Of a stretch of DNA of 64,000 bases, positions 1-64,000 are shown piece by piece. The translations under genes were made by a program, and so were the position numbers. This DNA comes from Riptortus pedestris. Taxonomy: Eukaryota; Arthropoda; Insecta; Hemiptera; Alydidae. The notes under the pieces were generated by a model. That model was not told the origin of the DNA. It saw only the letters and a program-made list of their open reading frames with translations, and did not search any database. The stretch lies in contig CM032233.1 in the NCBI GenBank assembly GCA_019009955.1, positions 113,319,501 to 113,383,500 on the forward strand, read 5' to 3'. Every line of letters begins with the position of its first letter. The stretch's first letter is position 1.

Positions 1-1730
1 GAGGCTCTGTAAATGGTCCATGGTGCTATACTTTGGCCGAAAACCTGCTTGTTCTTCATTGTGATCTGCATAGATGGATTTTATTATCCTCAGTCTCAGT
101 ATATTACAGAATAGTTTATATAGACACTGTGTGAGGGAGATAGGGCGATAGTTTCCAATGTTCTTTCTGCTGCCCTTTTTAAATAAAATAATCAATTTAC
201 TTTCTTTCCAGTCTTGAGGAATTTGACCTTTTTCCAATATTTTATTAAATAGAAGGGTCAGGGGTTCAATCAGTACATCTTTCCCCATCAGGATTAGCTC
301 ATTAGGAATGCCATCCGATCCTGCAGCTTTTTTCCATTTCAGTTTCCTTATGGCTTTTCCAACTTCTTCTTTCATAATGCTGAGGTCTTCCATTTTCCTA
401 TTACTTTTGCTTTCTCCCTCTATTTCTCTGTCAGGTTCTGCCACTGTGTTGTTTTCAGCCTCTTTGTCACAGTAAAGTTTTTCATAATATTGTGTCACTG
501 CTTCTACAATTTCTTCTCTCTTGGTAACTTCTCTTCCAGATGAAGACTTAATGTTGCTTATATATGATTTATTTATATTACCTATTTTTCTAAAAATCTC
601 TTTAGTTGAACTATTTGTATCCAAGTATTCATTTATAACCTTCTCCTCGTATATCTTAATATCATGTTTGATCTTTTTCCGGGCCAGTTTTCTGAGTTCC
701 ACATGTTGGATTTTCTGCTGGGGGGTTTTGTTTATGATTCTATTTAACTGTTCTCTATGTTCAATAATTTCCTTGGTCTCATCTGACAGTTTGCAACTTC
801 TTTTGGGTAAATTTATTTCTTTTTTGGAAACTTGTTGTAGCTCCTTGGCTGTTTTGAGGTTTTCCAGAATTTTTGAGTATATCCTTTCAACCTCATTTCC
901 TCCCTTTAAGTCAATTTTGGCAAAGAAATTCCTGAGATTTTTTTCGAACTTTGGCGATATACCTTTAGATCTACTAGCGCGATTTCGAATAAAAAAAACG
1001 TCTTCGGGATAATCATGTAGCCGGCAACCAGTCTGTGGTCAGAATCAAAATTAAAATTCCTGACAGGGCCAACACCCTTCACTGACTTTTTATTGGGGTT
1101 AAGAATATAGTCTATTTCGTGAGTTTCATAATTAGGGCTCCTCCAAGTCCACTTTTTTTCCCAAGACAGTTTATGGAAGCTATTAAGCAACTTCAATTGA
1201 TTCCTAAGGGCCAACTCCACTAATAGCTCTCCTCGTGAATTTCTAGGTCCTTTCCCATATTTTCCAACGGCTTCGCCATCTTCCACTTTTCTCCTACCGA
1301 CCTTCACATTGAAATCACCTAACACAGTGCAGAATCTTCTGTTTTTATTTCCTGCTAGAACGGTTTCCAGTTCCTCATAAAAATCAGTTATCTCATCCTC
1401 CGTGCTTGCAGAGGTTGGGGCATGAACCTGAATGAAAGTGTGAAGGATTCCCCTGAGTTTGATACTTAACTTGGCTATTCTAGGAGATATGCTTTGAAAC
1501 TCTGCCATATTCTTTCTTAATCTTTTATTAACAATGAATCCTGTTCCATAGTTTCCATTGACAGCGGCGCTATGAGCTAACAAGTTACCTCTTGATGTCT
1601 CCCCAATAAATTCAAAATTGCACCTTATTTCTGCTCGACCTATTATATCCCATTCTATCTTGTCAAGGGCCTCTTCTAATTTCGCCTGATTCCGTAGTGT
1701 TCTTGCATTTAGAGTACCAATTCTTGCCAA
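1..1730 (-). pseudogene. LINE ORF2: endonuclease plus N-terminal reverse transcriptase, frameshifted
   Basis: The first ~245 codons from 1730 form an EEP endonuclease: an opening N-A-R-T-L, the catalytic GDFN (VLGDFNVKVG), an HEIDYIL block and the terminal SDHRLV. At the T8 run near 986-993 the frame changes. Downstream, another minus-strand frame continues with a basic linker. It then shows reverse transcriptase motifs: KAAGSDGIPNE, DWKESKLIILFKKG, NYRPISL and EQAGF. The YxDD box and thumb lie beyond the left edge. The protein would nick DNA and prime reverse transcription of its own RNA. The single-base shift in a homopolymer could be real decay or a sequencing error. Confidence 0.85.
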
Positions 1731-1748
1731 TTTTCCTTTCTTTATTTG

Positions 1749-2590
1749 CTATATGGTTTGTTTCTTTTCCTTCTCTTGTTTCTTGTTGTTAGCTCTCTGA
1801 GGACTCACTCCCACCTGAGAGTCTGGAATATTTCCAGCTGTTTGTGTATTTAAAATTTCACCTTTGTCTTTTGAGTTTGAACTGTCTTCTTCCCGACCTT
1901 TCTGTTTTTTTCCAAAATATCTGTCAAGGCTACTAGGTCTCATTTTTAGTTTCTCAAAACTTTCCGATCTCTTTCTAAACCTCCTTTTAGGTGATTCCTC
2001 CTCCTCACTTCTCTGTCTTTTTACAGCTCTACTTTCTCTTTCCTTTCGCAGTTCATCCAAAGAAAACAGTTTCCCATTCACTAGAAGTTTGTCATGTCTA
2101 ATAGTTACTTGCTGTCCTTTCTTTTTCTTTTCAATGAAAAAAGGAAAAAGCTCAGCTCTAATTTTCCTAATTTCTTTGGTATAATCGTCTTTTATAACAA
2201 CATGTTCATAATTTTTATCTTCCAGCAAGCTCCTCTTCTTTTTCAGTATATCGTATTTCAATAACAATGATGAGAGCGTTACACGGGTCATTTTCGTATT
2301 TGAAGTAGATCTGATATCAAGAATATCATAAGTTCTTACTTTACTAATAAGAAACTTAAAGATTTCTTCTATTTCTTTCCTTTTTCCGGATTTATTTGAA
2401 GATTTCAAATTAAGGAGTATGAGGTTATATTTACGTTCAGCGTTCTTCGCATTTTCCAGTTTTTTGACCCTTTCTTTCAATCTCTTCTTTGACTTGTCCC
2501 AAATTTTTATCTATTTTTTCTTCCAGAACATCAAGTTTTGAGAGTTTTTCAAGTTTTTTTAAGAATTTCATCCAACTTGTCGGCATCCAT
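1749..2590 (-). pseudogene. LINE ORF1: coiled-coil/RRM-like RNA-binding protein
   Basis: The uninterrupted part (2480-1749, 243 residues) is highly charged. It starts with a coiled-coil-like stretch, then a compact ~100-residue block (starting RKYNLILLNL, ending IRKIRAELF) that looks like the RRM-type core of L1/RTE-like ORF1 proteins. A basic Ser/Arg/Lys-rich tail follows. No ATG opens this frame; an ATG at 2590 starts MDADKLDEI in another frame, so the N-terminus is broken by one or two indels in A runs. It sits 18 bp upstream of the endonuclease ORF on the same strand, as expected for the nucleic-acid chaperone of a LINE. The assignment rests on position and composition more than on exact motifs. 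Confidence 0.7.
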
Positions 2591-2600
2591 GGCGGCTAAC

Positions 2601-3513
2601 ACCTGTTGATATCGAGAATTATTTCTTTACACTTCAAAACTTCGCGTAAGGGCTTAAATTTTCTCGGCACTATGCAGATTTGCACTTTCCCGAACTAAAA
2701 CATTCATATAAGGTCAGAATATCACACTATTATATATCGTAATTTGCCGAAATGCCACTAACAGTCAGCTGACTGTCGACGGACTTTATTTATTAATAGC
2801 TAGATTTATTTCTTAATTAGTGTGTGTTGTTATTATGAAGAAACAGTCGTTATAACCTGCCTCAAGCCAAGGTTAGCTCTAATCCTTCAGCAGTAAAGGG
2901 TTATCAGTCAGCTGTGGAGGGAAGGAGGGGAGTACCGCTATGGCAATTGGGATGCGCAATGCACAATCAAGACGTCTTGCTCTTACCTCCGTAAAAATAC
3001 CGATTCTTTACACCTTTCTCCTTCCTTTAAAGTGTCACCTTTATTCCTGAAACTTCACCTCAAAGCACTAGTCACATTATTCCACTTATTGGTACAAGAT
3101 TTTTCACTGATAATTCACTTTAAACCACTCGAAAGTAATTTTAACACAGGGACGATCTTTACACCACGCCGGCTAAGGCCTTCATGCTTAGGTTAATGAA
3201 GTCTTTATATTTCCATTGTAAACCAGTTCTATTTTAAATTTTCTACAATGGGTAACTCAGCTATTCTTCAGGATGCAAAATAATGTTTTGCAAATACTCT
3301 TGGATTAGAAAATTTGAAATATTCATCTTTAAATGTGGGGTCCTAGCCATCAGTTCAAGAATTAATTTAATGAAAGTATTATACATTTTGGTTAAAACTT
3401 AAATTTTAGACTTATTTTGAATGGATAAATGCTAAACTGTGTATGAAACCATCTCTAGGAATAGTTATTTTTATTTATTTTTGTATTAGTGAGCAATCCT
3501 TTTTTTTTTTCAG
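2601..3513. other. Intronic sequence; possible LINE 5' UTR, nothing further recognised
   Basis: There is no ORF or recognisable repeat. The part up to about 3180 is less AT-rich than what follows and may be the 5' UTR of the flanking LINE. The last 15 bp are the pyrimidine tract and AG of the SNARE exon acceptor. Confidence 0.4.
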
Positions 3514-3630
3514 CATTGAAACTTAGAGGACTTTACGATACAGAAGAAACTACTGTTCTTGAATCAAAGGCTCAAGATGTAATTGACAAAAATTTAGAGC
3601 AAATGTTAAGCAGTATCCATCGACTAAAAG
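3514..3630 (+). CDS. Qbc SNARE (SNAP-29/SNAP-47 type), penultimate exon
   Basis: The exon is bounded by a T10-CAG acceptor and an AAAAG/gtatta donor; it carries 2 nt, 38 full codons and 1 nt. The product reads LKLRGLYDTEETTVLESK... and ends ...EQMLSSIHRLKG/D. This is the linker and start of the C-terminal SNARE helix of a SNAP-25 family protein. The phase joins cleanly to the exon at 8434. Such proteins supply two of the four helices of a SNARE bundle in membrane fusion; SNAP-29 types act in endosomal and autophagic fusion. Earlier exons, including the Qb helix, lie left of the window. SNAP-29 and SNAP-47 cannot be separated on this fragment. Confidence 0.75.
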
Positions 3631-4699
3631 GTATTACTTAATGAAATAGTTACTATTATGTTCTCTATAAATAATTTCGCATATTTTGTTTATTTAACTT
3701 GTATAAAAGATGTAACAGTTCACATGCTTTGTCTTTTTAAATTCTCTAGAAATGCTGCTAAGTTTTTTTGTTTGTTTTTTTATGATTGATAACTAAAGTA
3801 TTTGCTATACTTAGAGCCAACTCAAAGGCAGCAACTCACTTAAAGATTAAAAAGTTTGTCTCGCAGGGGCTGTGTAAACTAAGCAGATATCCCACATGCT
3901 GACTCATATGATAACTCATGTGATCTCATCTCACCACATATTCTCTATTTCTATGGGGGAAAAAAACAATGAGTAGAAGAGGGGAGGAGGGTTACTGAGG
4001 CTGAAAATAATTTGCTTATTACCTGAGTTACGAAAAAATGCATAGAATAACAATTGTAGAGTTTCAATAGTTAAACAAGATTGATCTTATTACATTTTAC
4101 GATCCGACTAATAATAACGGAGATATTTTGAATTTTCAAATTCCTCTCTCTCTCTAAATCCCTCTATTCCTGGTCCGATTTCTGTCAATCACAAATATGG
4201 TCTCTAGTGTTGAATAAAACGGTCAAATATCGAGTATGGTATGGATCAAATGAACATTTTCGAAACTATAACATGAAACCTTAAGTAATAATTCGTCATG
4301 GCACTACAAATTTGCATGTATCTCGCATCATAAAGGTCCCATGGAAATAATAGTCGGTATTCAAGCTTAGAATAAAGTGGTTCATGTTATAACAGCATAT
4401 TGTTTTAGGACATAGTGGGAATTTACGGAAAGTTAAAAACTAAAAATTCCAAATATCTCGGTTAGTATTAATCTTAGAGAAAATATGTATATAATAACAT
4501 TTATAGACAATTGAATTTACCATATGATTAGTTTTATACACTTTTTTGAGCCGTCGTATAATAACAGAGATATTTTGAATTTTTCCCTCTTCCCCGATCC
4601 GATTTTATGGTTTGAAACATTTAATATCGAGTTTGTTTTAATGATAAAACAATAATTGTGATCGCAAGAGTGGTAACAGACTAGAAAAAAAATATATAT

Positions 4700-4700
4700 C

Positions 4701-4738
<38 letters not shown>

Positions 4739-4778
4739 TAAAACAAAAAACCAGACACTCTGATTTCTCCTTATAATT

Positions 4779-4822
<44 letters not shown>
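4700..4822. repeat. CA and TA microsatellites
   Basis: (CA)n at about 4708-4733 and (TA)n at about 4783-4822 are the simple-repeat core of the surrounding Helentron-like element. Apparent short ORFs of Tyr-Ile repeats here are artefacts of the TA tract. Confidence 0.9.
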
Positions 4823-4826
<4 letters not shown>

Positions 4827-5260
4827 CCAAATCGAGAATGATCTGTGAATAAAACAGCTGCCCATTGCTCCTCTGTCATCTGGAAATGTTGTTCAGCAAA
4901 TATCCGACTTACCCTTCGATACCTTTCCAGGAGTTGGTGCCCTGTCGTGGGGTTTCTCAATTGAAGACCTTGCTCCCTCAGCCTCCGCCATATGGTGTCT
5001 GAGCTGAAGACAGTATTTCCGATGATTTGGAGCCTGACCTGAACCTCAGGAGTGGTTAAATGCCTGTTTCTCAAAACTGAGAGGGCAATAAATCGATCTT
5101 CTGATGATTTGTGGCCCTTGAACGGCCACTACCGGCCCTCTGCTCATAGCACCCAGTCTCTTCCAAACGCCAGAGTGCGTCATGGATAGTAGATCTTGCC
5201 ACTCTGAGGGGCCGAAAGAACCTTTTTCCTAGACTAGAAGGAAAAAACAACATTCAATAA
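4823..5260 (-). pseudogene. Tc1-like transposase fragment
   Basis: On the minus strand the order is an HTH-like region (VARSTIHDALWRLEETGCY), a frameshift near 5075-5090, then RNRHLTTPEVQVRLQ, a second HTH-like block (IWRRLREQGL) and the start of the catalytic domain (AAVLFTDHSRFGC). The LFTDxSRF box contains the first catalytic Asp of a DDE transposase; the Glu usual in 'DESRF' is His here. The sequence stops abruptly at the TA tract just after this box, so about half of the transposase is missing. It adjoins a TA microsatellite on the left and, about 250 bp further on, another on the right, as expected for TA-targeting transposons. It cannot be active. Confidence 0.85.
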
Positions 5261-5512
5261 TGAGTGTATACGTGTGGTTAAAAAATTAAAGACACTCAAA
5301 GGTACTAAAACAGTTTAGGAGAGTAGAGTCACGTGAAGCAGTCTCCAGACAAAAGGGAGCCTTATCTCTTGCCCTGTTAGTCCTGAAAGGATGAGTAATA
5401 GGCAGAGACCGTACTTACTCTGAATTAACCGGATTACCCACAAAATTGAACACAATACAGATAGTCTGCTTTTTACATAAAAATATGAAGTCTCTGGTTT
5501 TCTTTGCTGCTG

Positions 5513-5516
<4 letters not shown>
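5261..5516. mobile_element. Probable 5' non-coding part of the Tc1 insertion
   Basis: This unique sequence lies between the transposase N-terminus and the resuming TA tract, so it most likely belongs to the same insertion. No terminal inverted repeat was found to prove it. Confidence 0.35.

Positions 5517-5561
<45 letters not shown>
5517..5561. repeat. TA microsatellite
   Basis: An uninterrupted TA run immediately precedes the terminal block of the Helentron-like element. Confidence 0.9.
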
Positions 5562-5567
<6 letters not shown>

Positions 5568-6011
5568 AAACGGACCTCATTTTCGTCATCTCCTAGGTAG
5601 GATCGATGGACATAAGAAGGATTTTTTTTTTAAATCGCGCCATGAGAACATCCTCAATAGCTGATTTCCCTTCAGAGAGTCTGCTAAAAGTTAGGGTGCT
5701 ATTTCCTTATTTGGTGAGATATTTGTGATCTCTTCCTCTGATGACAAGTTATTCCTATCTGCTCCTGCCCTCTGGAGAATCTAAAATTCTTAAATGAGTT
5801 ACTGTGTATAGTGTTTTCAGCATCAATCTACTAGTTTTTCCTAATGAGCAATGGCTCTTAAACACTTTTATCATTTACCTTTTTTTTATTAAAATTATAA
5901 TGTTATTATTTATAACAACACAATTGAGACAAAAATGGAAGGCATACTCCTGATGAATATGCTGTACTTTCCGATTCTTTATTTTAATTAATACATCTGT
6001 GGCCTCAGGAA

Positions 6012-6905
6012 GGAGACTGACGCTGCTACAGAAGAAGTGTGCATGCGTCAAACGCCAGCAACTAACAGCTGTTATCGTGAAGCTTCCTCTTTCGAATATA
6101 GTGCCTCTTGCTTCTGTAAACAAATCAGTACAGCCGTAGCCTTCGTTCGCATTAGAGTTGTTTTTTTGTTTCGCCGGAAAAATGTTAAGTGTAACAGTAG
6201 AGCAACGAATTGTTGTGAAATTTCATGTGAAACTTGGAAAAACCGCTACTGAAACTTATAATTTATTGAAATAAGTGTATGGCAATGAATGTTTATCGCA
6301 TGCACGTGTTTTTGAGTGGTTTAAGCGAGCCAAAAAAGCTCGAATGAGCAAATCAAAATTCAAAGCAATGTTGATTGTTTTTTTCGATATTCATGGGATT
6401 GTGAACCTTCACTGGGTTCCTGAAGGTCAAACGATTAATCAACATTACTACCTTCACATTCTTGCTGAACTCTGCGAAAGAATAAGGAAAAAACGACCTG
6501 AATTGTGGAAGGACAAGTCATGGGTTCTCCACCAAGACAATGTGCCGGCTCATTCCGCATTGTCTGTTAAGAGGTTTCTAGCCAAATTCAGCATCCCAGT
6601 GTTAGACCATCCGCCTTATTTGCCGGATCTTGCGCCGTGCGACTTCTATCTGTTTCCTAAGGTGAAACTGCATTAAAAGGAACAAGATTTGAGTCTGTTG
6701 AAGCTGTGAAAGAGAAAGTGGCACGCGTCCTGAAGGAGCTGACAGAAAAAGACTTCCAGCACTGTTTCGAACAATGGAAGGTTCGCATGGAGCGTTGTAG
6801 GGATAAAGGAGGGGTGTATATTGAAGGTGATAATAAGTAAAAATGTATGAAATAAAAATAAAATGTTTTACAACGTCAGTCTCGTTATTTAATAGCCACA
6901 CCCCG
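6012..6905 (+). mobile_element. Mariner element with internal deletion
   Basis: The right end carries a mariner-type terminal repeat (cagtctcgttatttaatagccac, cut at the TA of ccgta). The left end keeps only the inner part of the repeat, ggagactgacg. Length is about 0.9 kb against the usual 1.3 kb because the middle of the transposase is gone. It lies in the SNARE intron, about 320 bp beyond the Helentron-like element. Confidence 0.8.
6182..6840 (+). pseudogene. Mariner (DD34D) transposase, deleted and frameshifted
   Basis: Reading starts MLSVTVEQRIVVKFHVKLGK, meets an in-frame TAA after about 30 codons, then resumes with HARVFEWFKR. It jumps directly to ARMSKSKFKAM, so roughly 100-120 residues, including the first catalytic Asp, are missing. 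The remaining catalytic part is clear: WVLHQDN (second Asp), then 34 residues, then LAPCDFYLFPK (third Asp), which is the mariner DD34D spacing. A one-base shift at about 6673 breaks the tail, which continues in another frame to EGDNK and a stop at 6840. The related HsMar/SETMAR-like family cuts and pastes at TA sites; this copy cannot. Confidence 0.9.
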
Positions 6906-7015
6906 TATTTTTAAAGTGGGAAAAGGGTGATGTAGTATGAACACCTTCTTTAACTGTTGTAGATTACTCTTTTCTTATTACTATAATGGTTAATGTGTTA
7001 TTAATCTGAACATCA

Positions 7016-7113
7016 GGGTCCCAGTGGCCTTGCGGGTTAAGGTGTGGGTACATCTACCACTACCCCAAGCTGAACGTAAACTTACATGCAGGTTCGATCC
7101 CTGTCAAGGGAGA
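7016..7113 (+). repeat. tRNA-derived sequence (tRNA pseudogene or SINE head)
   Basis: The start (gtcccagtggccttgcggg ttaagg) resembles a class II tRNA D-arm with an A box, and ggttcgatccc is a good B box. The ends (gtccc / gggagac) can partly pair as an acceptor stem. Length is about 90-95 nt, Leu/Ser-like, but the middle does not fold into a clear anticodon arm, so a functional tRNA is unlikely. Confidence 0.5.
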
Positions 7114-8433
7114 CATTAGTTAGTTTTGTTTTGCTCACAGAGCGTGCTAGTGTCGCAGTGTTTATGGATCAGCAGGAGTCTAAAGAGTATATTCAGCCCC
7201 TCGAGGTGACTATTGATTATAACTCTCCTAGATTCCATCCACAGGCAGGCTGAAAATTCATTCCAGGTCCTCCTTGGATAATGGAGATTGTACGTCGAGT
7301 TGATAATTCACTAAGTAAAAAAGTAAAAACTCTGATCATGAATCCTTTGAGTCTTACTCGGAGGGAGGGGGGGGGGGTTAAGGATCTTAAAGGTCTATGG
7401 TGTCTTCTAAAAAAAAGAAATCTGTACATGAGGAATATAATTGAAATAAAGGGTTAACATTGTGTACAAAAGTGCCCTTATCTGTTAACTGAACAGCCTT
7501 GTTGAGCCGCCTTCTCGTTGCAAGGCTGGTATTTGATGTCCTGAGATGACTCCCTAGAGTCTGAAGATGCTAGATTGGTGAGGATGATGCCTGAGAACTA
7601 GTCTCATGAATGCAGCTAGAACACTCAGGGTGAACTGAACATTGGCCAGAGATTGGCAGTAGGAGCAGCAGGAGAGAGGGCGTTGTGCTGGCTTTAGTGT
7701 TGTATCGATAGAAGGTGACTTTAGATGATGTTGATAAGGCCAAGGCACTCGGTCACAAGCTGGGTAATTCACCAAGCAAGTGCCCAACAAAACACTTTTT
7801 ACTTGACTCTATATAATATCACAAAGCAAATGAGAATGCTCTGAATATTCTATAACAACATCAATGCTCTGTAATATAGTTTGTGAGTAGACCTATCCAT
7901 TTGGGAACATTACATATTTTATTATTATTAAAAAATTGCTGTCAGCTAGCTCTACTTATAATTTGCATAAGGTATGCTTTTATTTATTAGCTCTGATATT
8001 TAGACAATATTTTTAAATCCATCTACCTTTTTTTTTTGTTTCGTTATTAGTTAATCACATTTGCCTATTTTAAGAAATAATTATGTTACTTAGTAAAGAG
8101 CTTCCTCCAACTATACAATGATTTTCCTCTCAACACCCGGCCAGGTTTATAAAAATATGTCACAATCAAGACCTAAGAGCTGCTATTCTTTTCATATTAT
8201 TGTACCCAATAAAATTCATGAGTTTCTTGTCTTCAAAAAGTGAGTTTTGGGCTTCTCTCTTCTATATACAATAACCTTGCCATCATATACATTAACTTCA
8301 AATTCGTGTGTGATGAAATCCTTGTAACTTAAAATATCCTTATTTCCATTGCATATTTTCTGCATGATATTTTATTGAATAATTTTAATGATAAAATTCT
8401 TTATTTTATTGACTTGTTTCATTTCTTTTTCAG
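7114..8433. other. SNARE intron remainder, nothing recognised
   Basis: No protein similarity, splice-flanked exon or terminal repeat was found. It ends in the pyrimidine tract of the last SNARE exon. Confidence 0.4.
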
Positions 8434-8564
8434 ATTTGTCTTACACCTTAGGAGATGAAATCGAATCACAAAATGACCTCATTGAAAAAGTTATTGATAA
8501 AACAGACAAAGCTGATACCTCCATTAAAAAACAAAATAAAGATATGACAAAGCTTCTTAAATGA
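8434..8564 (+). CDS. Qbc SNARE (SNAP-29/SNAP-47 type), last exon with stop
   Basis: An acceptor tttttcag precedes the exon, and the split codon G|AT gives Asp. The 42 residues continue the C-terminal SNARE helix: LSYTLGDEIESQNDLIEK, followed by DKTDKADTSIKKQNKDM and a terminal KLLK before TGA. The heptad pattern and the Gln in ESQND fit the ionic zero layer of a Qc helix. No transmembrane segment or Cys cluster follows, so the protein would be soluble or peripheral, as SNAP-29 and SNAP-47 are. The intron of 4.8 kb between the two exons is filled with transposons. Confidence 0.8.
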
Positions 8565-9164
8565 AAATTTATTCCTATAAATTTATTTATTTTTGTTAAT
8601 CTTTGTATACTATAAAATTGCCAAGTATTATAATGTTGAAAAAAAAAAATCTCACCAATATTTTATATTTGTAATGGTACAATTATATTTTTGTTGTAAA
8701 GTATATGTATTATTCTTGTTTTCTCTTGTATTTAATAATTCTAAATTATATATACATATATATATTTAAATGTACAAATTAAATATGTTTGAAATGAAAT
8801 GTACGGCCTAAATATTTGTTTTTTCCTCATTAGTCAGGAAAATGTTTTTGAAATTTATCCTATTTTCTAGCATAGTTGTAGAAAATTTCAAAGCATAATT
8901 GATTCTAATGTGTTAGTGTAGTATGTGTATAATTTCAATATTGTCATGTGAGTATGCCCCATTCCTTCTTCATCATCTTATTCCAACATGCCCTGAATTC
9001 ATCCTAAAATTTAAGCACTATGCTATATTGGTTTTAATAAATGCCCCCCCCCCCACCTCATCTTTCTGTCCCTGCCTTTCTCTATCCCCCTCTTATGCAT
9101 TTTTCTAATACATCGTTATTATATATATAATTGTGGTGATGTTTCCGACCAGATTATATTTTTG

Positions 9165-9623
9165 TATGGTGTTGTTATTGTTTTTGGAGTTTTGGTCACA
9201 ACATAATAGCTTTCATAGAACATGAAAATAGCTTTAATAAAATTTAACAATAATTGTAATAACACATAACAATTGCTCTAACATAATATAATAGCTGCAG
9301 CATAATAATTATAATATAGTTCAACAAACAAAAGACAATATACTATAGATATATAAAAACATAAGGCTGTGACCCTGCTCCTAACCAGTAGTCCTAAGTG
9401 TCAACAGTATGTGCTGTAGTTTTTAAGTATCTTTAGTCTTGGTAAGTAAAAATAGCATAAACACCCTCTGTTACACTCTATTTTAATAACAATGTGCAAT
9501 ATTATAAAGTAGTACCTGTATTTTTACAGCCCTGAAGAAGGGACAATAAGTATTCTCGAAATATCGGCATAAACTAAGATTTTTTCACCAACATTGACCA
9601 AAACTCCAAAAACAATAACAATA

Positions 9624-9628
<5 letters not shown>
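9165..9628. repeat. 34-bp inverted repeat around ~400 bp (snap-back or MITE-like)
   Basis: The left arm starts tatggtgttgttattg and ends agttttggtca (9165-9198). The right arm (9595-9628) is its reverse complement with one mismatch in 34. The interior is AT-rich and non-coding. The right arm runs into a (TA)n tract at about 9627-9672. Near the right arm, ctgaagaaggg...ctcgaaatatcgg resembles the CTGANGA/CGAAA phrase common in Penelope-like repeats, but no hammerhead fold is evident. Confidence 0.7.

Positions 9629-9672
<44 letters not shown>
9626..9672. repeat. TA microsatellite
   Basis: About 23 TA repeats adjoin the right arm of the inverted repeat. Confidence 0.9.
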
Positions 9673-9677
<5 letters not shown>

Positions 9678-10559
9678 GGTATTCTCAATTTCCTTCCAGA
9701 GAGAGATTTGAGATTGATTCAATAATGAGCATTGGTGAAGATCCTGACGAGTACTGAAAATTAACTTTAGCATAGTGTGAATCCTCCCAACACTTAAGTA
9801 AAACTATGACTGTTCATATGTATGAGAACATGTCATTTAATAAACTTTAATTTTAATATTTTAAATATAGTTTGTATTATATTATTTCTATAAGGGTGTC
9901 AAATGATAAAAAGGAATTTACTCAAGAAGCGTGCATTCTGTCAAGACCAGCAGGGAAAATTCATATAGGGTAATCAGATCAAGGCTAGGTGAACCCAGTA
10001 CTTCAAGAATATTCTATATCCAAAGACGGTGTAGCAGCTCTGTCCAGATTAACAAATTTAGTAGTAATGCAAATAAAGGAATCTAGGGAGGCATTGCAGT
10101 CACTATTAATACCAAGCATGCTTATCAGATTGATGAGGGTGACTGGAAGAGATATTTTCCTAGGTCAAATCAACATCAACAATATATAATTATATTCCAG
10201 CATTGGTTGGTGGTCAGATCAGTACTAAATATATTGTTTGAAATAAGAGACAGAATATGAGAACCTCTTGACAGACAGGTGGTGTTGTTGATTTGTGGGG
10301 TATCACATTTCCTGGTTATAGCATGTCCAAGTAGCCGCAGGAGATAATAACCTTAACAAGTATAAAGATCAGAATGGTGGCATGGACCAGGTGCTTATAT
10401 GTCTTACTGGAAGATCTTCAATTTAAAAGTCCATCCAGCAAGGCAAAGGGGAATTATGAACTAGTAGCTTTTAACACATTTAATTTCTAGTTTCTCAGCA
10501 GCTTCAAGCCATTGACTGTGAGAAATTAGTCAAAGACCTGAATGCTCTGTTTGTCAAAA

Positions 10560-11301
10560 GACCGCCATGGAGAGGCTGCGTAAACTAAGCAGATTTCATC
10601 TCATCACATATTGTCTATTTTCATGTAAAAATTTGACAATAAAAAGGTTGTGGTGGGGGCGGGATATTGACAGCTGAAAACAAGAATGTACAAATAACTT
10701 GCTTAATACTTGAGATACAAAAACATTTACTGGAAAATAATTGATGATGCCATAACACTACGTATTTTTATGTATCTCTTGCTGTAAACATGAAAACAAT
10801 ATTTGGTATTTAAACTTGCAATAAAGTGGTTCATAATATAACAGCTTTTTGCTAATGACATTAGACGGAGTGGGAGTTTGCTGAAGGCTGAAAGCTAAAA
10901 AAATCAAATAACTCCGTTAATATTAAAGATAGAGAATAAATGAATATATCAAAATTTATAGTACATTTTATTTGCAATAAGATTGGTTCCGTACAGTTTT
11001 CCGGTCTGATGCATAAAAACGGAGGTATTTAGAATTTTTAAAATTCCCCCTCTAACCCCCCCTCCCACTGGTCGGATTTTAACCATTAACAAACCTTATC
11101 TTTAGTTTTACATAAAATGTTTAAATATCGAGTTTGGTAACGATCAAACAAAAATGATAACTGCTAGAATGAAATTATATATATACAAACAGTTTTAAAA
11201 TGGCCTCATTTTCGTCATTTCCTGGGTAGGATCGATGAAGTTTTCAGGAAATTTTACAAAAATTGCTTCATGAGTAAGACCTCAATAGCTGATTTCCAGT
11301 A
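10560..11301 (-). mobile_element. Helentron-like element (HINE), decayed
   Basis: It starts with the hairpin-end block (gaggctgcgtaaactaagcagat) and carries the family body (taaatatcgagtttggtaacg, gatcaaac). A very short TA tract (11176-11184) follows. The element then has cctcattttcgtcatttcctgggtaggatcgatg and ctcaatagctgatttcc, and breaks off before the usual palindrome and ctgctaaaa. Confidence 0.75.
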
Positions 11302-12109
11302 ATAGCTATGCTCACAGCCTACACCAAATGTTTGTTTCCCTCATATTCATATTCCTGGCAGAAAAATTTAGTTTCCTGATTGGCCTGCTCTTTTTTTTCT
11401 CTATTGGCCATTATTCTCAATAATGGATTTATTTTTTTTGTTACTCCTTTGGTGGAAAATTTCCTCTGATTAAAAGTATCTTTGCCAATATATTGATAAT
11501 CGAATTCATCTTCTTACTACACAAATGACATTAGTAGGTTGGAATATAAACATTGGTGGATATCCAAGAAATTGAGAAGTAGCACAACTAGTCAAGTTCA
11601 TTTTATTTGATATTGATACTATTTAGACAATTCTGCAAATCGTTATGTACATCTTGGTTTCCTAACAAAAAAACTTAAAATATTATTTCTTTTGTGATAC
11701 CGTTATTATATACTATATAATATGATGCAGCGCATCATCATCAGTGCCCAAACATCCGGGTTGCACTGCATTGAAGGCGCTCTGTCGTTTTAATAAATTT
11801 TTACAGTGGAAGCATAGCCATTTCTTTCATCTGCCAACATTTAGACTACCACACTTATTTCCTGATTCAAGAAAATTATAGAGGATGTTTAGTTTCTTGA
11901 AGTTCATCAAGTCCCATCATTAAATCTTTTCTACAAAATGAGAAGAAATAATTGTCACCTGTCCTCTGTTTTTTTTTTCTTTGATTGAAAATAAATTATT
12001 TGCTTCTTTACTAGTCATATTCAGTCCTAATGCTCTATGATGGGTTCCCATGCGGAAGCAGTACACCCTTGACAAGGGGCTGATCACCAAGAATCTGTAC
12101 TGGATATGG
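11302..12109. other. Intergenic, nothing recognised
   Basis: AT-rich, with no usable ORF and no clear repeat end. Short phrases hint at old transposon debris but were too weak to call. Confidence 0.3.
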
Positions 12110-13268
12110 ATTGTAAATAAGCTGAAAACCTTTTGAAAATTCAAAATATCTCTGTTATTATACGTCGGATAGAAAAGTTCTATAAAACCAATCTTATTGA
12201 AAATGGAATTTCCTATGAATGCTATCATATTCATTTTTTCTCTATCTCAAATATTAACTGAAATATTTGCGTTTTTTAAATGTTGGCCATAACTAAACCC
12301 TCACTCCAGCTCATGTCATATTAACAATAAATTGTGATATGAACAACTTTATTCCAAGCTTGATACCAACTATTAATGTGCAAATACGTTCGCGGGCCGC
12401 TTTTAAAAGTAGTGCATTTTAAAGTAGTGTTCATAATTTTTACATTACACGACAATGTAACTATAATACAATTTATTAAAATAACAAAATGAAATGAAAA
12501 AAAAAATAGGTACAACATTATAATTAAATCGTAAAATTTGGAATTATTACAAACAACGAAAGTTAAATAGCGACACCGAAATCAATGAGGCCGAGCTTGA
12601 ATTTTGGAAACTAATCTATCGTTGTTTGGATATTCCTGAATTTTCCAAATTATCGTCTGTCAGCCTTGTGCGAAGTTTTGATTTATGAACTTTCATCATT
12701 GAAAAGAACTGTTCGCATTTATAACTACTGCCAAACGCATAAGTCTCTCCTCATTTGGAGTAAGTAGTGTAATATTTTTGTTTAATTGGGTTTTTCAAAA
12801 TGTCTCGCGGGCCGGATCAAACCTTAACGCGGCCCGGTGGTCGCCCACATATGATCTATACCATATTAGCAACAACACACTGTTTCACCCATCATACCAT
12901 ACTGTTTCACGCAGCAATTAAGTCTATTGTTGTTAATATCTGAAATCGGACTAGGATTAAGAAAGGTTTAATTAGAAAATTAAAAATATCTCTGTTATTA
13001 TGACTCGTAACGAAAACTGTTATAGAACCAATCTTGTTAAACTATTGATGGTCTACAACTGTTGTTCTATACATTTTTTCTTAACTCAAATATTAAGCGA
13101 ATTATTCGTACTTTTTTGTTTTCAGTTATCATTTACCCCCCCCCCTTCTGCTTATCGGTTTTTTACATAGAGATATAGAATATGTGTTGCGATGAGATCA
13201 GTAGCGTGTCATACTAGCACATGAAAATCTGCTTAGTGTACGCAGCTCCTGCGGGACGGACTGCATTT
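12110..13268 (+). mobile_element. Helentron-like element (HINE), + orientation, carrying a hAT remnant
   Basis: The body phrases occur as reverse complements (aaaatatctctgttattat, ctcaaatattaa), twice, either side of the hAT piece. The hairpin end at 13228-13268 reads aaaatctgcttag...cgcagctcctgcgggacgga. The two body blocks may be two nested copies rather than one. It ends about 500 bp before the RNF11 start codon. Confidence 0.65.
12388..12848 (-). mobile_element. hAT transposon 3' remnant
   Basis: It is bounded by GC-rich cgcgggccg phrases, and the right end cggtggtcgcccac is typical of hAT terminal repeats. On the minus strand 12731-12616 encodes CEQFFSMMKVHKSKLRTRL, the conserved C-terminal dimerisation motif of hAT transposases (the family's 'CE.LFS.MK...K...R..L' block), followed by a premature stop. 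Only the last ~40 codons are readable. Confidence 0.75.
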
Positions 13269-13764
13269 TTTTAGTCCTTTTTAAAATATAGAGAGACCCC
13301 CCCCCTTCCTCGCATTCTTTGGTCACTTAGCTATTTCGATAGCTTAGTTTTGTTTTGCTTCAATCACAAGAGCACTTTTGTTTTTTAACTTCAGAGAAAA
13401 TTTATTTTTTTGCACCGTGTTATTGTCATGTAAACATGTGATTTATTTTTGAAGACGTCAACACTGTCACGGCACTGTCAGAATTCGAAAATAACCAACT
13501 CACCAGCTGACTGAAACAATGACGATCGTTTTTTCAAATTGTAAACTTTGCGTAAATTCGGATCTTTAGAAGTTCATACGTCGCAATTAATAAGACAGCA
13601 GTACTGGATATGAGAGCTCGTTTAAGCATTAGGTTGTAAGTTTTGTTTAATTTACTCTACTATAGGTTTTTGTTAGACGGGGCTATTGTGATGGTAATCC
13701 TCTTTGTTGTTGTCAAAGTAACTTATTGGAATGTTTTAGAAGATTTTCCTGAAACCCTACAGAG
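13269..13764. other. RNF11 5' flank
   Basis: This is the only space for a 5' UTR and promoter if no upstream non-coding exon exists. No TATA box, CpG-rich patch or other promoter element could be supported. The stretch is less AT-rich than its surroundings from about 13430 to 13600. Confidence 0.35.
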
Positions 13765-13875
13765 ATGGGGAATTGCCTTAAAGGCTCCTCAGCAGATGAC
13801 ATCTCATTACTTCGGGGAAGCGAGAGTGCAAATGACACAAGTTCAGACAATTTAGGGCTCCCTCCACCTTACAGG
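13765..13875 (+). CDS. RNF11: RNF11 E3 ubiquitin ligase adaptor, exon 1
   Basis: The exon encodes MGNCLKGSSADDISLLRGS... and ends ...LGLPPPYR (37 codons, phase 0), before a GG/gtaaga donor. MGNC gives an N-myristoylation Gly2 with a palmitoylatable Cys4. PPPY (residues 33-36) is the WW-domain ligand by which RNF11 binds NEDD4-family ligases such as ITCH. The three exons give 143 aa against 154 in human RNF11, with the same order: acyl anchor, PPxY, QLTEEEQ helix, RING-H2. The protein sits on endosomal membranes and modulates ubiquitination in NF-kB, TGF-beta and trafficking pathways. No internal stops; the gene looks intact. An upstream in-frame Met is not plausible because MGNC is invariant. 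Confidence 0.95.
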
Positions 13876-14365
13876 GTAAGATTTGGCATTTCCTAAAAAT
13901 TCATTATCATGCTTTGTTTTTCTATTATTATATTTAAATTCTATATTTTGGCCATTGTATTTTTGAAGCTAATCAGATATTCACTTATAAACTGCTTGAA
14001 TTTAAGTTAGGCCATAGTGTGTTCTTTCTTTGTGACAAGTAGTTACCCAAGTATTATGGTATAACTTTTATTAATTGGTGTTTGGGATAGCATACATAAG
14101 ATTCAGTGGCAATTCTATTTTTACTATCCTCTTAGAATGTGTAATAGTGTTATTGCTTATTAAAGACTGTGGTTTTCCTTATTTGAAAGTTAATCCTTTA
14201 ACATATAATTATGTTAAACTATTCTTGATTCAATCATACATGCACATGATTCGAATAACTTTAGTCTGTTATTACACAAACAGACATAATCTTTGTTATT
14301 CTGTGGCTCAGTTCCAATATCCTTTGTTTACAACAAACAAAATCAGTGTGCACAATAATGTGAAA

Positions 14366-15870
14366 AGTATTATTCAAGAACAAACAGCTTAATTTATCAT
14401 ATCAATAATCCAAATAGTATTATTAAAGAATAAACAACTTAATTTATCATACCGATAATCCAAATAGAATTATTCAAGAATAAACACTTTAATTTATCAT
14501 ACCGATAATCCAAATAGAATTATTCAAGAATAAACACTTTAATTTATCATACCGATAATCCAAATAGAATTATTCAAGAATAAACACTTTAATTTATCAT
14601 ACCGATAATCCAAATAGAATTATTCAAAAATAAACAATTTAATTTATCATATCGATAATCCAAATAGTATTATTCAAGAATAAACACTTTAATTTATCAT
14701 ACCGATAATCCAAATAGAATTATTCAAGAATAAACACTTTAATTTATCATACCGATAATCCAAATAGAATTATTCAAGAATAAACAACTTAATTTATCGT
14801 ATCGATAATCCAATTAGTATTATTCAAAAATAAACAACTTAATTTATCATATATTCAAGAATAAACAACTTAATTTATTGTATCGATAATCAAAATAGTA
14901 TTATTCAAGAATAAACGACTTAATTTATCATACTGATACTCCAAATAGCATTATTCAAGGATAAACAACTTAATTTATCATACCGATAATCCAAATAGAA
15001 TTATTCAAGAATAAACAACTTAATTTATCGTATCGATAATCCAATTAGTATTATTCAAAAATAAACAACTTAATTTATCGTATTGATAATCAAAATAGTA
15101 TTATTCAAGAATAAACGACTTAATTTATCATACCGATAATCCAAATAGAATTATTCAAAAATAAACAATTTAATTTATCATATCGATAATCCAAATAGTA
15201 TTATTCAAGAATAAACAACTTAATTTATCATACCGATAATCAAAATAGTATTATTCAAGAATAAACGACTTTATTTATCGTATCGATAATCAAAATAGTA
15301 AATATTATTCAAAAATAAATGACTTAATTTATCATACTGATACTCCAAATAGTATTATTCAAGAATAAACAACTTAATTTATCATACCGATAATCAAAAT
15401 TGTATTATTCAAGAATAAACAACTTAATTTATCATACCGATAATCAAAATAGTATTATTCAAGAATAAACAACTTTATTTATCGTATCGATAATCAAAAT
15501 AGTAAATATTATTCAAAAATAAATGACTTAATTTATCATACTGATACTCCAAATAGTATTATTCAAGAATAAACAACTTAATTTATCATACCGATAATCA
15601 AAATTGTATTATTCAAGAATAAACAACTTAATTTATCATACCGATAATCAAAATAGTATTATTCAAGAATAAACAACTTTATTTATCATACCGATAATCA
15701 AAATTGTATTATTCAAGAATAAACAACTTTATTTATCGTATCGATAATCAAAATAGTAAATATTATTCAAAAATAAATGACTTAATTTATCATACTGATA
15801 CTCCAAATAGTATTATTCAAGAATAAACAACTTAACTTATTTTATCGATAATCCAAATAGTATTATTCAG
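14366..15870 (+). repeat. 50-bp minisatellite array A (RNF11 intron 1)
   Basis: About 30 copies of a 50-bp unit (caaatagtattattcaagaa, taaacaacttaatttatc, ataccgataatc) with a few substitutions. Variants recur in a set order: a longer unit containing agtaaatattattc appears near 15297, 15502 and 15755, giving a higher-order repeat of about 205-255 bp. That indicates local unequal exchange or replication slippage in blocks of 4-5 units. The array is the reverse complement of array B. Confidence 0.95.
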
Positions 15871-17023
15871 AATACCCTTTGTAAAAAAGACAGTTGTTGT
15901 CCTCAAGATGCGGGTTTTCAACAATTTACTCAACTTTCCATTTATCCTGCATAGCAAAAAACGCCCATCAAATAGGGGCTGAATAAACTAAGCAGATTTA
16001 CTAGGTGCAACAATGAGAAGAGATAGAAATGGCACCCTGAAGCCGAGCTATTATTTCAGTCCGAGCACGCCATCAACATACCTTCCGCTGGCCAGGTGAC
16101 CTCTCAAAGCTCTTATACTATGCAAAGGATCAGAGGATATATGAAGTTTTGGGAAAATTGCAAAAAGAGGAAAACTTTAATAGATTGTAGATTGTTTCCC
16201 GAGAGCAATCTGCTACAAGGGGATATTTATTAGGAATGGGGGAAAATATTATAAGTTACAGATTTAAAAATGGATGAAAATCACTATATCGTGCCCCAAA
16301 ATATTAATTAAGAAAAGGAAAGAATTTGACCTTCATTAGGAGAAATATGGTATGGCCACATGTTTTTATAAATCGGCAAGGTCAAATTCATGGTCCATTG
16401 GCTAGCTTCCAAAATAGATATTTAATCTTTTTATTCAGTTCCTCTTTATAGACTTCAGTATTGAAAGAAAAAGAGAAGAAAGACGGGATAACATTTATGT
16501 TAGAGGCAATAAGATCAGCAAATATAATTTGGCTTGAAGCCAATAATAAAACAGAGGAGTTACTGACAAATTATATTCCAGAAGATAAAAATACAAATTT
16601 GGGATATAAAATCAAAACAAGAAAAATGGGCTCACTAGTGTATAATGTGGTGTGAACTACATTGAAATCTTCAATGTCATATTGATGCTAACTACTGATG
16701 AAATAATTAGCTTTTAATTCATAATTACTACTGGTGAACTCATTAAATAAAAGCTTTAGTCACTTAAAAAAGGGCAACAACCTGTATATAACTTGTCCAG
16801 ATTGGCCATAGTAGCACAAAGTAGTCTTTAATAAATTATATCAAAAGCGGATGATTAAAATTTTAAATTGGCGATAACATAAATTAAATTTGATTATAAT
16901 TTGTATGAAATTAAATTTGAAAATTGATATAATGAACTTTATCACATAATAGAATTACAAAATATTTAGAAAAAGCCCCAATGAAATAAATATCCATATT
17001 TTGGTATGCTAAACTAAGTTATA
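15871..17023. other. Spacer between the two minisatellite arrays
   Basis: Unique sequence of about 1.15 kb. Near 15974 it holds ggggctgaataaactaagcagattt, a decayed Helentron-like hairpin end. A 64-codon frame (16461-16655) has no recognisable domain. No inverted ends were found that would make the whole 14.4-18.4 kb block a simple transposon. Confidence 0.5.
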
Positions 17024-18432
17024 TATTCTTGAATAATACTATTTGGATTATCGACACGATAAATTAAATTGTTTATTCTTCAATAATACTATTTGGATTA
17101 TCGATACGATAAATTAAATTGTTTATTCTTGAATAATACTATTGGGATTATCGATATGATAAATTAAGTTGTTTATTCTTGAATAATACTATTCGGATTA
17201 TCAATATGATAAATTAAGTGGTTTATTCTTCAATAATAATATTTGGATTATTGGTATGATAAATTAAGTTGTTTATTCTGGAGTAATATTATTTGGATTA
17301 TCGATACTATAAACTAAGTTTTTTATTCTTGAATAATACTATTTGAATTATCGATACGATAAATTAAATTGTTTATTCTTGAATAATACTATTTGGATTA
17401 TCGATATGATAAATTAAGTGGTTTATTCTTCAATAATACTATTTGGATTATCGATACGATAAATTAAATTGTTTATTCTTGAATAATACTATTGGGATTA
17501 TCGATATGATAAATTAAGTTGTTTATTCTTGAATAATACTATTCGGATTATCAATATGATAAATTAAGTGGTTTATTCTTCAATAATAATATTTGGATTA
17601 TTGGTATGATAACTTAAGTTGTTTATTCTGGAATAATATTATTTGGATTATCGATACGATAAATTAAGTTGTTTATTCTTGAATAATACTATTCGGATTA
17701 TCAATATGATAAATTAAGTGGTTTATTCTTCAATAATAATATTTGGATTATTGGTATGATAACTTAAGTTGTTTATTCTGGAATAATATTATTGGGATTA
17801 TCGATATGATAAATTAAGTTGTTTATTCTTGAATAATACTATTCGGATTATCAATATGATAAATTAAGTGGTTTATTCTTCAATAATAATATTTGGATTA
17901 TTGGTATGATAACTTAAGTTGTTTATTCTGGAATAATATTATTTGGATTATCGATACGATAAACTAAGTTGTTTATTCTTGAATAATACTATTTGAATTA
18001 TCGATACGATAAATTAAATTGTTTATTCTTGAATAATACTATGTGGATTATCGATATGATAAATTAAGTTGTTTATTCTTGAATAATACTATTTGGATTA
18101 TCGTTACGAGAAATTATATTGTTTATTCTTCAATAATAATATTTGGATTATTGGTATGATAACTTAAGTTGTTTATTCTGGAATAATATTATTTGGATTA
18201 TCGATACGATAAACTAAGTTGTTTATTCTTGAATAATACTATTTGGATTATGAGTATGACGAATTAAGTTGTTTATTTTTAAATAATATTATTTGGACTA
18301 TTGGTATGATAAATGAAGTTGTTTATTCTTGAATAATACTATTTGGATTATTGATGCGATAAATTAAGTTATTTATTCTTGAATAATACTATTTGGATTT
18401 TCAATACGATAAACTAAGTTGTTTATTCTTGA
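17024..18432 (-). repeat. 50-bp minisatellite array B, inverted copy of array A
   Basis: About 28 units (gtttattcttgaataatact, atttggattatcgatatgat, aaattaagtt), each the reverse complement of an array A unit. Multi-unit blocks are duplicated; the series cggattatcaatatg, then taataatatttggattattgg, occurs at about 17191, 17551, 17691 and 17851. Arrays A and B together form an imperfect inverted repeat of about 1.4 kb per arm. Confidence 0.95.
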
Positions 18433-18865
18433 TTTGAGCTCCAAAAATTTTAAATTTTGATGTCTCTAAAATTAAAAAATCAAGAAATATATCAGTAGAT
18501 GCTGGGACTAGACATAAAGATAGTATTTACGAAGTTGGAACACCTTCAATTTTTTTTTTTTTTTTAGAAGAAATGCAATAAAAAGTTCTAAAATAAATCA
18601 TTCGGCTTCTCTTCATAAATTAGGGTTTTTCGAGATGTGACAGTCCTCTTCCCAACCAGCGATATGTATATATTCATATCACATGTTAGTCTACTACTGG
18701 GGCATTAGTCTTACTAGCCTCAACAAGACATATTTTTGTTTTCCATGCCAGTTTAATATTATTTACAGGATCCTAGTTATTGGTTTACATTTTTTTTTAA
18801 ATATTTGTTTAGTAATGTATTTATTATGATTATGATTGTCTACTAATATTAATCTGGTTCACTAG

Positions 18866-19014
18866 GAAGCTGTTCCTGTTTATTATCCTTCTCCTAATAT
18901 CAGCAGGCCTGTGAACCAGCTAACAGAAGAAGAGCAAATCAAAATAGCTAAACGTTTGGGATTGATACAACATCTGCCTACTGGAAATTACGATGGTTGC
19001 AAGAAAAATCGAGA
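18866..19014 (+). CDS. RNF11: RNF11 exon 2 (linker and QLTEEEQ region)
   Basis: The acceptor is ctag and the donor gaga/gtaagt; 49 codons plus 2 nt. The product begins EAVPVYYPSPNISRPV and continues NQLTEEEQIKIAKRLGLIQ, then HLPTGNYDGCKKNR. This matches RNF11 from just after the PPxY motif to just before the RING. The split codon GA|G gives Glu87, joining to exon 3. Intron 1 (4990 bp) holds the inverted minisatellite arrays. Confidence 0.95.
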
Positions 19015-19759
19015 GTAAGTATTGTATTTATTTAAAGTCTTAATTTAAATTGGTTTTTGTTGAAATTATATTTATTGTAGTTTATTTATTACTATTTGTT
19101 TAATTTTAATAGTGTTGTTGAAAAGGTTTGATAATTACCTAATATTCAATATTACTTGTGAAAACCTATTTACTGTTATTTAAATGAAGTAATATAACTA
19201 GAGGTTAACTGCCAGTTTTAGTGAAAATCGTTGCTTTTTAATGTGTGTGCTTGTTTTTTTTATAATAGTGGCATACCTCCTAAAGGATTAGTGATTTTTT
19301 AAAAATAAGAAATATTATAACTTATATGAAAATGGGTTTCACTAAATTCTACTTTTATTAGCACCCCAATATGAAGAAATTAATCAGGCGACCTCTTGAT
19401 GGAAGTTCTTACTCTTTAATTTGTAGGTGAAATGAATATCTCCAAAGCCTGAGGATGTTGAATACATTTTCTATATGTTTAGATTTTTCTTCAATAAGGG
19501 TGAATATTGAAGAACCAATGCTAATTTTGCTGAGACAAGTATATACTAGTTTTCAAATCAGAATGAAGAGTGAAACCGAACTTTTCAACATAGATATTTT
19601 CTTAATTTATGTTAGTGGAATGGACATTGATTAAACATATGCGACAAACTCCTGTCTGGTGATAACTTTTTATTGCTAAAACATTATTATAAAAATTGAC
19701 CATTCAAATTGAGGTTAATGGTTTAAAAACAAACAAACATGAAATAAAAAGTCTTAAAT

Positions 19760-20440
19760 GATAATTTTTATTCAAAATAAGCTCCAATACTATCGATACA
19801 CTTCTACCCATGCTTTATTAAGTTTTCTATTCCCTTTAAGTAGAATATTGTATCCCCCCTCCCCCAATGAATTACTGAAAATGCACTTTCTAGAGTACTT
19901 TGGTCTTTGAAATTTTTCCTTTGCGAAAAATGGTCCTGGTGGCTTAAAAAAAGAGGTAGTTGACGGGTTTAACCTCATACCCAAATTAAAACAATTTTTG
20001 TGATGACTGCAAGGAAACCTCTGGTCAAGATTATTGGCCTTTTTTGATTTACTGAAGATGGTTTCAATTCAGTCAATTATTTGATGCATTGTATCAATTT
20101 TGAGGCAATAATTTCAGCAAACCACAAATAGCATTGCCAAATTACCTTCTTTTGATGAGTTTTGGAAAATGTTTTTGTTCTTCTCTTTCTTTGAGTAACT
20201 GCCTACAATGTCTGTTGTCATAGAGAATCCATTTTCCATCAAAAATAATAATACTCTCCAGAAACAACTTGCTTTGGTGATGGGGAAATAGAGAAACACA
20301 AAGTTCATTCATATCTTTGATTTGCTTTGGTGCTAGGCCAGTCGTTGGGCAGCCCACTGATCAAGTTTTTTTTTTAGTTTTAAGGTGGTCTGAAACAGTT
20401 GATTATCCAACTGATGAGTTATTCTGCAATTTATCAAACC
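19760..20440 (-). pseudogene. Mariner transposase remnant (RNF11 intron 2)
   Basis: On the minus strand a heavily decayed mariner can be followed: KKKLDQW-like linker, HHQSKLFLESIIIFDGKW then ILYDNR (the region of the first catalytic Asp; the usual 'CDEKWILYDN' here is FDGKW), and EEQKHFPK. After a gap, the C-terminal LNKAWVEVYR near 19800 matches the mariner tail. Stops and frameshifts are many and the catalytic core is lost. It is much older than the mariners at 37 and 62 kb. Confidence 0.7.
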
Positions 20441-20518
20441 ATTGTTTTCTTCTACAAAAGCATCCTTCTTTATCATCTAAGAAAAAATCTCCCTTACAAA
20501 ATTTTGTGATCCGTTGTT

Positions 20519-20691
20519 TGTTAAGTAAATAGCTTCATAGATTCCAGATTTTAAAACATAGTGCATACAGTGTTCACTTGTTAAATGAGGATAGCTTTTA
20601 CTTATATCAATTTGTGATTGCGTTATGTCAAAGCAATAAAAACCTGTCACTAATAAAAACATATCACTTAAGTTCATGGTTACATATTATA
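20519..20691 (+). repeat. 5' LTR
   Basis: It starts TGTTAAGTAAATAG and matches 22151-22320 over most of its length; the final ~25 bp diverge, so its exact end is uncertain. Confidence 0.75.
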
Positions 20692-20698
20692 TTTGTCA

Positions 20699-21052
20699 AT
20701 TACAGCACTTAAACCAGAAGAAGAGAGTGTGAATGCAATTTTGGAAGAATTAGAGAAACACTGTTCACCAAAGAAAAATGAGACCATAGAGGTGTATAAA
20801 TTTTTTAATAAAAAACCGAAGCCCGACAAATCTTTTGACAGATTTTATGCCAGTCTAAAGGGATTATCTAAATATTGTGGCTTTCGAGATCAGGAAAATA
20901 AGTTAACAAAAGCACAAATAATAATAGGGCTTGAGTCACAACTGATGAAAGTGAAATTGCCGAGAGATGATGCATCATTGGAAAAAGTTGTGGTATTTTG
21001 TAAATCAGCTGAGGTATCGAAAGATAACTTCAAGATGATGGAATCATCTTAA
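20699..21052 (+). pseudogene. gypsy gag (partial)
   Basis: The product ALKPEEESVNAILEELEKHC continues to KNETIEVYKFFNKK, SFDRFYASLKGLSKYC, IIIGLESQLMKVKL and CKSAEVSKDN. This is the central capsid part of Ty3/gypsy Gag proteins of the K02A2.6-like group. The N-terminal part of Gag is missing and there is no normal ATG. It would have formed the particle shell; here it is a fragment. Confidence 0.8.
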
Positions 21053-21089
21053 TATATTTTCTTGTGATCAAGCAGAGTAGGAATACTGA

Positions 21090-21720
21090 AAAAAGATGTC
21101 CTCGGTGCGGATATCAGCATGGCTACAAGAAGTCTTGCCCAGCTGATGGAAAAATCTGTTTCAAGTGTGGACAGGGGAATCACTTTGCCTCTTTCCGCAG
21201 GACTGTGACCTAGAGCACATCAGGCCTTACAGCAGAGAGTCAAGATCAAGAACAAAGAATTGAAGACATCGTATATGTAAGCTTTATATGGCATGATCCG
21301 GGTGCTAGGGCTTGGTTTTGTGGCATATTAGTTAATGGGAAGTCCAAAATTAATTTTTATCTTTATTAATTAGATACTGGGGCCGGAGTAAACATTTTAC
21401 CTATCAATTTAGTATAAAATGTTGGATTAGCAAGTCATTTACCCATGTCACCTGCGAGGCTGCAGGCTTATGGAGGATTCCAAATCAAACCATCACATGA
21501 AATTCTTACATCCATTAAATATGGCTCAATTGAAAAAGAGATTAACTTCATAATAATTGATTGCAAAACAAAACCAATTTTAAGTTTGAGGAATTGTGTA
21601 GATCTTGGATTAATTCGTTGTACTAATGGAGTTGAATCAGGAAAACTTAGGACAAAAGATGACTTGCAGGGCTTGAGGGTGATGGCTGTTTCCCAGATAA
21701 AACTAATATTAAGATAACCC
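21090..21720 (+). pseudogene. gypsy zinc knuckle and aspartic protease fragments
   Basis: At 21097-21190 there is RCPRCGYQHGYKKSC and then CFKCGQGNHFASF; the second is a CCHC knuckle with the last Cys changed to Phe. At 21370-21410 LDTGAGVNILP is the retropepsin active site (DTGA). The frame is then open from 21445 to 21717 (AYGGFQIKP, IIDCKTKPILSL) as in gypsy proteases. Several stops separate the pieces. Confidence 0.8.
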
Positions 21721-21939
21721 CTGATGCAGTACTAAATGATGGTTCTGCTAGCTGTTCCTTTATTAAATAATAGAAATGCTCTTATAGCAAGTCTGACATA
21801 TAGTCTGCGAAATTACTGCAAAGTAGGATATTAGGCTCCAAATTAACTCTAGGATGTGACAAATTAGTGCTAAAACTAGTTCGGCCATCTGTGCATAAAC
21901 AGATGATTCACAAACAATCAAAACAAAAAGTTTATTACA

Positions 21940-22135
21940 AAGGAAGAAAGGAAACAATTTTTCAGGAGGGATAAAAAATATTGGTTCAAAACATTAAAAC
22001 TAAAAAGTGGGAACCTGCACAGGTAGTTACAAAACGCTCGTTTCCTAGGCCCTACATAATCAAGCTTAGGGATGGGAGGACATTTAGAACAAATATTATT
22101 TTTATGCGGGAAGTTGTTGGCAAAAATATCAGTTT
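21940..22135 (+). pseudogene. gypsy integrase C-terminal fragment
   Basis: The frames read KWEPAQVV and then PRPYIIKLRDGRTFRTN, the conserved chromatin-binding end of gypsy integrases. It directly precedes the polypurine tract. The catalytic core is deleted. Confidence 0.65.
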
Positions 22136-22150
22136 AAAAGGAGGGAGATG

Positions 22151-22320
22151 TTAAGTAAATAGGTTAATAGATTCCAGATGTTAAAACATATGGTATACAG
22201 TGTTCACTTGTTAAATGAGGTTAGGTTATAGTTCTAACAGTTATGTGATTGTGAGTATATGTCAAAGTGATAAAAACCTGTCACTAATAAAAACATATTA
22301 TTTAAGTTCATCACATTAAT
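22151..22320 (+). repeat. 3' LTR
   Basis: It begins TGTTAAGTAAATAGG right after the polypurine tract and matches the 5' LTR. Confidence 0.75.
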
Positions 22321-22473
22321 TACTGTCAAACAATGTGCTTGCTTACAGTACCTTTGCTGAAAGCATGGTTAACTTTTCTCACCATTTCGACCAACTTTAT
22401 ACTTTCTAGAGAAATTACACAAGTCTCATGTGTTGACTTCTTTATTAATTATAATTGAGTCCCCAGTAATTAA

Positions 22474-22913
22474 CCCTTTCCTTGCACAAAGCCACTATAG
22501 TGGCTTGAGCCAGACCATCCCCCAGTGCGCAAAGCCACTATAGTGGCTTAGGGATGGCATGCCCCTCGCGCGCAGAGCCACTATAGTGGCTTTGGTCGTT
22601 CCCCATCTAATTTTGGTAAACCACTGTTGTGGCTCGGAAGGGAATCATCTGTTGGCAAATAGGGGAACTAGTAACTACCTGTAGCCTCACTAGATCGCAT
22701 CAACAGTACGTTTTGCTGCATTTGTGTGGATCTGTGGGCTTTAAGGGTGGCGGACCCTACCCTCGTCAAATTAGTTGACAGCTTTAATATAAATAGGCGA
22801 GGGGGGCAACCGGGAGGAGGGCCGGGAATCCCGCGCACAGAGGGGTAGCTGAACTTGGAACGGCCAGCGCCCCTCGTCACTCACCCTCCACTACCTGTGC
22901 CGCAATTAAAGGG
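22474..22913. mobile_element. piggyBac-type MITE with internal palindrome array
   Basis: The 440-bp element is flanked by TTAA on both sides (22470-22473, 22914-22917) and has CCCTTT...AAAGGG ends, the hallmark of piggyBac-superfamily insertions. It is much more GC-rich than the intron around it. No transposase is encoded. Near the left end lie four palindromes at about 43-bp spacing. Confidence 0.85.
22489..22634. repeat. Array of 18-bp palindromes at ~43-bp spacing
   Basis: AAGCCACTATAGTGGCTT, a perfect palindrome, occurs at 22489-22506 and 22532-22549. A 16-bp core version lies at 22576-22591, and a degenerate version (aaccactgttgtggct) at about 22619. The linkers differ. This looks like a subterminal binding-site array of the MITE. 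Confidence 0.9.
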
Positions 22914-23166
22914 TTAAAAGACCCAAAGGCATTCAAACTTGTATGTGTTAACATACATTGAAATGGTTTCAAAAGAGAGAGATTTATAATATAATGTATA
23001 AAATTTAAAATGTATGTGAAAACCTGCATTATTTTCCTGACTACTCGATAGTTTGCTCTATTTTAACATCTGTACCTTATTAATTTAGATACAAATTTGT
23101 AGCTTTCAGAAATGAATTTATCAATTTACATTATTGTATTTTTAATTGTAATTTATTTTATTTTAG

Positions 23167-23338
23167 GTGTGTTATATGCATGGTGGAGTTTTTAGTTGGA
23201 GATAGTGTACGTTATCTCCCATGTATGCACATCTACCATGTGAATTGTATAGATGATTGGTTAATGCGAAGTTTTACTTGTCCATCTTGTATGGAACCAG
23301 TTGATGCTGCACTTCTTACTAGTTATGAAACAAGCTGA
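23167..23338 (+). CDS. RNF11: RNF11 exon 3 (RING-H2 finger) with stop
   Basis: The acceptor is ttttag. The exon codes for the whole RING-H2 finger. Zinc ligands by numbering of the joined protein are Cys88, Cys91, Cys106, His108, His111, Cys114, Cys125 and Cys128. CMHIYHVNCIDDWLMRSFTC and PSCMEPVDAALL are near identical to RNF11 from other animals. The protein ends SYETS before TGA. The acceptor follows a 4152-bp intron that contains a mariner remnant, an LTR element and a MITE; none overlaps the splice sites. Confidence 0.95.
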
Positions 23339-26300
23339 AATCTTATCTGTGATCTACAGAAAGTTTATATTTGTTAATTGTTTATTATTATATATTTTTT
23401 TCGTTTCGGAAAATTCACTTAACAGGGTACACATTATTCTTATGATATAACCAGAGAACATTGTGTTGTCAACTTCTTTATTATTATTTTCTTGCAGTTA
23501 ATATATAGGTTATTTTTGTGGTATAGAATAATTTAATGAACTTTTTTTTATTATTGTTATTCTTATTATAGTCATTTTTTTCTTTTGTTTTCTTGGGACA
23601 TTATACTTTTGGAAGCCCACAAGTTTTTAATATCTCCTTTAATTGCATATATACTTTTCATGTTTGTGGTTTTTTTTTGTATTTCTGTTTGTTCTTAAAT
23701 TAATTTATTTTTTTATTTATTACTTTTTTTTATTATAATTTTGATACATTCAATGAATTAGCCATGCCTATGTAATTTATTTACATTTCTTCCAATTAAA
23801 AGAGTGAACAAATTAATGTAAAGTAGTATTTTGGGCTTCCATTTTGATGCCATCAGAAATCCCTCTATATTAATTAATTCTTTTTAAAATGAATTCAGTT
23901 AAATTTATTGAAATATTAATTTAGCTTATTTTTTTTGTGAGAATTTTTCGAATGTGACACCTTAAGTCAACTTAATGATCAATAAATATGTTGTGAGACA
24001 GAGGTTTGTTCAATGTGCTTTAAATAATTAGATTATGTAAACCTCTGATCCACAGTTGTAACTCACTATGGCAATTGTATTTTAGATAATTATTTCATAT
24101 GCCTGAGGTCATGGCTAATGATAGTTGATCTCTGTATATTTACTTCAAACTTTTAGATTTTCTCTAACAAAATATCTGTGATTTAATTAAACTTATGCGT
24201 ATTTTTAGGGTAGTTGTGAAATTGTTGCGATATTGTTCGATGATATGTATATATATTAAATATAAATATACCTTTTTATGTTATTTTTCACAATGTTTTA
24301 TTGTAGGACGTCATGATTCTTAGTAGGGTCAGTACATATAGTACTTTTAATCCCACTGTGTTATTTGATAGTTTGTAACAATTATTTTTAAAATACTAGA
24401 TTACTTACAGATGCTTTCTAACAAACATTTTTTTTTGCAGTAAAAGCAATAATAACAATGACTTGAAATTTCGTGAATGTATTTTCATAATTACATAGCT
24501 AGTACATTATTATATATTATATCTTTATACATTTTGTTTAATATTTGAAATGTTTTTGTAATAATGTTTTCCTACCCATAGCCTACCATTATCATCTATA
24601 TGACTATAATTGTACCAATGTTGATTTCTTCATTAGTTTATATGTGAAAATGCCATTAAATTTATTGTAGATATTTTCGTAATCTTATATTTATTTGAAT
24701 AGCTGTTCAAGTCCATTTTGAAAGATTTGTGAGTATTGACATTGTGTATTTTATGTAATTATGAATTTGCACAGCTACTCATTAAAAAAAAAAAATCAAA
24801 AGAATATTTTCTCAAATCCTTTTATATTGAGTATCTCAATTAACTATGTTTTGCTAAAAATAAATATAGTACATAAGAAATGAATTTTTGACTTGATTAA
24901 TTTCAAGTTGGAGCTATACAGTTTATATTTCTTTATACCTTGAATTCATTTTTCCTTTTAGAAAAACAAATTAATTTCGTACAATATAGTAAGTTCCAAA
25001 TTATAATGACCATGAGTAAGTTTGTGATAAAACCGACAACTTGGTAAAATTAAGTAAGGAGTTCAAATTTATATTAAAGAATTCTTTTTTTCAAGTCACC
25101 ATTTAACTAATCTAAAAAAAATGAAATTTCTGCAATTAACAAACATCCAGTTTATCCATTGGAACATTTAAAAAAAAAAAAAAAAAACTTATACGATAAG
25201 GAGAAACTATTCCTTATTAAAATTCATGTCATTATTTTATTTTGAGCTCATATAAAAACTATTCATTGTTTATAAAGATAAATTTTATATTTGTAAAATA
25301 TTTCCTATTTGATAAGTTTTACATCTGATAATTTACTTTATGTAAGGTATTTTCATGTACTTGCCATATAATTTCACAGTACATTGCCTTTCATAGAAAG
25401 GAAAAAATTTGGAAATTTTTATTTCCTAGATTTTTTCCCCCTGCATAAATTAACTGTGTGTCCAATCAGAGTGACAAATGTTGCCATGCCAATTTATTTG
25501 TAGGCATTATTTAATTAAAATTTAATTATTAATTTCAAAATTATCAATTAATTTATTTGTATCAATGAATGGAGTGAACTCTCATTATTTTGGATTAATA
25601 GTATTGGTTTTTTTATTTTAAAACCAGGATTCATCCTTTCCTCAATAGCAGTGATGTAAGTGCTTTGATTGGGGGGGGGGGGGTTTAACGGTAAAACCCC
25701 CTAAACATTATTATTATAATTATTAAATACATTGAAATTACCTATAAATTAATTTTGTACTATATTAAAGTGCCTTTTTTTAATCTGTCATTTAGCAATT
25801 ATAAAAATTTAGGTAATATTTTTATGATACAATTGATCCACTAAATCAAATCCTATCATCAGATCTTAATGGAAGCAGTGCAGTACTGATCTTGAAATGA
25901 AAGCTTGTCAGCTACCTGCTATGACATTCATTATAAAAAGAAATTACTACTGTATCCAATGTCATAGTCCTATATTTAGTAAGTGGGAGGGGTTCATGTA
26001 TGATTTGGTCATTTAAATTATTTCGAAAGAGTAATGCTGTGTATTACTGAATAGCTTAGTGCTGTTCTTGTTATTATACATTTTCAGTACTCATTTAATG
26101 AACTTTGAAACTTGATAGTTTTCTTTTTACAGTCCATGTAGAATGATTTAATTATTTAGAAGACCTTAGTTAAATGCTTATTATGCAAGTATAATAATGG
26201 GTTTTGATATAACTATTTTAATTTGGAATTTAGGACAGTTATGAGCTCTGTATATTTTATAAATTGAAACAAACTACCAGTTATGAAATATTTTACTTGT

Positions 26301-28185
26301 ATTGCATGAAAACATGAGAGTTTCTTATCTGGTTTATACTAATGAATTTATATTTAAAAAAAAGAAAAGAAAAAAAGTGGTTAATTCTTGTTATGATTAT
26401 TCTATAAAATTATTGAATTTACCAACTTAATATACTTTTTACTTGATTTGATGATGTCAAGGAGAAATTTATTTCGGTTACTTGCTAAGTGCTATAAAAC
26501 TCTTCTCACTGGACTATAATTTCTTATATTCCAGTATCCTTTTTTTAGAATCAGAAGTGACATTTCTTGTATTTGAATAATAACAATAAAAAAAAATTCC
26601 AAGGGGCTGTGAAGTTACAAATTAAATTAAATAAATTGAAGTTTTAATTGGTGGTACATTTTTAAAGATATTACATTTAAATTAAAAATGAAATTTGTTT
26701 TTCGCAGTATTGGTGTTGGAAGTGAAGGATACCTTATACTTGTAGAATAAAAATGAAAATTTGTATAAATTGGTTTGAACTGTTACATCAGTTTTCTTTT
26801 TATTATTTATAGTTTAAGATTCTCTCCCATGTACTTGTTATAAACAACAATATAAAGGCAAAGTTTTTGGATCTGTAAACCATTTTGAATTTGGATCTCC
26901 TCTAATTATTTCCACCATATTACATTACTTGCTCAATAATAACTACTAGTTTTCACTCTCATGAGGTTCAGGTCATAAAAAATAAATCATATGGAGCAAG
27001 AAATTGAACAGCCATATAAACTGATTTTGTTTTTTTCATTATTAGCTCCCCATTCAAGGATGTAATCAATGCATTTATCCAATTGTTCAGCTGCTCTTGC
27101 TGATTCAATTAATTATTTCCCTTGGCATTTCCATTTCTTTAAAATTTAACCATTATTCTCTTTATTCCTTTCTTTACAGTATTCCTTCTTTAAAGTATCT
27201 GATGAATTTGTAAAATCACTACAGGTATTTTGAAACTAAAATTAGTCAATGTTTAGGGTTTACACAGTAATTGAACAATTCCTTTCAAGATCTTTGAACA
27301 CTTGACTGCAATTCTTATGTGCACAGTGTCATTCAATATTTTCCTTTGAATCTTTTATTTATCTTTTGTTAGCACACTGCCCATCCAATTTTTTTCCCCT
27401 TGTACTTTTATTCTACAAATAACTCATGTTTTTTGCTTTGCTTCCTTCTTTCAACATGTTACTGAATTCCCTATAAAGCATGTATTGTGGGAGAGGGGGT
27501 AGTTCAAACGGTTATTAAACTTTAAAATTCCAATAATCACTTGAACTATTCCTTTCTCCATTAGTTCTAACAGTATAATATTTAATTGTTATTGTATACC
27601 ATTGTGCCCAATTCATTGCAATGGAGATCTGTGAAATTAGCATTTTATTCTCCCTCAATAATTCTGTGGAAAAGGCTTCATATTACAGTAGTTTAATGTG
27701 TTGCTTGATCATCTCACTTTAGGAATTTAGAGAGTTTTGTATGCCTTAAAATAATTGACCATGTGTTTGTATGCTTAGGAGTGAATGTGTTATATATAAC
27801 AAAGTTTGCTGAAATCATTATTTTAGAAGTACAACATAAATTAATAATGAAGTAAACAGATATTTTAATAGTCACCATTGGCATTTTATTTTACATTTTA
27901 AACTAAAATTTTGAAATTTTAGTAAAACAAATGGTATTCATTTTCAGATATTTAGAATATGACAATTCTAGTAATAAGAACAAATAATCACCTTCTTGCA
28001 TTTTTTTTAACTAAATAATGTTTTATTTGGTTTTAAAAAAATTAACAAGTCAGTTTTGCAATCATTTTTGTCAAATTTATTATCTAATGAGACCTACAAG
28101 CATAGAAATATATTTCTGCTAAAATCACATTCTATTCAACAAAATCTTCATTTAAAAATATAACTATTTAACCTGGGGTGAGCAA
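23339..28185. other. RNF11 3' UTR and intergenic DNA
   Basis: No coding sequence was found. The first canonical AATAAA after the stop is at 23981-23986, a plausible but unproven poly(A) signal; others follow, so the 3' UTR could be long, as in other RNF11 genes. Homopolymer runs occur (for example G at about 25672-25683). No transposon ends were recognised. Confidence 0.4.
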
Positions 28186-28255
28186 ATGTTTTAGCTGGCA
28201 GGCCAAACAGATTGCCAGCCAGAAAATAATCTGGGCCCTATTGCGATAACAAATC
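28186..28255 (+). mobile_element. hAT-like terminal fragment
   Basis: cctggggtgagcaaatgttt followed by tagctggcaggccaaacaga resembles the common hAT start 'caggggtg(a)gcaaa...ggccggc'. No partner end was found nearby, so only one terminus is supported. Confidence 0.4.
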
Positions 28256-28979
28256 TTACGGCTCAATAAAACATAGTTAAATAATATATATGTCACATGG
28301 AGTAATAGAAAACAGTCAATGGAATGTTACAAACGTGATTTTCAAATGATATTATTTGAGGTTGTTGCCTTCATGGGTATTAGAAAATTAATTAATAAGA
28401 CACTTTGCTGTCATTTTGATAACATTTATTTCCTTTATTGATAGCTACAAATTTATAAAATGAAATCCAAGTTTTAAATATTTTTTTTTTTAACTAAGTA
28501 GTATGTTTTTCCACATCTTTAATGAATTAAACTTGCTATTAAATAATGAATAAGTCATCATAAAAAGAATTATTTGTAAAAGCAATGAAAACCAACTAAA
28601 AATAAAATAAAACTATCTATTTGGCAAAAAGTAATTATAAAGGAACATTCTTGTACTCAGAGTAAAATGTGGTCTAAATTTAAAAGTATTTGATGTAAGA
28701 TGTGCACACTAACACTTGAAGGTCAGATCAGGTTAGATATTGTCGGGGAGAAATCAGTTAATATATGATCTTAAAACTTCTTACACTTCCGTATTAAATC
28801 TAATCTGTCTTTGCTAACAGCCATGCCTCACTTTCAAAAATATGAGAACCTTTCCCATGGCATAAACATATTCCGGCACATGTGCATACAGATATACTCA
28901 CAAACCAACATATGCAGAATATTTAATCTCCCATTAAAATAGCATGGATTTAGAATCTTCTTTGAAATAGATTGCGTCC
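28256..28979. other. Intergenic, nothing recognised
   Basis: AT-rich, no ORF and no recognisable repeat. Confidence 0.4.
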
Positions 28980-29420
28980 CCCCCACAATTTTATATGAAC
29001 CCCCCAACTTTTTATAGCAAATAGTGTTTTCATTGAACTTTTACGGTGTGAGGTACATGCAAATATATTATGTTATGTCATCATCATTAAAGTTTTTATG
29101 TTCTGAACTCTAAAATGATGATTTGATCAATGCCATACTTGATATTTAATCATTTCATTCACACAAAAGTTTGTCATTATTGCTGAAATTGGACCAGGAA
29201 TGGGGGGAGGGATTCGAAAATTCATAATATCACAGTTATTATGAGTCATATCAAAAGATGTTAGAGAACCAATCTTGTTGTACTATTGATGCTCTACAAT
29301 TGTTGTTGTTTACATTCTTTTGTAGCTCAAATATTAAAATAGTTATTTGTATTTTCTTGTTTTCAGCCTTCAGTAAACCCCCACTTCTACTTATTTTACC
29401 ATTTACCACTCACTATACAT
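28980..29420 (+). mobile_element. Helentron-like element body fragment
   Basis: Family phrases are present as reverse complements: gatcaatgccatacttgatatttaatc, ttcataatatcacagttattatg, agagaaccaatcttgtt and agctcaaatatta. Neither terminal block is preserved. Confidence 0.6.
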
Positions 29421-32400
29421 TGGGTCTTTTATTGTAAAGCAATGTTACAAATGGAATTTATTTACACCTACCTTTGTTTGTATAATCTCAATATTTTTAG
29501 CCACTTCGACATATTTAGTCAGTACTCTTTAATTTTAGAAGGGCTTATGGCCTCAGAATTAGAATTTCCTTTTAGATTGTATTTATAGTATAATTATAAA
29601 GCCAAATAATATGATGGCCATTTTTAAAACATTTATAACTTTCCAGTCTATTGAAGAATATTGTAGGGAGGGTTATTCCAAGGTAGTAAGGATTATAGCA
29701 GTTGTTTTTTGTTAAATTAATATTGTGTAAATTGATAATTTAAGATCATGCCACATCTCTTCATTTTAAAAAATGGTAGTGGGAAATTTACAATCTACTC
29801 TTAACTAGTTAATCTTGTTATAGTGAGGATTTTTTTTATTTTTAATATATAAAGGAGAGAGTGCCCAAATCTGGATATATGAATTATATTAAAAGTTTTG
29901 TACTTTAATTCTTTTTGACTTACTATTATTCTACACACCTCACAGTTTTAAATATGAAATAATACTGGTGACAAGCATTGTGTATTTTTTTTTTACTTCA
30001 ATACTGAGTTGATGTTTTTTTAAAAAAAGAGAAAAAAACTCCCTACTTAGGAACCATAGTCTGTAACTGATTTAACTGGTGGAAATGGAAAGACAATTAA
30101 AAAAAATTATACAACTTAAAATTATAGCTAATGAATTCATGTTAGTTTAATATGTTTCTTATAAAGTAGATAGTAGTTTAAATTTTAATTGATATTCATC
30201 AAAAACATTATCTACACTGGGTAACGACAAGAGTCAGAAATTCATAAGCCTGCCCTTGCACAGTTTACATATGCCCTTTCAGAGTAGATTATTACGTAAT
30301 CCAAAGTTCACTCGTGGCAGCTGAAAATGTTCCTTTATAAAACAATAAATTATACACCATCTTTCACTGAGGAATCTCCTGGAAGATTCTATATCTCTGA
30401 GATCCCAGAGGACATGCTCATGTCATCATCCCTATTGTATGTTTTTCTTTGTTATTATTATTTATCTAATAAATAAAGTATTAGTTCTGTTAGTGTTAGT
30501 GTATATATGATACAGTTGTCATAACTGCCAGTAGAGATCATTACTCTTACCCACAGACTGTGCTCAATATCAGCAAGTAATGGCATTTATAGGTACAGTA
30601 TTTTTACTTGATCCAATTAATCATCTTATCTAGGCAGGATATCTATAGATTACTATCCTATTGTTTTTAGACTCAAATGCTCTTTGGCAGATTTTGTTCT
30701 TTTCTAAAAATATTAAGGTTTTGGTTCAGTTATTTGTGGTCAATTCGTGACCATGACCAAGGTTTTGTGTGTCCCTGTAGGATGTTCACAGGAACTTCAG
30801 TGGCTTCAACCAATTATCATTGTTATTTGGGGAAGTAATGATCATAAGGCTATATCTTTCATTAGGGAAGCTTCTAGTGGTTTTCCAGTATTCACTGTCA
30901 GATCACTTTATCAGTTTCAGTTTGGACACTTAACAGTTTGGACATTGAAACATAATCTTTTATTTATTAATTTATATAGAGTCCACTTTTATATTCATAT
31001 CTTTGTTTTACATGCAACAGTTTATCGTTTATCATGATTTGGATTTACATTGTAGACTATGATTCACAAATTATTTGTATTCTTTTTATTCAAATTGGTT
31101 GTTATATAAGAGCTATTTGTCTTTCTATTGAATCAAAGAGGAAAAAAAATCATAGAGTAATAGATTATGGATATGGGGGGGGGATGAGTTGGGGCAAAAC
31201 TAATAATACAATGTTTTATTGACATCCTCCTAAAAGCTAAATATCCATCCTCTAAATTGTCATATTTTGTTTTTCTGAAATCCATGAAATTGAGATTTTT
31301 CGTTTGCTTTTAATCTAACTGCTCCTTGATAGCTGCGCATTGAATTAAACTTAAAATTACTAGTCAATAATTAAGTTTATTAATTCATTAAACTAGCAAT
31401 TATGTTTTTTTGCACTTTGTCTAGTGGACCCTGCACTGCTACATATACACCACTGACATGGCATATCAAAATAAGAGGGTCCAGTATATATAATAATATC
31501 TTCCTAGATCTTGATGGAGGCAACAATCTCTCCCAACATCATCTAGTGAAGCTACTTTCCACCAGTAAGTATGATAATAATAAAAGTGTAGTGAGGTATA
31601 AAACTGAAGAACTGAACATGATTTAGATATGTCGATTGCTTTCTTCATTGATCTGTTGGGATATAATGTTTAATGCTGAGTTCTAAAATATGTGATTTAA
31701 AATGTATTATTACTTATCATTTAAATGCACCTACTTAATATTATTTGCATTTAAATTTTATTACAATTTACTAATGGAATATCGAGAGCTGTGCTATATT
31801 TATAGTGCTTTTAAATGGAATTAAGTTTAAAAAAAAAAAAGTTTAGATTTAATGTTCAAAAATGTTGCATAAAAAACAGTAAATTTTAACCTTGTGTTTG
31901 TAAAGACTGAGTGTCTTCATATACACTCACATATATATACATACACAATTGTGTGCATATGTGTGTGTACGTGTGCTCATGTGCATGTGTGTGCATGTAT
32001 ACCCCATGAGGATGAGGTATTTTAAGTTGCTTTAAATCATTTTGCTTTATCATCACAATCGGTAGATTAATGCATACAGCTTGTAGAAATTTGACCGCCT
32101 CAAATATGTGTAATGCCCCTTCATCAATAACAAGTATTATAAATTGGAAGACGCACTTTTAATTTTAGTAATTGGTAAGCACTTTATTGTAAGTGTCGTA
32201 TGTCCAATATCTTCTTCACTGCCTTCTTCTACTTCAATTAGTTGCTCAATGAATAACGTAATGTTTACAATGTAGCTCAACAGGTACATGTAGGGCAAAG
32301 GAAATTAAAGTAGTAGACTATATTTTGTATTTCTAGTTCAGTTGAAGTTAGACCTCCAAGAGGAAGACTAGATAAAACCATTGCAATAAAGGTTGCTGTA

Positions 32401-33124
32401 ATTAATGTCTTAAGCGGCAACAGGAAACTAATCTAGACAGTTGGGGGCTGATGCTACCAACTACAGTATAGTACAAAGATAAAAATAAGAGTCCAAACAA
32501 AATTATGTACAGTGTTAATCTTTTTCTTAGAAGACTCCAATGCTGTCGCCTCCCCAACTTATGGGCTCATCACCTTCAATGAACAAGAAAGAATGAAACT
32601 TGGTAATGGACAATTTTTTTATGTATGATTTACTCTTGGGAGTTAAAGTCATTTGAAATACCTCACAGTCATTCCTCAGCGTCATTGCGGTTCAGTCATG
32701 TTTGCAAATGGCTCAATAATTGTACAAATGATGTCCAGTTTCCTATATGGCTTTGTTAGTTTAATGTTACTCATACTTCTGATTAAAAAGGTCTTCCTTA
32801 AGCCTTTTCTTTTCCAGGCAAGTAGTGTTTTACTATTCGGTGGAGACTGAATCCCTGCCATTAATAATGTTATATCCAATACATACAGAAATTTTTGTTT
32901 TTATCATAAATGCAGTGTCCTATTCATTTCAGCTAAAAACTATTTATTAACACCTTGATGGTGGGTGTCAAAGTGTGTTTGTCAGTGATACCCCTTCCAA
33001 AGTGGTGGCTGTCGACGACCCTTATATTGCAGTTTCAGTCTAGCCATCTCGAATGGTTTCACCTCATACGCACCATCATGTTGATATTTGTTAATATGGT
33101 GTGTATAATAGTCTTCCTCCAGAT
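29421..33124. other. Intergenic, nothing recognised
   Basis: Long AT-rich stretch. Short frames at 30747-31037, 31402-31626 and 32653-32850 show no domain, no codon bias and no splice context. A degenerate CA/TG tract lies at about 31920-32000. Confidence 0.4.
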
Positions 33125-33270
33125 TTTCTTCCCAAAAATTCATTTTTGTTTTTTATTTATTTACATCCACTTTATGCTACTATGGCTTATTGGAACAGGT
33201 TATCTTACAAGTTACCACCCTTTTCTAGCCATGGTGGAACTAAGGAATTTATTTAATGAGTCCGTCACTA

Positions 33271-33921
33271 GAAGACGTTAATATCACCTGCAATGGCGTA
33301 CCACTTGAGATGGTTGACACCTATAAGTATCTTGGCACACTCATATGCAGGGATGGTAGGATAGATCAGGAGGCCTTAAATAGGGTGAGTCAGGCCAATG
33401 GAATTTTCTACCAAATACGTAACACCCTAATTGCCAAGGAAGAATTGAGTAGATCAACCAAACTCAGAATCTACAAAGCGGTCTTTCTACCAGTGATGTT
33501 GTATGGTGCAGAGAGTTGGACCTTATTGGACAACCATGCAAGCAAACTCAAGGCAGCAGAAATGAGATACCTAAGGTGCATTGCGGGAAAAACAAGGCGA
33601 GGCCGCATCAGAAATGAGCGGATAAGAGAGGACCTTGGGGTGAGACCGATTGGAGAGATAGTTGAGGAGCGCCAACTTAAGTGGTTTGGTCATGTCAACC
33701 GAATGGGGGACACAAGAAAGGCCAAATGGTTATATGAAGCACGGCCAGAAGGCAAACGACCCCGTGGTAGACCTAGACTTACGTACCAGGACTACGTAGC
33801 TCGATTAGGAGCAGAAAGGGGCAAGACCGCGCCAGAGATGAGGAGACTCGCGGCGGACAGACCCAGCTGGGCAAAGTGGACTGAGGTGGCCCCTCCACGC
33901 TTATCGGCACGATGGAGGTAG
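33271..33921 (+). pseudogene. LINE ORF2 C-terminus (RT thumb and tail)
   Basis: An open frame of about 217 codons to TAG begins EDVNITCNGVPLEMVDTYKY. It contains YLGTLICRDG, KAVFLPVMLYGAESWTL, MRYLRCIAGKTRRGRIRNE, QLKWFGHVNRM and GKRPRGRPRLTYQDYV. This series is the standard end of RTE/Proto2-like and related LINE reverse transcriptases, downstream of the catalytic YxDD box, which is absent. No stops or shifts are visible. The clade cannot be fixed without the RT core. It is not a host gene: it has no start, lies between target duplications, and sits in a SINE. Confidence 0.85.
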
Positions 33922-33929
33922 AAGAAGAA
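33271..33929 (+). mobile_element. 5'-truncated LINE insertion with 13-bp target site duplication
   Basis: gagtccgtcacta occurs at 33258-33270 and again at 33930-33942, flanking a LINE 3' fragment that ends in a short gaagaagaag-type tail. This is target-primed reverse transcription with 5' truncation. The piece is GC-richer than its surroundings and nearly undamaged, so it is fairly young. Confidence 0.9.
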
Positions 33930-33949
33930 GAGTCCGTCACTAAATAAAT

Positions 33950-34040
33950 TCCTATTGCCCAGGGCAGGAATTAAACTCGCCACTCTAGGTTTACCACGTG
34001 AGATTAAGACCAATGCCTTAACTCACACGGCCAATCTGAC
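33950..34040 (-). repeat. tRNA-Leu-like SINE head
   Basis: The minus strand reads gtcagattggccgtgtgagt then taaggcattggtcttaatct, close to the start of a Leu tRNA with A box, and gagtttaattcctgccct as a decayed B box. The B box has lost its consensus, so this is not a working tRNA. Confidence 0.6.
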
Positions 34041-34140
34041 TAAAAAATCATTAATAGTTTTGTTTGAATTTACTTGTATTCTATATTACATATATATCAA
34101 ATTATGTAAGTAATTAATAATTATTATTTATTTATTGGAC

Positions 34141-34390
34141 TACTAGATGCTACTACAGTCCTTACATGTCCTGGAGTTCTTCTGCAATCGTCAACCATTC
34201 CATATAGTCTGCACCTAAAATCCTTCAATTCCAACCCCAGTGTCTACAAGTCCTCCCTCAGTCCAAGCAAATTGTTCGGCCTGCTCCTTCTTCTCGTTTC
34301 ACCTAGTTCCATATAACATTTTCCTGGCTTGCCTATTGGGCTTCATCATCTCAACGTGATTTAACCATCACAAACTGCACTACTTATTCT
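34141..34390 (-). mobile_element. Old LINE 3'-end remnant
   Basis: The minus strand reads, with stops, IGKPGK, GETRRRSRPN, LREDL, RLYGMVDDCR and TPGHVRT. This order resembles the C-terminal 'GRRRRGRP...EDL..LG...W...' end of several LINE families. Too decayed for a clade. Confidence 0.45.
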
Positions 34391-37115
34391 AATGGCATCC
34401 TTTATATCAAGCTTAGAACTTAGAATTTCTTTGCTTTTAGTTCATGTTGGCCTAAAAATAACTATTCATTTTGAGAATGTCTGTTAAGTAACTTGTGAAG
34501 GAAAAAAACAAAAAAAAATTAATATGTAATATTAACATAAAAAAATTAATAGTGGTTTTATCTTCATAATATAATTTTCTTATCATGTACAAATGTTGTT
34601 ACCTTCCTTTTAATTTGGGGATGGATAAAAAATTAGGATAAAATAAAACATTAATGTTTCAGCATCATTTTTAAGCTCATACCATTGCTTCCCATTTAAC
34701 TTATTCCAAAAATAATATACACACTTGAAAATAAAATAGATCAATGGCAGGGTCATATCTGTTGATTGTCCGTCCATATTGATCACGATGTGAATGCGGC
34801 CATGAAGGCTTTAGCATTTACTTGACCTGGGCATGAAAGGAGAGCTTATAGACTTCCTCATGTTCAGTCATCATGAATATTTTAATTAATAAAATATTTA
34901 AACTTTATTTAGAATATTTTGTGTAATAAATGGTTTACAAAATTGTTATCGATTGTTTTCATTTTTATAGATTTTCTTGTGAAGAATTATGACCATGAAA
35001 TTTGTTGGAAATAAAAGTTTGTTAAGTTATTTAAGTGAAATGAGTTTTACTCTTTCATTTGCCTTTTTATTGTTTTATAATTAGACATTTAATATTTGCA
35101 GGTACTTACTGTATTTAATAAAGTAGCTATATGTATTTTTAAAAATTAAAATTAATGCCTACTTTATGTTAAGAATAATCAGAACTTGTTATTTACAAAT
35201 TACTATCCCTGAAAGTAACCATCCTTTGAATGTTACATTGATTGGACATAATAATAAATTATAAATGAATGGTGTATGAGGTGACTAAGAAAAAAATATT
35301 ATAGGGGAAAATATTATTAAATATGAGATTTAAGGAGTGCCTCCTATTGGGATTTCAGAGTTAAATGTATCTACTTCTTTCCATTACATCTATCTATTAC
35401 TCATCTATTTTCAATTTTAAATATTTAAACACTAACTCTGACTACTTAACTAACTAGACTTTAATGAAAGAATTTTCATACAAAAAAATCCAAAAGTAGT
35501 GAATTGTATAACGAATGTTAAATCTATGTAGTTTCAGGCAAGCAGAGTTTGAATGAATAAATTGTTTTAAGAGTTCAAGAGAATTTAATGATCTGTGCAT
35601 TTTCAAGAATTGAACAATATTATAATGATACAATTAGTTATGAGATACTATTTCAGCATTCTTCGTGAAGTAATGAAAAGATAATTTAAACATAAAACTT
35701 TTTATTAAACAAACTCCAAATTAAATTTTAGTAGAACTTGAACTCGAACTAGGTCTTTTAAGGTATGCAAAACATAACCAATAAATTAATTAACTTATGT
35801 GTTTTTATTAAATTGGTTATGTTACAACAGCAACGTAAATTGGTTGTGTTGCTGCTACAATATTTGACTTCAAATTTGTGAAATGATCTCTTTAAAAAAT
35901 CAAAATCTAATTCATAGTTTAAAATAGGAACCACAACTGGATAAAGGAGAATTTTGAATTTGTGTGCCTTATTATTACTTGTTTATTTACAAATCGTAGG
36001 TGCTAAACTTTATGAAAATAAGTGAAATATTTCTCTTCTTTAAACAATCTGAATTTAAGAAACATCTCATGCTTTATGTATTTGTTGTTATTTGTTATTT
36101 AGTAACAACCACTTTATATGTCTATGACAGCCAATATATTTTTTGAAAAACATTACTTGTAAAAAAATAAAATTCTACTTCACACAATTGAGATACGTAA
36201 ACTCAATATCAAATTTCATTAATCAATATTGAAACGACAACTTTTAAGAAGGTATTCTTTAAAAAAAAAAAAATACTTATAATATTAAAATAATATTTTA
36301 ATTAAGCTGGTTTTCTATAAGGGAAAATTTTGATACAGAAATAGATATTTCTGATTGTGCTGCTTATTTTTAACCCAGTCAGGCCCAGGGTCTAGTGGAA
36401 ATGTCTATCCCATTAATTAAAAAATGGGATAACTCGTTATAGTAAGTACTAATCATAATAATCCCCCCACCTTTTTTTTTTTCTTTTTTCTTTTTTTCCC
36501 CCAAGTATGTTCCAACTTGTGGGCCTCTCCTAAATGAAGAGGAAATGGTCTAACTTCCTGCCATATTAGGAAGGCCAGCACTCCTCAAACTCGCTACCTT
36601 TGACTTTACTGTCCTGTGCTCTTCCCATTCGCCCATGCCTCTCTTTCAGGAAATACATACTCGATAATTATTGTTATAGTTTATACTTGTTCTCAGGCTA
36701 CTGGGCCTGCCTGCCAATATATTTACATTCAAGAGGGAAAGACACATACACCCTTAATATATATTACTTTTATTATAAAACTTAACCGTTGATTTCTATT
36801 TTATCGAACTACTAAATCTTATTATATTAAATCTTCTCATCTGATTTAAAATACTTATGTAAATCTCACTTTGTTTTTTGAAACACCAAGCTAAGGTGGT
36901 TGTCTTTGATATCGAATACTTTATTAGTCAATTGGCCCCAAATAGCTTCGATCTGTCTTCATAGTGTCTTTAGTTATATTACTAATTTTAGTCTCTCATC
37001 CATAGGATGGATGCTTATCAGCTAGAAAAAATATTAGGAAATAATACATAATTGAAATTCTTTTTTTTCATAACTCTGTCTTCCGGTTTCTTTTATTCAG
37101 TGTTTACTCAAAGTA
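34391..37115. other. Intergenic, nothing recognised
   Basis: AT-rich with poly(A) and poly(T) runs, and no ORF or repeat that can be supported. Confidence 0.4.
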
Positions 37116-38403
37116 TAGGGTTGGCAAATAAGTCCTTTCGGTTTTTTAAGTTGAAAGAAAACTATTGTATATTTTGAACATAATTTTTATTTTAATCTAC
37201 AATGTAATGTCCATTATTTTCTATTACTTTACCCCATCTCTCCATCAGCTGAATAATCCCATGCTCATAGAATGTCTGTGGTTTATTAGCGAAAAAATGA
37301 TCAAGGTGCTCCCTGACACCCTGTTCGTTTTCAAACCGTTTTCCACCTAAGGAATTTTGTAGAGACCGGAATAAGTGGTAGTCACTAGGAGCAAGGTCCG
37401 GTGAATAGGGAGGGTGGGGCAAAAGATCCCATCCAAGGGCTAACAATTTGTTGCGGGTGACTAACGAAGTGTGGGGCCTGGCATTATCATGATGGAAGAC
37501 GACACCCTTTTGATTTGCCAGTTCTGGGCATTTTCGTCGAATTGATTCATTCAATTTTGTTAATTGTGAGCAGTATAGAGTGGAATCGATTGATTTACCT
37601 TGTGGCAGCAGGTCATAAAAAATCACACCCTTGAAATCCCACCATACAGAAAGCATTATCTTCTTTGGGTGCAATCCCGCTTTAGATGTGGTTCCAGGTG
37701 GTTCGTTGCTAGGTCTCCAAGATTTTTTTCGCGCCACATTATCGTAGACAATCCACTTTTCATCCCCTGTCACAAGTCTTTTAAGAAATGGATCGTTTTC
37801 TGGACGTTTTCGCAGGGAATCGCAAATGGAAATGCGTTTTGCCAAGTTGGCTTCGGTCAGAGAGTGGGGGACCCAAACATCCAGCCTAGAAACGTAGCCG
37901 AGCTTCCGTAAATGATTTTCTACGCTTGTATGTGATATGTCTAGGGCCTCAGCAATGTCTCACACTGATTGGGAAGGATTTTGATCGACTATAGCCATAA
38001 CATCAATGCTTTCAATTTCTTGTGGATGACCAGGTCGTGGTGCGTCGTTTATGTCAAAATTCCCTGCCCTAAACTTGGCAAACCAATTTTGGCACGTGCG
38101 CTCTGTTAAGGCTTTATCCCCATAGACCCCGCATATTTTTTTATGAGCCTCTGCAGCTCCCTTTCCTTTTTTGAAATAATACAGCAAAATATGCCTATAA
38201 TGCAATAAATTACCGTCCATCTTCTCAGCTGGATCACAAACGCAATACTGACCTAATCTTAACAAGTGTCGACAGACATAACTGTTTACATATTACAAAT
38301 AGGATAAACAATCCTCTGTTGGGATTAATTGCATCAGATAAATGTGACATATTGTAAACAAAACATGAATACAAAAACCGAAAGGACTTATTTGCCAACC
38401 CTA
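37116..38403 (-). mobile_element. Nearly intact mariner element
   Basis: Terminal inverted repeats ggcaaataagtcctttcggt at 37121-37140 and its reverse complement at about 38379-38398 bracket the element, which begins (TA)TAGGGTTGGC and ends GCCAACCCTA(TA). Length (~1.29 kb) is normal for a mariner. TA lies at both edges, consistent with a TA target duplication. Confidence 0.95.
37192..38220 (-). pseudogene. Mariner transposase, 342 codons with a single in-frame stop
   Basis: It starts MDGNLLHYRHILLYYFKKGK at 38220 and ends GHYIVD before TAG at 37192. The N-terminal paired HTH region runs to about residue 110. Catalytic residues are present: first Asp in VTGDEKWIVYDN, second in VVFHHDNARPH, third in YSPDLAPSDYHLF, with 34 residues between the last two (DD34D). 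The linker motif WVPHSL is present. The only lesion is a TGA at about 37960 (in the SQSV-stop-DIAEAL context), where an Arg CGA is likely, as from one C-to-T change. Both flanking parts are in the same frame. A full-length family member would be about 345 aa. Confidence 0.95.
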
Positions 38404-39076
38404 TATTTTTAGAAGACCTATTATAATACATAGATCAGAAGTATTAACTTCCATAAAGCCAATTGCCCACAGTGGACAGAAAACTGATATCAATATTTTT
38501 ATTTAAGTTTTATACTTATCGATTATTTTATTTCATATTATCACTCCTTATAGGCTAAAAGCATAATTCCATCAAGGTTTCTTATTTATCTGATTTTTAA
38601 TTGAATTCTATTGAAATACTGCAAATTATCAAGAAAAAACTTTAATCTTTGTTATGGGGAAAATATATAGAATTACTTATTTTAAAAAAAAATCGAAATA
38701 TTACATTAGTGGTACTATGGAATAGTTGACCAGCTATTTTCAAGAATGTTAAATTCTAAATATCTCTTCCCTTCATTTATGACCAATAATCTAAGTGCAC
38801 CTAAAAAGAAAAATTTCAATGTAGTGGGTGATTAATGAAAGTCCTGTTTAAGCCTCTGATTTTACCTCAGATGGGTATCCATTCAGGTCTGACACCTAAA
38901 AAAAGTAATAAAAAAGAGTTATTCAGGAAATCAAAAAAAGTTCTTGTATTTCCCATTATGCTCACCAATCTTACTTTGTTTTCATAATTTGCAATACAAT
39001 CTATTGTTCAATCCAAGTAAACAATTAAAACATTTTTCATTATGTGTATCAGTTTTATTTATTTATTTTAATATGA

Positions 39077-39079
<3 letters not shown>

Positions 39080-39121
<42 letters not shown>
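39080..39121. repeat. TA microsatellite
   Basis: About 21 TA repeats; no Helentron-like terminal block follows it here. Confidence 0.9.
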
Positions 39122-39124
<3 letters not shown>

Positions 39125-41287
39125 AATGATCTATATTAAAGTTTTGAATTTAAAATGTTAACAAATGAAGCATGTTATATATGTACTCACAAATTATTCT
39201 TAAATGTCAAACTCTGCAATTATTGAAGTAGACAATATTTTTTAATATTAATCATTTTAATTTTATTTACAGTTTATGTTTACTAAGCAATAATTATAAC
39301 TGAAAGACAATAAACTGAGTATGTACTTGTAATAAAACTGGCATGTCCAAATGTCTTACCAGTCAGTCTGTAGACGTTGGTTGTTTTGCTATCTTTGTGA
39401 TGTGTTTTATTTTGATAATAATTAATAATTTAATTACTTTTAGAGAGAAAATTATTGAAATTATTTACTGACGGTATATTCCGTCCTAAAAATCCATAAA
39501 ATACAGTGTTTTTAAAATTTTTATTTTGTGCATTAACCCGTCATATTAAAACCTTGAAGTGTCTTTTATATCCAGGAATGATTAAATATATCTTCCTCTC
39601 TTCAGAATTATTGTGAATAACACTAATGAATCTATTCTAAAGTTTGTATAATCTTTTAGTGTTCCCTTGCTCGCTAGGTAAATTATCATTTTAAAATATT
39701 TTTTGTTTTTGTGAAATAAAGGTTGAAATATTTTTTTTAAAATGTATATAATGAGGCAATAAAGAATAACTATTTAAGTGATTATGATATACAATTTATA
39801 ATGTAGCAAAATAGAATGGGTTAGTTTATTCCTGTGTTTTAGCAATGAGAGTTTTATATTAGACATAAAATAGAAGTTAGACATATTCAGTTTAATCAAA
39901 ATATGTTAACATATTGCTAGGTTAGTGAAATCAACTTTTTTTATGTTAAGAGGAGGAGTTATATATATTTATTTCCTGTTTATTTTCTTCTATCTTATGG
40001 ATTTATTTTTATTATGGTTAATTGTGTTATATCTTTGTTGTTACGTAGGTTAGTAATACAGTTGGTGTTTGATGCAGGAACTTTTATTTGTTTAATTTAT
40101 TTTCGTGGATTGTGACACATTTCTAATGAACAGTATATTATTTTCAAGTGGATTTTGATAATCTGTAAATAATTATTTATTCAAGTCATTGTATTTCATT
40201 AAATTTATAAGTTACAATTATTGTCATACTATTCAATTAATTTAGATTTTCCATAGTATTCTGGATAGTGCAGAAATCCTCATGTGTACATATTAAAAAA
40301 TTGTTTGTTTTCTCATTGGAGAAGTTTCCGCTTTATAATATACCTTAGTTAAAAATTTAGATTTCACAATAAATTATACGACGGAATTTATTTCGTTGTA
40401 CACCATTAACAATGTGCCTTTGTGTAGTAGAATGCTATTACAGTTATGCAATAATAATTATGAGAATTTTATGGGTTTTGAGAACTTGCATTAGAGATAT
40501 TTGTTCCCATTTTATTGAAGTAGTTACTTTCCTTTTAATGCAATTTTAATTCAATCAACTACATTTTATGTATTTTTTTTGTAGTGAGCATTAATAGTAG
40601 ATTTAAAATAAACAAATATGAAGCGTTTTGTAATTTATTATTCCAGTCTTTTCTTTACTTTTGATTTTACTAACTATATTACTTCATTTTGTGTTTCATT
40701 TACGGTACTTAAAAAAGTAAATTTCTATTTAATATTTTATTTATTTTAATTAGTGTTAAAATTATTGTTAGATGTGAAAATTGTCAGAATTAAAATTCAT
40801 TTAGTTTGTACCTATTTTCATGTAATGCTGGTTTTACTGTGATTAAATTTTTAATTTATTTATTGATAAAAATATACAATTACAAATTTGGCATAGGAGA
40901 TTTCATCAATTTTTTTATTTCAAATAAAATATCAAAGATTTTCTTTAATATAACTTCTGGAATGATTGATCATTACACTTTTTATAGTTGGACTAAATTA
41001 CTCTGCCAAAATTATATATCTAAAAAGTAAATAAGAACTTTACTTCAAATTAAGAAAGAAAGTGACAATGAATGTATTGATATGAGGTATTCATTACTAA
41101 TTGGAATTAAACGTTTTATTAACATAGTTGAATAGTTTTATTGTTTTATAATTTAATGTGATTTTTTTTTATCTTATTTCTTTTCTACTTAATCCATTCA
41201 ATGCAATGCATATTATTCCTTAACTTCTCCCCCTCCCTTTTCTTCTATCAATCACATACAAACACAAACTCTCTCTTTCTCTTCTCT

Positions 41288-41289
41288 CG

Positions 41290-41331
<42 letters not shown>
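41288..41331. repeat. CT/CA compound microsatellite
   Basis: Runs of CT followed directly by CA. Confidence 0.9.
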
Positions 41332-42169
41332 ACAATGTTTTGAAGTACTTAACACTTTCTTTGTGGTTTCTTGAAAGTAGCACTTAAAAATGAAAGTAGC
41401 TCTCTTGTAATGTTAGAGATTTTGTATATTTTGGGAGGTCTACAATTATGATAATCAATTTCATAAGTCCTAGTATTACTGATGTTTACATTATCTTATA
41501 CCAGCAGTCTTTAATATTCTTTGCTATTAAGTAAGCTATTTTCTGTGATTTTATATCAAAATGCCTAATAATAATCATCAGCAGGCCTGTGATGAAATTG
41601 GCATTCTCACCGATGTGAATAATTGAAATAAATATGTATATTTTTTATCGAGTGTTTGTGTATTTCCTTTAGCCATTTTAGGAGAGGGTGGTTGGCTTCT
41701 CTTTTATAATAATTACTCCTATCATGAGAAAAGAATTCATTTTTTATTTTTATTTGGGTTACCTGAAGAGTGTTTGCATGGACAGTCATTCCATAAATTT
41801 TCTATATGTCATTCATTTTATGACTAAACATATTTCAAGTTATCACAATTACAAAATGCATCACTAACATTATTATTTGAATGTTGTTTTCATGTTCAAT
41901 AAGTGGTTGCTGTCTTCTTTTTTCATATTCAGGGACTAGGTTCAGCCATATTTTTTCTGCTCTTACCAGGAACCATTTTTATAACATGATTCTAACACAG
42001 TCTGCCCTTCATTACCCAGATACCAACTGAGAAATACACATTCAATAGTTTTGCTGTTGTTTCTGATTCCTCACCTCTTCTGCTCTTTATCTGGATGACC
42101 CCTTTAGGGTTTCTCTTCCAAGGCAGATGCATATTGGATTTTGATTATTTCATAATCCTTATTTTGGTT

Positions 42170-42324
42170 CAATTTCAGCCATTAACGAAGTTGATATTTT
42201 AATTTATATAAAACTTTTAAATATCTAGTTTGGTAATGATCAAACAATAATAGCGACTACTAGAGACAGATATATTAACAAATATATATTTTTTAAAGCC
42301 TTAAGGGAAATCGGCTAAAAGAGC
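42170..42324 (-). mobile_element. Helentron-like element, internally deleted 5' end
   Basis: Body phrases (tttaaatatctagtttggta, atgatcaaac) run through a short TA-rich tract. The sequence then jumps directly to ccttaagggaaatcggctaaaa, the palindromic 5' terminus of the family. Confidence 0.65.
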
Positions 42325-42452
42325 ATTCAAATCCTAGTTATTAGTTACCTGTTACTCATATCATCCAAAGACTAGCCATCCATGTTAGAGCAGTTAAAAT
42401 TTGATTAATGCATAATTTACTCTACCAGAAAATGATAGGAAGGATAAAGGCC

Positions 42453-42905
42453 ATCATGCAGGGGCTGCGTTAACTAAGCAGATTTTCCACTTGCTGGCAT
42501 GACATAAATTTTCTATATCTAAGAAGAAAAATTGATGAGACAAGGTGGGTGTTTAATGAGGGCTGAAAACAAGAAAATCCGAATAACTCGCTTAATATTT
42601 AAGCTAAAACAAAATGAATAAAGGGACAATTGTGGAGCATCAATGGTTTAACAAGATTAATTATATACCATAAAATGTTTTGATACAACCTATAATGATG
42701 GAGGTATTTTGAATTTTCGATTTCCCCTCCCTCAACACCCCTCCCCCTTATCCTAGTCCAGTTTCAGCCAATCACTAGTGTAATCTTTAGTGTTGAATAA
42801 AACAGTTAAATATCGAGTATAGATCAAATAAACACCACTGTTTTCATTGGACCTTTACGTGAGATGAATGAATATATTCGCGGTGGGACGTAATCGAAAA
42901 AATTT
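42453..42905 (-). mobile_element. Helentron-like element, 3' end and body
   Basis: The hairpin-end block catgcaggggctgcgttaac followed by taagcagattttccac (from 42453) leads into the family body with caacacccctcccc and gttaaatatcgagtat. A second decayed hairpin-end block occurs at about 43028-43060 (gtccgatctgcataaattaag). Confidence 0.7.
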
Positions 42906-43089
42906 CTATGAGTAAGAGGCCTTTAATAAACTCGATATTTTACCTTTTCTTGTAAAACTAATTATGCTCGTTAATTACCGGATCCGGACGAGGGGTAGAG
43001 GGGGTTTAAGGAAAGAATAAAATACAAAAGTCCGATCTGCATAAATTAAGCAGATTCCCCACTTGTTGGAATGACACTCATCTCGGAGA

Positions 43090-45560
43090 GTGAATCTTGG
43101 ATCCTTGTGTCCGCACGCCTTTCATCCTTGCAGGTGAAGAAGAAGAGGTTTTACAGTCATTCTCTGACTGCTGTACGGAGAAAATAAGAGAGATCCAGTA
43201 TACTTCTACTAAAATCGGTTGATTCCCTAGCCGTTTCCTCCAGAGGGCCAAGGGATTTGGTTTCAACCGAAAACTTTCCTGACACCTCTCGTCAAACTAT
43301 CAGCCGTGATGACGGCTGATATGTTCCTTGTGCAAAACGCCCTCCCGACCCAGGCATACATCTGCATGTCATCAAACGGCCCTTCTCCGGGCCAACATCC
43401 TTTCCTCCTTCATAGGATTTCCCACAACTAGCAACAGCTAAACACCCCCGTAAGAAAGCCCCTTTTAAAAACAGCGTCAAAAATCAACCCTAGACACATA
43501 GCCTGAAAACCCACGTCCTGCTAAAACCATTTGAAGGCTTTTATATGACTTTCCGAGTAAGACCTTCACCGATATGTCCCCTGACCACTAGGCGCGTCCC
43601 CGCCCATACAGCTAACCCTACCACTGGCGCTACCACCCAGGATCTATCCCCACACAGTCCATTCCCTCCACCTTCGCCCGGGCTGATGCCATGGGGACGG
43701 AAGGACAATTTGAGCAGCTAAAGCGCAGAGAGCGAGTTAACAGCGAAGGATTCCAAATCCAAAAGTGAAGGAGGAAAGGAAAGGGCACACCAGCTTAATG
43801 CGGCACCTAACCCTACGCCCACAAATAATCCATTCTATGCTCTCTCTAAAGAACCAAAAGAAAAAGTCACCCCCCCCCTCCTCCTCCTATATTACTGGCA
43901 AAGCTGAATATCTGCCATCAGATATTGCCCCACCTTTTAAAGGGAACAACAGAACCGAGTTTAGAATATATTCCACGGCCCGTGAAATCCCCATCCTCCC
44001 GGACACACCAGAAGGACACTCAGTAATATGAGCACTGTTCCAAAGCCCACTTAACAAGGTCCATCGCCATACGTTTGCTCCGCGAGGTACCAAACGGAAT
44101 GAATAATATCTAATATTAGGATATGATGAAGGGCCTCCGCACACTCATCAAATTCACACAAAGTCCATGAAAAGTAATGGTCAGTTACTATTCGAACATT
44201 AATTTCAATTTTAATTCTGCCAAAGACCAAACTTGACATTCTACTCGCGAAATTCAACCCTACCTTGGCCGTGTTAAGTGATACCCGCCACACTCCCGGT
44301 AAATGGTTACGGTGACCGTCTATCACGTCATCAGAGTGGACATAGATGGCATCGTGGATAAGTAGGTAGAGGGGCTAGCCATACTAGTGAGAAATGGCAC
44401 CCCATTTAAGGCCGTCAACCCCTTCCCTGGATCAGAAATAATACCTGATTACAATAAACGCCCACTTTTCCGGCCTGTCATATACCTTCACCAGCCTCTA
44501 TAGACGGCCTTAAGCCGAAGCAGCCCTTCTCCAAACCCTGCTGGATTTTGCTCAGACCAACAGAAGACACACAATTTTAGGTGACCTGAACATTAGACAA
44601 TTGTCTTGGAATAACGTTCAAGCCACCGATTAAGGCATTACAGGCTGGTATTCTACCTTCAACTTAGCGTATCCTAACTCCCACACTTATAGACCACCCC
44701 TATTCATGTCTGCTGTAAACCTTCTACTTACTGGAACCCCGCACTTAGTGTCAGAATGTCTGGCTTTGAACTTTGTCTGTAGTTACCACCGACCAGTTGT
44801 GTATAAACTGTGAGGTTGCCCCCCCCCCCCCCCCAGACACAGCTTACTCGTTTCACAAAGCGGACTAGAAACGTTACAAGACCTTATGTATGAGAACTTA
44901 CAGGCGTTCACTGCCATCAGTGACGCCCAAACGTTTGATGTGAGGATTCATGAGTTCACCAAGATCATTATCGATGCTGTAGACGTCGCCACTCCCAAAT
45001 TCTTTAACTCCGCCCAAGGATTAAAAACCCCACCAGAGCACATACAATAATTAGGCAGCGGAACAACATCAAGAACACTTGGTACCGGACTAAGAATCCC
45101 CCTCCTCCCTGTTCTTAATTCCCTTACCACCCTAATCCGCTCTCTGATGACCCAGTGTCATCAAAAGGCAGTCTATTCGTCTCCAGGCCAACGGAAAAGT
45201 GATGACCGTAAGGACCAGGCTGAGAATCTGCCGACTCATATGTCCTGTGACAGCGATGATGCGACGAGGAAAGAACAGGAAGGAAACTTCATGTTCAACT
45301 CACCAAAGCAGCTGAATGCCATTTTGCGCCGCACCAATAGAGGAAAATCCCCGGTCTGGACAGGGTACAGTACATACTCCTGCACCAGGTTCCACGAAGG
45401 TCACTCTCCTTTCTCAACTACCTCCTCAACTCCTGCCCCCGTCTCCTCTATTTCCCCCACAATGGAAACACGCCATTTTGGTCCCAGTCCTCAAATCCTT
45501 TAAGAACGTCCCTTGACCATTTCAGACCCGTAAGCCTTTTCTCACATATCCCTAAGATAT
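43090..45560 (+). pseudogene. Heavily decayed non-LTR retrotransposon (Jockey/R1-like)
   Basis: The region is distinctly GC-richer than its flanks. Readable islands on the + strand are DGIVDK and LAILVRNGTPFKAV (about 44346-44410), then HTILGDLN (about 44568, endonuclease GD-N motif), and WKHAILVPVLKSFKN (about 45463-45510). The last is the first conserved block of LINE reverse transcriptases. Frames change repeatedly and stops are many. A C run at 44819-44834 lies inside. No single ORF should be annotated. The clade is a guess from the endonuclease and RT wording. Confidence 0.6.
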
Positions 45561-45712
45561 TGGAGAACTTCATGTTATAGGATCTCTTTGTAGTAAACAT
45601 TTATATCCTCTTTGGCGAGGTTATGTAATCAGCCATTAATAAAGAGTTAGTTATGATCTGTTCATCATTGAGTTAACATCTATTTGGTTAGGCTAGTGTT
45701 AAACCTTAAAAC

Positions 45713-46198
45713 ATGGCGCAGTCCGAGGTTATACGGCAAGGAATGGTTAAGCTGCCACCAAATTTATGCCTTGCAGAAGAGGAAGTTGCGGCAGAGTGGA
45801 AATTCTGGAAGCAAGCCTTCAATGACTTCCTAATTACAACTGGACAGGATGAATTTCCAGATAAGTTAAAATTATCATTATTAAGGAACATGATGGGCCC
45901 AGGAGCAGCTCGTATTGTGGCTACTTTTCCGTTGACTGATAGCGGTAGTTATAATAAAGTTATTGACACCATTGATAAGTATGCTAATCCTCGTTCAAAT
46001 GTAGCATTTGACAGATTTATGTTCAATGCGCGCTTACAAAAAGAAAATGAACCCTTTGACCAATTTCTTACCGATTGCAGACGACTTTTAAAATCATGCA
46101 ACTTTAGTGATACAACTAACGAACCCTTAGGGGATCAATTATTAAGGGATAAGATAGTGCACGGGGTTAATGATAAAGGCCTCAAAAGGCATTACTAA
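45713..46198 (+). pseudogene. gypsy gag (capsid)
   Basis: An open frame of 161 codons opens MAQSEVIRQGMVKLPPNLCL. The order is WKFWKQAFNDFL, then LRNMMGPGAARIV, then FDRFMFNARLQKENEPFDQF, then RDKIVHGVND. This matches the Gag capsid of K02A2.6-like gypsy elements, which assembles the particle and packages the RNA. The frame closes soon after KGLKRHY, earlier than in intact elements, and the remainder continues in another frame through 46288. The related but older element in RNF11 intron 2 belongs to the same group. Confidence 0.85.
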
Positions 46199-46782
46199 GG
46201 CAAAACAGTCTTACCTCAATTAATACGATTAAATTTTGTCCGGCAATTGAGCAGAGCAGGCTTCAAGTAGAGAAGCTTAATTCCACCTTGCACAATGTTT
46301 CAGTTGTACGGCCTAAAGCTAATAACTTCAAAAGTGTTACACGCAGTGAAAATCTGGAACAGTCTGTTTTCCAATGTACCAGGTGTCAGGGTAAACATGG
46401 ACCTCGCCAATGCCCTGCATTTGAGAAAATCTGTAGGAACTGTGGACAGAAAAATCATTTCGCTTCTGGGTGTCGTTCAAAGAAAAGAAAATCTATAGAA
46501 CATGAATCTGAGGAATCAGGTAATATGGATAGTGATTCAAATTTAAATTGTTGGACTGTACAGAAAAATCTCAATGATAAATCTAATTTTTGGTATGTAA
46601 AAATGATGATAGAGGATGTCGTATTAAAGTACAAGCTAGACACAGGAGCTGATATTAGTGTAATGCCATTAAAAGTGTTTAAAAGAATTAATAAATCCAC
46701 CGGTATTGAACCCAATGTACACATGTTAAGTTGGAAGGTTTCAATGGGTCTATATCGATACATATTGGAAAGGTTACTTTAA
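46199..46782 (+). pseudogene. gypsy nucleocapsid zinc knuckles and aspartic protease
   Basis: The frame from 46288 holds two CCHC-type knuckles: CTRCQGKHGPRQC, and CRNCGQKNHFASGC. They precede a basic stretch (RSKKRK). The retropepsin active site YKLDTGADISVMPL lies at about 46633. The frame ends at 46782 within the protease, after a shift, and decayed protease sequence runs to about 46865. The knuckles bind the element's RNA and the protease processes its polyprotein. Confidence 0.85.
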
Positions 46783-46979
46783 AATGTGAATATAAAGGGA
46801 AGGTTCCATTTGAAGATTTCATGATCATTAATGGAAATAGTATGTTATTAGGGCTGCCTGGTTGTTAGCTTTAAATTTAGTTCACAGGGTAAAACCAGTC
46901 TCAAAAACAAGTTCATCTGAAACTGAAAAGTTCGTAGAGTGTAATAAAGATGTAAGATAAGAGGAAAGAAATATTTTTC

Positions 46980-47316
46980 AGTCTTTGGCCTTTCAGAAGA
47001 TTTCCATCAGCTGCCTCTCACGGAGGAGTCTTCGTGGAAGTTCTGTTTTGCTACACGTTTGGTGTCTTCAGGTACCTAGTGCTACCTTTCGGGGTGTCAA
47101 ATGCACCTGAAGAGTTTCAGGAGGCTGTCGAAAAGTATTTTGGTAATATCGAAAATGTTCAAATTTGGATTGATGATATTCTGGTCTTCGGAGAATCGAA
47201 GGAAGCTCATGATATTGCGGTGGAAAAGGTAATGAAAAGAGCTCGGAGTAGTCTTTAACGCCTTTAACAAAGACAAAGTACAATATCGTCGAAGAGAAGT
47301 TCGTTATGTCGGTCAC
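46980..47316 (+). pseudogene. gypsy reverse transcriptase, palm part
   Basis: FGLSEDFHQLPL, then VFRYLVLPFGVSNAPEEFQ, then IWIDDILVFG. The last is the catalytic YxDD box, here WIDD. The N-terminal fingers (the usual LNK.L.RP...) are deleted between the protease and 46980. The frame shifts at about 47255 and picks up again as YRRREVRYVGHLF. Confidence 0.85.
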
Positions 47317-48044
47317 TTGTTCAGCGAAAATGGAATGAAGATAGACCCGAAACGTGCAGAAGCCCTTCTCAAATTAGAATCACCAAAAAGCAGAGAAGAA
47401 CTGCAGCGAATCATAGGTTCCTTCAACTACATTAGAAAGTATGTCCCAAAGATGGCTGATCTGATGGCACCGTTAACGAAACTATTAAATAAAAATACTG
47501 AATGGATTTGGTCACCCCTTCAGGAAAAAGCTTTCCTAAACTTGAAACATTTTATTAGTAATGCACCAGTTTTAGCATCCTTTGACCCAAAGAAGAAAGT
47601 TGTTTTGCAGTCTGATGCTAGATGTAATATGAAGTTGGTGGCATGGGCTTCTAGACAGATGAATCCATCAGAATTGAATTATAGCCAGTCTGAAAAAGAG
47701 ATGCTTGCAATATTCTTTGGCTGCAGCAAGTTCCACCGGTATATATATGGTTGCCTGTTATTGATGTCCATTGTGATCACAAGCCTCTGTCAGCGATTAT
47801 GTTGAAACATATGAGTAAAATTGGTCATACAAGACTTCAACGGTTCTGGCTCAAACTCCTTCGTTATCATTTAAACGTTATTTATGTTCCCGGTAAAAAC
47901 CTTCATTTTCCTGATATGCTTTCCAGAAATTTTCTAAAAGAAGCTGAAGAAGACGCTGATATGCTTGAAATGGTGCAGAATGTCAGCAAACATTTACCAC
48001 TCACTTTAATAAATTTCCGTTTACTCAACTTTGTCCTAGGCTAA
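47317..48044 (+). pseudogene. gypsy RT thumb, connection and RNase H
   Basis: The 47317-47805 frame has ENGMKIDPKRAEALL, IIGSFNYIRKYVPKMADLM and VLASFDPKKKVVLQSDA (start of RNase H). A small deletion follows, then AWASRQMNPSELNYSQSEKE and FHRYIYG. A shift near 47750 moves to VHCDHKPLSAIM, RLQRFWLKLLRY and VIYVPGKNLHFPDMLSR. The RNase H would remove RNA from the RNA-DNA hybrid. The frame then runs into the foreign insertion at about 48002. Confidence 0.85.
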
Positions 48045-48520
48045 CGCTTGGAGCGAAAAGCTCACGTTTAGCACACGCCTAGCTGAAGAGATCCGAAAGG
48101 TCGCCCAAACGTATCATCACTGAAAATGGGATTTCGAAACTTAACTTTACACGGTTATACACCGACGGTTTATCGCTTTCGAACTTACGTTATTTCACTT
48201 TGTACAATTTTTTACTTTTCAAATCACCTTTGATGTGATGTCCAAAAATAAATAAATAATAATACTGCCTTACAATCCAATCGTTCCAACGCTTCTTCGC
48301 GTTGCTGATGAGTTACCGTAAGTACGAAAACGAGAAACCAAAGTCCCACCAACCGAAACAAGTCAATCGGTGTATAACCGTGTAAAGTTAAGTTTCGAAA
48401 TCCCATTTTCAGTGATGATATGTTTGGGCAACTTCGTTTCGACCTTTCGGGTCTCTTCAGCAGTAAACGGAAATTTATTAAAGTGATTTTCCAAACACTC
48501 TTCGGATACGGCTGTGAAGC
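48002..48520 (-). mobile_element. Snap-back element with hammerhead-like core (Penelope/retrozyme-like), inside gypsy
   Basis: Left arm 48002-48172 and right arm 48352-48490 are imperfect inverted copies. They share actttaataaatttccgttt, cccaaac.tatcatcactga and aaatgggatttcgaaactta. The ~180-bp loop is non-coding with a TTA/TTTA-rich tract. It separates the gypsy RNase H from the integrase. Penelope-like elements often leave inverted terminal copies and carry hammerhead ribozymes; that link is inferred, since no Penelope reverse transcriptase is present. Confidence 0.55.
48430..48475 (-). ncRNA. Candidate hammerhead ribozyme core
   Basis: Minus strand, 5' to 3': CTGAAGA, stem II GACC-CGAAA-GGTC, GAAAC, then GAAGTTG. 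This fits the hammerhead consensus CUGANGA, stem-loop II, GAAA, with a very short stem III (AAC/GTT around GAA) and a GUU cleavage triplet. Stem I has GTTT/AAAC pairing beyond a 4x4 internal loop. The left-arm copy (48081-48101, + strand) lacks an 11-nt piece containing GAAAC and should be dead. Confidence 0.5.
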
Positions 48521-48615
48521 CAAGTTCGTTCGACAAACGTTCTTTTGATAAATGTCAGTTTGACAAAACGTCTTTTGACAAACGTCGTTTGAACAGAATA
48601 TCTTTTACCATTCAG
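48521..48615. repeat. ~15-bp tandem motif (gacaaacgt type)
   Basis: gttcgacaaacgttc, ttttgataaatgtcag, tttgacaaaacgtc, ttttgacaaacgtcg, tttgaacagaatatc: five degenerate copies of one ~15-bp unit between the snap-back element and the gypsy integrase. Confidence 0.7.
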
Positions 48616-49573
48616 CTTGGATCAAAAGAAAAGACTGCGACTTGCCACTGCTACTGACAACCCGCTATGTGAAGTTCTGGGATATTGTAGAGATGGCTGG
48701 TCTAGGGAGTCCAATTTGAAGACAGAACCTATTCCATTTTTTAAAATTCGGGAGTTTATTTTGAAGCCGGGATACTGTTTTATGAAACAAAATTGTAGTT
48801 CCAGAGACTCTTAAACCGATATCACTCTCTCTTCACAAGGGACATTTGCGAATATCAAAAAACAATAGAGAAAGCACGAGAACTATATTTTTGGCCGACG
48901 ATGAGTAAGGACCTTCAGACTACAGTCAGGATGTGCACGACTTGTGATAAATTCAGCAGGAATAACGTATTTGAACCTCTCTTGCAGCACAAGGTACCAG
49001 AGCTGAGATATGAAAAGGTTGGATGTGAAATCCTGGATTTCGGGGCCAAGAGTTGCTTTGTTGTAATTGACTACTTCTCCCACTGGATAGAGCTACGACC
49101 CATTCCCAACAAATCATCAGCAAGTATAATTGATCAGTGGCAAGAGGTTTTTACTCGTTTCGGATATCCCGATCACCCCGCACAATTCAAAAAGCAATGG
49201 AATGTCAGAGAAAGCTGTTTGGATTTGCAAGAACATCCTAAAGAAAAGTTTAGAGGATAGAAATGATTCTAGGGAGTATTTATTTGAATACAATAACTCA
49301 CCGCTTCCTGGTCTACACTGTTCCCCCTCTCAGATCCTGAACAGTCGTGTTCTAAGATCAGAGTTGCCAGTGTCCAGTAAAATTCTTGAGTTCATACTTC
49401 AACCCAACATAAGGGCTCTTCTTGAAATTGATCAAGGCATCACTAAGGATTATCATGACAGGCATCGCCTTAGAAAAGAACAACATTCAAAGAAGGAGAT
49501 GAAATTGTGTTTAGAACAAGGGACGACCAGCATTGGCAAAAGGGAAGAGTTGAAAGGAAGGGAGAAGAGCTAA
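48616..49573 (+). pseudogene. gypsy integrase
   Basis: N-terminal part: ATDNPLCEVLGYCRDGW, then the zinc-binding HHCC region (SLHKGHLRISK at about 48830, CTTC at about 48932). Catalytic core: FVVIDYFSHWIELRPI with the first Asp, then FTRFGYPD. A deletion then removes the second Asp block. The sequence resumes as SNGMSEKAVWICKNILKKSL with the final Glu context, then NNSPLPGLHCSPSQIL. The C-terminal end continues in shifted frames to about 49750. Integrase would join element DNA to the chromosome; with part of the active site deleted this copy cannot. Confidence 0.85.
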
Positions 49574-50210
49574 GGAGCTAGTGGATCTGGCGACAGGAAG
49601 CTGCTGAGACGGAACAGCTGCCAGATGAAGAGCTCCAGAACGAAGGCGAACGCCAAGGAGTTGAGGAACTCCGGAGATCTGCTGCTCTTCTCCAGCACCT
49701 CTGAGGACAATACAGTGGATCTACCTCGCCCTGGCCTTCTCACCTCCAGGTTCGGTCGGGGGGGGGGTTCACCAGAACATATTTGCATTTTCCCGTGTAA
49801 TAAAGGTCTCTTGAAGACCATATTTGGTATTTTAGCGTCAAATAATGAGGTTTATTATATAACAGAGTAACAGAGTATTGTTTGTGTAACATAAGAAGTG
49901 GGGGTTTGCTGAAGGCTGAAGGCTGAAAACTGAAAATACAAATATCTTGGTTAATATTCAAGATAAAGTATAAATTTATATAACACTATTCATAGTACAT
50001 TTAACTTTCAATAAGAGTAATTCTATCAAATTTTTCAATCTGACGTCTAGTAACGAAGATATTTCGAATTTTCAAAATTCCTATCCTTTACCCCCCCCCT
50101 GTCGGATTTCAGCCGTTAACGACCTTGATCATTAGTTTTGCATGAAAAGCTTATATAAACGGAGTTTGGTAACTATAAAACAATAATTACGACCGCTAGA
50201 GCGGTAACAG

Positions 50211-50215
<5 letters not shown>

Positions 50216-50252
<37 letters not shown>

Positions 50253-50342
50253 TATATTTAGTATATATATATATTTAGTATATATATATATATATTTAGT
50301 ATATATATATATATATGTATATATATATCTATATATATATAT
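50216..50342. repeat. TA-rich microsatellite
   Basis: TA runs broken by tttag steps; it is the core of the Helentron-like element and the site next to which the Helitron lies. Confidence 0.9.
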
Positions 50343-51444
50343 AAAATTGTAACCTCTGTCTGTACATTGATTTTTTTCGCGAAATTTCACGATAACTTTT
50401 CGTTTCACATGTCACAGACACCATATCTGCATTTTGTTTCTTTCGTGTATGTTTGTTTGTTTGTTTGTTTGTTACCTTTTCACGCATAAACGGCTGAACC
50501 GAATTTTATGAAACTTGGTATGAATATTACTACTAACCCAACTTAGACTTTAGGCTATATTAATTTTCTCTGAGACGAACAGGAGTGGGGGTTATAAGGA
50601 TAGCCTGAAATTAAAAATAGCGATATTTCGTTTTCTATTGGTTTTTCGCCAAATATGCACATAACAAAAGTTGTTTATTTTGTTTTTTAGAGTAACTTTT
50701 GTTATATACTCTTTTGTCGTATACCGAAGTTTAAATGCGTTATACGCTAAAAATTATAGCGGGAGTCAACAATATTATTTGCCAAAATAGACTCAACCGA
50801 ACTAAATAAAACTCGGTATGTGTATTAGCAGTGAGGCCTTCATTATAATAAGCCATACCAACATTTCTATGGATGGGCAGGAGTGGGGGTTATAAGGGAA
50901 GCCTGAAATTAAAAATAGCGATATTTCGTTTCCTATTGGTTTTTCCGCAAATATAAACATAACAAAAGTTGTTTATTTTGTTATTTGGAGTAACTTTTGT
51001 TATATACACTTTTGTCGTATACCTAAGTATAAATGATTTATACGTTAAAACTTTAGCGGGAGCCAACAATTTTATTGGGCACTAACGGCTGAACCGAACT
51101 TAACAAAACTCAGTATGTCAATTAGCATTAATTCTTCCATGATTATAAGTTATATTAAAATTTTTAGGTTCGAACGGGAGGGGGGTTATAAGGGAGGCCT
51201 GAAATAAAAATTCACCATATTTACATGTATAAGAGACGGGAAATACAAAAATATCGAAGGCAGTGAAGCCTTATCGAACAAATAATTCTATTATTAGCAA
51301 ATCCACGGCAACGACGGGTATCAATCCTAAACACTGGGACGGGTAAATGTCAAAATATTGTGCAATGTAAAGCCTGCTAAAAAATACCATCACCATTCAG
51401 CCTCAAATGAATTCTCGGGCGAAGCCGGGTATCTGAGCTAGTAC
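50328..51444 (+). mobile_element. Non-autonomous Helitron with internal ~295-bp tandem modules
   Basis: The 5' end is TC followed by tatatatatataaaattg. The 3' end is cgggcgaagccggg, a hairpin, then tatctgagCTAG followed by T, which is the canonical Helitron CTRR terminus. The interior holds three successive diverged modules (about 50490-50785, 50786-51075, 51076-51220). Each has an aaccgaa, a-aaactcggtatg, agtgggggttataagg and gcctgaaat phrase. There is no Rep/helicase gene. Confidence 0.8.
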
Positions 51445-51848
51445 ATATATATAATGTTGATCGGACCTCATTCTCGTCATCTCCTAGGTAGGATCGATGG
51501 AAATTCGAAGACGATTTTCGGAACTGGAGTCTTGATTACAACCTGAATATCTGATTTCCCTTAAGGGAAACCTGCTAAAAGGTCAAACAATTTAAGAACA
51601 CACTATTATTTCATTTAATATTTCCTTCAACATGTTTCACGTTTCCATTAACGCCTTTTCGGGCGCTAAATCTTAGAATAAAAATCAAATTCAGCCGACG
51701 GCCGAGGGAGGAATGATTTCTTCTAGACCAGCTTCATTGAGGCGGAGGTTCGATATATTCCCGTTACTGAAAGTCAGATAGAAAAATGTTATGTATCCAA
51801 TTATGCTGGAAATGCAATACGTTTTAAGTTGCAAATATTCTATTCTAC

Positions 51849-51975
51849 AGTTTTAACAGATCTTCTTTAAGTATAATAAGCTATTGTTGTTGTACTCATG
51901 ACGTGATTTTCGAAAAATGTCCTCAAATGTCCTCCAATCCTACACAGAAGATGTAAATGAGGTCCGACAAGTCTA
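51849..51975 (+). mobile_element. Helentron-like 5' terminal fragment, + orientation
   Basis: ttttaacagatcttctttaa, then agctattgttgttgtactca, tgacgtgattttcgaaaaatg, and aaatgaggtccgac. This is the reverse complement of the family's terminal block. Confidence 0.65.
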
Positions 51976-52575
51976 TATGGGTCATTCTCTTGGAAAGTGT
52001 ATTCCATATTACTGCTTTTTAAAGAAACTAAAAGTCATTATAAGATCTCCAAAAAAATCATCAAATACCTTTCACCTGTTTAGATTAAATTTCAGTTGTC
52101 CGTCGTACAAGAATATGTTTATTTATTGAAATAAAAAATAATTAATAAAACATCAAGGTGAACGAATGATGCTTTAGTGAACGAATGCCATTGATGTATC
52201 TTTCTTAGTGATTTGTCATTTGTTCGTCCTCGTCATTTATTCGTACTTGTTATTTAACTTATTCAGCATCAGTTATTTCTAAACAAATCAAACTTTGGAC
52301 CTTTTCTCTTTTCTTATTTTACCTTTGATTACTTGAAAATCTATGTTGTAATCCCAATTTCGTCCAAAAAGCTTTCAATTCATCTAGTAGGTGAACTTCC
52401 CTGTTAATTATGCTTTTGAAAACTTAGGTTGATAAATAAAACATTCTTCATTAATTATTTTTTTTTATAAATTTACTAATAATTTAAAATTAACAAAGAT
52501 TAATTTTTATGACTAGGATTCATTGGTCTTGTCTGATTTAGAACTTTGAAATAAAAAATAATTTAATATTTCAAT
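51976..52575. other. Non-coding; contains gaacgaatgac-type motifs
   Basis: The only structure noted is four copies of the gaac(g/a)aatgac motif on both strands between 52154 and 52246. Confidence 0.4.
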
Positions 52576-53215
52576 TTAATTTAAAACATCATCGCATTTC
52601 TTGCACATAAAAAATTCAAAATCACCAATATCTACTAATTGAGTTTTAGCAATGCACACCTCATGATACAAATAATTTTCACACACGTCACATGAACGGC
52701 CGACATTAGTAAACTTTATAGCGCCACCACAGTGGTAGGTGAACAAACGGTCGTTTGTTCTTTTAAGCGATTCTTTTTTGGTCTTCATTTGTTGAATTTC
52801 GTTTTCTAGTTTCTTATTTCTTCTATTAAGTTCCGACCGGGCCTTTAGTATTTCTTCTATTAAGTTCCGACCGGGCCTTTAGTATTCTTTTTCTCCCCGT
52901 GAGGAGGTAACGTAGGTGTTGAAAAAATGCTGGAATGTTCACAGTGATTTATTGATTCTTCATTAAAACTTTGTTCGGTGCCCTTATTGTTCATTGCTGT
53001 TTCTTCCTTCTTTTGCTGCCTGTAAGCACGAATATTCGCCATTGCTTCCTCTTTGCTCTCTTCTCTCTATTTGACATCTGACTAGCACTTTTCACCAGTC
53101 CCATTTCTTTCCGTTTTCTGTAAGACTTCTGTGCTTTGATCTTTCTTTCTTGAGCTTTCATTGGATCGCTTAAGATCTGTTCGTACCGCTTTCTGTCTCG
53201 GATTTTCTTGTCCAA
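52576..53215 (-). pseudogene. Unrecognised basic/coiled-coil protein with C-terminal Cys-His cluster, frameshifted
   Basis: Three overlapping minus-strand frames join into one protein-like series. First comes a very basic stretch (KIRDRKRYEQ, KAQERKIKAQKSYRKRKEMG, SNREKRAKRKQ). Next is IRAYRQQKKEETA with an acidic, Ser-rich part. A leucine/asparagine coiled coil follows (ARSELNRRNKKLENEIQQMK). Last is a Cys-His cluster: HCGGAIKF, CDVCENYLYHEVC and FFMCKKC, spaced like a PHD or treble-clef finger. One frameshift comes from an exact 34-bp tandem duplication (52816-52849, 52850-52883); another lies near 53040. The layout recalls bZIP-like factors or an accessory protein of a DNA transposon, but I do not recognise it. 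Motifs flanking it on both sides favour a mobile element. Confidence 0.5.
52816..52883. repeat. Exact 34-bp tandem duplication
   Basis: Two identical 34-bp copies, starting atttcttctattaag and ending gggcctttagt, lie in the broken ORF; 34 is not a multiple of 3, so the duplication shifts the frame. Confidence 0.95.
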
Positions 53216-54569
53216 CTTTTGTCAGAAATTAAATTGCATGACAGGATTGTTACAGTTCTAAGGAAATGAATTTTCTTGAATTTCCCCAGATCATATTTAC
53301 TGGGTTTTCTACCTTGCTAAATTCCTGAATGTTTGTGATTCGTTAATTGTTTGTAAAACTTTTTGGAATAAAAATAAATTGAAAATTACTTTTTTGCTCA
53401 ACATGTTAATATTATCACTTCGTATTATTTTTAATTCTCATAGTTTACTGTGCTTTATTTTATAACTTTGTGCTTTAAAGATTGAAATGAAAAGATTTGT
53501 CAGTAGGAGAATAGTAAACATTTCTAACTTTTCCGGAAGCTATTGCTTTTTTTATTTAGCATAATTAACTAGCGTAAATAGAATTTAGGTAAATACCGTA
53601 CAAGTGAAAAAATTAATTATCTTAAAAAGTATTTGTGTTTGCTGTAGTACCTTAACTACAATTAAGGTCTCGTAATTCTAAAAAGATAATTTTTTTTTTT
53701 TCAATTTAATTTTTCCCGGATCTCCATACTGATTCTAAATTGACAACTACTATGGTGTTTTTCAAATTCCAAATCTGTGTCATTTGTTCCCATCCTCAGT
53801 CATTTAGTTAACTAACTAGGAATAAGAAGCGCGTGAATGAATGACAAGCGTATGAATGACAAATCTCACGTTTTTTTTTTTTTCAATTAAACGGATTGCT
53901 TTTGTATTTTTCAAGCAATTACGTATACAAACAATTTACAAACTAAGATTCTTCTAAATAAATAATATAAAGCTAAATTTTTAATTGTCTTACCTGCTTA
54001 ATTCAAGGCGTATAAATGACAAACAATAAAAATACGCTTCGGATTCACGGATGTCTATGCACATTGAAACGCAACACGTAACTGAATGGTTAGGAGGTTT
54101 CCGGATCTATATAACCTGTTAGTTTAGCCGGCAAATAGCGGGAAAGATAACTAAGCGAGGGAAAGTAGAACCCGTAGAATTGGAGAATAAAGGTTAGGTG
54201 AACAAATGACACTAAACCTCTGGACACACGTAAATTCATTTCGCAATATTATCCAACTTTTTCTGATAAAAATATGAGGTCATTTTCTCTATCTTGAACA
54301 GTTACTTAAATTGTACTGTAAGTCTCAAGCTGCCAATGGGCCTTTTTGGGCCTGATAGAGATCTGCAAAGTTGGGAAGTTTGAGTCCGGACAAGGTGAAC
54401 AAATGACAATACGTGGTTTAAAAAATAATTATTATCAATTTTAAGTTATCTAATCAAGTAATTAACAAATGCCGAATGTAGAAAAAACTTAATTATTTAC
54501 TGGAACATTTCTCTTGTTAATGAAATTATTAATGCAAAGTGGCAATACTCGGCGGACAGCGTTTGACAA
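53216..54569. other. Non-coding; aatgac motif cluster
   Basis: No ORF. Copies of the gaacaaatgac-like motif occur at 53777, 53832, 53850, 54010, 54197 and 54393. Confidence 0.4.
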
Positions 54570-55563
54570 TTTCTAGGAGAATGGCCCATATATGTGTGTG
54601 TCTGTTAACGCTCTATCTGTTGGAATGTTTGTGGATCGTTGCCAAACTCAATATTTAAGAAAGAAAATTAGATGTGAAGTTCGTTAATAGCTGAAGTCAG
54701 ACCAATGCGAGGGGGTTGTTATAGGGGGATTTAATATTCAATAAATATTGTTATATATGTTTTTTCTCTATCTTGATTATTAATCGAGATATTTGCATTT
54801 TTTAATTTTCAACCATCAGATAAGCCCCAGCACAACTAATGGCATATTAACAATAAGCTATTACTGTGTGAGACACATGCAAATACGTAGTCATCAATTA
54901 AGATTTTTCTGTCTTGACTTGAAAATGTTTATTTGATCTATCCCATACTCAATATTTAGCAGTTTAATTCAACTCTTATGTTCATAGTCATTAATGGTTG
55001 AAATGATATATATAATTTTTATGGAACCTCATTTTCATCATCTCCTAGGTAGCGTATGAGGAAATTTGTCCATATTTAAGACTGTTGTAACATATTTTTG
55101 GTACATATGCCCTTTTGATTGAAATTGACTAAGTGTAGTGGGGTTTAGGGAGGTGCAAAAAATGCAAATTGTTTAGTACCGATGAGAGATGCTGAAGATT
55201 TTTACGGAATATTTGAGCAGATTAAAGGAAATCAGCTGTAGGGTTGTACTTATGGCGTGATGTTCGAAATATTTAATTAAATGATGAAAATGGGGTCCGA
55301 TGAAAACAATGTATTTATGTGAGTGTGTGTGCTATAGAACCAATCTTGGTAATGTATTAATGGTCTGGAATTGTTGTTCCTTTGCAGTTTTTCTTAACTG
55401 AAATATTTAGCGAGTTATTCGTACTTTCTTGTTTCAAGTCTTTTTCTACTCATCGTTTTTTATTTAAATACAGAAACAGAGAATTTGTTTTGAGATGAGA
55501 TCAGTAGGGTCATACTAGTACGTGGAAAATCTGCTAGTTTACGCAGCCCATGCGGACTTTCTT
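54570..55563 (+). mobile_element. Helentron-like elements, two nested or adjacent copies, + orientation
   Basis: Two body blocks (54600-54850; 54900-55000) are in reverse-complement sense. A minus-sense piece (ggaacctcattttcatcatct, 55022) lies between copies. The second copy has its 5' end at about 55214 (agcagattaaaggaaatcag) and hairpin end aaaatctgctagtttacgcagcccatgcggac at 55528-55560. Confidence 0.6.
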
Positions 55564-56660
55564 TATCATAAAAAGCTCCATAAATTATGTTTTATAAAAT
55601 TCTTTGCTCCAATACTATGGAACGAAGATATCGTGCATTATTTTTAAATGAAATAACTTTAAATCAAGTGCAGCAAAACATTTTGTAATAGGAGAACAAA
55701 GAAGTCGTTTGGTGTCTACATCAGATTTTTTAGTCAGGGTGAGATTGGAACGCTGAGGGAATCAAATTTACCATGAAGCCTATTTAATATTTAACAAATG
55801 GACTATGATTACTGACAGTGATATGGAAATATTAAGAATGAATATGGTTGTAACCCTTGATTTTAAATAAGTCCAGATAATATATTTTTTAGATAACAAG
55901 TTAAAAATATGCTTTATTACGGGCAAGGTTAAAAATAATCGGATGTTTTGCGCTAATTACCTTTAATTAGGCAGTATATATTTATCTTTCTTAGAAGAAA
56001 ACCCAAAACTATTTCAAATACAGCAGCTGTTATTTATAATCTACAAAATATCTATTTCTTATCAAGGTGAAAACAATATAAACAATGATTGCAATTAAAG
56101 GATGGTTAATTCAGAAAAACAGAGTGTAATGCTAGTCCCTATAAGAATCCAATAGATGGCAGTGCTGTCATGACAGCTCGGCTTACAATCTATTGCCAGT
56201 CAAATCAAAGATATTTTTTTGTTAACCCGACGATTTCCATAATGAAACATAAAATATATAATAACTTTTATACATTTATAGTAGGGGAAGATTTAAATAT
56301 TTGTTTGAACAATGTCATATAATAAACGTTAAAAGTGGGGAATGTCGAATTGGTACACCTAAGCAAGGGATATTCTTTAGTGGAACACTAATGATTATGT
56401 AAATAAGCACTGTATTCATGTGAAAGACGAATAAAACAATATTTAGGTAAAACATGCCATCTTCCTTCACATAATTATAACATTGACTCCAAAAAGATTG
56501 CGTCTTGTTTTGACCACTGTGGACGGTAATCCTGTGTGTTAGATAGTCAAATGTACGCTTTATTAATAATAATAAAATAATCTTATGTAGACACCACATG
56601 GCTTTCTTCTGCTCCTATTAAATAAAATATTTAGCTTCACTTCATTTAATGAAATTTTAT
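55564..56660. other. Intergenic, nothing recognised
   Basis: AT-rich, with no supported coding sequence or repeat end. Confidence 0.4.
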
Positions 56661-56665
56661 AGACA

Positions 56666-57311
56666 CATAAAATTGTAACCTCTGTCTGTACATTGATTTT
56701 TTTCTAGAAATTTCAAGATAATTTTTGGTTTCACATGCCATAGATACGAAATCTGCAATTTGTGGCTTTGGTGTCTGTTTGTTTCCTTTTTACGCCTAAA
56801 CTACTGAACCGGATTTGATGAAACTTGGTACGTATATTACTACTAACCCAACTTAGACTATAGGCTAAAATATTCTTGGAGACTAAGAGGAGTGGGGGTT
56901 ATAAGGAAGTCCTGAAATAAAAAATTGCCATATTGCGTACATAACAAAAGTTGTTTATTTTCTTATTTAAAGCAACTTTCTTCATATGCACTTTGTACGT
57001 ATACCAAAATATAAATAAGATATAAGCTAAAAACTATAGCGGGAGTCACAACAATTTTATTGAGTATGGCCGAACTAAACAAAATTCGGTATGTAAATTA
57101 GCATTAACTCCCCCCTGATTAAAAGCTGAACCAACATTGCAAGGAACGTGCAGGAGCAGAGGTTATAGGGGAAGCCTAAAATGAAGAATCGGGACATTCC
57201 GTTTCCCATTGGTTTCTCCGAAACATGCACATAACAAAGGTTGTTTATTTTGTTATTTGAATTAATTTTTGTTATATGAAAGTGATATACCATATCTCTG
57301 TTCAATGCTAG
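56666..57311 (+). mobile_element. Second, decayed copy of the modular Helitron
   Basis: It shares the 5' block with the copy at 50328 (aaaattgtaacctctgtctg) and two modules, each with gagtgggggttataagg- or gcagaggttatagggg-type phrases. The right end is unclear; caatgctagt at about 57303 could be the CTAG terminus but lacks the hairpin. Confidence 0.7.
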
Positions 57312-57626
57312 TTGTTTTTTATGTTATACGAGATAAGTACATAGGTCATGTCAAAATTAGCCACAATCAGGTTTTGGGACGGTCAAAACGGCAGATTCCG
57401 TTGAAATCGGAAAATCGAAATTATTTCCATTTCAATACTTCCGGCGAGGAAGTCAAAATCAAGGGCAGAAAGTTTTTCCATACAAATATTGTGGTCCTTG
57501 CAGGCTTTTTTGAGTCTGTCCGTAATCAATTAATTACCATTTAATAAATTTAGGCAATTCATTGTCTCTTTTTCTAACCACTGATGTGTAATTTGGGGGA
57601 GATTGCATTTAAAGAATAAATTTTAG
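57312..57626. other. Intergenic, nothing recognised
   Basis: An open frame of 91 codons overlaps (57269-57544), but it shows no domain and begins inside the Helitron, so it is not called as a gene. Confidence 0.35.
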
Positions 57627-58105
57627 TAGTTTTCCCTAAAGGAAAATCAGCTATTGAGATTGTACTTTGACGCGACTAAAACTATGAAGTTTATGTCATA
57701 AATACTGGTCGAAAATAATTAGTGTTCAGGTACATTGACTCTTTAAGTGGGGCAAGTTTCTCATCATTTATAAAGCTTGTCATCATTTGATAAATTTGCA
57801 TGTCAATAAATAAAAAAAATGCATGTTGTATATTTAGAGTGGTATGAAGATTGGTAACGAAACTAATTTATTGCATATAATTATTTAAATTGATGAATTT
57901 TGTACTTCTGGATTCGGCCTATTTTTATAACGAATGTATTATATAAAAATAAATTTTATACAAAATTGTTTATAGAAAACAAAACTATTTGACGTATTCT
58001 TTTATGTTATAATAAGATTTAATGAAAATAAACAAATTTCATTTCAACGTCCTGCGATCCTACTTTGGAGATGACGGAAATGTGGTTCATTCAATATTAC
58101 ATATA
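57627..58105 (+). mobile_element. Helentron-like element, 5' part, + orientation
   Basis: ttttagtagttttccctaaa, then ggaaaatcagctattgag, opens the copy; cgatcctactttggagatga, then cggaaatgtggttc, closes the terminal block at 58048-58090. The sequence between them is unrelated and may be an insertion. Confidence 0.5.
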
Positions 58106-58276
58106 TTGGCAGGTTTAAATAATTTTTCAGTCGTATGGAAATACTAATTCCGTCCACTAAATTGGCACTTGGTCCCCGTTCCTATTTATATTTGAGCCTT
58201 CGTTTATCACTCTTCCATCCATTTGTAAAACTAACAAGTGTTCTAAAGTTTCCTTGTGTATCATAAAATAACAAAA

Positions 58277-59049
58277 GTCCGTCACGCAGGGGCTGCGTAA
58301 ACTAAGCAGATTTCCCACGTGACGTTTTACAAAGAGGAATCTGCATACTGGTAACACAATACCACCGTGATTAAATACAAACGGTAATGAGAAATCTTTC
58401 AGTTAATTAAAATAAATTTCCAACTGAAACGGCTTCTGAATTGTAAGAATAATTTATATTATAATAACTCAAGTTTTAGCAGTCCAAGAACTAAAGAAGG
58501 GGGGGGGGCGGATGAACAGAACGTATTTGCATAAATCTCACAAAGTAACGAAGGTAAGATAAGGTTAGAAACGACAGGTAAGGTTAGAAGAAGCTTCCAC
58601 CTGAGCCGAGTACCGAGTAAATAGCCGAACTATACCCGACCACAGACTTCATAAAAATGCAAATATCTCAGTTAATATTCAATATTTATAGTAAATTTAA
58701 TTTGCAATAAGATTGATTCTGTACAATTTTTCGATCCGACGTATAGTAACGGAGATATTTCGAATTTTTGAAAATCCTCCCCTCTACACCCCCCCCTCCC
58801 ACTGGTCCGATTTCAGCCATTAACGAACTTGATCTTTCTTTTTACATAAAACGACTAAATATCGAGTTTGGTACCGATCAAACAAAAATTGCGACCACTA
58901 GAGCGGCAACAGACAAATGTATATATATACAGTTTTGAACGGACTTCATTTTCGTCATCTACTAGGTAGGATCGATGGACATTTGAAGAAAAAATTCCGT
59001 CATGAGTATAACCTCAATAGCTGATTTCCTTAAGGGAAATCTGCTAAAA
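58277..59049 (-). mobile_element. Helentron-like element (HINE), complete
   Basis: The hairpin end gtccgtcacgcaggggctgc at 58277 leads to aaactaagcagatttccca. The full body, a very short TA stretch (58920-58928) and the terminal block follow, ending with ctgctaaaa at 59049. The next copy starts at the following base. Confidence 0.85.
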
Positions 59050-59459
59050 GTCCGTCACGCAGGGGATGCGTAAACTAAGCAGATTTCCCATGTGAAGTTT
59101 TACAATAGAGGAATTTCAGTTAAGGAAAGGGCCGAACTAGCTTTTGGCGGGAAAGTCACTCTCGTCCGTTAGTGGCATTTAATAAAGATACAAATATCTC
59201 GGTTATTATTCAAGATAGAGAATAAATGTACATACCAATATTTATAGTAAATTTAATTTGCAATAAGATTGTTTCTGTACAATTTTTCGATCCGACGTAT
59301 AGTAACGGAGATATTTCGAATTTTCAAAAATCCTGGTCCGATTTCAGCCGTTAACGAACTTGATCTTTCTTTTTACATAAAACGACTAAATATCGAGTTT
59401 GGTATAGCTCAAACAAAAATAGCGCCCGCTAGAGCTCTAACAGAAAAATATATATATGT

Positions 59460-59511
<52 letters not shown>

Positions 59512-59635
59512 TTGAACGGTCCTCATTTTCGTCATCTACTAGGTAGGATCGATGGACATTTGAAGAAAAATTTCGAAAATTCCGTCATGAGTACAACCTC
59601 AATAGCTGATTTCCCTTAAGGGAAATCTGCTAAAA
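59050..59635 (-). mobile_element. Helentron-like element (HINE), complete, head-to-tail with the previous copy
   Basis: It begins gtccgtcacgcaggggatgc, has the body and a (TA)n core at 59461-59507, and ends gatttcccttaagggaaatc, tgctaaaa. Length is 586 bp. Confidence 0.9.
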
Positions 59636-59884
59636 CCCAAGACGACGTCTGAAGCGTAAGTGTCCAAGAGATGTTTATTTGTAGTGCCCAGTGTTACTCC
59701 ATATAGTACAATCCAATGTTTCCTCCAATGTGAGTATTGTCAATGGACAACTTCCCACCTCAAGTATATAATCAAGCCAATTGTTATCATTCATATCATT
59801 TACTTGTAATATTTATATATGTTATTGCAAATAAACGAATAAATATTAAAAAAAAAAAAACTCCTATGTATGTGTCTATGTATG

Positions 59885-59888
<4 letters not shown>
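59636..59888 (+). mobile_element. Poly(A)-ending insertion
   Basis: Unique sequence ends gcaaataaacgaataaatat followed by A12. That is an AATAAA-type signal just before an A run, like the 3' end of a retroposed transcript or a SINE/LINE tail. It lies between Helentron-like copies. The origin of the transcript is not recognised. Confidence 0.45.
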
Positions 59889-59933
<45 letters not shown>

Positions 59934-60057
59934 TTGAACGGACCTCATTTTCGTAATCTCCTGGGTAGGATCGATGGACATTCGAAGAAATGTTTCGAAA
60001 ATCGCGTCATGAGTACAACCTCAATAGCTGATTTCCCTTAAGGGAAATCTGCTAAAA
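59889..60057 (-). mobile_element. Helentron-like 5' end with TA core
   Basis: (TA)n at 59889-59931, then the terminal block gttttgaacggacctcattt and the palindrome gatttcccttaagggaaatc to tgctaaaa at 60057. The 3' half is absent. Confidence 0.85.
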
Positions 60058-60896
60058 GGTCAGACACTTACTCACCTATAAAGGTCTGAAAATATTTTCT
60101 ATGTATTAACCAACATTAGTTTAATTATACTGTTTTATTTTATTGTCATGGTCGGCTACGTAGTATATCAATGATTCATTCAAATTTACGACTATAGACA
60201 ATCATATGTTAACAATACATATTATCAATATGTTAAATAAGTGAGGTAGCATTTATCTTAGGGTTCTGAAAAGACGTTGAATGAATGGTGAAATGCAAGA
60301 ATATTACTATTCCCATAACAAAAGTAAACCGTAAACATTTAGAAGTCTCGAATGGTTTTGATTAATACCACCTGATTGATGTCTTGTCTGAAAGGAAAAT
60401 TACCCCTTAAAGTAACTAAATTTGCCAAATTTTGTATATTTCGGGGATCTAAATAGAGTGTACAAAGCGGTGTTTTCCATACGTTGGTAATCAAACAGAG
60501 AAGACGTCGAATATTCTGAAGAAAGCAGACATGAATGCTGACTATAACAGTCATAACTTAAGTAATGACTAAAGGGCACAGTGAAGATTAAAGTCCAATT
60601 ATTAGACGACCGCTTTCAAGAGTATTAATCGGGGCGTGGGAATTGGTTCAGCTCATAACCAAATCCGACCAGTCGAAAACTGATAATAAGAGGGACTGAC
60701 TTTTTTGACAATCACGTGTCCTCAAATTTTTGGCTAAACAAAAATTATAAACAACTAGAATATTATGAAATTTTTCATGAGGCGATATTTAAAACATCTT
60801 ACATACGGCATTATAAAATTCTAATATTAGTTTTGAAAAAATTAAAATAAAGGAAAAGGATAAAATAACATTGAAAAAAAAATAAAGTCCGTCACG
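60058..60896. other. Intergenic, nothing recognised
   Basis: No ORF or repeat that can be supported. Confidence 0.4.
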
Positions 60897-61357
60897 CAGG
60901 GGCTGCGTAAACTAAGCAGATTTCCCACGTGAAGTTTTACAATAGAGAAATCTGCCCAAAAAAAAGTGTAGTAAGTAGTAAAGGATCACTAAACTTATAC
61001 TCGAGGGACGAATAGTTACGAAAACGGCCGCCAGAGCTCTCTTCGGAAAGTACCAAACAGCTCACTCCTGCCGACCAATGCAGAATACAAATGCAAATAT
61101 CTCGGTTAATATTCAAGATACGGAATAAATGTATAGAACAATATTTATAGTAAATTTAATTTGCAATAAGATTGATTTTATACAATTTTTCGATCCGACG
61201 CATAATAACGGAGATATTTTGAATTTTCCGAAAACCCCCCCTCCCACGTGTCCGATTTCAGCCATTAACGAACTTGATCTTTCTTTTTACATAAAACGAT
61301 TAAATTCCGAGTTTGGTAACGATCAAACAAAAATTGCGACCGCTAGAGCATTAACAG

Positions 61358-61403
<46 letters not shown>

Positions 61404-61550
61404 TTGAACGGACCTCATTTTCGTCATCTCCAGGGTAGGATCGATGGACATTTGAAGAAATTTTTCGAAACTCGCTTCATGAGTGCGACCTCAATAGCTG
61501 ATTTCCCTTAAGGGAAATGCTGATTTCCCTTAAGGGAAATCTGCTAAAAA
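60897..61550 (-). mobile_element. Helentron-like element (HINE), complete reference copy
   Basis: It begins gtccgtcacgcaggggctgc at 60897; acgcag-ggg-ctgcgt is a perfect 6-bp hairpin. agcagatttccc follows at about 60917. The body and (TA)n (61361-61398) come next. The end block has two copies of the palindrome gatttcccttaagggaaat (61499-61518, 61522-61541), and agggaaatctgctaaaa closes the copy. The 12-bp agcagatttccc/gggaaatctgct pair is the asymmetric terminal inverted repeat of Helentrons. No coding capacity. Confidence 0.9.
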
Positions 61551-61639
61551 TTAAAGTAGATTTACACAAATGTTGGGCAGAAGAACAGAAATGCCTCGCC
61601 TTATACATAATATAGAGAAAATACAAGTAAAACAACAAT

Positions 61640-61855
61640 TATATAAAACATTATAATAATAAGATCAATTATGTGCAATTTTCATCCCACGCATAATAAC
61701 AGAAATATTTTGATTTTCGTAATTTTCTCATTTAAATCCCAACTCCAACTGATTGAATTTCATCAATTAACGAACTTGATCTTTAGTTTTATATAAAACA
61801 GTTAAAAATCGAGTTTGATAACGATTAAAAACTAAAATTGCGACCTCTAGAGCGT

Positions 61856-61932
<77 letters not shown>
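61640..61932 (-). mobile_element. Helentron-like body with CA/TA core, cut by mariner
   Basis: cgcataataacagaaatatt, then gaacttgatctttagttt, and gcgacctctagagcgttaac run into (CA)n 61860-61901 and (TA)n 61902-61931, where the mariner begins. The other half is missing after the mariner. Confidence 0.7.
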
Positions 61933-61936
<4 letters not shown>

Positions 61937-63185
61937 TGGGGAAAAAGTAATTTCGGTTTATCCCAATAGTCGCGTATCAAAGTCGCTTATCTCTTGTAAT
62001 CCTTATTCAGTGAAGCCATACTATACCACGTTTGAAAGGTTATAGTCCATAGAATATTCCAAATATCTCTACAGTTTCACTCATTTACTCAGTCAAATGT
62101 TATTGCGTTTTGAAAATGGAGATTCCAGAAGGCCATTTTCGTCATGTATTGCTTTTTTACTTCCGAAAAGGGATAAATGCAGCTCAGGCTCATCGAAAAT
62201 TGTGTCGTGTTTATGGTGATGTCTGTTTAAGTGAACGTCAGTGTCAGAACTGGTTTGCTCGATTTCGTTCCGGAAATGTTTGACCTTAATGATGAACCTC
62301 GGGCTGGCAGGCCAATTGTTGAACAAGTCGATGAAAGTCTTCAAAAAATTGAGGTAGGCCGACACATTTCATCTCGTGGCGTCGCTATGGAGCTAAACGT
62401 CGGCCATAAAACAGTTTTGACCCATTTACATAAGAATGGATACCAAAAAAAGCTCGATATATGGGTTCCACACGAATTAACTGTAAAAAATTTAATGGAC
62501 AGAGTTTCCATTTGTGAATCGCTGGTGAAACGAAATGAAATCGAGCAATTTTTGAAAAGAATGATTACAGGTGATGAAAAGTGGATCACGTACGACAATA
62601 ATGTGCGAAAAAGATCGTGGTCGAAACCCGGAGAAACTTCACAAACAGAGGCAAAGCCTGGATTGACACTAAGGAAGGTGATGCTGAGTGTTTGGTGGGA
62701 TTGGAAAGGCATTGTTCATCATGAGCTGCTCAAACCTGGCCAAACCATTGATTCGACTCTCTACTGCCAACAACTAATACGGTTAAAGCAGGAGATTAAA
62801 GAAAAACGGTCAGAATTGATCAATAGTGTGCTAGACCACACACATCTTTGGCGACTCGGCAAAAATTACGAGAGTTTGGCTGGGAAGTTTTGATGCATCC
62901 ACCATACAGCCCGGACCTTGCACCGTCTAACTACCACTCGTTTCGTTCTCTTTAGAACTCTCTTAATGGTGTAAAGCTGGAATCAAAAGAGGCTTGTGAA
63001 AATCAGTTTTTCGCCCAGAAATCACAGAACTTCTATAGTGAAGGTATAATGGTTTTACCGAAAAAAATGGCAAAAGGTCATCGATAAAAACGGCGCATAT
63101 ATCGTTGATTAATATCTAAAATTTATATAAATAAATGCGCTTTGAAAAACATGTAAAATACCGAAATTACTTTTTCCCCAACCCT
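61933..63185 (+). mobile_element. Mariner element inserted at a TA tract
   Basis: Terminal inverted repeats: gggttggggaaaaagtaatt at the left and aattactttttccccaaccc at the right (ending 63184), flanked by TA. Length is about 1.25 kb. Confidence 0.95.
62116..63112 (+). pseudogene. Mariner transposase, frameshifted, catalytic residues lost
   Basis: ATG at 62116 opens MEIPEGHFRHVLLFYF. A one-base insertion near 62277 shifts the frame. The long frame that follows includes FDLNDEPRAGRP, SSRGVAMELNVGH, WVPHEL and the first catalytic block MITGDEKWITYDN, then MLSVWWDWKGIVHH. A small deletion at about 62820 removes the HHDN block with the second Asp. The next block resumes as RPHTSLATRQKL in shifted frame. 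The third-Asp block reads SPDLAPSNYHSF, with Asp changed to Asn. A TAG follows at about 62956. Reading ends GAYIVD at 63112. It is related to the 37-kb mariner but is a different family with its own terminal repeats. Confidence 0.9.
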
Positions 63186-63317
63186 TATATTTCTGTCAAC
63201 ACCAACTAATAACCAATATCAGATCAGTATTAGGCGTTTAGGGAGTCAAATAGTAAATAACTCCGTTCATAAAAAAATATTACATTAACAACTTTAATCA
63301 AGTTATTTCTTACAATA
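63186..63317. other. Intergenic
   Basis: Short AT-rich stretch; no Helentron-like terminal block follows the mariner here. Confidence 0.4.
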
Positions 63318-63405
63318 GTTTTTTTTATTTTTATTTTACGTCCACTTTATGCTACTAGGCTAATCGGGACGGGTTATCTACAGGTTACCATCCTTTTCTT
63401 ACAAT
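63318..63405 (-). repeat. SINE tail fragment
   Basis: tttacgtccactttatgcta, ctaggctaatcgggacgggt and tatctacaggttaccatcct match the tail of the SINE at 33160-33230. No tRNA-like head is nearby. Confidence 0.6.
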
Positions 63406-64000
63406 AGTTGTTCTATACATTTGTCTATATGTTGAGAAATTCCTAGAGTTCATATTGCTCTTGGAGGAATTTCGTATATTTTTTTGGGATTACTAACATT
63501 ATTTTATTAGTATTTTGTTAATGCCATTTAATTTTAATTTTTTTCTCTTTCTAAAACATGTTCTTAAAATGTTTATATATTTTACGTATTAATACTAATT
63601 TTGTGGATATTAAAATAATAACGGCGAATGAATAATGCACGGAGAGCTATATTTAACTATAATAACATTTAATTCAGATTGGCCAAAAAAATCAGAATGA
63701 TGCAAATGTTTTGCAAAGTAAAATAGTTTAGCTAAATTAAATGAAGCATTATCCCATGTAGACTACTTCAGCCCAAAGTTCGTAAAATAATGATAGTTTA
63801 TGAATTTGAAATATGTTTTAAGTAAATTTGTCACTAGAGGTGTGCAGTTAATAAAGATTTTGGTTCTAGTTCCACCTATTTCCCAACAGAATGCTCTGAA
63901 GTCTGAAGAAATCATTTCCCACTGTGTCCTCAAGTCTTACAACAGTAGCTGTAATTAAACACCAGTAATTGTAATTTGTCATATTTCACCGAGAGTTAAA
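63406..64000. other. Intergenic, nothing recognised
   Basis: AT-rich, no ORF, no recognised repeat up to the window edge. Confidence 0.4.

Follow-up and report, generated by a model that had tools for sequence, protein, structure and literature searches.

Riptortus pedestris carries, in the first intron of RNF11, two tandem arrays of one 50-bp unit that lie in opposite orientations on either side of a spacer (Table 1). The evidence gathered from the window, that is, the whole stretch of 64,000 nucleotides that was analysed, and from a search of the genome favours, with a probability of about 0.6, a minisatellite private to this intron that was split by one local rearrangement, whose two arms then grew separately, and whose hairpin would be without selected function. 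We infer the rearrangement, the transcription of the arms, their editing and the lack of function from these data.

The host gene encodes a common factor in protein recycling. Its three coding exons, all on the + strand, join to a 143-aa RNF11 with GT-AG introns, and the protein is 93% identical to that of Cimex lectularius and 87% identical to that of Triatoma dimidiata. Intron 1 extends over 13876-18865 (4,990 bp), which bears out the placement of the arrays in this intron by an earlier note on the same DNA; arrays and spacer together occupy 81.5% of it, and the two arrays by themselves 58.9%. A 43-bp tandem repeat of 2.6 copies is also present in intron 2 (22483-22592), where the unit contains the palindrome GCCACTATAGTGGC.

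Table 1. Features of the RNF11 locus in positions of the window
Feature	Positions	Strand	Description	Evidence
RNF11 exon 1, coding part	13765-13875	+	GTAAGA donor next; in-frame join	tblastn with human RNF11
Array A	14366-15874	+	~30 units of 50 bp	TRF, cyclic alignment, genome pattern search
Spacer	15875-17004	.	1,130 bp; two short stretches resembling dispersed window repeats (~15920-16030, 16695-16898)	
Array B	17005-18432	-	~28.6 units, reverse complement	TRF, cyclic alignment, genome pattern search
RNF11 exon 2	18866-19014	+	in-frame join	tblastn with human RNF11
RNF11 exon 3, coding part including stop codon	23167-23338	+	in-frame join	tblastn with human RNF11

Tandem Repeats Finder (TRF) reports 50-bp arrays at 14369-14851 together with 14852-15874 and at 17005-18432, and a unit-by-unit alignment traces A over 14366-15874 and, read as the reverse complement, B from 18432 down to ~17005; the coordinates and the lengths of ~1.5 kb for A and ~1.4 kb for B given in the earlier note were thus correct, and the spacer, put there at 1.15 kb, measures 1,130 bp. 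That the arrays are reverse complementary and opposed is confirmed by the unit alignment and by an inverted-repeat search, in which the A-B pairs among the 25 longest of 191 pairs are 86-90% complementary, and the sharing of one 50-bp unit by the two oppositely oriented arrays supports the proposed descent of both arrays from one ancestral unit. Dyad symmetry of the unit, considered as a cause of the inverted match, was rejected, as the unit agrees with its own reverse complement at 24 of 50 positions, against a mean of 25.5 for shuffles.

The internal make-up of the arms is distinct. Array A shows a 204-bp block pattern, and three of its units, those beginning at 15250, 15454 and 15708, carry a TAAA insertion; array B has its own block pattern, in which particular unit types return at distances of 3, 5 and 7 units, and its innermost unit is degenerate. 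When units A13 and B29 are retained in the count, the variants confined to A comprise the TAAA insertion and an A at column 42 (11 of 30 units), and those confined to B lie at columns 6, 7, 23, 24, 43 and 48. The arrays contain 22 occurrences of the palindrome TATCGATA, which we take to be the DRE motif of Drosophila, 9 of them in A and the other 13 in B, against 3 in the remaining window; this enrichment is probably a by-product of the 50-bp unit.

The edges of the arrays are abrupt. The cyclic aligner also placed poor rows, three before A (from 14270) and two inside B (to 16903), and no trace of the unit beyond the array edges or in the spacer rose above the shuffled control, in which 14 of 60 shuffles scored as high for the left flank, 9 of 60 for the spacer, 16 of 60 for the inner-B part and 45 of 60 for the right flank. 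Matches of 70% to the unit in these places, considered as degenerate units, were rejected as lying at shuffle level. No target-site duplication (TSD) was found at any boundary tried (14352-14377, 18424-18445), the longest abutting identical words being 4 bp (ATTC, AAAA), and no kinship was found among the four array flanks or end domains: all six flank pairs are at shuffle level under a control that shuffles in blocks of two bases, and for the outer flanks of A and B, 24 of 40 shuffles reach an equal score. In unit phase, the outer ends of A and B differ by 8 bp.

Two parts of the spacer recall a dispersed repeat family of the window. The first (~15920-16030) gives a pairwise BLAST match to that family, an assignment that is weak because the family profile, at E 0.01, did not list the stretch; the second (16695-16898) was found by the profile, yet is itself a member of it. 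Elsewhere in the window, a dispersed and diverged repeat of ~600 bp with AT-rich microsatellite parts lies at 3799-4402, 10513-11300, 12865-13296 (- strand), 42415-42992, 58221-59036, 59045-59625 and 60830-61517; a profile of these seven copies yields 32 matches in the window at E 0.01, some of them on both strands of one place, which points to internal inverted parts. Fragments of mariner/Tc-type transposases are represented by the Pfam domain Transposase_1 at 6275-6673 (+), 37195-37959 (-) and 62231-62890 (+), and by HTH_Tnp_Tc3_2 at 4784-5128 (-). Remains of an LTR-type retroelement extend in separate frames over 45710-49573 (+), with RNase H-like domains at 47236-47802, an integrase zinc-binding domain at 48799-49257 and an integrase core below the cut-off; the part at 45710-46195 has no Pfam match. 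Likely pieces of non-LTR retrotransposons are seen at 906-1745 (-), with an endonuclease domain, and at 33244-33918 (+), which by eye looks like the terminal part of a LINE reverse transcriptase and has no Pfam match, and a 298-bp unit forms two tandem copies (2.1 by TRF) at 50576-51211.

The earlier note had proposed looking for the unit elsewhere in the genome, and such a search (1,078,779,003 bases, 138 contigs) returned the RNF11 locus alone. All eight matches to a 501-bp piece of A lie there, as do all 55 matches (30 + 25) to a 30-bp pattern taken from the unit, with at most 3 mismatches allowed, and the reversed control gave 0 matches; these repeat counts are lower bounds, and the uniqueness holds at the search depth used, since more divergent copies could escape. 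Exact-match scans found the unit in 0 IMG/VR contigs and 0 GTDB genome contigs, where an insect repeat is not expected.

Comparison of the units gives an ambivalent picture of how the arms separated. On average, two units of A are 90.0% identical (435 pairs), two units of B 88.2% (378), and a unit of A and one of B 87.8% (839), as computed from 30 A and 28 B units with the poor rows A01-A03, the partial unit A34 and B29-B31 omitted. For the tree, haplotypes and order models, the deletion unit A13 was also left out; among the resulting 29 A and 28 B units, haplotypes at columns 30, 33 and 34 are common to both arms (A/B: GTC 6/10, ATC 3/5, ACC 14/6). The shared haplotypes and the near-equal identity between and within arms look as if a multi-unit array had predated the split. 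A tree built from the 57 units over 50 columns has good support for 5 of its 32 inner branches and does not part the arms cleanly; the arm label changes 6 times (bootstrap 5-8), against a mean of 17.2 for shuffled labels, with none of 500 shuffles as low; a single clade of arm A is not rejected (AU p 0.121; few columns). Given this clustering of labels and the unrejected A clade, the shared haplotypes could represent recurrent change or exchange.

Another source of evidence is the order of units along the arms, for which four models were tried, so that the shift percentages given here are uncorrected: the mirror order has r 0.023, a value reached in 31% of 812 shifts; a junction of the inner end of A with the outer end of B has r -0.216 (97.5%), an inversion that ties the outer end of A to the inner end of B r 0.216 (2.6%), and a copy in unchanged order at these latter ends r 0.100 (2.5%). 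With 30 A and 28 B units, mirror order was likewise not found (r 0.038, 24% of 840 shifts as high). The arms accordingly do not resemble a preserved palindrome, and the missing mirror order gives no sign of selection for, or maintenance of, arm pairing. When A's inner end is set against B's outer end, the two fit in unit phase and overlap by 8/9 bp, a trace that an inversion with staggered breaks could leave; by our estimate, such an overlap alone is expected by chance about once in five. The order value of -0.216 for A inner and B outer counts against a break at this pair of ends, and the models that link the outer end of A with the inner end of B perform better than this one.

The favoured account would thus begin with a 50-bp minisatellite private to RNF11 intron 1, which may have been split by an inversion with one break within the array and the other ~1.1 kb past its end, or else by an inverted duplication of part of the array. 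Each arm would then have been expanded and reshuffled separately through unequal exchange or slippage of multi-unit blocks; in the RNF11 pre-mRNA, the arms would pair into a large imperfect intron hairpin, the likeliest fate of which would be some ADAR editing and disposal with the spliced intron, with no selected function. Ordinary intronic minisatellites occupy a single locus and have multi-unit block patterns and variant units. These features are shared by the RNF11 arrays, with the difference that an ordinary intronic minisatellite forms one array, whereas this intron contains two opposed arms of near-equal size. Among the titles and abstract openings listed by a literature search, none describes opposed minisatellite arrays in an intron.

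The proposal of a necessary inversion or palindromic element therefore stands in its first part, a local inversion or inverted duplication, and is weakened in its second, since the unit occupies a single locus and neither a TSD nor a shared end domain was found; the same three observations favour a private minisatellite over a dispersed foldback element. In the foldback reading, which is unlikely, the arrays would be the repetitive terminal inverted repeats and the spacer the core of a DNA transposon like Drosophila FB, Galileo or Tetris, the TSD having been lost after insertion into the intron. The resemblance lies in the layout of opposed tandem-repeat arms around a middle segment: Tetris is described with such long inverted arms, an outer flanking domain and TSDs of 8-10 bp (PMC4079207), and Galileo with a TSD of 7 bp, F copies whose arms vary independently in repeat number, and chimeric copies in which non-matching 7-bp flanks take the place of TSDs (PMC3573991). 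Tm1 of root-knot nematodes is another element of the foldback group. Unlike these elements, the RNF11 locus has no TSD at any boundary tried, its arms reach the edge without a common outer domain, its outer ends are out of phase by 8 bp, and all 55 genome-wide matches to the unit (at most 3 mismatches in 30 bp) fall within it, so that copies elsewhere were not found. The literature search found no paper on foldback transposable elements with terminal inverted repeats in Hemiptera.

The hairpin itself is physically plausible as a large, imperfect structure in the RNF11 pre-mRNA, judging from the predicted fold of 14366-18432, which has a minimum free energy (MFE) of -1690.7 kcal/mol, against -681 to -720 for 12 dinucleotide shuffles and -664.5 kcal/mol with arm B re-oriented; eight other stretches of the window, two of which overlap by 767 bases, fold at -778 to -984 kcal/mol. 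A long imperfect duplex, as the earlier note envisaged, is thus predicted, but its figure of ~1.4 kb of double-stranded RNA (dsRNA) was overstated: 1,227 A-B pairs are formed, of the 1,509 bases in A, and they are broken by mismatches and four large interruptions into helices of which the longest uninterrupted one has 39 bp. Altogether, 17 helices reach at least 20 bp, the longest run without a loop of more than 8 nt contains 443 pairs, and, judging by coordinates, each of three 54-nt bulges spans a TAAA insertion plus roughly a full unit of A. Such a structure would be a credible ADAR substrate, with 1,209 of the 1,622 adenosines of 14366-18432 paired in the prediction, and a possible, though weaker, substrate for Dicer-2, with perfect antisense in B for 65 of the 561 distinct 21-mers of A.

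That the arms have been kept complementary for endo-siRNAs, or for control of RNF11 splicing or editing, would fit the strong predicted pairing and the antisense 21-mers, and known systems offer partial parallels. Drosophila hairpin RNA (hpRNA) loci give rise to Dicer-2-dependent small RNAs and undergo fast copy-number turnover (PMC10317233). In Coridius chinensis, another true bug, 2,783 of the 2,904 genic A-to-I sites fall within introns, and a predicted intron hairpin contains clustered sites (PMC10937787). Loci of the hp-CG4068 type share with the RNF11 intron a repeat-derived inverted sequence able to form dsRNA, but the RNF11 arms are internal to an intron, imperfect and without a known target; the edited introns of Coridius likewise represent potential intronic dsRNA in a true bug, whereas in RNF11 the paired arms are a minisatellite and the hairpin is a prediction from sequence. 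Selected complementarity is nonetheless quite improbable: the mirrored unit order is missing, homogenisation within each arm would account for the complementarity, no Rfam match appears in the window at gathering scores, and no 15-base word of the arrays recurs in the rest of the window, which thus shows no target. More specifically, it is very doubtful that the two arrays serve as a source of intronic dsRNA for siRNA or editing pathways, or draw the intron 1 ends towards each other, and so tune RNF11; were this true, inversion of a minisatellite would have made a new regulatory hairpin in a single step.

It is highly improbable that a mobile element carrying repeats, for example a HINE of the Helentron type, inserted twice independently, in opposite orientation and without making TSDs. 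HINE elements combine central satellite-like arrays with end modules and lack TSDs (PMC7492417), and the spacer does contain short stretches that resemble dispersed window repeats; two element copies, however, would have common end modules, and in contrast to HINE/Helentron elements no common left or right modules are found when A and B are compared, the flanks being mutually unrelated (six of six pairs at shuffle level), nor did the genome search, at its depth, reveal the unit at any further place. Assembly or library artefacts can take the form of inverted repeats, but a strand-switch chimera or mis-assembled repeat is scarcely credible for arms that differ by ~12% per unit and have distinct block patterns, which would not be expected from strand switching, within a contig of at least 113 Mb.

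A private minisatellite divided by a local rearrangement would make the opposed arrays of RNF11 ordinary in kind and of interest chiefly as a caution and possibly as a dsRNA locus of recent origin. They illustrate how, within a conserved gene and with no mobile element found, a minisatellite may turn into an inverted structure of 4 kb, and thus that layout alone is insufficient to call a foldback transposon. If the hairpin is active, it would represent a simple route for the birth of new dsRNA loci.
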